From positions 1 to 37,734 of the IMG/VR virus record IMGVR_UViG_3300044631_001997: a stretch of 37,734 nucleotides of DNA; one strand, given 5' to 3'. This document shows positions 1-37,734 of this stretch, piece after piece (position 1 is the first letter of the stretch; every line of letters starts with the position of its first letter). This DNA comes from a virus. The notes beneath the pieces were generated by a model. The model was given only the letters and a program-made list of their open reading frames with translations, did not search any database and was not told the origin of the DNA. Both the position numbers and the translations under genes were made by a program.

Positions 1-217
1 GGTTCGGGGCGTGTGCCCAGTCGAGAGCTACCGTGAGCCGCTCTTCCCGCTCAAGCAGCTCCGCAGCCCACTCCGTGAAGTGGGCCTCCTCTTCATCGTA
101 GGCGTGAGACGCTGACTGCTCGTCCTCTTCCTGCTCCCCCGCACGCTTGCGGAGGTCGTCTTCCCACTCTTCGAGCGCGTCGAGAGCGGCCCGGACTTTC
201 ATGTAGACATCAGACAT
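1..217 (-). CDS. Hypothetical acidic helical protein (3' end beyond window)
   Basis: This is the N-terminal 72 residues of a gene that runs off the left edge. It starts at an ATG (215-217) that overlaps the TGA stop of the DNA polymerase by 8 nt, so the two are probably translationally coupled. The product begins MSDVYMKVRAAL and is very rich in Glu, Asp, Arg and Ala, as expected for a long, highly charged helix or coiled coil. No catalytic motif is visible. The function is unknown. Being last in the operon behind the polymerase suggests a replication accessory role, but that is inference from position only. Confidence 0.6.
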   Translation of the reverse strand, partial: MSDVYMKVRAALDALEEWEDDLRKRAGEQEEDEQSASHAYDEEEAHFTEWAAELLEREERLTVALDWAHAPN

Positions 218-3200
218 CCTTCCACGTCCTCCCGATTGCAGCTTCGCCAAAGAACTCGACGCCCGGCAGACCCGGATGTATCCGGCCCATGCACTTTGTC
301 AATACTGCCGCGACAGATTCAGCCTCGCTCTCTGGGACCTCCAGTACGATGGCGTCGTGGCACTGGTTGATAACCCCCGTACCGGGGCCCCACTTGAAGA
401 ACGGGACCTGCTCAATCAGGTCCAGCATGGCCATGTTCATCAGGCCCGCGGCCCCGCCCTGAATGGGGAAGTTGACGATCTCGTTGGGGTTCTCCCCGTC
501 GAGGAAGTCGCGGCGGCGGCCCATGACCGGTTCGAGGAGGAAGCCGTTCTCGCGCCACGTCGCGACCTCGCGCTCCCATCCCGCCTCGAATCCCACCGCG
601 TTCTGCACCCAGTTGGTGTGCATGGATCGAACTTCGCGGAGGCTCAGGTTGATGTACGGCAGGTCGGTCGTGCCGTCGTCCAGCTCGACCTCGGTCTCGG
701 TGAGCACCTTGTGGACGGTCTCCGCGGTCCCCATGTAGAGCGAGTTGTGGACGAACACGCCCGAGTCGGTCGCGAAGTTGTGATCCTCGTGATCTACCTC
801 GATGTCCCACACTTTGTCTTCGCCGACGTCCTCGACCGAGACGACAACGTGGTTGACTGCCTCCGAGTTCCCTCGCCAGTACGCAGGGATACCACGAGAC
901 TTCCGGTAGTACGACACGTTCTCTGGCGTGCAGCCTGCCAGCTCTGCCACCTCACGGTCGGGAAGAACACCGATCTTGTCGGAGAAAGCATCGAGCTTGC
1001 TCGTATACTGCTGGGGGTTGGCAGCCTTACCGACTTTGATCTTACGAATCGCCTCTTCTCGCCGGGGGCCGTTCCACCGATCTTGCATCTCCCTTCGGAT
1101 CGCTTCGTGCCACTTCGCGCTCTTCTTCCGGCCCGCAGCGAGTCGTGCTTGCATGTCTGCTGGAAGGTTGAGTCGAAGAGCCGTCAGCTTCGACTCTCGA
1201 TCCTCCTGCCAGTGCAGCTTCGAGTGCTCCGACATCGACGCGACGTACTCCAGGTTCTCAGGCGCGTTGTTGCACCGAAGCCGATCTCGGTGGTGAACGT
1301 GTCCAGGAACCTTAGCCTCCAGCCCAAGGACCTGTCGGTGCTCCCCATTGCGCGTGTTCGTGTTGGTGGCATCGAGCACCCGGTACCCTTCCGACGACGC
1401 CCAGCGACGGAAAGGCATCAACCGGTCATCGGGGCGAAGGTTCCCCGCAGCTCGGAACGTACCATCCCGCAGCATGCAGAGATGATCCGGCGTGAGGTCG
1501 ATCTCAGTGAACTTCCGGCGCCCCTTCTGCCGGTCGTCTCGCAGCTTGATGCGAACAAGGCGGCGCACGCCAGTCTGCATCTTCGCAACGATCTTGGCCG
1601 GCTCATATCTCTGCCGCGTGATGCTCCACGCCCACGTCCAGTCTTGCCCTGGAACGATCTGCTCGATGGGCTTGGAGCCTTCTGGGCCGAGCGTGACCAC
1701 CCGCGTCCCCTGCCGCGCGCAGGCGTAGCACACGCGCTTGGCGAGGTCACGGAGGGCCTTGGCTTCCCCGCTCCACTTCGCATCGGCGTCGGGGAGGAAG
1801 AGGTTGCCGTCCCAGCGGCCCTTGGCGAAGCCCTGCGCCCGCTTGAAGCGCTCGCCGAAGACCATGTACGCCGTCATGGCGTGAGGGTCGGCTCCTCGGC
1901 GGAAGGCGTCGAGGTACAGCTCGCAGCCCCAGCGAGCCGCGGCAACTCGAAGGTCGATCTGGTTGGCGTCCGCACCGACGAACAGGCGGCCGGCTGGCGC
2001 CGCGACGATGTCCTTGAGGCTGGACGGGAAGTTCATCGCGTTGATCGGCTTGGAGCTGGACAGGCGGCCCGTCACGGCGACGTGCGCGTTCCAGCCGGGG
2101 TACATCCGGCCGGTCACGGACGAGACGATCCCGAACTTCTTGTCGCCCCGAGCGAGGCGCGACTCACGGTCGGCCTGCTCCTCTTCGTCGTCGAATCCCT
2201 CTTCCGCGAGCTGCTCCTGGTAGCGGAGCTTCACGACGTAGGTCCCGAGCTTCTTCTGGACAGCGCGGTAGCGCCGAAGCTGGAGGATGAAGTCCTTGTG
2301 GTGCGGGTCGAGCTTGGGGATCGTCAGGAAGCTGCGCAGGACCGTGTCCGACGTGGACGGGTCTCCCGTCTCGGTCGTCCGCTCCTCGATGTCCAGCGGT
2401 GACTCCAGCTTCCAGCGCTCGAAGAGCAGATCCCGAAGCTGGGTGACGCTTCCCGGGTTCAGGTTCGGCAGGCCGGACAGCTCACGCAGGTTCGCGAGGT
2501 ACGTGAACATGCCGATGTACTTCTTCTCCTTGCCGTCCTTCTTCTTCTCCGTGCCGCCGATGGTCAGCATGCGTTCCCACCAGAGCCGGCGCTTCTGGTC
2601 CACGGGCATGCCGTTCTCCTTCATGCCGGCGCAGACCTGCGCCATCTGGTGGTCGGGCTTGACCAGATGGGCCTGCCCCCGAACCTGCACGGCCGCCCAC
2701 AGAGGGTCGAGCACGCGCGCGGTCAGCGCGACGTCGCGGCCGCCGTAGAGCCACAGCTCCTCGTCGGTTTCCGAGCCATATGCGCGCTTCTTGCCCGCAC
2801 GATCGACCTTCCACTGCGGCGCGTCGGTGTAGTAGGTTGCGACGAAGCCGAGGTTGTGCGGCAGCTCCGACTCCTTGAGTCGGTGCAGGAGGATGCCGTC
2901 GAGGTGCCCCGGGATGTCGCGGACGCCGAAGAAGCGACGGATCAGGTGCGAGTCGTACGCGATGTTGTTCCAGCCGAACTTGACGGTCTTGGGGTTCGCG
3001 AAGAACCCGTTGAACGCCCGACTCAGCCGCTGCTCCTGCTCCGGCGTGTAGAAGTGGGTCGATCCATCTACCCCGAGGTACGCAACGATCAACACCTCGT
3101 TCTTGGTGCCGACTTGGACCGTGCGCAGGTTCGCCGTCAGGGGCTCGATGCCGTCAGTCTCGGTGTCGTAGGTCCAGACCTGCTCCGGACGCGACAGGAA

Positions 3201-3941
3201 CGCCTCGACGAACTCGATCGGAGGGTTGTAGTGGATGACCGGCTCTTCCCACTCGATGGCCCCGTTGAACCACCTGGCCGCTCGCGCGAGGTCCGCACGG
3301 AACACGGGCGTCCACCGTCGAGCCCGCATCACGAAGGACGGGTGGAGCGTCGGCAGGATCTTCACCTCGGGGAAGCCCGGCGGAGGCTCGGAGCCAGGCT
3401 CCAACAGGCGGAGTCGGCCCTCGTGCCAGTACGCCGTGATCATGCCTCCGCGGAGGTCCATGATGGACGTTGGGCCGATCAGAGCGCGAGAAGCGACGGA
3501 GCCTGCCACGATGATGTGGCGGTAGGACTGGATCGACGAGAAGAGCCGCGGCGTGCAGCACTCTTGCGGGGTCGGGACCATCGGGAGCGGAGCGTCGCCG
3601 CAGGCGAGTCGGTGCCGGTTCTCCTCCTTGATGTCCCGGTTCCGCTTCTGGATCTTCGCCAGCACCGCCGAGAGCTTGTTGTTCGGGGGTCGACAGAGCA
3701 GGACGTTGTCGATGTGGAGCTGGCCGCGCAGGATGCCCACGTTGTGGAGCGCCTGCGTGATCTCGGTGCCGGAGGGCCCGACGAAGGGGCGGCCCTCACG
3801 AACCTCGTGCTCGCCGGGAGCTTCCCCGATGATGGCGATGGTGGCGTGCGGATTGGACTCAGGAGGGACGGGAACCCCATCCCGCATGTCGTGGAGGGGG
3901 CATCTCCAGCACTGCGCTCCGCAGCGCTCAGGCTCGTACAT
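210..3941 (-). CDS. Uracil-DNA glycosylase / family A DNA polymerase fusion, intein-containing
   Basis: A 1243-residue precursor, numbered from the ATG at 3941, chosen because GAAGAGG lies about 9 nt upstream; an in-frame TTG at 3962 is the alternative. Residues ~7-205 match family 4 type uracil-DNA glycosylase: Cys7/11/14 and Cys128/129 (likely Fe-S ligands), GEAPG at 39-43, GRPFVG, and the HPS motif at 200-202. Next comes a 3'-5' exonuclease with DTET at 259, then the family A polymerase: motif A aspartate 658 (ADANQIDLR), motif B R731/K735/Y739...Y1069, and motif C HD at 1195-1196. The Tyr at 739 sits where T7 polymerase has Tyr and Taq has Phe. A 326-residue intein (741-1066) splits motif B, leaving a 917-residue spliced enzyme. 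It is probably the replicative polymerase, with uracil detection built in. The UDG-Pol fusion is seen directly; its biological role is inferred. Confidence 0.93.
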   Translation of the reverse strand: MYEPERCGAQCWRCPLHDMRDGVPVPPESNPHATIAIIGEAPGEHEVREGRPFVGPSGTEITQALHNVGILRGQLHIDNVLLCRPPNNKLSAVLAKIQKRNRDIKEENRHRLACGDAPLPMVPTPQECCTPRLFSSIQSYRHIIVAGSVASRALIGPTSIMDLRGGMITAYWHEGRLRLLEPGSEPPPGFPEVKILPTLHPSFVMRARRWTPVFRADLARAARWFNGAIEWEEPVIHYNPPIEFVEAFLSRPEQVWTYDTETDGIEPLTANLRTVQVGTKNEVLIVAYLGVDGSTHFYTPEQEQRLSRAFNGFFANPKTVKFGWNNIAYDSHLIRRFFGVRDIPGHLDGILLHRLKESELPHNLGFVATYYTDAPQWKVDRAGKKRAYGSETDEELWLYGGRDVALTARVLDPLWAAVQVRGQAHLVKPDHQMAQVCAGMKENGMPVDQKRRLWWERMLTIGGTEKKKDGKEKKYIGMFTYLANLRELSGLPNLNPGSVTQLRDLLFERWKLESPLDIEERTTETGDPSTSDTVLRSFLTIPKLDPHHKDFILQLRRYRAVQKKLGTYVVKLRYQEQLAEEGFDDEEEQADRESRLARGDKKFGIVSSVTGRMYPGWNAHVAVTGRLSSSKPINAMNFPSSLKDIVAAPAGRLFVGADANQIDLRVAAARWGCELYLDAFRRGADPHAMTAYMVFGERFKRAQGFAKGRWDGNLFLPDADAKWSGEAKALRDLAKRVCYACARQGTRVVTLGPEGSKPIEQIVPGQDWTWAWSITRQRYEPAKIVAKMQTGVRRLVRIKLRDDRQKGRRKFTEIDLTPDHLCMLRDGTFRAAGNLRPDDRLMPFRRWASSEGYRVLDATNTNTRNGEHRQVLGLEAKVPGHVHHRDRLRCNNAPENLEYVASMSEHSKLHWQEDRESKLTALRLNLPADMQARLAAGRKKSAKWHEAIRREMQDRWNGPRREEAIRKIKVGKAANPQQYTSKLDAFSDKIGVLPDREVAELAGCTPENVSYYRKSRGIPAYWRGNSEAVNHVVVSVEDVGEDKVWDIEVDHEDHNFATDSGVFVHNSLYMGTAETVHKVLTETEVELDDGTTDLPYINLSLREVRSMHTNWVQNAVGFEAGWEREVATWRENGFLLEPVMGRRRDFLDGENPNEIVNFPIQGGAAGLMNMAMLDLIEQVPFFKWGPGTGVINQCHDAIVLEVPESEAESVAAVLTKCMGRIHPGLPGVEFFGEAAIGRTWKDV
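744..1721 (-). other. Intein with HNH homing endonuclease domain, inside the polymerase
   Basis: A 326-residue in-frame insertion. It begins with Cys1 (CARQGTRVVTLG, block A) and ends in the canonical His-Asn (DSGVFVHN), followed by extein Ser+1. Block B is visible as TPDHL, about 76 residues in. The middle has an HNH-type signature (GHVHHRD, then CNNAPENLE and SEHSKLHW) and a helix-turn-helix-like stretch (LPDREVAELAGCTPENV) that may help bind DNA. All splicing residues are present, so it should be active. It interrupts the polymerase O-helix between the catalytic Tyr739 and Tyr1069, a highly conserved site typical for homing inteins. Without splicing the polymerase should be dead. Confidence 0.93.
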
Positions 3942-4122
3942 GCTGTTGGGCCTCTTCGACAAGGTGGGAGCAGAGAACGCAGACTTCCGTGCCCTCCCAG
4001 TCCTTTCGGCGAGCGGCTTCGACGTGACCGCACCAGAGGCGGCCCGCTTCGTGTTTCACCGACCGGTCCTCGGGCAGAGCCCCGAGCGTCGTATCAGGTC
4101 GAGGGGCAGCGCGCTTGGTCAC
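3928..4122 (-). CDS. Small Cys/His protein of unknown function
   Basis: A 64-residue ORF from a GTG codon, overlapping the polymerase ATG by 14 nt. Its C-terminal half contains LWCGHVEAARRKDWEG followed by VCVLCSH, a plausible C-x-H...C-x2-C zinc-binding site. No obvious Shine-Dalgarno sequence precedes the GTG. The overlap with the next gene and the motif favour a real gene. The GC-rich sequence means an accidental ORF is possible, so confidence is moderate. Confidence 0.45.
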   Translation of the reverse strand: MTKRAAPRPDTTLGALPEDRSVKHEAGRLWCGHVEAARRKDWEGTEVCVLCSHLVEEAQQHVRA

Positions 4123-4219
4123 GGTCGCATCCAGCTTGGGGGGACTCGGTCTCTCCCGAGAGTCACGCCTCCTACGTTCCCCCTCCCAAGGGTTCGTAGA
4201 CTTCGTGGGCGTTCACGAT

Positions 4220-4233
4220 CCCGGTTGCCCGGG
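4220..4233 (-). terminator. Hairpin just after the putative SSB gene
   Basis: CCCGG-TTGC-CCGGG forms a 5-bp GC stem starting 6 nt after the TAG stop at 4239. No T-tract follows, so it may be a weak terminator, an mRNA-stabilising hairpin or nothing. The rest of 4123-4238 holds one more short GC inverted repeat (CTCGG/CCGAG at 4145-4160) and no clear promoter. Confidence 0.25.
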
Positions 4234-4238
4234 AATGC

Positions 4239-4898
4239 CTACTGGCCGCCGAGCGCGCCGAGGAGGGCCGCGGTGCTGACGCCGTTGGGCGCCGCCGCCT
4301 GCGCGGGCATGGTCACCGCGGGGGCCTGACGGGCGCCACCGAGAGCCTGGGCGCCACCACCGAGCGTCTGGGCGCCCGCCGCCGCCCCGCCGGTCGCCGC
4401 ACGGGTCATGGGCTGCGCCGCCGCGGCGCCGCCGGCCTTCTCGAAGTTCTCCTTGGCCTTCGACCAGTCGGTCGGGGCCCAGGCGAAGAGACGGTCGTAG
4501 GTCTTGCCGTCGGTCTCGTTGAGTTCCTTGCGGACCTCGATGTGCATCTCGCGGTCCATGAAGGCGCCGCGGGCGACCTTCACGGAGCCGGAGCCGATCT
4601 GGGCGTCGGTGTAGCCGGCCGACTCCAGCAGCGCGCGCCAGCGCTTCTGGGCGTTGGCCGCCTGCTCGGGGGTCGCGTCGGCGGAGGGCACCCAGGCGTC
4701 GAGCGAGCGCTGGACGCCGCCGATGTCGAGGGTGATGGAGATCTTCGGGGCGGGGCCCTTGTTGGTGTTCACGGTGAGAGCACCGTATTCGATGACGCGG
4801 CCCTTGTAGAAGCCGGCTTCGAGCTGGGCGCCCGGGGCGAAAGGCTTGACGCCCGCGACATTGATCTCGAAGACGAAGTTGGGATCGAGCTGGGACAT
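4239..4898 (-). CDS. Putative ssDNA-binding / recombination accessory protein
   Basis: 219 residues from the ATG at 4898 (MSQLDPNFVFEINV), preceded by AAGGAA; an upstream in-frame extension to 5015 overlaps the previous gene and looks non-coding. The first ~150 residues alternate beta-like segments (AGFYKGRVIEYG, PKISITLDIGG) in the style of small phage OB-fold or DUF669-type proteins. The last ~60 residues are a low-complexity Gly/Ala/Gln tail, ending STAALLGALGGQ. It sits directly downstream of a Sak4-like ATPase, where phages often keep a single-strand-binding partner. The identity is inferred from layout and composition, not from a diagnostic motif. Confidence 0.55.
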   Translation of the reverse strand: MSQLDPNFVFEINVAGVKPFAPGAQLEAGFYKGRVIEYGALTVNTNKGPAPKISITLDIGGVQRSLDAWVPSADATPEQAANAQKRWRALLESAGYTDAQIGSGSVKVARGAFMDREMHIEVRKELNETDGKTYDRLFAWAPTDWSKAKENFEKAGGAAAAQPMTRAATGGAAAGAQTLGGGAQALGGARQAPAVTMPAQAAAPNGVSTAALLGALGGQ

Positions 4899-4968
4899 GG
4901 TGATGTTTCCTTGACAGTTGCAGAGGTCCTGGTCGGGCCGGGCCAGTACGGTTTGTGAGCGAGTAGGC

Positions 4969-5835
4969 TTAGAAGGTGGAATCTCGGAGCGTGAGGCCCC
5001 GCTTGATGACGGCACGGTCGAGCGCGTCCGAGATGGTGAGGCGGGCCATCTTGGGGGGGATGTTCGCCGCGATCAGCTTCTGGTACGCGGCGTTGGCGAT
5101 CTCTCCGTCCTTGGTCGGGTCGATGAACGAGACAGCCAGCTTGGTCACGATGTCCTCCTGCCACGGAGCCGACTTGTGGCGGCTCAACTGGTACCCAGCC
5201 GCACGGAGGATCTCGCCGAGATTCATGGGCGCCGGGTCGCAGACGGTGGAGATGTTGAAGCGGTCCTTCATCACGTAGTCGTTGCTGGGGTAGCAGCGGT
5301 AGACCGTCGGCCACGGCTTCCGCATGGGCTCCTGTGCGCACTGGAGCACGATGTCGCACATGGCTGGGAGCTGCTCGGGGAGCTTGCCGGAGAGCATGGG
5401 ACCGCCGCGCACGCGGGTGCCATCCGGCTTCGTCGCAGGGGGCTGCATCCAGCAGCTCAGGGCGACGTGCATGGAGGCGTAGCGCGCCGCGTCGCGGAAG
5501 TCGAGGGTGACGTCGCGGAGCGCGCCCCAGAGCTTGAAGCCGGTGTGCTTCTTCTCCAGCCGGGCGAAGGTCTTCTCCGCAAGGAAGCTGAAGTCGTCCA
5601 CCACGATGGCGTCAAACTTGCCTGCGTTGGACTTGACGATGGCGGTCGCCTCTTCGATGTCCGTTGCAGGAACGTGCGCAACACCATAGCCCCAAGTGCT
5701 GGTGATGCTCTCCAGCGCACCCGGCGCCGCGATGAACAGCCCGTTGGGGAAGGCACGACCTTGGTCGGTCGACTTGCCCACGCCCGAGGGGCCGTAGACG
5801 CAGATGAAGGCGGGAGAATCGGGGGTAGCAGGCAT
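4969..5835 (-). CDS. RecA-like ATPase, Sak4 / AAA_24 type
   Basis: A 288-residue P-loop ATPase. Walker A is GPSGVGKST at residues 15-23 and a Walker B-like segment AIVVDDFSFL lies near residue 76. The size and the extreme N-terminal Walker A fit the minimal RecA-core proteins of phages (Sak4, Pfam AAA_24). Members of this family promote single-strand annealing or strand exchange together with a phage SSB. Its neighbours, a possible SSB downstream and a Cas4-like nuclease upstream, complete a typical phage recombination set. Whether it acts in recombination, replication or both cannot be read from the sequence. Confidence 0.8.
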   Translation of the reverse strand: MPATPDSPAFICVYGPSGVGKSTDQGRAFPNGLFIAAPGALESITSTWGYGVAHVPATDIEEATAIVKSNAGKFDAIVVDDFSFLAEKTFARLEKKHTGFKLWGALRDVTLDFRDAARYASMHVALSCWMQPPATKPDGTRVRGGPMLSGKLPEQLPAMCDIVLQCAQEPMRKPWPTVYRCYPSNDYVMKDRFNISTVCDPAPMNLGEILRAAGYQLSRHKSAPWQEDIVTKLAVSFIDPTKDGEIANAAYQKLIAANIPPKMARLTISDALDRAVIKRGLTLRDSTF

Positions 5836-5985
5836 CGGCTGGAGGTCCGTTTGGCTCCAGCAAGATGCCCCGTTGGCACCTGCGAAGCCGTGAGAAAGTT
5901 CTGAGCGGAGAGAAGATTTCCAGATTGTTCCGTTCCGAGGCCCGATATTTCGACTCTCTACAGAGCCCGCGTCCCCATCTCTCTA

Positions 5986-6011
5986 TTTCTATGGATTAGT
6001 GTCCATAGAAA
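5986..6011. promoter_or_regulatory. Perfect 10-bp inverted repeat, candidate operator
   Basis: TTTCTATGGA and TCCATAGAAA are separated by 6 nt. It lies in the 211-bp gene-free stretch 5836-6046, between the stop of the upstream ORF and the start of the Sak4 gene. It is AT-rich against a GC-rich background and has no following T-tract, so a repressor site seems likelier than a terminator. I find no convincing TTGACA-type promoter in the gap. Confidence 0.5.
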
Positions 6012-6046
6012 CTCGCCGGACCAGTTGGGGGCAGCCGGCCAGACCT

Positions 6047-6595
6047 CTACGCCCCAAAGGAGAGGACGATTGAGAAGGAAGTGGCCGTAGGGAGGCAGAC
6101 GGGCGCAGGGTAGGAGACACCGACACAGGAAAGGACGCCGCCGGGCTGATCTTCTCGGCTACCATAGAACAAGGGCACTTCTCCCCAACTGGACTGCGCA
6201 CATTCCCACTTGAGCGTCCCACGCTGGAGGCTGTCCCACCGATCTGTCCCTTGTACCGTCCAACTCATGTGGCTGACGTTCACCTCGACTGGAAACATGC
6301 ACCCGACTTGCATGTTGGTTTCCGTCGTGGTGGCTCCTCGATCGAACCCCTGACCTACCTGCCCTCGTGGGCAGGTGAACAGCCGCAGGTTGAGGTGCCG
6401 TGGCAAGTCAGCACCACGCGCGAGGCGGTAGGTGCTCCACGCAAACTGTGGCGACAACTGGCCCGGCATGGAAGAGCTGTACCCGCCGTGCGGGGACTTC
6501 GCGATCGTATAGCAGAGAAGGACTTTCACGAGGAGATCAGTCTGGAGCGTCCCAGGGGGCGCGTAGTCGGGGTGGCCCGGAGGGTACAGCGTCAC
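6047..6595 (-). CDS. Hypothetical protein coupled to the Cas4-like nuclease
   Basis: 182 residues starting at a GTG (6593-6595) that overlaps the nuclease TGA stop as GTGA; the open frame upstream of this is a shadow of the nuclease. The start reads MTLYPPGHPDYAPP. The sequence is rich in Ser, Gly, Pro and aromatic residues (SPHGGYSSSMPGQLSP, NVSHMSWTVQG) and looks like a soluble beta-rich protein with scattered cysteines. I recognise no family. It may be a nuclease partner or an unrelated structural protein; position is the only clue. Confidence 0.65.
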   Translation of the reverse strand: MTLYPPGHPDYAPPGTLQTDLLVKVLLCYTIAKSPHGGYSSSMPGQLSPQFAWSTYRLARGADLPRHLNLRLFTCPRGQVGQGFDRGATTTETNMQVGCMFPVEVNVSHMSWTVQGTDRWDSLQRGTLKWECAQSSWGEVPLFYGSREDQPGGVLSCVGVSYPAPVCLPTATSFSIVLSFGA

Positions 6596-7482
6596 AGGAG
6601 CCCCCACTTGCACCGCTCCAGATGCGAGCAGGCGCCGTAGCGGTGGAAGCAGGTCAGCTCGTTGGTAGCCGCGGGCCACGCAGAGACTGCCCGGTCCTCG
6701 TCTTCGAGCTGAGCGATGCGGCGCTCCGCGTCCTCGATGGTCTGCGGGAACTTGTTGAAGAGCGCCGGGGCCGGCTCCAGCGGAGGCCGCTGGAACTTCC
6801 GCCCGCCCTGCGTCTGCACCATGTTCAGGAGCACGCCGCCGAACTTCTCGCCGAACGCCATGGTGCCCAGCCAGCGGTAGTTGATGAGCTGGCCGCTCAT
6901 GGTGTAGAACTTCGGGTGCTTCACGTCGATCCGGCCCGTGGTCTTGTGGTCGACGAAGTAGACCTTGCCCGCCATCTCGATGGCGAGATCGACTCGCGCG
7001 GTGAGGAGCGCGTCCTCCTCCTCCCGCCATTCGCCCGTCCACACGCCCCGTTCGTCGCGGACCTTACGGCGGATCGGACCCTCGACGAATGGATAGCGCG
7101 CCTCGAAGACCTCTTCCACGTACAACACGCGCCACTGTTCACGCCCACTCCAGTGCGCGATGTAGTCGATCACGAGGTCTTGTACGTGCTCGACATCCTG
7201 CTGGTGCCAGCCGTTCTTCTCGGCCAGGAGCGCAATGGCGGTGGACGGCTCGTGGTAGATGTTGGAGTCGCGACCGTGTTGCGTCTCACGCAACCGCGCG
7301 TAGTGGTGCGCGATGCCGACGTGCGTGAGGCTGCCAATCACCAGCGGTCCGTCCTTCGGTACCGGCTTCTCTCCCCCGGATGGCCGCAGGTACTCCCAGG
7401 CGTACTTCTGTGGGCACTCCAGAAACGTCTGGAGGCGGTGCCAGCCACGGCGGCTGGGCCCAGGGTCGAGGAGAATCGGCAT
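6592..7482 (-). CDS. Cas4/AddB-like PD-(D/E)XK exonuclease with Fe-S cysteines
   Basis: 296 residues. Conserved elements appear in order: an N-terminal Cys (FLECPQKY); a helix with the family's His (GSLTHVGIAHHY); the catalytic core, with ARVDLAIE and VYFVDHKTT giving the D...DxK pattern; GQLINYRW, fitting the QxxxY motif; and a C-terminal trio of cysteines (CFHRYGACSHLERC) that with the first Cys could hold a 4Fe-4S cluster, as in Cas4 and AddB/AdnB. Such phage nucleases resect DNA ends for recombination. It has its own promoter immediately upstream and lies next to the Sak4-type recombinase. Confidence 0.85.
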   Translation of the reverse strand: MPILLDPGPSRRGWHRLQTFLECPQKYAWEYLRPSGGEKPVPKDGPLVIGSLTHVGIAHHYARLRETQHGRDSNIYHEPSTAIALLAEKNGWHQQDVEHVQDLVIDYIAHWSGREQWRVLYVEEVFEARYPFVEGPIRRKVRDERGVWTGEWREEEDALLTARVDLAIEMAGKVYFVDHKTTGRIDVKHPKFYTMSGQLINYRWLGTMAFGEKFGGVLLNMVQTQGGRKFQRPPLEPAPALFNKFPQTIEDAERRIAQLEDEDRAVSAWPAATNELTCFHRYGACSHLERCKWGLL

Positions 7483-7488
7483 CCCCCA

Positions 7489-7516
7489 CCCGTAATGGGA
7501 GCGCGCCGGTTGTCAA
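7489..7516 (-). promoter_or_regulatory. Promoter of the nuclease operon, leaderless type
   Basis: TTGACA (7511-7516), a 16-nt spacer and TACGGG (7489-7494). The -10 ends 6 nt before the ATG, predicting transcription starting at or within a base or two of the start codon. Confidence 0.6.
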
Positions 7517-7896
7517 TCCCGCGAGGGCGCGTCCGAGCTACTTTCGCTGGCGTCGGGCCACTTCCGGCGGAGGATGCGGAGGTCGATGTCTCCGCCGCAG
7601 CGCTTGCAGAGCGAGTTCGAGCACGCGCACGACAGGCACAGCACGTCCGTAGCCGTGCTGCCATAGCTCTGATCCTTGTGGCAGAGGGCACAAGGCCGAG
7701 TCGTACAGCTTGCGCAGCCAGCCCAGCCTTGGAGGTAGAAGCAAGACGAGCAGAGCCCGCGCGACATGCGCTCTACGCGCTGGTCGTCTCGCTGGAGACG
7801 AGCTGCGCGGTCGAGGTGGTCCAGAACTGCCGCATGGGCAGTCCCGGTCGCACGGAGCATGGATACCTTGTCGAGCTTGCCTGCGTCCTGCCTCAC
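7513..7896 (-). CDS. Multi-zinc-knuckle protein
   Basis: 127 residues from a GTG overlapping the previous gene's TGA (GTGA). The second half carries a run of CxxC pairs: CSSC, CASC, CALC, CLSC and CKRC, plus extra cysteines. This is enough for two or three structural zinc sites. The N-terminal part is helical and charged. Similar Cys-dense small proteins bind nucleic acids or partner proteins, but no family can be named. It is co-transcribed behind the DUF2325-like protein. Confidence 0.65.
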   Translation of the reverse strand: MRQDAGKLDKVSMLRATGTAHAAVLDHLDRAARLQRDDQRVERMSRGLCSSCFYLQGWAGCASCTTRPCALCHKDQSYGSTATDVLCLSCACSNSLCKRCGGDIDLRILRRKWPDASESSSDAPSRD

Positions 7897-9539
7897 ACGA
7901 TCTCCACGTCCTGCATGACCGTGATGACCACCGGCTTCTTGCCGGTGAGCTTGCGACCGCCCACGTCGATCTGCACGGTTGAGAGGTCGTAGCCCGCGGC
8001 AGCCAGAGCGTCCACGAGGAGGTGGAGCGCCGCCCGGATGTCGTCAGCCGCTACGGTCTTATCCGGCGTGGTCTGGGCCGGCACAGGCGCCAACGGCGGC
8101 GCAGGCGCGGGAGCTTTCACAGGCTGGGCCAGTGCGTGCAGGCGCCGGAACTCTGCCGTGGTCAGCGAAGTCCACGGCATCCCGACACGCGCCAAGTGGT
8201 TCTTCAGCTTCTGCTTGGGGAGGTGGGGGTAGTCCTTCAGGAAGCCCAACGCTACCTCCTCGTGGGACTTGGAGCCCGCGATGGGGTCAGGGGCGGCAGC
8301 GCGGGGGGTGGCGGCGATGCGGGCGGCGGGGGCGGGGGCGACGGGAGCCGCGCGCTCCTTGAACATCTCGCGGACGGCTTCGAGGCGCGCTGGGTAGACC
8401 ACCGTCGGGTCCTGCTTGGACGAGCCGAAGACGAGGATGCCACACGCGCGGCGCAGCAGGGCAAGCTGCGGCGGGGCGATGGTCGGGAACTCCTCGGTGA
8501 CGTCCACCGTCGGGTCGTCCGCGAGGAACTTCAACGCCTTCTGGAACAGGGAGCTTGGCGGCAGGGTGGCGAGGTCGACCGGCCCCTGGTCCACGAAGAA
8601 TCCCGGAAGGCCGGTGTCCGGATGGGGCAACTTCGCCTCGTCACACGCCGCGTAGAAGGCGGGCTGGAGGTAGATGCCGCCGCTCTGTGAGTTCCCCAGC
8701 ACCGTGTCGATCCCGAGTTCCCGTCGAGCAGCTCGGCTCCGCTCCGCGGAGAGGCCGAACTTCTCATGGAGCACATGGAACGGCGCGCTGGGGTTGTGGA
8801 GGAGGAAGGTGCGGACATTGGACGGCGTAGCCGGCGGCATGGTGATCTCGGTGTTGGGAGGGGGAGGCGAGAGCGCCGGTGGGATGTTGCGGTCACGGCA
8901 GGCGTTTCGGTAGATGGGCCAGTCGAACGGGTGGGCGCCGACGTCGAGGAGTGCTCGGTGGAGCTGCTCGTCGGGCACGTTGAGGAGCGTAGGCGTGTCC
9001 TCGACTTCGCGGGGGAATGTCGCTGCGACCTCAGCTCGGATCACCTTGCGGTAGTTCTCGAACGTGTCGCTCGGCTGTCGGCAGGCCAGATCTCGGAGCC
9101 GAGCGTTCTTCCAGCGAGCCACGGCGGCCTTCTCGTCGGCCGTGAGCGTAGCTGGGGCCGGTTCCACGGCGGGCGCAACCGGGACAGGCACCGGGTTGCT
9201 GGAGTAGGTGAAGCCGGCCCGCCGGAACGACTCGATGCACTCGGTCGCCTTGAACGAGCCCGTCACGGTGGGGACTCCGGCAGCTTTCGCCATCGCCGCG
9301 CCTTGCTGGGAGAGGGAGTGGCTCGACTGGGAGATCATCAGGAACACCAGCTCACACCCAGCCGGTATGCCACCCGTCGCGGGGGGCTTATGGCTCCAGT
9401 GCCACTGGACCAGTACGGGCCGCCCATCCTTGCGAAACTTCGAGAGGACGTTGGGAAGTGTACGGTTGGCGAAGCCGTTGTCTCCGCCAACCACGAGGGC
9501 TTTGATCGGAGAGAGCGGGGCAGGTTTGGAGTCGGTCAT
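7893..9539 (-). CDS. DUF2325-like multidomain protein of unknown function
   Basis: 548 residues, ATG 6 nt after a strong -10. The first ~100 residues resemble DUF2325: the opening beta strand and Gly-rich turn IKALVVGGDNGFA, a middle segment GCELVFLMISQSSHSLS, and AKAAGVPTV near the end. After a Pro/Ala/Val linker come two or three helical modules, one like a helix-turn-helix (FHVLHEKFGLSAERSRAARR). A second Pro/Ala-rich linker precedes the beta-like C-terminus (VGGRKLTGKKPVVITVM). This looks like a scaffold or DNA-associated protein built from beads on flexible linkers. The DUF2325 match is by eye and tentative. Confidence 0.7.
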   Translation of the reverse strand: MTDSKPAPLSPIKALVVGGDNGFANRTLPNVLSKFRKDGRPVLVQWHWSHKPPATGGIPAGCELVFLMISQSSHSLSQQGAAMAKAAGVPTVTGSFKATECIESFRRAGFTYSSNPVPVPVAPAVEPAPATLTADEKAAVARWKNARLRDLACRQPSDTFENYRKVIRAEVAATFPREVEDTPTLLNVPDEQLHRALLDVGAHPFDWPIYRNACRDRNIPPALSPPPPNTEITMPPATPSNVRTFLLHNPSAPFHVLHEKFGLSAERSRAARRELGIDTVLGNSQSGGIYLQPAFYAACDEAKLPHPDTGLPGFFVDQGPVDLATLPPSSLFQKALKFLADDPTVDVTEEFPTIAPPQLALLRRACGILVFGSSKQDPTVVYPARLEAVREMFKERAAPVAPAPAARIAATPRAAAPDPIAGSKSHEEVALGFLKDYPHLPKQKLKNHLARVGMPWTSLTTAEFRRLHALAQPVKAPAPAPPLAPVPAQTTPDKTVAADDIRAALHLLVDALAAAGYDLSTVQIDVGGRKLTGKKPVVITVMQDVEIV

Positions 9540-9545
9540 GGGGCA

Positions 9546-9574
9546 ATCCTATCCTGGGTCCAGTTGTTTGTCAA
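9546..9574 (-). promoter_or_regulatory. Strong leaderless-type promoter
   Basis: TTGACA (9569-9574), 17-nt spacer, TAGGAT (9546-9551), then 6 nt to the ATG. It fits the 48-bp gap between two genes and is the best match in the window to the shared promoter pattern. Confidence 0.75.
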
Positions 9575-9587
9575 TCATGTATCTACA

Positions 9588-11627
9588 TTATTCGTCATCA
9601 TCATCGTAGAACGTCAGCTTTCCAATGATGCTCGCCACGATGGCCTCTTGGTCCTCGATGCCGCCAAGCACCGCCCCCGCGGCCGCGAGTTCCGAGTCGA
9701 GGACGATCTTCTCGATGGCGGGGAGCTTGCTGATGAGGATGCCCGCGACGTGCTCGTCAATCGTCTGCTCTGCGATCACGTAGTACACGATGCAGGGCCG
9801 GTCCTGCCCTTGACGGAAGAACCTGCCTTCCCACTGCCGCAACTGCCCCGGTGTGTACGGGAGCATCACGAAGAACGCGGCATCCGTCCGCTGGAGGTTG
9901 ATGGACTCTCCGAACGCATCGCCGGTCCCGACGAACACGCACGGCCCTGTGTGGTCCATGTAGTCGTCTACGATCTGCTGGCGCAGCGTGTCTGGCTGGC
10001 CGCCGTGGGCCGCCCAGATCTGCACGTCCTTCCCGAGCACCCGGCGCAGCTCCTTGCCCAGCTCTTCGCAGTCTCGGCGGCGAGCCGTGAAGAGCACGAC
10101 CTTGTGTCCCGAGCGGACGTGATCCTCCACGTACGAGCAGACGACCTTCCGCTTCTTGCTTGCGGCCTCGGCGAGCTTCACCTCGATGACGGCGTTCGCC
10201 CCGCGCGCCTTGGCCTCTCTGATCTCTCGAACGAAGTCGCCAGAGGGCGCGCACTGGTCTTCCGGCGCCACGTAGAGCGAGATTCTCCGCTTCGGCGGGA
10301 GGTTCTTGTGCGTTTCAGCGTACTCGACCCGGTGGACGACGTACCGCAGGCGCTCCACCAACTCGTCGGGGTTGCTGATTCCCTTCGCGTCCATGAAGCC
10401 GTTGTTGTCGCGATGCTTGTTGCAGTAGCGCTTCTCGAAAGAATCGGCGTTGCCCCAAGCATCCGGCTCGGCGAAATCGAGCTGCGACCAGAAGTCTTGC
10501 AGCAGGTTCTTCACGGGCGTAGCTGTCGTGCAGATTCGGCGGCGCACGGATGCCATGCGCGCCAGCTCTCCCCCCGCGACGCTCATGTTGTTCTTGGGGA
10601 CGATCATGGTCCGCGAGCCTTCGTCCTCCGCGATGAAGCCTCCTCGCGACTTCGCCTCCGCGGCCTGCGTCTCGATGACGCTCCGGGAGCCTTCGACGTC
10701 CGAGTCCATCTCCGGCATCGAGCCGAGCGGGATTCGATCCCAGCGCTTGCTGGACTTCCCGCGGTGGCTCTCGTCGAACACGACGATCTCCGGTTTGAGC
10801 TGGCGAAGGAGCGGCAAGTAGCTGGCGAGCGTGTCCCACCCCACGATCACGAAGGGACGAGATTCGGTTTCAGCGCAGCGTTCGAGGTACCGGTCGAACG
10901 TGCTCTCGAACGCTGCATGGATGCGCTTCTGGCGGTCCAGCGCTCGGGCAAGCTGTCTGTCGAGGCGGTGGATGGTGTCCTTGGCCTCCCGCTCGGCTGC
11001 ACGCAGCCGCTTCTCGTCTCGGGGGGTCGCCCCTGTGAGGTCGAGGAACACGGCAGGGTCGGTAGCCCCGCGGCGGAGCTGCCGCAGCTCGTCTACCCGC
11101 CGGTCAATGCTCTCCGGCGACTCCGACGAGGTGTTGCGGAGGATGTAGGGCTGGACCGTGGTGAACCGCGCCAGCTCGCGGGACATCTGGACACGCGCGC
11201 TCGACTTGGTGACGAACACGACCGCCCCCGACGTCAGCAGCGCGAGGAGGTACGCCGTCAGCGTCTTCCCTGCGCCCGTCGCGTGGTGGATGTGGAAGCC
11301 CGGGAGGCTCGCGCCCTTGAGCAGCGCCCCCTTCTGGTGGTCGAGCAGGAAACCCGGCTCCAGAACGTCTGGACGGGCCTCTCCGCCCGTCCTGAGCGCC
11401 TCCTCGACCTGCTCCCATGTCCAAGGCGTCTGCGGAGCCTGCGCCCACGAGACTGCGTGGTAGATGAGCCCGAGCCGATCTACCGCCTTGATGGCGTGCC
11501 ACGGCGCCCAGATCTGGCCTCGAAAGAACTTGACTCCTGGGATCGCGCAGACGGCAACCCGCGCGTCCTCGGAGAGAGGGCCCGTCGTGAGGTGGGCGTA
11601 GGCGCACTTCGGCGGCTTAGGGGGCAT
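9588..11627 (-). CDS. SNF2-type DEAD/H helicase with possible HARP-like N-terminus
   Basis: 679 residues. Helicase motifs are in order: motif I HHATGAGKT (~113-121), motif II VVFDESH, motif III TATP, and in the second lobe GESINLQRTDAAFF and QWEGRFFRQGQ (motifs V and VI). This is the layout of superfamily 2 SNF2 ATPases. The first ~50 residues (AIPGVKFFRGQIWAPWHAI) recall the HARP motif of SMARCAL1-like annealing helicases, which rewind forked DNA. A charged, probably coiled segment is inserted after motif Ia. The C-terminus is acidic (FYDDDDE). The likely role is remodelling replication forks or displacing proteins from DNA; the HARP match is suggestive only. Confidence 0.88.
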   Translation of the reverse strand: MPPKPPKCAYAHLTTGPLSEDARVAVCAIPGVKFFRGQIWAPWHAIKAVDRLGLIYHAVSWAQAPQTPWTWEQVEEALRTGGEARPDVLEPGFLLDHQKGALLKGASLPGFHIHHATGAGKTLTAYLLALLTSGAVVFVTKSSARVQMSRELARFTTVQPYILRNTSSESPESIDRRVDELRQLRRGATDPAVFLDLTGATPRDEKRLRAAEREAKDTIHRLDRQLARALDRQKRIHAAFESTFDRYLERCAETESRPFVIVGWDTLASYLPLLRQLKPEIVVFDESHRGKSSKRWDRIPLGSMPEMDSDVEGSRSVIETQAAEAKSRGGFIAEDEGSRTMIVPKNNMSVAGGELARMASVRRRICTTATPVKNLLQDFWSQLDFAEPDAWGNADSFEKRYCNKHRDNNGFMDAKGISNPDELVERLRYVVHRVEYAETHKNLPPKRRISLYVAPEDQCAPSGDFVREIREAKARGANAVIEVKLAEAASKKRKVVCSYVEDHVRSGHKVVLFTARRRDCEELGKELRRVLGKDVQIWAAHGGQPDTLRQQIVDDYMDHTGPCVFVGTGDAFGESINLQRTDAAFFVMLPYTPGQLRQWEGRFFRQGQDRPCIVYYVIAEQTIDEHVAGILISKLPAIEKIVLDSELAAAGAVLGGIEDQEAIVASIIGKLTFYDDDDE

Positions 11628-12048
11628 CCTTCTCGCGGTCCTCGATCCACTTGAGGACCCTCGGATCCTTCGGCGAGATCGTGAGAAGAAGCGCTTGCGC
11701 CCGGTCGAGGAGCGTGCGGGAATCGAACGCGCGGTTCCGTCGCGCCTTGACGCCAGCCGCCGCTTCGAGGAGGCGAAGCTCGACGCGCCCGAGGGCGAAG
11801 GCCGTTCGGTTGCGGCGCGTCAGAAGCTCGCTCCGGTTGCCCATGCCCTCCCGGAGGTTCAGGTTCGCCGCGCGGAGAGAGGTCTGGATCTTCAGCTTCT
11901 TCCGGACGAGAGCGAGCCGCCAGCGAACGGCATTCTCTGGCTCGCGCAGCTCCGCCGCCATCTCTGGCGAGACTTGCTCGGGCCGCATCGTGTCGTCCTC
12001 GACCAGCTCATTGAAGGGCGCATCGAGCAAGGTTGCGACGGTGTTCAT
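11617..12048 (-). CDS. Hypothetical Arg/Leu-rich helical protein
   Basis: 143 residues, overlapping the helicase start by 11 nt. It is almost entirely helical and rich in Arg, Leu, Ala and Glu (AVRWRLALVRKKLKIQTSL, VELRLLEAAAGVKARRNR), consistent with a coiled coil or small DNA-binding protein. The acidic N-terminus may be flexible. It probably works with the following helicase, given the overlap. No family is recognised. The 88 bp upstream (12049-12136) contain no obvious promoter. Confidence 0.6.
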   Translation of the reverse strand: MNTVATLLDAPFNELVEDDTMRPEQVSPEMAAELREPENAVRWRLALVRKKLKIQTSLRAANLNLREGMGNRSELLTRRNRTAFALGRVELRLLEAAAGVKARRNRAFDSRTLLDRAQALLLTISPKDPRVLKWIEDREKDAP

Positions 12049-12136
12049 GGCTCACAGGTGGAGGGAGGGCAGGCTCCCGGAAACGGGCCTTTGGGTGCGC
12101 GTGAAGCGGTGGGAAGCACGCCACCGAACAGAGGAA

Positions 12137-12472
12137 TCACGCGCAGGCTACGTTCCCGGGAGCTTGCCAAGGTGAGAGCCCGGCCAACCAGCGCGGGCGA
12201 AGGTGAAAGATGGGGTCGCCAGAGATGGCGTCCCACCCAACGTAACCACTGCACTGCTCGGAAGCCCGCTCGAACAACTCGGCGTCGAGGATCTCCTGCT
12301 GACCGCAGGAACCACAAACCAGAAGGTCCGCACAGGTGTCGAGCAGGTCGAGTCCGATCTCCTCCATGAGGTAGTCGATGGCAGCCGCCGTCGCCGGCAT
12401 CCCAGCCCGGTGGCGGTGGAAGGCACCACAGGCCGGGCACAGCTCCAGCTCTGCTTCGAGGATGCGGCTCAT
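12137..12472 (-). CDS. Zinc-ribbon protein
   Basis: 111 residues, with ATG overlapping the vWA gene stop (ATGA). Two CxxC knuckles (CPAC at 12-15 and CGSC near 53-56) frame a helical stretch (AAAIDYLMEEIGLDLLDTC), so one zinc site is likely. The C-terminal part is acidic, then aromatic (YVGWDAISGDPIFHL). Its function is unknown; its position suggests it assists the vWA protein or the helicase. Confidence 0.65.
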   Translation of the reverse strand: MSRILEAELELCPACGAFHRHRAGMPATAAAIDYLMEEIGLDLLDTCADLLVCGSCGQQEILDAELFERASEQCSGYVGWDAISGDPIFHLRPRWLAGLSPWQAPGNVACA

Positions 12473-14952
12473 TCGGCTTCGACGGACGAGATTGCCTTCG
12501 CCGCAGCCACACCTGCCGGGGTCGAGAAGGGGACGTTCTCCGCGTAGACGCCAAGGACCATCAGCGTCTGTCCCTCGATCTTGTCGAGGACGAAGAAGGT
12601 GCCGTTCTCCTTCTGCTTCTTGGTCAGGCCGAGCGTCGGGATGCGCGCCTTGAGGCTGTCAGCATCGAGCGCCGGCACCTCGCCCCAGGTGTCGGGGAGC
12701 ATGCCGGTGGAACCGATGTAGAACGCAGCGGGCCGGACCTGACTGCTGTAGAGGCCCTCCTGGTACTCCTCGACGTACTTCTTGATCTCGACGAGCTTCT
12801 CCGGCAGGTAGTCCGCGAGCCACTTGCCCGAGTAGCCGGTCTCCTTGAGCAGCGCCGTGATGGTCATGAAGTGCTCCTTGTTGTACCCGACGCGGAAGAA
12901 GTCACAGATGTACGGGAGGGTGAAGGCATCCACCGAGTTGAGCTTCTTCGGCGGCGTCAGCGAGATCGAGACGCCATCCGCGAGCGCATCAGCGACCGTG
13001 AACTTCTCCAGCTCCTTGTCGTCCTTCTTGGCCGTCAGGTATCGCTGCACCGCCGCGTTGGCCGAGTACAGGTCTCCGAGCCCCGCGATGTCCGTCCCGA
13101 GGAACTCGACCTTGTAGCTCGTCCGGAGGTCTACCAACCCCGTCGCCACGGCAACGGCCAGATCGGTGTAGGGCGTCGTCGTCGGCGGCGAGAAGTTGAG
13201 CTTGGCCGTGAGGTCGTGCGCCGACAGATCGGCCTTCTGCTCGTCCGTCAGGTCGAGAGCGGCCTCGCCGCCGGCCGGAAGAGCGGCGTTGATGAGGCTC
13301 AGCAGGATCTTGCAGCCGGCGAGCTGGCTGAACACGTCCATGGGCGGAGCTAGGTCGCTGGCGTAGTCGAGGACCGGAAGCTCGGTCAGGTCGATGACGT
13401 GGGGCTGGCCGGGTCGGAAGCCGTTGTCTTCCGCCACACCGAGGGAGACGAGCGATCGCCAGAGGCTCTGGGTCGCCACGAAGATCGGGAGCACCTTGGC
13501 GTTGACCGTACCGTCTCCGACGAGGGTGTAGAAGTTGTGCTGGCGCAGATCGAGCTTCTGTCCTCCCACCATCGGGATGACCTTGCCCGTCTTGGCGTCG
13601 GTCAGGTTCGCCTTCTGCGTCACGAGCATGTTGATCGTAGCCGTGGAGTTGTTGAACTCGAACGCCGAGACCGAGAGGCAGGTCTGGTCCTCCGTGCTCA
13701 CCAGATTGTATGACGCGGGGACGAAGGTGGTCTCGTTCGTCTCCGGGTCGGTCACCCAGCTCCCCTGAAGACGCTTCAGCCCGCGCTTCTGGTAGCCCGC
13801 GAGGAAGGTGGGGAGGTCGAGAGACCACGAGTTCCGGTGGTGGAGGAGGATGTCGCAGAGCTGCGGGATCGAACACTTCCCTCCCGACAGCCCGTAGCCG
13901 GTGCCCTCCGCGGTGTAGACACCAGGACGACCGTAGAGCGCCCCGTCGAGGGCCTCAGCGAAGTCCGCGAGCTGCTCCGGCGTGATGGCCTTGGCGAACT
14001 GCCCGAGCCGGGCGTCGCGGGTCGTGACGAAGGCGTACTTCGCGTCGTTGAGGCGGCCGGCGGCCAGCGAGGTACGGGCGAAGGCGTAGATGGGCGTGAG
14101 GTCGCCGTTCTCGACTTCCTGCGACTTGCGGTAGGCCGCTTCCGTTACCTGCCGGAAGCGCCAGACCCGCGGCGTCTCGTCGGGGCTCAGGCCGCGGAGC
14201 GTGATGTCCTGCGCGGTCCCGTTGACCTTGCGCGCCTTCGGGGCGTAGGCGACCTGCCACGAGCCGTCGGAGTCCAACGTGACCGAAGGCACGGTGCGGC
14301 CGGCGAGCAGCTTGGACGTGTCGTGGAGCGCTTGGTAGACGTCCTTGGCAGTCGAAGCTCGGACCATCTTGCCGGAGAGCGCGTTGGCCATTCGATCGAG
14401 CAGAACGTAGTCACACCAGCCGCCATAGGCGATGGTGTTCACGAACACGTTCTTGGCCGGGCGCATCTGTTCGATCCAACGGTCGATGGCGCGCTGCTCC
14501 AGCGTCGGGGAACGGTCGTTGAAATAGCCGTCGGTGTGGACGCTGACGCCGGTCGTCTCGGTAGGGCGGACGAGCTTGGAGGCGTACTCCAGAGCCTGCG
14601 AGACGCAGGTGAACGCGGTGGCGCGGAGCTGGCGGATCGACTCGACGTGGTGGGAGCCTGGAGCGAGGACATCCTGCACGGGCGTCCGCTCGAAGTGGAC
14701 CGTGAGGTCGCCCTGCGAGGAGTAGGACAACAGGCTGACGAGCTGGCCGGCGTTGGCGAACTCCTCGATGGTCAGCACCTTCTCGACCATCGAGCGAAGC
14801 TCGGTCATCGAGTAGTACATGGAGCCGGAGCGGTCGACCACGAGGATGTGGTGCCCGACCTCCGCGGAGAGCGAAACCGGAGGGAGCGTCCGCTCCTCGG
14901 CGATGAAGAACTTCTTGATCTGACCAGCGTAGTTTCGGAGGGCGAACTTCAT
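12469..14952 (-). CDS. Large von Willebrand factor A (MIDAS) protein
   Basis: 827 residues, preceded by GGAG. The first ~200 residues form a vWA domain: beta strand HILVVD, MIDAS DRSGSM at 40-45, a Thr-containing segment (RATAFTCVSQAL), and GVSVHTDGYFNDR holding the third metal-site Asp. The remaining ~600 residues have no motif I recognise. They mix beta-rich segments and helices (EQLADFAEALDGALYG, KYVEEYQEGLYSSQV). vWA proteins bind partners through a Mg-dependent site and often team with MoxR-type ATPases. None is nearby, but two helicases are in or next to this operon. A role as a protein-interaction scaffold is inferred. Confidence 0.82.
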   Translation of the reverse strand: MKFALRNYAGQIKKFFIAEERTLPPVSLSAEVGHHILVVDRSGSMYYSMTELRSMVEKVLTIEEFANAGQLVSLLSYSSQGDLTVHFERTPVQDVLAPGSHHVESIRQLRATAFTCVSQALEYASKLVRPTETTGVSVHTDGYFNDRSPTLEQRAIDRWIEQMRPAKNVFVNTIAYGGWCDYVLLDRMANALSGKMVRASTAKDVYQALHDTSKLLAGRTVPSVTLDSDGSWQVAYAPKARKVNGTAQDITLRGLSPDETPRVWRFRQVTEAAYRKSQEVENGDLTPIYAFARTSLAAGRLNDAKYAFVTTRDARLGQFAKAITPEQLADFAEALDGALYGRPGVYTAEGTGYGLSGGKCSIPQLCDILLHHRNSWSLDLPTFLAGYQKRGLKRLQGSWVTDPETNETTFVPASYNLVSTEDQTCLSVSAFEFNNSTATINMLVTQKANLTDAKTGKVIPMVGGQKLDLRQHNFYTLVGDGTVNAKVLPIFVATQSLWRSLVSLGVAEDNGFRPGQPHVIDLTELPVLDYASDLAPPMDVFSQLAGCKILLSLINAALPAGGEAALDLTDEQKADLSAHDLTAKLNFSPPTTTPYTDLAVAVATGLVDLRTSYKVEFLGTDIAGLGDLYSANAAVQRYLTAKKDDKELEKFTVADALADGVSISLTPPKKLNSVDAFTLPYICDFFRVGYNKEHFMTITALLKETGYSGKWLADYLPEKLVEIKKYVEEYQEGLYSSQVRPAAFYIGSTGMLPDTWGEVPALDADSLKARIPTLGLTKKQKENGTFFVLDKIEGQTLMVLGVYAENVPFSTPAGVAAAKAISSVEAE

Positions 14953-15063
14953 GGGGGTGCTCCGGGTGCAGGATGGCAGGTTGTGGGATCAGGGCGCACG
15001 AGTGCCCGAACCCCTGCTGCTGGTTGGGCGGCAGGGGTCAGCGGGCAGGGTCGGCGGGGAGCG

Positions 15064-16140
15064 CTACTTGACTTCGCGCAGTTCGGACTTGGCGAAGTTC
15101 GCCAGCTCTTCCCAGAGCGGGGTGAGCAGGGCGAAGAGCGGCGCGATGAGCTTGACCGAGTGGCCGATGACCGCGTAGCGGGCGGCGGCCTTGACCCCGT
15201 CGGCGTTCACCGGGATGCGCTCCGGGAACGTGGCGGCGAGGAAGTAGAGGAGCACCGGGGCACCGTAGGAGAGGCCGCGGCGGCCGAGAGGGGTCTTGAG
15301 CAGCGCCGGGTACATCGGCGCGCTGCCGAACTTGCTCTCGATGGTCTCGACGAGGCGGTCGGCCAGCTCGGACGCGAGCCCGGCCTTGATGCCCGTGGCG
15401 GTCGCCTCCTTGAGCATGTCGAGGGTTTCGGAAGCGGAGGCGGAGAAGTCGGCGGGGCGGTTGGCCATGTTGTTGTCCTTGCTGGTTGAAGATGGGGCGG
15501 CGGCGCCTGCGAGAGCGCCCAGTAGTTCGGAAGTCCGATCTGAGGGAGCACGCAAGACAGAGGTCGAGCGACACCACGAGGAGATCTGCGCGTCGGAGTA
15601 GTTCGTGGGCTTGCCGCTCACGGAGTTCCACTGGTTGAGGCCCGTCTTGCCAAAGAGCGTACCTACTACGCTCGTCTGGAGCGTCGAGCCGACAGCGGCC
15701 TGCTGGATGTCGTAGAGCGAGATGGTCATGGAAGGCTCCGGAGGAGTTGCAGGGACAGCAGGCCCCAGTTCAGTGACGATGATGTCCCCCGAAGTGAGGG
15801 TGCTGGTTTCTTCCCGCGCGTGCCGAGTCCATTCTCCAGCCAACGTAGATCGCATCCAGACCACAGATCCCGGAGGCAAGGAGCGGTACACCGCAGCGTC
15901 CTTCCCCTCTGGCACGGCGACCTGCGTCTGATGGAACAAGGCGGTAGGTTCGTCAGAGAGCTGACGGCTGGAAGCGAGACCACCAGCACGCATGATGAGC
16001 CGCCATGCAGGCTCATTCTCCGAGACCTTCTTGTAGGCATACGACGCAGTGCCAAGCATGATCTGCACGATCGACCCGAGACGAGCACCTTGTAGGTTCG
16101 ACAGGGTGGCTGGCAGGACTGGCAGGGTGGGGGGGTTCAT
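15064..16140 (-). CDS. Hypothetical protein with possible internal starts
   Basis: 358 residues. Three segments are visible: a beta-like N-terminal part with PPGSVVWMRSTLAGEW; a middle beginning MTISLYDIQQAAVGS (~residue 137); and a helical C-terminal part from Met225 (MANRPADFSASASETLDML), which ends in SELREVK and has a hydrophobic patch (LSYGAPVLLYFLAATF). Both internal methionines have purine-rich upstream sequence (AAGGA about 8 nt before Met225), so a separate 134-residue product from 15064-15468 is possible. No family is recognised. The 111 bp to the next gene (14953-15063) hold no promoter. Confidence 0.6.
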   Translation of the reverse strand: MNPPTLPVLPATLSNLQGARLGSIVQIMLGTASYAYKKVSENEPAWRLIMRAGGLASSRQLSDEPTALFHQTQVAVPEGKDAAVYRSLPPGSVVWMRSTLAGEWTRHAREETSTLTSGDIIVTELGPAVPATPPEPSMTISLYDIQQAAVGSTLQTSVVGTLFGKTGLNQWNSVSGKPTNYSDAQISSWCRSTSVLRAPSDRTSELLGALAGAAAPSSTSKDNNMANRPADFSASASETLDMLKEATATGIKAGLASELADRLVETIESKFGSAPMYPALLKTPLGRRGLSYGAPVLLYFLAATFPERIPVNADGVKAAARYAVIGHSVKLIAPLFALLTPLWEELANFAKSELREVK

Positions 16141-16152
16141 CTTGGTCCTCTT

Positions 16153-16180
16153 CTCTTATCTCGGTGGGCTGGCTTGTCAA
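16153..16180 (-). promoter_or_regulatory. Promoter of the 15064-16140 operon
   Basis: TTGACA (16175-16180), 16-nt spacer, TAAGAG (16153-16158). Here a short leader with AAGAGGA remains before the ATG, unlike the leaderless cases. The rest of 16159-16221 holds no other clear site. Confidence 0.5.
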
Positions 16181-16221
16181 TCCAGTCCATGCAGATATTT
16201 CAGTTCGGCTGATTATCTCGG

Positions 16222-17817
16222 TCAGAGGAAGAAGACAGCGAAGGACTCACGCGCCCGAGTCAGCGCCGTGTAGGCCCAGCGACGGGCGTCCTCCGGTGCG
16301 TTCTTCCACATCCCCCAGCAAGCTCGGTCCCAAACCAGACCGACTGCGGGCCATTCCGATCCTTGGCTCTTGTGCGTGGTGAGGCACTCCCCGTAGTCCG
16401 CGTGCAGGAAGGCATCTGGAGGAAGGAGGCGGAGGAACTGGCGAGCGTAGCTCTCGCCGTCCGGGTACTTTCGCGTGTGGGCGTCGATCTGCTTCTGCCA
16501 TCGCTCGATGGCTCGGTCCCACTTGCCTCGCACGGAACGCATGAACGAGGTGTATTCGATCCGAGGCTGTCCCATGATCTCGGATGGGACGTAGACCTCA
16601 GCCGTCGGGCGCTCGCGGAGGGTGACCTTGAGCACGCCCTCCATCACGTAGAAGGCGTCTTCCACGACGAACACTTCGCCGTTCATGCAGCCCAGCGAGT
16701 CGTTGTTGCAGAGGGAGACCATCCGATCTCCCTGCGCCAGCGGCGTCGGAGCTTCCGTCAGTCCGCGCATCTTGCGAACGATCACATTGAGACTCTGCCG
16801 AGTCGCGTTGGTGTAGGTGAGCAAGGTCGCGTCGATGTTCTGCTCCCGGTGGGCTACCAGCCACTCCGCCGCCATGGTCGGAGTGGCGTTGCGGAACACC
16901 TTGAGCAGCTCGGTCGTCGGCGCCGGGAACGGCCGCGACCACTGCCCCTTGCGGAGCTGAGTCGCGGCGAGGATGATGGGGCTGTTGAGCGCCTGCCGGT
17001 GGACTTGGTCGAGCAGGCCCGCGGGGTTGGCGAAGTCGGGGCCCCACTGCCCATCGACCGGCGGGAGCTGCTCGCGATCTCCAACGTAGAGGACGGCGCA
17101 CCGGGTGTGGAGCGCTCGAAAGAAGTCCGCGTGGAGCTGCGTGTTGACCATTGAGGCTTCGTCCACGATGACCAAGTCCGGAGGCGCCATCTCTCCGATT
17201 GCCTTGGAATCCTTGAAGACGAGCTTGGCTTCGATCTCTTGGTCGAGCGGGAAGGTCGCGTTGCAGGTCGGGCAGGATCGGTCCGTGAGGCCCTTCTTCC
17301 GCATGTCGAGCTTGGATATCGCCAGTTCCTTCGACCAGACCTCGCAGGCTGGACACTTCCCTTGGTCCTCCGGCGCGAGGTAGATCAGACCGTGCATGGT
17401 CCGAGTCTGCTCTCCTGTGATCTCTCGGAGCCGCGCCGCAGCCTTTCCGGTCGGCGCCGCCAGCAAGATGACCTTGCCCACGAAGGTGCGGATCAGTTCG
17501 AGCAGGATGGTCGTCTTGCCCGTGCCGGCGGCACCCGCCAGCACGAGATTGGGTCGCACCGGCGCCTCTTCCCGGGTGCCGTTCTGGTGTGCCTTGTGCG
17601 CCGCCCAGTGCGCCTCGATGCGGCTCTTCACCTGTTCGAGCGCTGCCGTCTGGTCGGTGGACAGGGCGAGCGTGTAGCTGGGGCAGAGGCCGCAGTCCGT
17701 CCTGCCGCCCAGCAGGACGTCACGGAGCCACTCCAGCGTCGGCCGGTCGGCATCACAGGGGAGAGGCTGGCCCGGCTGGTACCGAAGGCACCGCACACAG
17801 CAGGCGGGGAGGTTCAT
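16222..17817 (-). CDS. RecD/Dda-like superfamily 1B DNA helicase
   Basis: 531 residues from ATG 17817, overlapping the upstream stop (ATGA). An N-terminal Cys cluster (ACCVRC, CGLCPSYTLAL) precedes motif I AGAAGTGKTT. Then come APTGKAAARL (Ia), VIVDEASM (II), VGDREQLPPV (III), a late TTHKSQGSEWPAV, and YTALTRARE (VI). This order is typical of RecD2 and Dda, 5'-3' helicases that help start or restart phage replication. Between Ia and II is an inserted four-cysteine zinc ribbon (CPAC...CPTC). The RecD2/Dda-type beta-hairpin pin cannot be judged by eye. Confidence 0.9.
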   Translation of the reverse strand: MNLPACCVRCLRYQPGQPLPCDADRPTLEWLRDVLLGGRTDCGLCPSYTLALSTDQTAALEQVKSRIEAHWAAHKAHQNGTREEAPVRPNLVLAGAAGTGKTTILLELIRTFVGKVILLAAPTGKAAARLREITGEQTRTMHGLIYLAPEDQGKCPACEVWSKELAISKLDMRKKGLTDRSCPTCNATFPLDQEIEAKLVFKDSKAIGEMAPPDLVIVDEASMVNTQLHADFFRALHTRCAVLYVGDREQLPPVDGQWGPDFANPAGLLDQVHRQALNSPIILAATQLRKGQWSRPFPAPTTELLKVFRNATPTMAAEWLVAHREQNIDATLLTYTNATRQSLNVIVRKMRGLTEAPTPLAQGDRMVSLCNNDSLGCMNGEVFVVEDAFYVMEGVLKVTLRERPTAEVYVPSEIMGQPRIEYTSFMRSVRGKWDRAIERWQKQIDAHTRKYPDGESYARQFLRLLPPDAFLHADYGECLTTHKSQGSEWPAVGLVWDRACWGMWKNAPEDARRWAYTALTRARESFAVFFL

Positions 17818-18254
17818 GCGAGCCTCGTCGGCAGCGCACGCCACCACTCGACGCCCTCGGGCGGAACCGAGGTGTAGCCCCACGTCCCCCCGTCTGGCGC
17901 GGGGACCCAGGGGAGGAGGCTCAGACCCTTCAGGGGCGAGTAGATCTGGTCGGAGGTTCCATACGTTCCCATGCGCCGGCCTTCCTCGTCGATGTCGTCG
18001 GGAAGACCTGCCTGCGCACAGGCACACTTCGCGCACCAGCCCTCACAGCTCGAATGGATGCCTCGCCAGAGCTTGATCCCTTCGGCGTCGCACGTCTTGC
18101 AGGAGTACGTCTGGAGGACTTCTTCAGGGAGGGCGTACCCCCGCAGCAGCCCGAGAACGCGGGAGACGACCATGTAGGTGTCGTACTTCTCCGAGAAGTA
18201 GTCCACCGATTCGAGGAGCGCGATAGCGCGGGCTTGGGGGGAGGAAGGTGCCAT
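17814..18254 (-). CDS. Hypothetical Cys-rich protein
   Basis: 146 residues from ATG 18254, chosen because AAGGAG sits 6 nt upstream; an in-frame start at 18284 lies within the promoter. The N-terminal half is helical (ARAIALLESVDYFSEKYDT). The middle has a probable zinc site (SCKTCDAEG with HSSCEGWCAKCAC). The C-terminus is rich in Trp, Gly and Pro. It is co-transcribed with and coupled to the RecD-like helicase. The function is unknown. Confidence 0.65.
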   Translation of the reverse strand: MAPSSPQARAIALLESVDYFSEKYDTYMVVSRVLGLLRGYALPEEVLQTYSCKTCDAEGIKLWRGIHSSCEGWCAKCACAQAGLPDDIDEEGRRMGTYGTSDQIYSPLKGLSLLPWVPAPDGGTWGYTSVPPEGVEWWRALPTRLA

Positions 18255-18262
18255 GGCTGCTC

Positions 18263-18291
18263 CTTGTATCTGCCGGTATGTCACCTGTCAA
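18263..18291 (-). promoter_or_regulatory. Promoter of the RecD-like helicase operon
   Basis: TTGACA (18286-18291), 17-nt spacer, TACAAG (18263-18268). The -10 overlaps the Shine-Dalgarno-like AAGGAG before the ATG, so the leader would be extremely short. Confidence 0.6.
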
Positions 18292-18327
18292 GGGCAGGCC
18301 CACTCGAATGGGTCGGAGGTACTGGGG

Positions 18328-18588
18328 TTAGACTGCGGAGAGGAGCGAGAGGGCCGAGATCGCCGAGAGGCGGTCGCCAGCCCCCGGCGCCACCACGTCC
18401 GAAGCCCAGATTCCGGCGTAGAGGATCCAGCCGTTGCCGGCGCGCTGGAAGAGCACCATGCCGGGCTGGCACTCCGATGGGGGGCATCCGAGCGTGAGGG
18501 CGATCTCGTAGAGCTGCTTGGAGTAGAAGGCGAAGTCGTCGGGGGACATCGTAGCGGGCGGAGGCAGAGTGGTCACGGGGTCGTCCAT
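18328..18588 (-). CDS. Small hypothetical protein
   Basis: 86 residues from ATG 18588, overlapping the previous gene by 16 nt. After a Pro/Thr-rich start comes a helical segment (DDFAFYSKQLYEIALTLGC) and a beta-like section (GMVLFQRAGNGWILYAGIWA). It has two cysteines. No family is recognised. It is last in the NAD-gene operon. Confidence 0.5.
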   Translation of the reverse strand: MDDPVTTLPPPATMSPDDFAFYSKQLYEIALTLGCPPSECQPGMVLFQRAGNGWILYAGIWASDVVAPGAGDRLSAISALSLLSAV

Positions 18589-18782
18589 GCTTTGGGGGTG
18601 ATTCGGGTGGAGACGTCGCCCTGCGTACACCAGCAGTCGCCCTCTCGGACTTGGGCTGTGGCGGGGTCGCAGGCTTCTTCGCAGAGTGCGGCTCGACGAG
18701 TGGCGGCGGGCTCAGGCAACAGGACGGCGAGGAACATGATGCTCACGACGAACCCAACAAAGAAGGCCATGAAGGCGTTCAC
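18573..18782 (-). CDS. Small membrane protein
   Basis: 69 residues from a GTG overlapping the phosphoribosyltransferase stop (GTGA). Residues 4-24 are a hydrophobic segment (FMAFFVGFVVSIMFLAVLLP), a likely single transmembrane helix or uncleaved signal. Four cysteines follow in a short polar tail (CEEACDPATA, GDCWCTQG), which could pair as disulfides outside the membrane. The topology and role are unknown; its place behind the NAD genes may be accidental. Confidence 0.6.
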   Translation of the reverse strand: MNAFMAFFVGFVVSIMFLAVLLPEPAATRRAALCEEACDPATAQVREGDCWCTQGDVSTRITPKAWTTP

Positions 18783-20242
18783 AGGCGGCCTGCTGCGACG
18801 CGGTCGCGGATCTCAGCGAGGGTAGGCAGGTTCATCGAGTAGCCGTTGCTGAAGACCTTTCGGAACTCGCAGTGCGTCACGTCATGCCACGAAGCCTGCT
18901 GCTTGAGGAAGAGCTTGTCCTCGGCGTCACGGAACACCGCAAGCAGCCCCCGCGCGGACTTCTTGGTGCCGTCGTCGGTCTTCGGGTCCTTGAAGATCTC
19001 CCGCAGCTCTCCTTCGACGGAACAGGCGGTCGCCTTCATCGCGAAGCCGAAGGTATCTCGCGTGTTGTACTGGTAGGTGTACGATCCGATGCCGAGGACC
19101 ATGCCCGGCACGAAGCCCTTCGCCATGAGCCCCGCACAGATCTGTGCGGCTCGGTCGAGGGTGATGGAGTCCCCGTAGATGAGCCCGATGTGGGGGTCGA
19201 GCACCTTGTAGCCCTTGTCGGTGACGGTCCCTCCGAACAGCTCCCAGGCCAGCTCGAAGGAGCCCTTGAACGCGGGGGAGCCTTCGGGGGCGTCGATGTC
19301 GCCACAGATGACCTTCACCGGGTCTCCACTGTCGGGACGGATGACCAGCTTGCCATCTCGCTGGAGGATCACGTCGCGGAGCTGAGGAAGGATGTTCGTC
19401 CAGACGCCCCAGTAGTCCCAGGTGTCCGAGACGATGGACGCAATCCCCGTCGGGTAGACCTCAGTGAGCAGGCGCCGGTAGGTTTCCACCTCGCCTTCCT
19501 TCGACCCGGCGCACATCACCGAGTGCTCGGTCGCGGGGACCGACCCGGCAACCAGCTCCGTGTCGACGTCGGCCCCGTAGTATTCCTCCACGAAGTCTAC
19601 GGCGAAGACCGTGTCGGAGCCCGTGAATGAGGTGAGGTGACCCGCGCCCGACAGAGCCGCGGATTCGACCCCGGCCATCCCGCGGGCCGAGAAGTCGTGA
19701 GCCTGCCAGCTCACGAACTCGGGAGCGCCGCCAGTGGTCTTGGCGACGTGGTCGAGGATGCGGCGGTACTCGGCCGCGAGGGTCGCCGAGGTGGTCGCCT
19801 GCCAGATCGTGTTCGAGAGACTCGTCTCCAAGTAGTTGGTGAGCCACGAGAAGTCGCAGTGCGTGTTCCAGATCACGAAGCTCGGCACTCCGATGGGAAC
19901 GCGCGTCCCTTCCGGGAGGCTCCAGATCTCGATGGGGAGGTAGCCGAGGTCGTGCAGGGCTTCCATGTGGTCTGGGTGGGCGGTCACGCCGAACGCCGCC
20001 AGCCGGCGGATGTACTTCTTGATGACCTTCTCCTTGGGCTGCGAGAAGAAGTGCTCGGTCCAGCCACGCTCCAGAAGCTCCTGGATGTAGTAGGAGAGGC
20101 CGAAGTGGATGGTCTCCTCGATCCCCGGGATGCGGCTCTTGCGTCCAGTCCAGTTGGAGAAGACCAGATCGGTACCCGGCGGGTACTGGCGGCGGTGGTC
20201 AGCCTTGTAGCTGTCGATGATGTGCTGGGTGGGGATGCGCAT
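18779..20242 (-). CDS. Nicotinamide phosphoribosyltransferase family enzyme (NadV/NAMPT or Namat type)
   Basis: 487 residues, the family's usual length. Motifs match NAMPT throughout: DSYKADHRRQYPPGT at the N-terminus; WQAHDFSARG and TSFTGSDTVFA around the nicotinamide pocket; SVPATEHSV with the catalytic His; IVSDTWDYW; VIRPDSGDP, which binds phosphoribose; and IYGDSITLD. Known members join nicotinamide to PRPP to give NMN. In the phage NARP1 pathway a paralogue (Namat) joins nicotinamide to ADP-ribose pyrophosphate and makes NAD+ directly. The adjacent PRPP-synthetase homologue, 7 bp away, fits either route. I cannot separate the two chemistries from sequence alone. Confidence 0.92.
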   Translation of the reverse strand: MRIPTQHIIDSYKADHRRQYPPGTDLVFSNWTGRKSRIPGIEETIHFGLSYYIQELLERGWTEHFFSQPKEKVIKKYIRRLAAFGVTAHPDHMEALHDLGYLPIEIWSLPEGTRVPIGVPSFVIWNTHCDFSWLTNYLETSLSNTIWQATTSATLAAEYRRILDHVAKTTGGAPEFVSWQAHDFSARGMAGVESAALSGAGHLTSFTGSDTVFAVDFVEEYYGADVDTELVAGSVPATEHSVMCAGSKEGEVETYRRLLTEVYPTGIASIVSDTWDYWGVWTNILPQLRDVILQRDGKLVIRPDSGDPVKVICGDIDAPEGSPAFKGSFELAWELFGGTVTDKGYKVLDPHIGLIYGDSITLDRAAQICAGLMAKGFVPGMVLGIGSYTYQYNTRDTFGFAMKATACSVEGELREIFKDPKTDDGTKKSARGLLAVFRDAEDKLFLKQQASWHDVTHCEFRKVFSNGYSMNLPTLAEIRDRVAAGRL

Positions 20243-20249
20243 GGGAGAC

Positions 20250-21014
20250 TCAGTAGCGGGGGTAGTGGGGGAAGAAATCGTAGTTGTCGCTGGCGGCGTA
20301 GACGTGGTCGAACGCAGGAGAGAGCACTTCGCGGCCCTTGGTGAAGAGGCCGTGCGAGACGACCAGAGTCAACTTCGCGGCGCCGTTCTCTCGCAGGAGC
20401 TTGGCCAGCCCGAGGAACGTGCCGCCGGCATCGCAGATGTCGTCCACGATCACACAGTCTCGGCCCTTCACCTTGTCCGCGTCGAGCAACTGGAAGTTGG
20501 AGAGCTTGCCGGTCGCCGTGTCTCGTTGCTTGAGGCCCTGCACGTAGTCGTTCCGGCCGAGCCAGGTGTACGCCTTCTTGGTCGCGCCTGCGTCGGGGAT
20601 GACGAACAGGTCGGTGGGAAGGATGAAGCCTACGCTGCGGAATCGAGCCACAACGCTTGCTTGGGTGATGTGGGGAAGCTGCCCCGCCACATCGGAATGG
20701 GGGTCGAGGATGACCACGTTGAGGTTCTCCCGACGCACGAGGTCGAGCGCCAGCTCCAGCTCGAACCCATCGTTGGGTGTGCTGCGCCGGTCGTCGCGGG
20801 CGAACGGGAAGTAGGGGATGTACCACTCGATCTCGACGTCGTTGTAGATCCGCTTCATCAGCCGATTGGCTACGACTACATCGCAGAGGTCGTTGAAGTT
20901 GCGGACATCCGCTCGGATCGTCCCGAGGCCGTCTCCCAGCACGATCTTCTTCAGGTGGGTTTCCCCCGAAGGGTAGGTCGTCCGTGCGAACACGTCCTTG
21001 AAGTTGACCGGCAT
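20250..21014 (-). CDS. PRPP-synthetase family enzyme (Prs or Adps type)
   Basis: 254 residues, shorter than cellular ribose-phosphate pyrophosphokinases (about 310). It shows PYFPFARDDRR (the family's ATP/metal segment), LDPHSD, a flexible-loop-like stretch, and VIVDDICDAGGTFL (PRPP-loop type). The second, regulatory lobe appears trimmed, as in phage versions. It either makes PRPP from ribose-5-phosphate or, as Adps of the NARP1 pathway, pyrophosphorylates ADP-ribose. The next gene uses such a product with nicotinamide. Together they should rebuild NAD+ during infection. The promoter is not obvious; a strong GC hairpin (21048-21070) precedes the gene. Confidence 0.88.
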   Translation of the reverse strand: MPVNFKDVFARTTYPSGETHLKKIVLGDGLGTIRADVRNFNDLCDVVVANRLMKRIYNDVEIEWYIPYFPFARDDRRSTPNDGFELELALDLVRRENLNVVILDPHSDVAGQLPHITQASVVARFRSVGFILPTDLFVIPDAGATKKAYTWLGRNDYVQGLKQRDTATGKLSNFQLLDADKVKGRDCVIVDDICDAGGTFLGLAKLLRENGAAKLTLVVSHGLFTKGREVLSPAFDHVYAASDNYDFFPHYPRY

Positions 21015-21047
21015 TGGTCTATTCCGGAAGGAGGTAGAAGTGGTGGA

Positions 21048-21070
21048 GCGGCCGCATAGCCGGCGGCCGC
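21048..21070. repeat. GC hairpin made of two NotI-like palindromes
   Basis: GCGGCCGC (21048-21055) and GCGGCCGC (21063-21070) pair across a 7-nt loop. It lies between the tRNA-like units and the Prs-family gene. It could end or mark the tRNA-like transcript, or sit in the leader of the NAD operon. No T-tract follows. Confidence 0.5.
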
Positions 21071-21153
21071 CCCTGGGTTATCCGGCTTGATAGGCCAGTT
21101 GTCGAGTGTCGTGTTCTCCCCTCAACAGCTTTCGTCCACGCTCTGAACTTAGA

Positions 21154-21254
21154 ATCCGCGAGATAACGATTACTCTATCGGGCCATTGTGCAGGAAGAGA
21201 GGGGCTTCCTGCGTAGGTGGCGGCCCGAGCCGGACTTGAACCAGCATCTCGGAT
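21154..21254 (-). tRNA. Candidate circularly permuted tRNA gene (unit 2)
   Basis: On the minus strand the 3' half comes first: ATCCG (21254-21250), AGAT, T-arm GCTGG-TTCAAGT-CCGGC (21245-21229), acceptor TCGGGCC (21228-21222), G, CCA (21220-21218). After a 33-nt linker comes the 5' half: acceptor GGCCCGA (21184-21178), TA, D-arm GAG...CTC with A14, A15, G18 and A21 in place but T19 not G, G26, then CGGAT (21158-21154). Acceptor pairing is 7/7 and anticodon stem 5/5. Beyond the stem, leader TCGCCACGC (21269-21261) pairs with trailer GCGTGG-A-CGA (21141-21132). The anticodon is not certain, since the loop must be formed by joining; position 33 reads C in the simplest register. Confidence 0.5.
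21190..21212. repeat. Perfect hairpin inside the linker of tRNA-like unit 2
   Basis: GCAGGAAG and CTTCCTGC form an 8-bp stem with a 7-nt loop. It occupies most of the 33-nt segment between the encoded CCA and the 5' acceptor strand. Such a hairpin would bring the two halves together and could be the processing target. Confidence 0.6.
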
Positions 21255-21322
21255 TGGGTGGCGTGGCGACTGAGATTTGTGGGCACTCGACTGAGGCAAA
21301 CTATACGAGGAACTTATCACTT

Positions 21323-21412
21323 CTCTCGCCCATTATAGTGGGTGCGTCTACCATTCCGCCACCCCGGCTCAGTTGGTTGGTGCCGGGGGCTGGGCTTGAA
21401 CCAGCAAGAGAG
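21323..21412 (-). tRNA. Candidate circularly permuted tRNA gene (unit 1, Leu-like D-arm)
   Basis: The 3' half comes first: T-arm GCTGG-TTCAAGC-CCAGC (21405-21389), acceptor CCCCGGC (21388-21382), A73, CCA (21380-21378). A 9-nt linker (21377-21369) leads into a leucine-tRNA-like 5' half: acceptor GCCGGGG (21368-21362), TG, and D-arm GCG-GAATGGTAGA-CGC. Acceptor pairing is 7/7. A CCCA-CTATAA-TGGG arm follows, one base short of a normal anticodon loop. GAGAG (21327-21323) can pair with CTCTC (21412-21408) as a long variable arm, which would put the break in that arm. The anticodon assignment is doubtful. Confidence 0.4.
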
Positions 21413-21460
21413 TTGGGTGAGAATCAGTCTGATCGTGACAGTGAGCTATGCCTCGGTGGA

Positions 21461-21481
21461 GCCCGGTCCTTTCGGCCGGGC
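21461..21481. terminator. GC hairpin after the DUF7873-like gene
   Basis: GCCCGGTC-CTTTC-GGCCGGGC forms 8 pairs (one G-T) about 22 nt beyond the stop at 21504. On the transcribed strand the wobble becomes an A-C mismatch. No T-run follows. It may end the 22992-21504 operon or flank the tRNA-like units. Confidence 0.35.
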
Positions 21482-21503
21482 AGGGGTGGAAGGTTGCGGG
21501 GGA

Positions 21504-22244
21504 TCAGTCCCCGAAGAGGTAGTCGGACAGCGTGGAGCCCACGGTCGACTCGGTGACCTTGACCGTGTTGGCTTCCTCACGGGCGGACTTCACGGCGTCG
21601 AGCAGGCTGTTCGCGCGTCGGAGCAGGGTCCGGCGGCGAGCCGGGAGGAGCGCCCCGGACTGCGCCACCTTCGTCCAGGTTCCCACGGTGCGGTCGATGT
21701 GGATGATGTCCACCTGCGCGGGGTGCTTGTCGGTCGCCTCGGCCTTCACGAAGCGCTCCGGCGTCTTGGTCGTTCGGTTGGTGATCTCGGGGGTCGCCAC
21801 GCGGAACCGGCCCGGCGAGCTGTCCGGCACCCACTCCAACCCGTCCGCGAGGACCGGGGCATCGGTGAGGGTCTCGATGACGCCCTTGAGGCGGTGCTCC
21901 AGGTACAGGAGCGTGTTCACGGGCACCTTCGTGAGCAGGATCTGCCCGCCGACCACCACGTCCGCCGCCGCCTGCTGGTTGGCGACGTCGATGCCAGCCT
22001 GGAGGTTGACCTGCTCCGAGAGGATGTTGCGGACCACTTCGAGCTGCTCCGAGGCGTTGCGCAGGACCGGCTTGGTCTCGGGCTGGAGCGTCTCGCCGCC
22101 ATCGTTGAGGGGGGAGTAGGTGCGGGTGTGCCCGGCGTACAGGTCGGGCTTCTTGAAGCCCTGGTAGATCTCGGTCCAGTCCTTCTCGGTACGGGCCTTG
22201 ATGTCCTTGGAGGAGGCGATGACTTGGTGGAGCTTCTGGGACAT
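21504..22244 (-). CDS. Conserved phage/bacterial protein, DUF7873-like
   Basis: 246 residues beginning MSQKLHQVIASSKDIKARTE. The N-terminus, a helix followed by YQGFKKPDLYAGHTRTYSPL, recalls a widespread family of unknown function (DUF7873-type) found in actinobacteria and their phages. The centre has QAGIDVANQQAAADVVVGG and a run ending HRLKGVIETLTDAPVL. The C-terminal half is Arg/Leu-rich and helical. The family match is from memory and tentative. It is the second gene of an operon starting at 22992. Confidence 0.7.
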   Translation of the reverse strand: MSQKLHQVIASSKDIKARTEKDWTEIYQGFKKPDLYAGHTRTYSPLNDGGETLQPETKPVLRNASEQLEVVRNILSEQVNLQAGIDVANQQAAADVVVGGQILLTKVPVNTLLYLEHRLKGVIETLTDAPVLADGLEWVPDSSPGRFRVATPEITNRTTKTPERFVKAEATDKHPAQVDIIHIDRTVGTWTKVAQSGALLPARRRTLLRRANSLLDAVKSAREEANTVKVTESTVGSTLSDYLFGD

Positions 22245-22266
22245 GATGTTCTCGGTCGGTTGGGGG

Positions 22267-22992
22267 TCAGGGGGCGAGGGGAAGAGCGAGGGGCATGGTG
22301 GGGAGGCCCCCTTGGAGCGTCACGCCGCCCTGCGAAAGGGCTTCGCGGGTGAGGGTAGCGAGGGCCTTGCGGCGCAGCTTCTCGGGGTTCTGGGCTTCCG
22401 TGATCTCCGAGAAGTACCGCTGGTGCTTGGCGGCCTCAGCCTTCTTGGCGTTGTAGAGCGTCAGGTCCACCTCGGGCGCTGGCGCCCGAAACCGGATGCT
22501 CGTATCCAGGTAGCTCCCCACCTCCATCGCGCGGAGTTCGATGTCCACGTAGATGGGCTTGTCGAGGCGGACGCCCAGCGTCATGGTGTTGATGGCTTCG
22601 ACGAGGGTCATCTCTGCCCGCTCGGCAGAGCGTCCACTACGGTGGCCGTTGGGATCGAACAGGCCGTTGACCGCGAAGACCTGCTCCGGCAAAGGGAGCG
22701 GCTCGTACGTGACGTTCACGCGCTTGTACCCCATCGTTTCGAGGACCTGTACCAGCGCGTCGCTGTGTCGCGTGGCAGCGGCCAGGAGGTTCTCGCGAGC
22801 GCTGCGGTAGATGTCGCGAAGGAGATGGGCTGCTTCGGTATCCAGCGCGTTGGCACGCTTGTTGGCTTCCTTCGCGGCTGCGGCAGACCGCTCCATGAAG
22901 TCGTCTACGATCAGGTTCACCAGCTCATCACGGGAGATGTTGGCCAGCGCTTGATTGGGGGCGAGAAGGGTGATGTCGGTGTCGGTCGTCAT
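22267..22992 (-). CDS. Hypothetical helical protein
   Basis: 241 residues. The N-terminal half is a long helix (DDFMERSAAAAKEANKRAN, RSARENLLAAATRHSDALV). A beta-like part follows (KRVNVTYEPLPLPEQVF, VRLDKPIYVDIELRAMEVG). The C-terminus is Ala/Leu-rich with a Pro-rich end. Nothing catalytic is visible. It is first in its operon behind a clear promoter. No family is recognised. Confidence 0.7.
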   Translation of the reverse strand: MTTDTDITLLAPNQALANISRDELVNLIVDDFMERSAAAAKEANKRANALDTEAAHLLRDIYRSARENLLAAATRHSDALVQVLETMGYKRVNVTYEPLPLPEQVFAVNGLFDPNGHRSGRSAERAEMTLVEAINTMTLGVRLDKPIYVDIELRAMEVGSYLDTSIRFRAPAPEVDLTLYNAKKAEAAKHQRYFSEITEAQNPEKLRRKALATLTREALSQGGVTLQGGLPTMPLALPLAP

Positions 22993-22998
22993 GGCTTA

Positions 22999-23027
22999 CT
23001 TGTACCTCGGGGTCTGTCAGTCGTCAA
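22999..23027 (-). promoter_or_regulatory. Promoter of the 22992 operon
   Basis: TTGACG (23022-23027), 17-nt spacer beginning ACTGACA, TACAAG (22999-23004), six bases before the ATG. The ACTGACA just after the -35 is shared with the promoter at 25175-25203. Confidence 0.65.
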
Positions 23028-23521
23028 GGGGCCAGAATGAGAAATCGGTAAGGCCAAAGTTTGACCGGCATTTCTGCCGAGAAGGGCTCAACGTGACGCC
23101 GGCCGTTCTGCTCAGCGTAGGGGACGAGTGCGTACCGCAGGACTCGCTGGCCGCGGTGTCGGGGGAGGATGGTGAAGCTGCTCTCCTCGGCCTGTACGAT
23201 CGTCCACACCGCACGGTCGTGGAAGACGACCATGCCGGGGCGCGCCGGGAACACTTCCTGCCGTGCCCCCCACGCCGCGTCTACGGCCGCTACCAGCGCC
23301 TCTGGCGAGTCTCCGTGTACGTCCAGAGGGGAACCGGTCGGAGCCGTACAGGGGCGGCGAGCGGAGAAGTTCGCCACGACGGCGCTTCCGGCCTGCGGAT
23401 CGAAGGAGGCCGGCGCCGACACCCCAAGGACGAGTCCGTCCTTGCGCCAGAGCTTGATCCCGTTGCCGGGCTCGACCTCTTCCCACCAGTCCTGCCGCCA
23501 CGCTTCCAGAGGGGGCGTCAT
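23024..23521 (-). CDS. Hypothetical protein
   Basis: 165 residues, with ATG overlapping the previous stop (ATGA). It reads as a compact mixed fold rich in Trp, Pro and Val: WRQDWWEEVEPGNGIKLWR at the start, ARPGMVVFHDRAVWTIVQA in the middle, and MPVKLWPYRFLILAP at the end. Two Cys-poor beta regions alternate with turns. No motif is recognised. It is last in a four-gene operon behind a phosphoesterase. Confidence 0.65.
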   Translation of the reverse strand: MTPPLEAWRQDWWEEVEPGNGIKLWRKDGLVLGVSAPASFDPQAGSAVVANFSARRPCTAPTGSPLDVHGDSPEALVAAVDAAWGARQEVFPARPGMVVFHDRAVWTIVQAEESSFTILPRHRGQRVLRYALVPYAEQNGRRHVEPFSAEMPVKLWPYRFLILAP

Positions 23522-23760
23522 GGCGTGAACCGGACGTAGCGCAGGCGCGCGCCGTACCCATCGTGGGTGCTCTGCGGGACGAGCTTCCAGTGCTGCGTCC
23601 CTTCCGGCCCATCAATAGCCACCGTCCGCTTCACTGCTCCCGAGAACAGGTCCGTGTGGCAGTAGAGGCGGCCAGCGCGCTGGGCCGCAACCTCAGAGGC
23701 GTGCTTCGAGACGACCACGTCCTCCGGCAGCATGCGAAGCGTGTAGTGCTTCTCTTTCAC
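23518..23760 (-). CDS. Small basic hypothetical protein
   Basis: 80 residues from a GTG overlapping the phosphoesterase stop (GTGA); the longer open frame upstream is a shadow. It reads VKEKHYTLRMLPEDVVVSKH and later YCHTDLFSGAVKRTVAID, and has a basic, beta-rich character. It is coupled to genes on both sides by overlaps, which supports its being real. The function is unknown. Confidence 0.65.
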   Translation of the reverse strand: MKEKHYTLRMLPEDVVVSKHASEVAAQRAGRLYCHTDLFSGAVKRTVAIDGPEGTQHWKLVPQSTHDGYGARLRYVRFTP

Positions 23761-24494
23761 GGGTTGACCTCGATGACGAAGTTTGGGTTGAACGGCAGCT
23801 CTTGCATCTCCTTCGGGTACCCTCGCGGGTTGGCGTAGACCGGGATGTCGCCGATCTGGTACTGGAGCCCCGAGTGCATGTGGCCATGAAGGACCGCGGC
23901 CGGCGCGAGCGCTGTGACTTCCTTCTCGACGTCTACGAAGAAGAAGTCGTTGCTGTTCGATCGCTGCCAGCGGGGGAGGACTGCCTTGTAGCTGGGCGCG
24001 TGGTGCATCACCAAGATGCGCTTCTGGCTCGACGGAGGCCGGCTGGAGAGGAACTTGCGGAAGGCCGCGTGCTCGGTCCACACCCACGTATTGAGCCCTC
24101 TGATCCAATGGAAGTCGGAGAAGCCGGGGCAGAGCGCAGGATTGACCGCCCGCTGGTCGAACCACCCGGTCCCGCCCAAGAACTCGATCCCCCCAAGCAC
24201 GACGGAGGTGTGGTCGAGCCAGTAGACGTTGGGGGGTAGGACGGCCATCTGGGCTCGCACAGCGAGCCGCTCCGAGCCGTAGAACTCGTGGTTCCCGTGG
24301 ACGTAGACGACGGGCTTCGGCGCGTACTTCTGAGCGATCTTCACGAGCGCTCGGTAGTAGGTGTTGGAGGAGCCGATGTCTCCGGCGAGAACGAGGACGT
24401 CGCAGACGCTGGGGTCGAGCGACTCGATGAACGCATCGCCCCAGTCCCGGTCGTGCTCGGTGTGGATGTCGGAGAGGAGCTGGATCTTCGGCAT
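23757..24494 (-). CDS. Calcineurin-like metallophosphoesterase
   Basis: 245 residues with the full dimetal signature: SDIH (8-11), LAGDIG (~41), GNHE (~70), MHH (~170) and HGHMH (~200). This superfamily hydrolyses phosphodiesters or phosphomonoesters using two metal ions. Single-domain versions of this size include cyclic-nucleotide phosphodiesterases and 5'-end or DNA-repair-type phosphatases. No extra domain fixes the substrate. In a phage with NAD- and ADP-ribose-related genes, degradation of a signalling nucleotide is one possibility, but that is inference. Confidence 0.9.
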   Translation of the reverse strand: MPKIQLLSDIHTEHDRDWGDAFIESLDPSVCDVLVLAGDIGSSNTYYRALVKIAQKYAPKPVVYVHGNHEFYGSERLAVRAQMAVLPPNVYWLDHTSVVLGGIEFLGGTGWFDQRAVNPALCPGFSDFHWIRGLNTWVWTEHAAFRKFLSSRPPSSQKRILVMHHAPSYKAVLPRWQRSNSNDFFFVDVEKEVTALAPAAVLHGHMHSGLQYQIGDIPVYANPRGYPKEMQELPFNPNFVIEVNP

Positions 24495-24496
24495 GG

Positions 24497-25168
24497 CTAC
24501 CCAGCCTCATCCTTCGCGAGCATCCGAGGGAAGACCGCGTCGAGCTGGGCCAGCAGCTCCGGCTGCTTCGACAGGAAGGTCTCGGTGAGCCGTGCCCGTG
24601 CTTCTCGCTCGATGCGGGGAAGGTCGGCGAGCTTGTCCGAGAGGCTGTGGATGGCGTAGTAGGCTTGCTCGATGTCCTCAAGCCACCGGTTCGTGTCCTC
24701 GATCTCACTCCCCGAGATGGACTCACACAGCTCCGCGGAGTAGAGGTCGACATCCTTCCCGTTCATCTCGCAGGTAATGCTCCAGCGGGCCCGGAGCACA
24801 TCTCCCTTCTGTACCCGCGCGCCATGAAGCGCGGAGCGGGAGTTCTTCGCCGCGTAGATGTACTGGCTGAAGCGTGAGGTCGAGGTGGAGAAAGGCGCGG
24901 GCGCTACCATCGTACAAGGCCGCTTCATCAGCATCTCGAAGCCGTTGCACAGGGTGCGCATGGCGACAAGCTGGCCTTCGTAGCGGGCGAGGATGCGTTC
25001 CCCCAGGGGCTGGAGGATGAGGGTCTCGATGAGGTTCTCAGCCGAGGCTGAGCGCAGCTTGTGCGTCTCGATCTCCGCCTCGATGCGGCCGATCTCGCGC
25101 TGGACGAGGGCCGCGGCGAGGTCGCCGGTTCCAACTTGGATGGTGTAGACGGGTTCGGGGCTGGACAT
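24497..25168 (-). CDS. Hypothetical helical protein
   Basis: 223 residues, first in its operon. Long charged helices flank a middle part (VQREIGRIEAEIETHKLR; LEDIEQAYYAIHSLSDKLA). The middle has FSQYIYAAKNSRSALHG and RARWSITCEMNGKDVDLY, which may be beta-rich. Its stop (TAG) lies 2 bp before the phosphoesterase start. No family is recognised; a coiled-coil partner for the phosphoesterase is possible. Confidence 0.7.
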   Translation of the reverse strand: MSSPEPVYTIQVGTGDLAAALVQREIGRIEAEIETHKLRSASAENLIETLILQPLGERILARYEGQLVAMRTLCNGFEMLMKRPCTMVAPAPFSTSTSRFSQYIYAAKNSRSALHGARVQKGDVLRARWSITCEMNGKDVDLYSAELCESISGSEIEDTNRWLEDIEQAYYAIHSLSDKLADLPRIEREARARLTETFLSKQPELLAQLDAVFPRMLAKDEAG

Positions 25169-25174
25169 GCTTCC

Positions 25175-25203
25175 TCTCTATCTTGGGGGGTGTCAGTTGT
25201 CAA
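25175..25203 (-). promoter_or_regulatory. Promoter of the phosphoesterase operon, leaderless type
   Basis: TTGACA (25198-25203), 17-nt spacer starting ACTGACA, TAGAGA (25175-25180), with 6 nt to the ATG (GGAAGC). Confidence 0.7.
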
Positions 25204-25225
25204 ACGTGCCGAGAAGATTTCGTTG

Positions 25226-25381
25226 CTACCGCACGGCGGCGACTGCCGGGATGTGCGCTGCCACGGCGTTCCAGAGGTCGAACGAGCAGGCCACGTTGTG
25301 GCGCCCGTAGAGCTGGTGCAGGGCCTCTCCTGCGACGCCCAGCGTGGCATGATGCGGGTCGTCGGTGAGTTTCGCCTTCAT
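25226..25381 (-). CDS. Small hypothetical protein
   Basis: 51 residues from ATG 25381 (MKAKLTDDPHHATLGVAGEA). The ORF is supported by a dedicated TTGACA promoter whose -10 ends 6 nt before this ATG; an in-frame extension to 25417 would run into the -35 box. It is helical, with one Cys and an aromatic stretch (CSFDLWNAVAAHIPAV). The function is unknown. Confidence 0.55.
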   Translation of the reverse strand: MKAKLTDDPHHATLGVAGEALHQLYGRHNVACSFDLWNAVAAHIPAVAAVR

Positions 25382-25387
25382 CCGCCC

Positions 25388-25417
25388 CCCGTAACCTTGT
25401 AGGGGTCGGTTTGTCAA
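25388..25417 (-). promoter_or_regulatory. Leaderless-type promoter of the small 25381 gene
   Basis: TTGACA (25412-25417), 18-nt spacer, TACGGG (25388-25393), then 6 nt to the ATG. The same TACGGG hexamer serves the promoters at 7489 and 29590. Confidence 0.55.
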
Positions 25418-25429
25418 GCGTCGAGCTGA

Positions 25430-25765
25430 TTAGCCGAACACGCAGTTGTAGGCGATGTAGACTGTCGGCGTGGAACCTGCCGAACCAGCGTAAACGATGC
25501 CCTTTCCTGCCGTCGCCATGTCTCCTCGCTCCTGGATCGTACCGATGCCGAGCGTGAGGGGCGTGTTGGCGGGCAGGAGGAAGGCGTTGGTCCCGAGCGT
25601 TAGCGCGCCGGCACCTGCCGTAGCGATGCCCCAGATCAACGCCGAGGTCGAGAAGATCAGGATGCTGCGGCAGTTGTCGGGGATGGCCATGCCCGGCGCG
25701 ACTGCCGTGGTGGAAACAGCTACGGTCGCGGAGGTGATGAGGATGGGAGAGTCGGACGAGGCCAT
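25430..25765 (-). CDS. Possible small virion protein
   Basis: 111 residues, almost uncharged and rich in Ala, Thr, Gly, Ser and Ile (ILITSATVAVSTTAVAPG, TAGAGALTLGTNAFLLP). This suggests an all-beta, oligomer-forming or secreted protein rather than an enzyme. It lies 5 bp after a longer protein of the same composition. Phage decoration or tail-surface proteins often look like this; the assignment is by composition and context only. Confidence 0.5.
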   Translation of the reverse strand: MASSDSPILITSATVAVSTTAVAPGMAIPDNCRSILIFSTSALIWGIATAGAGALTLGTNAFLLPANTPLTLGIGTIQERGDMATAGKGIVYAGSAGSTPTVYIAYNCVFG

Positions 25766-25770
25766 TGTGA

Positions 25771-26730
25771 TCAGGCTCCGAAGGCAATCGCGTCTTGCGC
25801 GGCACCGGAGGACCCACTGGCCACGTACGCGATGGTAGTGCCAGACTGCGCGAGGACCTCACGCAGGAGGCCGTCACGGATGATATACATCTCCCGAGCC
25901 CGTCCGATCGTCCGTCCTGCTCCACCCTCCTCCACCCAGACGAAGGGGAGAAGAGCGGGTGCCCCAGATCGCGTGACCAGGTTGGTAGCCGTGGGGGCCG
26001 TGCCGAGTGTAAACACGTCCACGTTGCTGGTCGTAGTCAATCCCGGGTTGAAGCACCCGGCGTGGACGGCTCCGTTCGAGGCGCTGTGGCTGAGCCAACT
26101 AGTCGTCGAGGTCCAGAACGCAGAAGGGATTCCAGAAGTGCTGCCCGACGTGAGGACGCCGTAGAGGCGCCCATCCGTCTCGGCGTCGGACAGGAGGGTC
26201 GTGCCAGGATCGACGAAGCAGCCGACGAACACGCCAGTGACCGCGCCGAGCGTGTTCTCGATGAACACGGCGAGGGCCTCTTGGCTCTCGTAGATGACGA
26301 TGTTGCCTGCGGTCGAGCCCGCCGCGTGGAAGCCACGCCAGTAGCCGAAGAAGCCCGAGTTCGTGAAGGGGGTAGCGCCATCCCACGTCGTGAAAGCGCC
26401 TGCTCCCTTCTGGACCGCCGCCAGCACGCAGGAGGCGATGTAGGTGTCGGGGCTCGCCATCGTCGGGGTCTTCGCTCCGGCAGCGCCAGCGAAGATCGCC
26501 CGGCATCCCGCGATAGATGCGCTGGGCGGGGTTGCGTAGACCGCCTCCGTCGTGCCAGCCGCTTGAAAGCGACTGACGGTCCATGCCGATCCAGCCCCCA
26601 CAGTGCGTGCGTCCCCGTTGTAGTAGGTCGCAGACGAGAGCGCCGTGAAGATGGCATCCAGAACCGCGTTGATCGCCCCGGACGAGGGCGACGTGGTTGG
26701 CAGGCGCTTCCAGTTGAGGGCAGAGAGCAT
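25771..26730 (-). CDS. Possible virion structural protein
   Basis: 319 residues with a helical start (KRLPTTSPSSGAINAVLDAIF) and then a long series of Gly/Ala/Ser/Thr-rich beta-like segments with many aromatics (GFFGYWRGFHAAGSTAGN, IPSAFWTSTTSWLSHSA). There are few charges. The composition fits a tail, baseplate or capsid-surface protein. No lysozyme, peptidase or glycosidase motif is seen. It sits between two smaller ORFs of similar character under one promoter. The structural role is inferred. Confidence 0.55.
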   Translation of the reverse strand: MLSALNWKRLPTTSPSSGAINAVLDAIFTALSSATYYNGDARTVGAGSAWTVSRFQAAGTTEAVYATPPSASIAGCRAIFAGAAGAKTPTMASPDTYIASCVLAAVQKGAGAFTTWDGATPFTNSGFFGYWRGFHAAGSTAGNIVIYESQEALAVFIENTLGAVTGVFVGCFVDPGTTLLSDAETDGRLYGVLTSGSTSGIPSAFWTSTTSWLSHSASNGAVHAGCFNPGLTTTSNVDVFTLGTAPTATNLVTRSGAPALLPFVWVEEGGAGRTIGRAREMYIIRDGLLREVLAQSGTTIAYVASGSSGAAQDAIAFGA

Positions 26731-26733
26731 CGG

Positions 26734-26919
26734 TTAGGCCGGCTGGGTGAAGGAGCCGTTCTCGATGATCTCAACGTAGGTGCTGCTCGTAATGTAGAGC
26801 GAAGCCTCAGCGTCATAGACCGGACTGAACGGGTCGAGGATGGCCGCCTTGGCTACAGGCCCATCCGTCGCGGTGGACGGAGGGGTACCCATGATGAGCT
26901 GGACGGAGAACAGTTCCAC
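26734..26919 (-). CDS. Small protein at the head of the virion-like operon
   Basis: 61 residues from a GTG placed 6 nt after a -10 element. The start is MELFSVQLIMGTPP and the end IIENGSFTQPA; the body is beta-like with few charges, similar in style to the next two genes. The function is unknown. The TAA stop lies 3 bp before the next ATG. Confidence 0.55.
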   Translation of the reverse strand: MELFSVQLIMGTPPSTATDGPVAKAAILDPFSPVYDAEASLYITSSTYVEIIENGSFTQPA

Positions 26920-26925
26920 CCGTCC

Positions 26926-26954
26926 AGCCTACGAGCGCGGTCGCTCCGCCGCAA
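26926..26954 (-). promoter_or_regulatory. Leaderless-type promoter of the virion-like operon
   Basis: TTGCGG (26949-26954), 17-nt spacer, TAGGCT (26926-26931), then 6 nt to a GTG start. The -35 is weaker than elsewhere but the spacing is exact. Confidence 0.5.
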
Positions 26955-26990
26955 CCGCTCAGCGCGAAGTCTGGTGCTCCCCCACGATCC

Positions 26991-27305
26991 TCAGTTCTCC
27001 GGTCCTTGGGCAATCGGCATGATGCTGTGTCCTGCCTCCTGCGCTGCTACCTTGCCCTCTTCGATGCGCCTCTCGATCTCCTGTGCGTCTGCGCCGCGCT
27101 GGGCGTAGGCCGCAATGACGCTGAGCCGGGCTGCTTCCAGCACGGCTCCCCACGACTCAGGGGTGAGCACCGACGACATCGAGGTGTAGGTGACCTGCCC
27201 GTTCTCTTCGAGCAGCGCCACGAGCACAGGAGCCGCTCCACGCAGGTGCGGCGGCAGGATGTTCAGCCACTGGTCGATGGGAGTTTCGGTGCTCACGGCA
27301 GCCAC
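26991..27305 (-). CDS. Hypothetical helical protein
   Basis: 104 residues, overlapping the preceding gene by 13 nt. It is mostly helix (HLRGAAPVLVALLEENG, AARLSVIAAYAQRGADAQ) and has no cysteines. It is last in an operon that includes the SPFH protein. No family is recognised. Confidence 0.6.
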   Translation of the reverse strand: MAAVSTETPIDQWLNILPPHLRGAAPVLVALLEENGQVTYTSMSSVLTPESWGAVLEAARLSVIAAYAQRGADAQEIERRIEEGKVAAQEAGHSIMPIAQGPEN

Positions 27306-27661
27306 CCGGTCGATCCACAGAGAGGACAGGATCGGTCGCTACCGTAGATGTCGTGATGCCCTTCGCACGTCGGGCAGGGATTGAGCCGGTGCCGTTGGTG
27401 CAAGTAGATGCGCCGGTAGAGGTAGTTGCTCTTCCAGATCGGCATGGGGTTCCCGCCGGGCATGCGCCGGACCTCCTCCAGCCCGATGGCGCAGAAGGTC
27501 TCGACTGGGTGTACTCCCTCCGGCATCCGCTCGAACGCCACCGTCAGCGGCTTGACGAGGTCGGCGCTGTGTTGGGGCGCAGCAAGGAACCAGTCCCGGA
27601 ATGCGGCGACGTAGGCAGTCTTGCTGATTACGGGGGTGGTCGACACTGGAGCCTCACTCAC
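27293..27661 (-). CDS. Zinc-finger protein with DnaJ-like Cys motif
   Basis: 122 residues from a GTG at 27661 (27646 is another possible GTG, with GAGG upstream); the open frame further upstream is a shadow of the previous gene. The body is helical (KTAYVAAFRDWFLAAPQ). The C-terminus has CPTCEGHHDIYGSD then CPLCGSTGWL, one zinc site of the DnaJ type. It may act as an adaptor or nucleic-acid-binding protein; the substrate is unknown. Confidence 0.6.
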   Translation of the reverse strand: MSEAPVSTTPVISKTAYVAAFRDWFLAAPQHSADLVKPLTVAFERMPEGVHPVETFCAIGLEEVRRMPGGNPMPIWKSNYLYRRIYLHQRHRLNPCPTCEGHHDIYGSDRSCPLCGSTGWLP

Positions 27662-28076
27662 AGAGCTTCTGGTAGGGGTGTTCGGGCTTGGGATTGTCCA
27701 GTTGCCACGTATCCCGGGCAGCTCGCGCAATCCGCGGAAAGAGCCTCCAGGGCCAGCTTGCGGCCACCCCGTCGTACTCTTTCTCCCACGCTCTGAGCCG
27801 CGCTCGATAATCCTGCACGGGGCCTGAACACGAAGAGCACCAGTATCGGTGGGGGCGGCCCGCTTGGGTCTCGTAGAGCCATCCCGAAGGAGGGCGGTGC
27901 TCCGGGAGCGCGTTGTGGTGCGTCTCGTGGTTGGTCCCGTCTCCATTAGCCCACACCGAAACTCTGGCCTCCTGCCAAACCTCTTCTCGCGCGCCGCAGA
28001 ACGAACAGGTGAACCGGACACCGCACGCGGGGTAGGGCTTGGTGCTCTTCCAGTTTCCCCAGTAGTGCCCGTTCAT
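27654..28076 (-). CDS. Zinc-ribbon protein rich in Trp
   Basis: 140 residues from ATG 28076, overlapping the previous stop (ATGA). Cysteine pairs CSFC and CSSC, with a further Cys at ACGV, indicate a zinc ribbon. Trp is unusually common (NGHYWGNWKSTKPYP, HRYWCSSC, AASWPWRLF). It may be nucleic-acid binding. No family is recognised. Confidence 0.65.
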   Translation of the reverse strand: MNGHYWGNWKSTKPYPACGVRFTCSFCGAREEVWQEARVSVWANGDGTNHETHHNALPEHRPPSGWLYETQAGRPHRYWCSSCSGPVQDYRARLRAWEKEYDGVAASWPWRLFPRIARAARDTWQLDNPKPEHPYQKLCE

Positions 28077-28294
28077 GCCGAGTCCTTGCGGGAAGTAGGA
28101 GGATGAAGGATCTGCTCGTTGTCGGCCCGCTCCTCTGCTTCCTTCGCTTGGGCACGAAGGATTCGGATGCGCTCTTCCTGTTCTCGGATCCGGATGTTGT
28201 TCTCTCGGATGGTGGAGATCATCCGGGGGAGGTAGATGAAGGCTGTCAGGAAGACGACAGCCACAGCCGCGAGGAAGAGCGTAGACTTGATCAT
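28073..28294 (-). CDS. Membrane-anchored coiled-coil protein
   Basis: 73 residues from ATG 28294. Residues 3-20 are a transmembrane helix (KSTLFLAAVAVVFLTAFIYLP). A heptad-like charged helix follows (RENNIRIREQEERIRIL, KEAEERADNEQILH). It lies directly after the SPFH gene and may partner it in the membrane, in the way small companion proteins accompany cellular SPFH proteins. That partnership is inferred. Confidence 0.65.
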   Translation of the reverse strand: MIKSTLFLAAVAVVFLTAFIYLPRMISTIRENNIRIREQEERIRILRAQAKEAEERADNEQILHPPTSRKDSA

Positions 28295-28311
28295 GGGGGC
28301 AGCCGTGATTC

Positions 28312-29160
28312 CTACTTGGTGAGCTGGAGAAGCGGCACGGAGTCGCCCATGATGGTGGTCGGGAGCTGGCCGTTCCACTTCTCGGCATAGGCGGCCTGTA
28401 CCTCCAGCTCCTTCAGGCGGATGGTCTCGGGAGTGATGGCGGAGGCGCGGGCCTTGTCAGCGGCGGCCTCGGACTCGGCTTCCAGCCGGAGCGCCTCGGC
28501 TTCAGCGCGGGCCGCGGCGATCTTCTTCGCTCCCTCTGCCTCGATCGTCTCCACCTCGCGGCGGACGCGCTCGGCCTCCGCGGAGGCGGTGATGCGGCCC
28601 TCCATGGCCTCACGGACCTTGGTCGGGAGGCGGATCTCGGAGTTCAGCGTCAGGCGCTCGATGAGCAGCCCGTTCGGCTCGTACTCGTCGCGGACCATCT
28701 TGTGCGCGCACTCCATCAAGGAGCCCTTTGCTTCGCCGTAGAGCTGCTCGACGGTGTAGCTCCCCGCGCAGAGATTCATGGCGTTCCGCGTGGAGTCCCG
28801 AACGCGGGTGTCGATGATCTGGTCGAGCTGGGGCCCGTACTTCTTGGCGAGACCGATGATGGCTTCGTCCGACGGGGCCACGATGTAGGCCACGCCGATG
28901 TCCACGTTGACCGGCTGGCCGTCCACACCGGCGAAGGTGATGGACTCGTCGTGGGTGGCCCCCTCTTCGGAAGATCGGGCCCACACCGCCCGCTGTTCGG
29001 TCGTCGGGATGTCGTAGTAGTCGGTGTTCGGTCCGGCCCAGTAGCGCCCGCCGCGGATGATGGAGTAGCGGTCGGCGTCGTTGTCGGTGGCGACGTTGAC
29101 CGCGAGCACGGCATTGCCGGGCGTGACGGTGGAACAGGCGAGGAGGAGAGACAGGATCAT
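28312..29160 (-). CDS. SPFH / band-7 domain lipoprotein-like protein
   Basis: 282 residues. The start MILSLLLACSTV looks like a very short lipoprotein signal with lipobox LLAC. Then comes an SPFH-type domain: VNVDIGVAYIVAPSDEA, IIDTRVRDSTRNAMNLCAG, and SEIRLPTKVREAMEGR. It ends in a long Ala/Glu/Arg coiled coil (EAERVRREVETIEAEGAKK). Cellular prohibitin and flotillin relatives form membrane rings that control proteases or membrane domains. Phage versions are known but their job is mostly unclear. It may act at the inner membrane during infection. The signal is unusually short. Confidence 0.85.
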   Translation of the reverse strand: MILSLLLACSTVTPGNAVLAVNVATDNDADRYSIIRGGRYWAGPNTDYYDIPTTEQRAVWARSSEEGATHDESITFAGVDGQPVNVDIGVAYIVAPSDEAIIGLAKKYGPQLDQIIDTRVRDSTRNAMNLCAGSYTVEQLYGEAKGSLMECAHKMVRDEYEPNGLLIERLTLNSEIRLPTKVREAMEGRITASAEAERVRREVETIEAEGAKKIAAARAEAEALRLEAESEAAADKARASAITPETIRLKELEVQAAYAEKWNGQLPTTIMGDSVPLLQLTK

Positions 29161-29167
29161 GGTGGCG

Positions 29168-29554
29168 TTACTCCAGAGTAGGGCCGAAGGCCGGTGAGGG
29201 GAATACCGGCGGAGGCGCCGTTTCCAGTTGAAGGGTCGGGGGCACGAAGTACGCGGCGTACCATCGCGCCGATTCGACAGTGGGAAAGTTGTAGGACTGG
29301 AGGGGCTGGCGACCAGCTACCCGAAGGAGGTGATCGAAAGAGGACTCGACCGGTCGCCCTTCGTACATGAGAACGAGAGCCTGGTCCCCTGCGGGTGGCG
29401 AGTAGCGACCAAGTCTCCAATCGCGGGTGGTCCCCGGGTTCGTGTAGTGCGACGACTTGCCAAAGTCAGTCGCGATGACCAGCGTGTTCGGGAATGCGCT
29501 GGAGAGGAGCGGATGGTCCGGTGGGGCGACCACGAGCAGGTAATCGCCAGTCAT
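29168..29554 (-). CDS. Hypothetical protein
   Basis: 128 residues from ATG 29554, preceded by GAGGA; an upstream TTG at 29617 is in fact the -35 box. Beta-rich start (MTGDYLLVVAPPDHPLLSS), middle YEGRPVESSFDHLLRVAG, and a Pro-rich end (VFPSPAFGPTLE). No motif is recognised. It heads the SPFH operon. Confidence 0.65.
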   Translation of the reverse strand: MTGDYLLVVAPPDHPLLSSAFPNTLVIATDFGKSSHYTNPGTTRDWRLGRYSPPAGDQALVLMYEGRPVESSFDHLLRVAGRQPLQSYNFPTVESARWYAAYFVPPTLQLETAPPPVFPSPAFGPTLE

Positions 29555-29589
29555 GTTCGTCGTTCCTCTTCGTCCGAGTGGGGTCGAGT

Positions 29590-29617
29590 CCCGTATCCAG
29601 TTTGTGGCAGTTGTCAA
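29590..29617 (-). promoter_or_regulatory. Promoter of the SPFH operon
   Basis: TTGACA (29612-29617), 16-nt spacer, TACGGG (29590-29595). About 30 nt of leader with a Shine-Dalgarno sequence precede the ATG, so this one is not leaderless. Confidence 0.55.
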
Positions 29618-29643
29618 TCCAGCCGGGCAAGAAATGTGGGGAA

Positions 29644-30063
29644 CTACAGCGACCCGTACTTGTCGAGGAGCTGGGCGAGGAGGGCCCGTTCACCTTGTTC
29701 TCGTTCCTGTGCCATCCGAGCCCTGTTCTGGGCTGTACGGGCTTCCCGCTCGGCGCGCTGCCGGTCTGCGAGTGCCTCCTGCCACTCAGCGTAGGACATG
29801 AAGAGCCACTCTGCCGGGATGGGGTACACTCGGGAGGTTTCCGTGTTGACCACCACGGGGCCGTCCGCCTCGAACTCGACCACAAGCCCAGAAGGATCGG
29901 CGTCGTACAAGTCTGCTGCGATGCCGAGTGCCTTCTGTGCGATGCTCGCTCGGAGAGCCCGAAGTTCTGCAAGGTCGGGGAACATCGCCCGTACCTGCTT
30001 CTCACGTACTCCGTGGAGAGCCAGTGCTTGGAGCAGCTCAGAGTAGGTCGTGGGGTTGGTCAT
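29644..30063 (-). CDS. Hypothetical coiled-coil protein
   Basis: 139 residues from ATG 30063, overlapping the macro-domain gene stop (ATGA). An N-terminal helical region (SELLQALALHGVREKQV) may be helix-turn-helix-like. A beta-like centre follows (PSGLVVEFEADGPVVVN). The C-terminus is a long Glu/Arg/Ala coiled coil (QRAEREARTAQNRARM). It may be a DNA-binding or scaffolding partner; the function is unknown. Confidence 0.65.
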   Translation of the reverse strand: MTNPTTYSELLQALALHGVREKQVRAMFPDLAELRALRASIAQKALGIAADLYDADPSGLVVEFEADGPVVVNTETSRVYPIPAEWLFMSYAEWQEALADRQRAEREARTAQNRARMAQEREQGERALLAQLLDKYGSL

Positions 30064-30548
30064 GGTGGGGCTCCTGGGAGGTCGTAGACGTAGGTGGGGG
30101 CGGCCTTCGCTATGGTGTCGTTGAGGATGGCTTCGACTTCTTCCCATCGTCCGCCTCCGTACCCGGTTCCGATCCGAGGCAGGTGGAAGCTGAGATTGGT
30201 AGGAGGCGCCCCAATGTCCCCCAAACAGAGGCGGAGGGCGTTGTAGTCCACACGGCGGCACCTGCGGCCTACGCCACGCTGTGCGCAGAGGTGACCGAGG
30301 GCGAGCTGATCCCCAAGGCGCTGCCAGAGGACCGCATCGAGCCCGAATAGCGGGTAGCCAGAGAGGCTGGACAGCTCTCCGCGCGACCACTGACGGTAGA
30401 ATCTGCCAGGGGCTCCATTGTACGCGCGGTCTAACGCGCCGGAGAACCCGGCGCCCCAGAGGCCCTTGTCGTTGACGACGTGGAGGATCGCCGCCGGCCT
30501 CTCGGCCGGAGCGGTCGCGTCTCCGCGGCGGTACTGGATCAGGGCCAC
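30060..30548 (-). CDS. Macro-domain protein (ADP-ribose-binding / processing)
   Basis: 162 residues from a GTG at 30548, which overlaps the upstream stop; the frame above it is non-coding. Macro-domain elements are clear: IQYRRGDATAPAE near the start, ILHVVNDKGLWGAGFSGAL (the Asn and Gly-rich ribose loop), LCAQRGVG, VDYNALRLCL, and SFHLPRIGTGYGGG near the end (the diphosphate loop). Related phage and bacterial proteins remove ADP-ribose from targets or dephosphorylate ADP-ribose-1''-phosphate. With the NAD+-making pair at 18779-21014, it suggests that ADP-ribose chemistry matters in this infection. Its exact reaction is not decided by sequence. Confidence 0.85.
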   Translation of the reverse strand: MALIQYRRGDATAPAERPAAILHVVNDKGLWGAGFSGALDRAYNGAPGRFYRQWSRGELSSLSGYPLFGLDAVLWQRLGDQLALGHLCAQRGVGRRCRRVDYNALRLCLGDIGAPPTNLSFHLPRIGTGYGGGRWEEVEAILNDTIAKAAPTYVYDLPGAPP

Positions 30549-30772
30549 AGCACCACGCACGGCTCGCCAGTCCGGATGTCTCCTTCCCCGTAGCCCTTTG
30601 CCTCCAACTCCGGCGTCAAGGCGGCGAAGCCGACCTCGCCATCTTCGTAGACCATGTTGGTAGCGTAGCCCCAGCACTTGGAGTAGCCGTTTCCCTCGGC
30701 GTCTCGGGAGAGGACGACGAGCGTGTCGTCAGGAACAGACGCGAGGATCTCTCTCAGCTCGGCCGCGTTCAT
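30539..30772 (-). CDS. Small hypothetical protein
   Basis: 77 residues from ATG 30772, overlapping the previous stop (ATGA). A short helix (NAAELREILASVPDDT) is followed by beta-like segments (LVVLSRDAEGNGYSK, MVYEDGEVGFAAL) and ends EPCVVLWP. This style is common in small phage proteins of about 75 residues. It is coupled to the macro-domain gene. No family is named. Confidence 0.65.
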   Translation of the reverse strand: MNAAELREILASVPDDTLVVLSRDAEGNGYSKCWGYATNMVYEDGEVGFAALTPELEAKGYGEGDIRTGEPCVVLWP

Positions 30773-31137
30773 GGGGCCTCCTTTCGGGCAGTGGGGATAG
30801 GCCGGGCCCGGCGCGCAGGGCAGGGCAGATTGATCTGCCCTTCGCGTTCGAGGAGTCGCCAGATGCGGCAGCAGTGCTTGCACCCAGGGATGTTCCCGAC
30901 GAGGTGCTGCTGGTGACCGGTGGTGTCAGGGTCCGCCCGCCAGTCGTTGTGTGGCGGAGCGCCTCGGGCGATCCGCTGGATGTCATCAACCATGTTGAGG
31001 ACGTCTCCGGGGACGACCTCCCACTTGGTCGCATGAGGATTGTCGAGGTCTCCGATGCGACAGGAGAGAGCGTGCGCCACCTCAAAGAGCTGGGTGTAGC
31101 TCTCGACGTCGACTTCGGGGGAGGGCTTCTTTGTCAC
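30769..31137 (-). CDS. Hypothetical protein with HxxC-type cysteines
   Basis: 122 residues from a GTG overlapping the small gene before it (GTGA). A helical region (SYTQLFEVAHALSCRIGDL; DVLNMVDDIQRIARG) leads to CKHCCRIWRLLEREG, a possible metal site. The C-terminus is Pro/Arg-rich. The function is unknown. Confidence 0.6.
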   Translation of the reverse strand: MTKKPSPEVDVESYTQLFEVAHALSCRIGDLDNPHATKWEVVPGDVLNMVDDIQRIARGAPPHNDWRADPDTTGHQQHLVGNIPGCKHCCRIWRLLEREGQINLPCPARRARPIPTARKEAP

Positions 31138-31226
31138 TTCGGCTCCTTGGTTGCGAGGTCGGCGGCGCGGTAGGCGCGGGCCAGGAGTTCGTGGGCGAGG
31201 CGGTGAGCGTCGAGGTCAGCAGCCAT
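31134..31226 (-). CDS. Very small helical protein
   Basis: 30 residues from ATG 31226, which has GAGGTG just upstream. It is a single amphipathic helix (DAHRLAHELLARAYRAADLA). Its ends overlap both neighbours in the coupled chain, which supports translation. It could also be a coupling ORF without independent function. Confidence 0.4.
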   Translation of the reverse strand: MAADLDAHRLAHELLARAYRAADLATKEPK

Positions 31227-31503
31227 CGGGCACCTCTCGCACGGGCAGGTAGTAGAAATGGTCGCCGTCGCCGCGGACGAGGAGCCCGTCCTCGTCGCGG
31301 TGGGCCTTGGAATACCGCGACTCACACCGAAGAAGCGGCACATTCAGATCGCCCTCCCACACCTCGGTGAGCATGTAGGTGTCGGACGTGTAGGACGCCC
31401 CCACGCCAACGCCGCCCGGCTTGCCGAGCAGCCCGCGCAGCGTGCGCCACAGGGCCACGCCCAGCTCGTCACTACAGCGCACCCAGCGCACGTCACCGCT
31501 CAC
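31216..31503 (-). CDS. Small hypothetical protein
   Basis: 95 residues from a GTG overlapping the previous stop (GTGA). It reads VSGDVRWVRCSDELGVALW at the start and GDGDHFYYLPVREVPD near the end; a compact mixed fold seems likely. No motif is recognised. The overlaps on both sides support it. Confidence 0.6.
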   Translation of the reverse strand: MSGDVRWVRCSDELGVALWRTLRGLLGKPGGVGVGASYTSDTYMLTEVWEGDLNVPLLRCESRYSKAHRDEDGLLVRGDGDHFYYLPVREVPDGC

Positions 31504-32006
31504 GACGCCCCCCCTCGCTCGCGGGCGGGGTAGCCACCGGCGACCATCACTTCGAGACGGATGGCGGCTTCGATGGCTTCGGCCGCGAGTAGTGCGAACG
31601 AATGCACCGTCCTTCCCCCGTCGGCGGACCATCCGCGGGGGACGGTGCGCCGAACCGTGACAGGCCACCCGGCCGCATCCCGCACGGTGCCGACCAGCAT
31701 CGCGTTGAAGTTGTCGTCCACCAGCCACGACCACCCCTCCGGCGCCCACTCCCCCCGCTCGCAGGCGAGGATGGCGCGGAGGCGGTCGCGCTCGGCCGTG
31801 ATCTCTTCAACTTCGGCCAGCGCAGCGCGGAGGTGGTCAACCGACGGCTCGTAGTAGGTGGCGCGGTGGGGCCCACGGTGCCCGACAGGAAGACTGCACA
31901 ACGACCGTCCTGAAGCACTTCGGCCCATCAGCCGGCGGCACCGTGGCGCGTCGAACTCAGTCAGTGCAGCTCGGGCCGACTCTATCACCGCACGGTCGGT
32001 AATCAC
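31500..32006 (-). CDS. Hypothetical protein
   Basis: 168 residues from a GTG overlapping the zinc-ribbon gene stop (GTGA). It has an N-terminal helix (AVIESARAALTEFD), a Cys/His patch (CRRL...CSLPVGHRGPH, a short motif seen in many actinophage proteins), a coiled segment (RAALAEVEEITAERDRLRA) and a beta-rich C-terminal part (WSWLVDDNFNAMLVGTV). The function is unknown. Confidence 0.65.
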   Translation of the reverse strand: MITDRAVIESARAALTEFDAPRCRRLMGRSASGRSLCSLPVGHRGPHRATYYEPSVDHLRAALAEVEEITAERDRLRAILACERGEWAPEGWSWLVDDNFNAMLVGTVRDAAGWPVTVRRTVPRGWSADGGRTVHSFALLAAEAIEAAIRLEVMVAGGYPARERGGAS

Positions 32007-32500
32007 GACGCGCTTTCCGCCCCTTCAGCGGCGGCGGGGGTGGGGGCCGCGGCGGCGCGGCGGGCGGTCGCCTTGGGGCCGACGCAGGTCTTGGCGCCGC
32101 GGCAGCTCTTGCAGCGGCTCTGGCGCACCTGGATGGAGCCGTGCTTCTTGCTCGGGAGCGTCCGGTAGCCGAAGAACCGCTCGACCTCGTCCGGGGTGTC
32201 GGCGATCTTGGCGCAGCGGGGGCACGTCGCCGTGTTCGCCTTCTCGATCTTCTCCGCCTCGTCCGCGGATGCGGTCGGCGGCGCGTTCACAGCGACTTCG
32301 ACCGTGGCGGTCGGCGACTCGACGACGGGCTCGGCGGGGGAGCTGGTGGCGAGCTTGCGGAGGCGGGACATCACGCCCTCCTGCACCGCCTTGCGGGGGT
32401 CGTTGTCCAGCACGGTCTTCAGGAACACGCGGTCGTCGCTCTTCACGCAGAAATCACGGGCCTTGATGGCGGAGATCGCCTTCAGTTCTTCGAGGGTCAT
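32003..32500 (-). CDS. Zinc-ribbon protein, endonuclease VII-like Cys pattern
   Basis: 165 residues. The N-terminal ~45 residues are helical (IKARDFCVKSDDRVFLKTV). A Pro/Ala/Glu linker follows. Then CPRCAKIADTPDEVERFF ... RQSRCKSCR gives two CxxC pairs about 30 apart, an arrangement seen in endonuclease VII-type zinc domains and in stand-alone phage ribbons. No HNH catalytic residues follow, so nuclease activity is unlikely. The C-terminus is an Ala/Pro-rich tail. It is first in a long operon. Confidence 0.7.
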   Translation of the reverse strand: MTLEELKAISAIKARDFCVKSDDRVFLKTVLDNDPRKAVQEGVMSRLRKLATSSPAEPVVESPTATVEVAVNAPPTASADEAEKIEKANTATCPRCAKIADTPDEVERFFGYRTLPSKKHGSIQVRQSRCKSCRGAKTCVGPKATARRAAAAPTPAAAEGAESAS

Positions 32501-32523
32501 GGTCAGCTCCAGTTGACCCCCAA

Positions 32524-32552
32524 AGCCTATTCGATCTCCACCAGACTGTCAA
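32524..32552 (-). promoter_or_regulatory. Promoter of the 32500-29644 operon
   Basis: TTGACA (32547-32552), 17-nt spacer, TAGGCT (32524-32529). A short leader with GGAG precedes the ATG. Confidence 0.65.
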
Positions 32553-32585
32553 TGCCGTCTATGCAAGTTTCTTTCGGAGGACGGT

Positions 32586-32861
32586 TCAACCGGCAGTTTC
32601 GGCCAGCCCCGTCCGAACCGGCCGCTGCTCCCCTTCATCCCACACGAACAGGACAACTCGGTCGTCCTCGATGTCCGCGGGGGCGGGGGCTGGGCCGAGG
32701 GCCCACACGACCCCGCCCGCTTCCAGGATGAGCTGCACGGTTGCCGCCAGCTCTTCTGCGCCTTCCGGGGGGTAGGAAGGCTGGAGGCCGAAGGAGAAGG
32801 CCAGTCGACCAAGCGCTCGCGCTTGTTCAGGGGAAGGAGCGAGGCAGAGGACCGGGACCAC
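32586..32861 (-). CDS. Small hypothetical protein
   Basis: 91 residues from a GTG that shares one base with the previous TAG stop. Beta/alpha segments alternate (VPVLCLAPSPEQARALGRL, RVVLFVWDEGEQRPV). No family is recognised; it probably works with the coupled upstream gene. Confidence 0.6.
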   Translation of the reverse strand: MVPVLCLAPSPEQARALGRLAFSFGLQPSYPPEGAEELAATVQLILEAGGVVWALGPAPAPADIEDDRVVLFVWDEGEQRPVRTGLAETAG

Positions 32862-33292
32862 TACGGCTCCTCGGTTTCGTACTCGGCGATCTCTTCGTCC
32901 GAGAGCGGGGCGAACCCGACGATGTTGACGCCGATGACGTGGTCCCCCACGTTCTCGCTGAGGGTGCGCGTGAGCCCCTCCGCGGTACGGAGGTGGAGAG
33001 CGACACCTACGATTTCGTCGTCTTCCCGCAGGGGGTTGACCCAGCCAGCGTTGCGTGGGTCCGAGCTGGCTTGCAGGAGGTAGTCCTCGATGGAGAGCAC
33101 GTCGTCATCATCGTCGGCGAGGTCGCCGCAGAGGGTCGCCAACAGGTCGGCCCCCGGCAACTCCGAGATGGTGGTGAGGTAGACACGCCCGTAGTACCCG
33201 CCCGCGTCCGCGAACGTGTAGAGGATGTCGAAGCGAGACAGGTCGTCGGGCGGCTGGTAGAGGGGCAGAGGAGGCGCAGCGGGGGTAGACAT
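32861..33292 (-). CDS. Acidic hypothetical protein
   Basis: 143 residues, strongly acidic (CGDLADDDDDVLSIEDYLL, PLSDEEIAEYETEEP), with a beta-rich middle (FADAGGYYGRVYLTTIS; VIGVNIVGFAPL). Strong acidity is typical of phage DNA-mimic or inhibitor proteins, but nothing specific points there. It has its own promoter overlapped by a palindrome. Confidence 0.65.
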   Translation of the reverse strand: MSTPAAPPLPLYQPPDDLSRFDILYTFADAGGYYGRVYLTTISELPGADLLATLCGDLADDDDDVLSIEDYLLQASSDPRNAGWVNPLREDDEIVGVALHLRTAEGLTRTLSENVGDHVIGVNIVGFAPLSDEEIAEYETEEP

Positions 33293-33307
33293 AGTAGAGG
33301 ACCGGGG

Positions 33308-33347
33308 GTTCGCTGAATCTGTTAGCGAACTGCTTGCCGAGTGTCAA
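33308..33347 (-). promoter_or_regulatory. Divergent control region: promoter overlapped by a palindrome
   Basis: The minus-strand promoter TTGACA (33342-33347), 17 nt, TAACAG (33319-33324) reads toward 33292. GTTCGCT (33308-33314) and AGCGAAC (33324-33330) form a perfect 7-bp inverted repeat with a 9-nt gap covering the -10, so a repressor could block it. The plus-strand gene starts at 33395 from the same 102-bp gap; its own promoter is not clear. Confidence 0.6.
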
Positions 33348-33394
33348 TGGGTCAGATACAGGTTTAGCTCCCCCTCCCACCACCGAGCCGCGTT

Positions 33395-34633
33395 GTGATT
33401 ACAGAAGCAGAGGTTCGAGATGCAGTATTCCGTGCGCTACCCCCAGAATCATTCGTGCGAAAGTATGTAGAGTACGCCCAACGCCAGACCTCAGCTCCTC
33501 TCGGCTACCATCTCGCTTGTGCGATCACGCTCCTCGGAACGACGGTCCCCGTGCCCTACGGGACGTTCTACGCCGGCTCGCTCCGGGCCAACCTGTTTAC
33601 CATGCTCGTCGGCCGGTCGGGTGAGGACCAGAAGTCCTCTGCGCTCGGCATTGCGCGCGAGCTGCTGTTCGAGGCGATCCCCCCGCTCATCGGCGACTTC
33701 CCGGGCTCGGCCGAAGGCTTGATTGACTCGCTCCAGCGGCAGCCCACGCAGATGATTCCGATCTCCGAGCTGGGCAAGTTCCTGTCCTCCGCCCAGCAGG
33801 GGTACTTCGAGCCCACCAAGGCGCTCATGGCGGACCTCTGGGACTCGCTCCCGACGCAGCGGGCGAAGGCGAACGGCAAGGTGGTCCGGTGCGACCATCC
33901 GAGGCTCTCGATGCTCGCGGCCTGCTCGCTCCCCTACTTGGAGCGCTACACCGACGACACCGACTGGTCCGGTGGCTTCATGGGCCGCTGGGCGGTCATC
34001 TACGCTCGCCGCGAGCGGACGGACCCGGATCCCAAGGGTGACCGCATCGGCTTCGACGAGTTGAAGCAGACCCTGTACGACCGCGGGACGCGCCCGTCAC
34101 TCGGCTTCTGCATGGGGCTTGACAAGGAAGCCGGGGCCATCTGGGCAGACTGGTTCAACGACGTCTCCCGGCGCGACCTTCCCGCTCAGGTGGTTGGTGT
34201 TCGGGCTCGTGCCCCTACGATCGCCCGCAAGGTCGCGCTGCTCTACGGGTCGGACTTCGGCCCCGCGCACCTCGACCAGGATTGGTACGTCACGAAGAAG
34301 GAGTTGATTCCTGCGATCTTGTTCACTGAGTTGCACATCAAGTCGCTTGTGGGGCTCTCCGATCACATCTGCTCCAGCAATGACGCCCGCCAGCGGCGCG
34401 CCGTGCTCGGCATCCTCGCGGAGGAGGGCGGATACGCCTCTCTCGGCACGATCCTCAACCGGCTCAAGCTCAAGAAGCGCACCGTGATGGAGACGCTCGA
34501 CGCCCTCACCTGCGAAGGCTTGGTCGCTCGCGCCACTCTCATGGGCGGCTCGGACGCCGGGGGCTTCTACACGCTGGTCGACCCTCTGGCGCACCACGTC
34601 GAAGACCACTCGGCCGACGACTCGGGGAGCTAA
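33395..34633 (+). CDS. DUF3987-like primase/helicase relative
   Basis: 412 residues from a GTG; the only clearly real plus-strand gene. The N-terminal part (FVRKYVEYAQRQTSAPLGYH then LRANLFTMLVGRSGEDQKSS) has the layout of DUF3987-type phage/plasmid ATPases, but the P-loop reads GRSGEDQKSS rather than GxxxxGKS, so nucleotide binding may be altered. ALMADLWDSLPTQRAKANG and LSMLAACSLPYL follow as in that family. The C-terminus looks like a winged helix (RAVLGILAEEGGYASLGTI, LDALTCEGLVARA). It could be a replication initiator or loader. It converges with the next gene, overlapping by 4 bp. Confidence 0.75.
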   Translation: MITEAEVRDAVFRALPPESFVRKYVEYAQRQTSAPLGYHLACAITLLGTTVPVPYGTFYAGSLRANLFTMLVGRSGEDQKSSALGIARELLFEAIPPLIGDFPGSAEGLIDSLQRQPTQMIPISELGKFLSSAQQGYFEPTKALMADLWDSLPTQRAKANGKVVRCDHPRLSMLAACSLPYLERYTDDTDWSGGFMGRWAVIYARRERTDPDPKGDRIGFDELKQTLYDRGTRPSLGFCMGLDKEAGAIWADWFNDVSRRDLPAQVVGVRARAPTIARKVALLYGSDFGPAHLDQDWYVTKKELIPAILFTELHIKSLVGLSDHICSSNDARQRRAVLGILAEEGGYASLGTILNRLKLKKRTVMETLDALTCEGLVARATLMGGSDAGGFYTLVDPLAHHVEDHSADDSGS

Positions 34634-35229
34634 CCGCCCTGCGGGATGAGTGCTGCGCGGGACTTCGCCTCAGCCAGCGAGGTGTAAGCTCCCCCAAACT
34701 GCTCCTTCTTCTGGCGCGGCTCGCAGTACAGGAGGTAGTACGACTCCATGTGCTGGTCGATGTGCAGCTTGTAGCCGTTCGCGCTCGCGTGGTAATCCCA
34801 GGGGCCGCGCTTCCGCCACTTGAGTTCGATCGGGTTCTTTCGTCCGGCACTCTTGCGTGGAAAGTAGCCGCCCCAGTTCGCCGAGACTGCCGGATCGAGT
34901 CCGCGCGCCTTGAGGTAGGACCGCGAGTAGATCGACCCCTGTCCGTTGTAGTTGCCGACGACGCACTCCTTGGCATCTTCGCGGAACTCCCAACCGGAGA
35001 GGATCTTGCCCTGGAGGACCACGTAGAAGCGGTACGCGGCACGGTCTGGCGCCCGTGGGTTTGCGCGGCGGCCCGCACCGGGCTTCTTGCGTGCGGCCAG
35101 CTTGGCCAGCTCGCGGTCAATCTCGTCGATCTCCTCCGCCAGCTCAATGCTACGCCCACCACGGCGCTTGAACTCGTTCCAGAGGGCGAGACGGTCTGCG
35201 GCAAGCTGTTGTGCGTAGGTTCGGGACAT
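34630..35229 (-). CDS. Hypothetical basic protein
   Basis: 199 residues. A helical basic N-terminus (DRLALWNEFKRRGGRSIELA, KPGAGRRANPRAPDR) leads into a beta-rich domain (YRFYVVLQGKILSGWEFRE, GNYNGQGSIYSRSYL, GYKLHIDQHMESYYLLYCE). This may be a DNA-binding protein. No family is named. Its stop overlaps the end of the convergent plus-strand gene. Confidence 0.7.
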   Translation of the reverse strand: MSRTYAQQLAADRLALWNEFKRRGGRSIELAEEIDEIDRELAKLAARKKPGAGRRANPRAPDRAAYRFYVVLQGKILSGWEFREDAKECVVGNYNGQGSIYSRSYLKARGLDPAVSANWGGYFPRKSAGRKNPIELKWRKRGPWDYHASANGYKLHIDQHMESYYLLYCEPRQKKEQFGGAYTSLAEAKSRAALIPQGG

Positions 35230-35235
35230 GAGTCG

Positions 35236-35263
35236 AAGCTATCGAAGACTGTCGGGGGGGCAA
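35236..35263 (-). promoter_or_regulatory. Leaderless-type promoter
   Basis: TTGCCC (35258-35263), 16-nt spacer, TAGCTT (35236-35241), then exactly 6 nt to the ATG at 35229. The -35 is weak. Confidence 0.5.
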
Positions 35264-35273
35264 GAGTGGCAAG

Positions 35274-35579
35274 TCAGTTCGACTGCTCCCCCTCCTCCGC
35301 AGGTTCCGCCAGGAGCACGTCATCGGCATCGTCCTCGTCGCTCTCGCCGTTCTCGTCTCTTTCGTTGGCGAGCGCGCAGGACTCTTCGATCAGACTGGAC
35401 AGCTCCAGGTGCGCGGCCCCAGCGATGGACAGCGCGGGTAGGAGGCTCGCAGTCCCTTGGTATCCAATGAAGCTCGCGGCGGTCCCGTCAGGGTTCAGGG
35501 ACAGGATGATGAGCACACCCCCGCGCTGGAGGTCGGCGATCTGTTCGGCAGCCGCTCGGCTCAGGCTCTCCGGGCTCAC
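35274..35579 (-). CDS. Small acidic hypothetical protein
   Basis: 101 residues from a GTG overlapping the previous stop (GTGA). The first half folds plausibly (AAAEQIADLQRGGVLIILSL, ASFIGYQGTASLLPALS). The end is strongly acidic (ANERDENGESDEDDADD). No family is recognised. Confidence 0.6.
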   Translation of the reverse strand: MSPESLSRAAAEQIADLQRGGVLIILSLNPDGTAASFIGYQGTASLLPALSIAGAAHLELSSLIEESCALANERDENGESDEDDADDVLLAEPAEEGEQSN

Positions 35580-35806
35580 TGAGGCAGCCGCCGAGCGACG
35601 GTTCGGATCTCTGCGGCGACCTGTTCGAGCTGCGAGGCGAGCGTCGTCATAGAAACGAAAGGCGTCTCACCCATCGCGATCTCAACAGCATCTCCGGCGA
35701 TGGAGGCACTCGGATCGTTCCCGGCGTACAGCGAACGAGTGACTACGCGCAAGGTAGCTCCCGATGGGAGCCGGAAAGAGTAGGTGTCTGGGACGATAGG
35801 TTCCAT
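35576..35806 (-). CDS. Small hypothetical protein
   Basis: 76 residues. Beta-like first half (YSFRLPSGATLRVVTRSLY), a turn with acidic residues, then a C-terminal helix (LASQLEQVAAEIRTVARRL). It is coupled to the gene that follows. The function is unknown. Confidence 0.6.
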   Translation of the reverse strand: MEPIVPDTYSFRLPSGATLRVVTRSLYAGNDPSASIAGDAVEIAMGETPFVSMTTLASQLEQVAAEIRTVARRLPQ

Positions 35807-35811
35807 GCCCC

Positions 35812-36372
35812 TCAGCTAACCCGTTCGACCGGGACGTGCCAATCCACCGCGAAAGCCGTCCGGCATCGAGGGCAGGCTACGTGGTAGGCGAACTCGCCCT
35901 CTGCGTGGAGGTTGGCCTCACAGACAGGGCAGGTGAACGTCAGGTCTATCGACGCCCCCTTCCACTGGAAGCTCGCGGAGAGGGGCTCTTCGGTCAGAGG
36001 GGCCCAGTGGAAGAACGGGGCGCGGGGGTCGCGTTGGTTGGGGGGCGTGAACTCGGGAGAATCTCCCATTGCCGCTTCGATCTCATCCAGCACATCCGCG
36101 TACTCTGCGATCAAGAGGCAGTACGGGTAGTCCCCCTCCGGGCCGCAGTACCGAACCAGTCGGACAGTCGATCCAATCTGCCACTGTGCCCCAGGTGGTC
36201 CGCTGTCCTCATCGGCCGTCAGGGCGTTCCCACTGACAAGACCGACTGCCCCGGTGCAGGTGTGGTAACACGGGGTGTCGTGATCGTGGATGTCGAGACA
36301 GCCTCTGGTCTCCGGCCCCAACGTCCCGTAGAAGATCACGTCATTCGGGGCAGGAGTCACTCGATGAGTCAT
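35812..36372 (-). CDS. Hypothetical protein with C-terminal zinc ribbon
   Basis: 186 residues. The N-terminal part is Cys/His-rich (TRGCLDIHDHDTPCYHTCTG). A beta/alpha middle follows (VRLVRYCGPEGDYPYCLLI, ADVLDEIEAAMGDS). The last ~45 residues form a ribbon (CPVCEANLHAEGEF ... CPRCRTAFAVDW). Likely a metal-binding structural or regulatory protein. The 8-bp gap to the upstream gene suggests one operon with the recombinase-like protein. Confidence 0.65.
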   Translation of the reverse strand: MTHRVTPAPNDVIFYGTLGPETRGCLDIHDHDTPCYHTCTGAVGLVSGNALTADEDSGPPGAQWQIGSTVRLVRYCGPEGDYPYCLLIAEYADVLDEIEAAMGDSPEFTPPNQRDPRAPFFHWAPLTEEPLSASFQWKGASIDLTFTCPVCEANLHAEGEFAYHVACPRCRTAFAVDWHVPVERVS

Positions 36373-36380
36373 GGTACGCC

Positions 36381-37142
36381 TCAGAGCTTGGACAGAAGGT
36401 CGCTGGACGAGAACCGAGGCTGAGCGGGCTCAGGAGCCGCTCGGGGGCGGGGGGTAGCCTTCGGGTCGAACGGCAAGCTCGCGCTGTCCTCGGGGGCCAA
36501 GGGCAGCGAGTAGAGCGTCTCCAAGTCGCCCCGCGAGAGGGGCACGAGCGACTCGGGCACCTCGGGGAACAGGGGGGCCTCCTCGACAGGCCACTCATCC
36601 TCCGCGGCGAGTGCCGGCCACGCCCACTCTCGGTAGCGCAGCACCTCGGCCAGCGCGAGCGAAGCGGTCCGCTTGCCGTCACCGTACAGGAGCGTCACCA
36701 GTGGAAGGGCGCTGCCCTGCTCCAGCGTCGCTCGCACGCCTGCTTGCACATGCCCCCACCGGAGCCCGTGCAGTTCCTTCGCAGGCACGCCGAGCTGCTT
36801 GAGGAAGCGGCGCATGGGCAGGCGGTCCACCTGCGGCGTGCGGGAAACCACGACGACCGGCTTGGGGGCCCGGCCCGAGGGGAAGTCGGGCAGGCTGAAC
36901 CGCGACAGCTCCTCGTCCTGCGCGCAGAAGGTCCGGTACGCCCGCCACCCAGCCTGCGCAATCGAGTAGTGCGACGGCTTGTAGCGCTGGAGGCTCGCCA
37001 GGAGCAACTCCGGCGTCATGGGCGTCTCGACCCCCTCCAAGAGCTTCTTGGGCCACTTGGCGTACTGATACGCGGTCGCGGGGTTGTAGTTGTTCGCGAG
37101 GAGCCACTGGAAGAACAGGTCGGTGGGGTCGAAGGACATCAT
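36381..37142 (-). CDS. Tyrosine-recombinase-like protein lacking visible catalytic C-terminus
   Basis: 253 residues from ATG 37142, which lies 6 nt after the -10; GTG 37148 is in frame. The N-terminal ~90 residues (DLFFQWLLANNYNPATAYQY, LASLQRYKPSHYSIAQAGWR) resemble the SAM-like core-binding domain of phage integrases. ELHGLRWGHVQAG recalls the first catalytic-Arg motif. No H-x-x-R or active-site Tyr follows; instead an acidic, Pro-rich tail begins near residue 170. It may be a decayed integrase or an arm-site-binding factor. The resemblance is by eye and weak. Confidence 0.6.
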   Translation of the reverse strand: MMSFDPTDLFFQWLLANNYNPATAYQYAKWPKKLLEGVETPMTPELLLASLQRYKPSHYSIAQAGWRAYRTFCAQDEELSRFSLPDFPSGRAPKPVVVVSRTPQVDRLPMRRFLKQLGVPAKELHGLRWGHVQAGVRATLEQGSALPLVTLLYGDGKRTASLALAEVLRYREWAWPALAAEDEWPVEEAPLFPEVPESLVPLSRGDLETLYSLPLAPEDSASLPFDPKATPRPRAAPEPAQPRFSSSDLLSKL

Positions 37143-37148
37143 GCCCAC

Positions 37149-37177
37149 CCTCTACCCTGCCCTTGCGCCCCTGTCAA
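37149..37177 (-). promoter_or_regulatory. Leaderless-type promoter next to the tandem repeats
   Basis: TTGACA (37172-37177), 17-nt spacer, TAGAGG (37149-37154), then 6 nt to the ATG at 37142. The -35 touches the first copy of the 78-bp repeat. Confidence 0.7.
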
Positions 37178-37322
37178 GCGATAAGAAATAAGTGATGGGG
37201 TGCTGTTGAGTATTCACGCGGGCGCGCGAGAATCCCTCACTTATTGCTGGGTGCAGCGATAAGAAATAAGTGATGGGGTGCTGTTGAGTATTCACGCGGG
37301 CGCGCGAGAATCCCTCACTTAT
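37177..37322. repeat. Two 78-bp direct repeats
   Basis: Bases 37177-37244 and 37255-37322 are identical over 68 bp, with a 10-bp gap unique to the first. Each copy has AATAAGTGA and, 41 nt later, TCACTTAT, which can pair, and a GC core (ATTCACGCGGGCGCGCG). A partial third copy of the left part (AAGAAATAAGTGATGG) lies at 37426-37441. Function could be origin iterons, operators or a recombination site. Confidence 0.85.
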
Positions 37323-37353
37323 CACTTACTCCCTTCCTCCTTCTCCTGCTCTC

Positions 37354-37423
37354 GGCGCCTTGGCGCCGGCTATCTGTCCTTTAGGACAAAGCTCTCCCGA
37401 CCCCCTCTCTAAAGAGAGGGGGT
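37354..37423. repeat. Three consecutive perfect snap-back hairpins
   Basis: GGCGCC-TT-GGCGCC (37354-37367), TGTCCT-TT-AGGACA (37375-37388) and ACCCCCTCTCT-AA-AGAGAGGGGGT (37400-37423), with stems of 6, 6 and 11 bp and 2-nt loops. Such a series is unlikely by chance and does not code. Confidence 0.75.
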
Positions 37424-37424
37424 G

Positions 37425-37492
37425 TAAGAAATAAGTGATGGTGTGGTCCTTCGCATACGTGAAGGCGTCAGGACCCCATTAGTTATTTCTTA
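37425..37492. repeat. Long inverted repeat
   Basis: TAAGAAATAA (37425-37434) pairs with TTATTTCTTA (37483-37492), and inside it GGTCCT (37445-37450) with AGGACC (37470-37475), giving a two-part cruciform. It reuses the start of the 78-bp repeat. The 104 bp from 37493 to 37596 contain short GC repeats (CTGGAAGCGGC twice) and no gene I can support. Confidence 0.7.
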
Positions 37493-37596
37493 TTGCTTAT
37501 CCTCCGGAGCCGACTGGAAGCGGCCTGGCGCCGCCTGGAAGCGGCGCGTGGGGGTGAGGGAAAGGAGGGACACGGGCATGGTTCGCAGCCTATCAG

Positions 37597-37734
37597 CTAT
37601 CGCGCAAGCCGGCAACGCTGTTCGTCAATCATCGCGCGCACCTGTTCGATAGTGGCGGGCTGACCTGAGAACTTCGCTGCTGGAACCAGCGGGGTGTCAG
37701 CCGGATCCACCATGTCTGGCGACCGCCACGCTCG
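37597..37734 (-). CDS. C-terminal end of an unknown protein (5' end beyond window or ATG 37713)
   Basis: An open frame from the right edge to a TAG at 37597-37599. It reads ...SPDMVDPADTPLVPAAKFS and QVRAMIDEQRCRLAR at the end. An internal ATG at 37713 would give a 38-residue peptide. No promoter is seen inside the window, so a longer gene entering from the right is likelier. The composition is like the real genes here, but the piece is short. Confidence 0.4.
   Translation of the reverse strand, partial: RAWRSPDMVDPADTPLVPAAKFSGQPATIEQVRAMIDEQRCRLAR

Follow-up and report, generated by a model that had tools for sequence, protein, structure and literature searches.

The closest described counterparts of the locus analyzed here are replication origins built from repeated initiator sites. 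According to the excerpted account, lambda ori comprises inverted 19-bp iterons and a 40-bp A+T-rich region (PMC5043065). The PLE1 origin of a Vibrio cholerae phage satellite is described, in the portion cited, as three ~30-bp semi-palindromic RepA iterons within a noncoding region (PMC8263062), and the baculovirus hr regions appear, in a partial text, as AT-rich imperfect palindromes that have been proposed to be replication origins (PMC6669502). The array described here lies at 37177–37493 of the window, i.e., the whole 37,734-bp stretch of viral DNA that was analyzed. Like lambda ori, it is an array of inverted repeats (here predicted to be initiator sites) next to A+T-rich DNA within the early region of a phage (PMC5043065); whereas lambda, as given in that excerpt, has four near-palindromic 19-bp O-protein iterons inside the O gene, our locus contains three widely spaced inverted pairs with 7-bp sub-repeats in a 449-bp intergenic gap, and no O-like protein was found. 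As in PLE1, a noncoding region holds three semi-palindromic repeats that contain inverted sub-repeats (PMC8263062), but the PLE iterons are, in the same portion, ~30 bp long with close sub-repeats, while here the centres of the two arms are ~49 bp from each other with a core between them, and no RepA-type protein was found. The hr regions offer only a looser analogy in their AT-rich imperfect palindromes (PMC6669502); they belong to a eukaryotic virus and are portrayed there as 30-bp palindromes at several hr loci per genome, in contrast to the one locus seen here. By analogy, the array may work like lambda ori or the PLE1 origin. The A+T-rich DNA of an iteron-type replication origin is present, the window's 300-bp GC minimum falling at the array; as to the cognate initiator of such an origin, the protein encoded next door (36381–37142) has no family match. 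Because no initiator is recognizable, we do not file the array among iteron origins; what this orphan phage carries is an unproven example of a familiar kind of element.

The viral record is a linear fragment, and genes for DNA replication take up much of it. The window encodes a UDG/family-A DNA polymerase, a Sak4-like protein, a PD-(D/E)XK nuclease, SNF2-type and Dda-like helicases, a nicotinamide phosphoribosyltransferase and a PRPP-synthetase-like protein, and a DUF3987/primase-like gene (33395–34633) is located 2.5 kb from the array. A search with the polymerase led to two contigs of the same phage, G001 and G002, which match window positions 1–27053 and 1–15597, respectively, at 99.97–100%, save for a difference in the polymerase gene, and which both stop short of the array end of the window at 37 kb. 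One same-phage contig extends beyond the polymerase by a further 25.9 kb, in which a helicase and a tyrosine integrase are encoded; the latter looks complete (G002:33365–34645), and the phage, carrying it, may be temperate. No recognized virion gene was found among the 10 proteins scanned in this extension, and the lack of such a gene among the proteins scanned suggests a large phage, with a large genome that the record covers in part. Searches for relatives of the 36381–37142 protein yielded 4 pattern-matched stretches in viral contigs and 34 in genome contigs, none of them confirmed, and tblastn against phages returned nothing. In viral contigs, no stretch was obtained for the DUF3987 gene, one for window protein P0002 and 12 for 34630–35229, again with none confirmed, and the DNA of 36000–37734 found no match among phages and plasmids. 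As no independent relative with the array was found, selection on the array cannot be shown.

The 449-bp gap (37149–37597) separates two leftward reading frames, in agreement with a preliminary description that had placed the repeats in a gene-free region. Tandem Repeats Finder assigned 37177–37322 a period of 78 with 100% matches, and a repeat finder returned two 100% identical 68-nt copies 78 bp apart (units 1 and 2, Table 1), which form the sole exact direct repeat of ≥20 bp across the window. Exactness, coordinates and period were thus as previously described, and so were the AT-rich inverted arms and GC-rich core of each copy. Missed, however, was the greater part of the structure, namely a third, diverged unit (37424–37493) and short hairpins between the units. 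The left arm of unit 3 is that of units 1 and 2, identical across TAAGAAATAAGTGATGG, the right arm is related and inverted, and the core differs in sequence from those of units 1 and 2. The arm spacing in unit 3 agrees with that of the other units to within 1 bp: calculated from coordinates, the centres of the paired half-sites (ATAAGTGA-like words) are 49, 49 and 48 bp apart in the three pairs. The right arm of unit 2 extends 7 bp beyond the exact copy and contains two TAAG words, compared with one in unit 1. Since copies 1 and 2 are identical throughout, their duplication is recent or they have been homogenized, their identity by itself says nothing about selection, and only the comparison with unit 3 is informative. 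Because unit 3 keeps the arms and their spacing without the GC core, the conserved element consists of three inverted half-site pairs.

Table 1. Features of the array and its surroundings (positions refer to the window)
Feature	Coordinates	Strand	Details
Adjacent leftward gene	36381–37142	−	ORF 36381–37148; orphan protein of 253–255 aa; ATG at 37142
Possible promoter	37149–37177	−	TTGACA 37177–37172, 17-bp spacer, weak TAGAGG 37154–37149
Unit 1, exact 68-bp copy	37177–37244		Left arm 37181–37198 (+), right arm 37234–37248 (−; half-site 37234–37251), GC core 37199–37233
Unit 2, exact 68-bp copy	37255–37322		Left arm 37259–37276 (+), right arm 37312–37329 (−)
Hairpin CGGCGC-CTTG-GCGCCG	37353–37368		Short; between units 2 and 3
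Hairpin TGTCC-TTTA-GGACA	37375–37388		Short; between units 2 and 3
Perfect 11-bp hairpin, 2-nt loop	37400–37423		Longest perfect short-loop stem of the window; no T-run after it
Unit 3	37424–37493		Left arm 37424–37441 (+), right arm 37476–37493 (−)
Next gene upstream, C-terminal part	37598–37734	−	Reading frame open to the end of the record

The six repeated half-sites, which are putative binding sites, cluster at one locus (37181–37493). Most of them comprise a pair of TAAG words at a 7-bp distance and, after these, G-rich bases. The gap contains 11 TAAG words compared with 14 in the other 37,148 bp; five same-strand pairs within it are spaced by exactly 7 bp and none by 4–6 or 8–15 bp, no 7-bp pair was found in the window outside the gap, 2000 first-order simulations of the region produced at most one such pair, and an 18-base consensus with ≤3 mismatches had five matches, all in the gap, against a shuffle mean of 0.08; as word and consensus were both picked from the region itself, the figures are a description of clustering rather than independent tests. 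The motif was found neither in the remaining window nor in G001 and G002, including all 41,814 bp of the latter for the half-site pattern, and permissive blastn of the gap against the two contigs gave just 15–19-base matches (E 0.06–0.14). An exact 17-mer had one match in viral contigs (L006), where the paired arm was not seen in the 701 bases read. A 16-base pattern matched once at each of 36 viral loci, which we estimate to be near chance, and a 23-base pattern had no match in genome contigs. In a weight-matrix scan of the loci, with clusters reported for those other than L001–L019, two loci, L046 and L059, had at least two matches in a 150-bp span, and these were weak in each.

The array also stands out in composition and folding, and no other stretch of the window is so rich in hairpins. 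GC content over 300 bp reaches its window minimum in the 37201–37500 segment (52.3%, compared with a mean of 65.1% and sd of 3.4); at the 100-bp scale one other place, 9530–9629, has lower GC. In a GC-corrected window scan, 37351–37500 was the strongest-folding 150-nt segment (z −6.3; next best −2.8). The fold of the minus-strand RNA of 37149–37597 reached z −7.1, with none of 100 shuffles as stable, and that of 37348–37424, which holds the three small hairpins between units 2 and 3, z −5.6. A further hairpin at ~37528–37547 was discarded, as the fold of 37501–37560 was not significant (z −0.88). A terminator scan of 36900–37734 detected no T-run tail, and an Rfam search of the same interval at E up to 1 gave three matches far under the gathering score, which were taken as chance. 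GC skew, which had been suggested as a check, showed no clear switch at 37.2 kb, which counts against an origin, though the record stops ~400 bp past the array. Away from this region, 5836–6591 is a 756-bp gap of low GC without a convincing gene, containing a 10-bp perfect hairpin (5986–6011).

On its left side, unit 1 abuts a minus-strand TTGACA hexamer 30 bp upstream of the ATG, which suggests that whatever binds the array affects the adjacent gene too. The preliminary description had the repeats directly abutting a −35 element; the hexamer indeed overlaps the repeat by one base, but the −10 is poor, its GAGG may alternatively serve as a ribosome-binding site, and no promoter emerged from a sigma-70 consensus scan at the array. 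The same description called the adjacent gene recombinase-like, which sequence searches did not bear out: its product had no match in Pfam, PHROGs, NCBIfam or PDB sequences, the models PF02899, PF00589 and PF13495 had no matches in the window, and BLASTP against the phage's own integrase gave nothing meaningful (best E 1.4). The catalytic set of tyrosine recombinases comprises Arg I, HxxR and Tyr. The 36381–37142 protein has no His after residue 131 and therefore no HxxR box, and so does not carry this set. Modeling of the full-length protein gave a pLDDT of 43, while the N-terminal 93 residues, counted from the ATG at 37142, were modeled as a four-helix domain with a pLDDT of 69.8. Foldseek found no match for this domain at E ≤0.001. 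The top three VIA-align entries were integrases (3lys, 6emy and 6emz; Z 5.5, 5.3 and 5.3; rmsd 3.3–3.7 over 84–89 residues), and 7 of the 19 listed entries were integrases or recombinases by title, with Z at most 5.5, where the tool notes that Z <8 may mean merely a common arrangement. A home-made profile of four integrases ranked the protein 1 of 201 (itself and 200 shuffles) at 3.3 bits, and in this weak alignment Pro occupied the Arg-I box where Arg is expected, which was not repeated with a remade profile. That seven-row profile, one row of which (L066) is a 9-residue fragment, placed the protein under many of 500 shuffles and under at least three of 31 other window proteins. As modeled, the N-terminal domain is weakly like the core-binding domains of tyrosine recombinases (integrases), and a recombinase-like fold is possible for the protein; an active recombinase is unlikely.

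In its sequence anatomy, the array fits a cis-acting multi-site binding array for an initiator or regulator. What the sequence shows directly is where the sites lie and how they are spaced, that they are restricted to a single place, and that AT content and folding are anomalous there; protein binding, origin function and autoregulation we infer. We hypothesize, with a rough probability of 0.4, that it is a replication origin and at the same time controls the neighbouring leftward gene. In this model the inverted half-site pairs would be occupied by an initiator encoded by the phage, after which the AT-rich DNA would open and fork proteins would load; an initiator bound beside the TTGACA hexamer would in addition tune how strongly that gene is expressed. 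The orphan 36381–37142 protein is a candidate for the binder. An improbable variant makes it a catalytically dead relative of tyrosine recombinases, now a sequence-specific origin-binding or regulatory protein that would read paired 7-bp TAAG words in a hairpin-rich origin; such a protein, if the weak fold similarity of its model held, would represent a new type of initiator or control protein. To our knowledge, replication origins have seldom been identified in large uncultivated phages. If the array is an origin, it is compact and testable (449 bp) and offers a lead to the initiator of a phage for which no relative was found except itself.

An operator would leave much the same trace as an origin, and it is a possible, if less probable, reading that the inverted half-sites have no part in replication and instead let a repressor or regulator of the phage control the early leftward gene, whether in autoregulation, an early/late switch or a lysogeny switch. 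The position of unit 1 against the hexamer upstream of the ATG speaks for it, inverted pairs suit dimeric regulators, and the phage, with its tyrosine integrase, is maybe temperate; the array would then mark the control point of the leftward gene block. Yet six half-sites across 313 bp are much for a simple autoregulator, the −10 is weak, and no known DNA-binding regulator family was recognized in the two nearest proteins, sub-threshold zinc-ribbon matches in 35812–36372 aside. Our preference for an origin over a pure operator rests on how many sites there are and on the restriction of the motif to one place, on the hairpins and the AT minimum, and on the setting among replication genes. Of the three functions proposed in the preliminary description, iterons and an autoregulatory site both fit the anatomy, which cannot separate them, while a recombination site has lost ground. 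A site of recombination or integration served by the adjacent protein is the least probable reading of all: the three integrases at the head of the structural matches would point that way, but their Z scores are weak by the tool's own note, the protein matches no recombinase family and lacks the HxxR box, with Pro at Arg I in one weak alignment, and the phage has its complete-looking integrase elsewhere. An attP would lie beside the integrase gene, and that gene is on G002, where the array motif is absent.

It is also unlikely, though more conceivable than a recombination site, that the leftward transcript (37597–37149) folds as a chain of hairpins, making the region a structured non-coding RNA or a long leader. 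The stability of the minus-strand fold relative to shuffles argues for this, as does the core of unit 3, which differs in sequence yet forms a nested hairpin. However, stable folding is to be expected of any inverted repeat, and in units 1 and 3 it is seen for both strands; in our reading the arms match as words, and mismatches between units look non-compensatory; moreover, Rfam gave nothing at gathering score and no terminator-like tail was present. An assembly artefact or a meaningless recent tandem duplication is very improbable, although the complete identity of copies 1 and 2 speaks for it, for the copies differ in both flanks and in their right arms and a third, diverged unit exists. The 68-bp repeat is, moreover, well under the length of an ordinary short read and fits inside one.

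Several further features of the phage were observed. The polymerase gene (210–3962, −) encodes an N-terminal uracil-DNA-glycosylase domain and has an HNH endonuclease match between its two polymerase parts, possibly an intein. In two other samples of the same phage this gene is 288 bp longer (1346 compared with 1250 aa); the extra 288 bp are flanked by 88-bp direct repeats, 98.9% alike, of which the window holds one copy (916–1003, compared with L022 14595–14970), and the length difference is either a deletion or an assembly collapse. In 21015–21503 (−), ARAGORN found no tRNA, and Rfam had no hit at gathering score, nor any to a tRNA when E was allowed up to 1; tRNA 3'-half-like stretches occur at 21218–21245 and 21378–21405, the former, in our reading, after a tRNA-like 5' half near 21368 with ~90 nt inserted. 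The nicotinamide phosphoribosyltransferase gene adjoins a ribose-phosphate pyrophosphokinase gene (18779–21014, −) as an NAD-salvage pair, and an ADP-ribosylglycohydrolase-like gene is present on the other contig of the same phage. Finally, 12469–14952 (−) encodes an 827-aa VWA-domain protein, 95% of which aligns at 35.5% identity with part of LR745208.1, a 485-kb uncultured phage record.

Follow-up and report, generated by a model that had tools for sequence, protein, structure and literature searches.

The window, i.e., the whole stretch of DNA analyzed here, is the linear virus record IMGVR_UViG_3300044631_001997 of 37,734 bases, a GC-rich phage fragment (GC content of 0.65) in which, according to the ORF list, nearly all genes are oriented leftward. 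It encodes SF1 and SNF2 helicases, a PD-(D/E)XK nuclease, a Sak4-like annealing protein, and a DUF3987/primase-like protein. Two leftward genes close to the right contig end are separated by a noncoding gap of 448 bp (37149-37596), whose GC content of 0.57 compares with 0.65 for the contig. The gap extends from the stop codon of one gene to a promoter-like site of the next, and the gene for the DUF3987/primase-like protein is located approximately 3 kb away. The 255-residue product of the downstream gene gave no match in Pfam, PHROG, or PDB; its AlphaFold model, calculated without an alignment, is all-helical and of low confidence (pLDDT of 44). The features of the gap and the genes flanking it are as follows:

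36381-37148, minus strand: downstream gene, 255 residues from GTG 37148 or 253 residues from ATG 37142
37149-37177, minus strand: predicted promoter TTGACA-N17-TAGAGG with leaderless geometry, abutting A1
37177-37254, no strand assigned: palindromic element A1, arms ATAAGTGAtGGG and CCCTCACTTAT plus an inner hairpin; the palindrome occupies 37177-37250, and the range to 37254 is the first 78-bp unit of a tandem duplication
37255-37328, no strand assigned: palindromic element A2, first 68 nucleotides identical to A1
37312-37441, minus strand: alternative multibranched RNA fold enclosing H3, H2, and H1 (z of -5.9)
37353-37368, no strand assigned: hairpin H1, CGGCGCC-TT-GGCGCCG, 7 bp, perfect inverted repeat in the sequence
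37375-37388, no strand assigned: hairpin H2, TGTCCT-TT-AGGACA, 6 bp, perfect inverted repeat in the sequence
37400-37423, no strand assigned: hairpin H3, ACCCCCTCTCT-AA-AGAGAGGGGGT, 11 bp, perfect inverted repeat with no T run on either side
37425-37492, no strand assigned: palindromic element A3, right arm ACCCCATTAGTTATTTCTTA, left half-site as in A1 and A2, interior different
37506-37547, no strand assigned: two adjacent hairpins (37506-37526 and 37527-37547), each with a CTGGAA loop, folding energy not above chance
37597-37734, minus strand: last 45 codons (3' end) of the preceding leftward gene, which continues beyond the contig edge

Hairpins and palindromic elements of the gap

A preliminary description of this DNA had reported three perfect hairpins with 2-nucleotide loops within 70 bases. 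The trio is present, except that the stem of H1 comprises 7 rather than 6 bp, and the 2-nucleotide loops exist in the sequence but not in the predicted folds, where the innermost pair opens to yield the four-base loops CTTG, TTTA, and TAAA. As RNA, the 70-nucleotide stretch folds more stably than every one of 200 dinucleotide-shuffled sequences (z of -5.0), and as DNA it likewise exceeds all 200 shuffles (z of -4.8). Taken singly, H1 and H3 exceed chance expectation (reached in 1 of 200 shuffles each), and H3 is the longest perfect short-loop palindrome found in a scan of the contig; H2 lies within chance (18 of 200) and folds one base out of register. In shuffled contigs, three stems of at least 6 bp with loops of at most 4 nucleotides occurred within 80 nucleotides in 16 of 100 cases, and a stem of at least 11 bp was found in 9 of 100. 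By itself, without its surroundings, the trio is thus weak evidence. The earlier statement that the array is not a canonical terminator holds: H1 and H3 do provide the G+C-rich hairpin of an intrinsic terminator, but a T run straight after a stem was found on neither strand of 36900-37734, and because no U tract follows the hairpins, a terminator role is weak.

The 18-nucleotide core of H3, CCCTCTCTAAAGAGAGGG, recurs in 19 other viral stretches, mostly inside longer hairpins. These resemble H3 in having the same core and loop without a downstream T run, and several of them are located in gaps between codirectional genes; they differ from H3 in the flanking stem sequences, and none of the 19 stretches matches any protein of the window. 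Judged from these sequences, the recurrence suggests that hairpins of the H3 type are common between phage genes, which does not imply a shared function.

The 70-base view proved too narrow, since the trio forms the center of a larger structured array within the gap. When window stability was corrected for GC content by regression over 470 contig windows, 37361-37520 was the most stable of all 470, and the whole gap folds with a z of -8.8 as DNA and of -7.2 as minus-strand RNA. The trio is positioned between the second and the third of three inverted pairs of half-sites, which are located upstream of the promoter-like site and comprise six half-sites, five with TAAGTGA and one variant. All six TAAGTGA copies of the contig lie in the gap (0.87 expected), a number reached in none of 100 shuffles, and the right arm of A2 carries two of these heptamers in tandem on the minus strand. 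A1, A2, and A3 share the left half-site TAAGAAATAAGTGATGG, each time faced by an arm approximating its reverse complement. When A1/A2 are compared with A3, 17 bases of the left half-site are identical, whereas interior and right arm differ, and inspection of the arm stem by eye revealed no paired compensatory changes. The constancy of TAAGAAATAAGTGATGG alongside diverging interiors and right arms points to a bound, conserved sequence rather than a selected fold alone; as A1 and A2 represent one recent duplication, the half-site pair is present in two independent copies for this comparison. The arms may also pair differently: the alternative fold at 37312-37441 joins the A2 right arm to the left half-site of A3, and several other combinations are possible. 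The interiors of A1 and A3, different in sequence, form weak hairpins in both cases.

Promoter-like site at the edge of the array

The TTGACA at 37172-37177 adjoins the array. A spacing of 17 nucleotides and a -10 box starting with TA, as expected of a promoter, are found at 37149-37177, and a start codon, ATG at 37142, is present where the transcript would be expected to start, 6 nucleotides from the -10 box TAGAGG. This box agrees with TATAAT at three of six positions, and the site was not listed by a general promoter scan. A similar element precedes six other genes (starts 7482, 9539, 16140, 18254, 22992 [with TTGACG], and 25168), and TTGACA is located 35 nucleotides before the ATG of the genes starting at 37142, 9539, and 25168. 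On the gene strand, 6 of 11 TTGACA copies lie 34 to 40 nucleotides before a start codon, compared with 9 of 358 for the remaining 179 permutations of these letters, ATTGAC accounting for three of the nine. Note that the gene starts for this count were picked by us from the ORF list, and that two of them (18254 and 37142) were revised once the motif had been seen; without both, the count is 4 of 11. The pattern TTGAC-N18-TAG was found four times, with 0.35 occurrences expected. On the minus strand, TTGAC(A/G)-N16-17-TA occurs at 7516, 9574, 16180, 18291, 23027, 25203, 32552, and 37177, and at most of these eight sites the element ends 5 to 12 nucleotides before an ATG. From the sequence, this element is probably a family of leaderless promoters of the phage.

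Leaderless genes are found in other groups besides Deinococcus-Thermus. For Deinococcus-Thermus itself, expression from a -10 box that adjoins the ORF and yields leaderless mRNA is documented (PMC12340547). The contig resembles these promoters in the -10-type box 6 nucleotides before the ATG at 37142 and in the recurrence of the element at equal distance upstream of several genes. It differs from them in a clear TTGACA -35 box and in TAGAGG, which lacks the final T of TANNNT (TAGGAT and TAGGCT elsewhere in the contig do fit).

Function of the gap

As the inverted motifs are repeated and the gap ends exactly at the likely promoter, the region is most simply explained as one of gene control and transcript boundary. 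Specifically, we give an even chance to a transcription-control region in which operator-like half-sites lie upstream of a leaderless promoter and the hairpins belong to an untranslated portion of the transcript that precedes it; function is inferred from anatomy throughout. The inverted half-sites would bind a dimeric regulator and perhaps also provide an A+T-rich upstream element for RNA polymerase, and either activity would tune the candidate promoter at 37149-37177. The hairpins would form within the 3' untranslated region of the preceding gene's RNA and might act as a boundary without a U tract, by 3'-end formation, stabilization, or processing. We count in favor of this explanation the clustering of TAAGTGA, the constant TAAGAAATAAGTGATGG, the placement of TTGACA, the excess of TTGAC-N18-TAG, the A+T-richer composition of the gap, its most stable window, the recurrence of the H3 core, and the leaderless mode of expression (PMC12340547). 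Against it we count that no relative covering the gap was found, that TAGAGG matches the consensus at three of six positions and the general scan missed the site, that A1 and A2 are a duplication, that two start codons were adjusted, and that the hairpins lack a U tract. If correct, it would equip a phage that has no close relatives with a compact control region and with a leaderless promoter that recurs, and would make gene regulation and the host group of this phage testable.

The main rival is a phage replication origin, which we consider possible but unlikely; here, the heptamers (TAAGTGA/TAAGAAA) would be iterons binding an initiator, and the hairpins would aid strand opening or priming. 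As in iteron-type origins, short repeats are clustered in an A+T-richer stretch of a GC-rich genome; the heptamers are unique to the gap within the contig, the gap as a whole folds strongly as single-stranded DNA, and a DUF3987/primase-like gene is located in the vicinity. Unlike in such origins, however, the repeats are arranged in inverted pairs and abut a promoter-like site, which transcription control explains directly, and no initiator gene was recognized, the adjacent 255-residue protein matching no initiator family in Pfam, PHROG, or PDB. A turn in GC skew is not visible at the gap, owing to its position at the contig end. Were the gap an origin, it could be used as a marker in the search for this phage group's initiator. 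The preliminary description had instead suggested primase, nickase, or cruciform functions for the hairpins, for which nothing was found in support. A known counterpart is the complementary-strand origin of phage G4, a structured element at which primase synthesizes a primer with SSB only (PMC6783573). The run of three stable hairpins is reminiscent of it, but G4 is a single-stranded DNA phage, whereas the family A polymerase, helicases, and annealing protein of the contig are as in double-stranded DNA phages, and the gap has no sequence similarity to the G4 origin or to any other phage record; a single-strand origin or a primase or nickase target is the least probable of the explanations weighed here.

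A structured RNA, also raised in the preliminary description, is more probable than this but still improbable. In this case, the leftward transcript would adopt the multibranched fold at 37312-37441, in which a long stem of half-site arms closes a multiloop with H3, H2, and H1, and the weak hairpins in the A1 and A3 interiors, formed despite different sequences, count in its favor. Against it, no Rfam family was found above the gathering score, several alternative pairings are open to the arms, and conservation is higher in the left half-site than in the arms facing it. It is about as doubtful that chance alone is at work, i.e., that three close short palindromes in a genome of 65% GC need no explanation. 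The frequency of equally dense clusters and of stems of at least 11 bp in shuffled contigs and the chance-level H2 argue for it; against it, the trio coincides with the single gap rich in repeats, where the most stable of the 470 windows for its GC content is also located, and the local fold surpasses all 200 shuffles. Finally, we assign a very small likelihood to a replication or control locus of a type new for phages, whose half-sites would switch between separate palindromes and one large structure enclosing the hairpins, so that strand extrusion would be coupled to the binding of a phage protein.

Relatives and other features of the contig

No record covering the gap at 37149-37596 was found by neighboring genes, motifs, paired arms, the A1 interior, or the whole gap. 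Specifically, the 255-residue neighbor had no relative in viral contigs, genome contigs, or phages, and the DUF3987 protein had no close one, its single match being to phage MW202554 at 22%. The 17-mer and the paired-arm pattern gave isolated matches in unrelated sequence only, the A1 interior gave none, and blastn with the whole gap returned no phage match and one short plasmid match, taken as chance. The literature yielded nothing specific on comparable phage hairpin arrays. At the gathering score, Rfam had no family for the hairpin array, and the subthreshold matches mir-4436, GRIK4 3' UTR, and CC0196 were dismissed as chance. An assignment to REP/BIME or miniature mobile palindromes was likewise rejected: the motif is confined to this gap, without dispersed copies, and matches of the 17-mer elsewhere lack the paired arms.

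Other intergenic regions also contain structured sequence. One such region harbors, at 5986-6011, a perfect 10-bp palindrome with a 6-nucleotide loop (TTTCTATGGATTAGTGTCCATAGAAA). At 21216-21420 on the minus strand, a 490-bp gap contains two 3' halves resembling those of tRNAs (T arm and CCA) and one 5' half resembling that of tRNA-Leu; as neither ARAGORN with default settings nor Rfam reported a tRNA there, these may be degenerate or interrupted tRNA genes. At 18779-21014 on the minus strand, a NAMPT gene is located beside a phosphoribosyltransferase/PRPP-synthetase-like gene, an apparent NAD salvage pair of the phage.

The search with NAMPT retrieved 29 distant records, none with the neighboring genes, and one nearly identical record (G001; 99.98% identity over 26 kb), which covers positions 1 to 27053 of the window plus 4.5 kb to its left and thus ends short of the gap. 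The shared region includes, at 210-3962 on the minus strand, a gene for a family A DNA polymerase with an N-terminal uracil-DNA-glycosylase domain and an exonuclease domain, with an insert that, judged by eye, resembles an intein carrying an endonuclease of the HNH type. Inside this insert, G001 contains an additional 288 bp (96 residues, in frame; at about 916-1003 of the window and about 5438-5813 of L106, the G001 sequence), consisting of further copies of a helix-turn-helix-like repeat (SKLDAFSDKIGVLPDREVAELAGCTPENV...). The copy number of this helix-turn-helix-like module seems to differ between near-identical phages.
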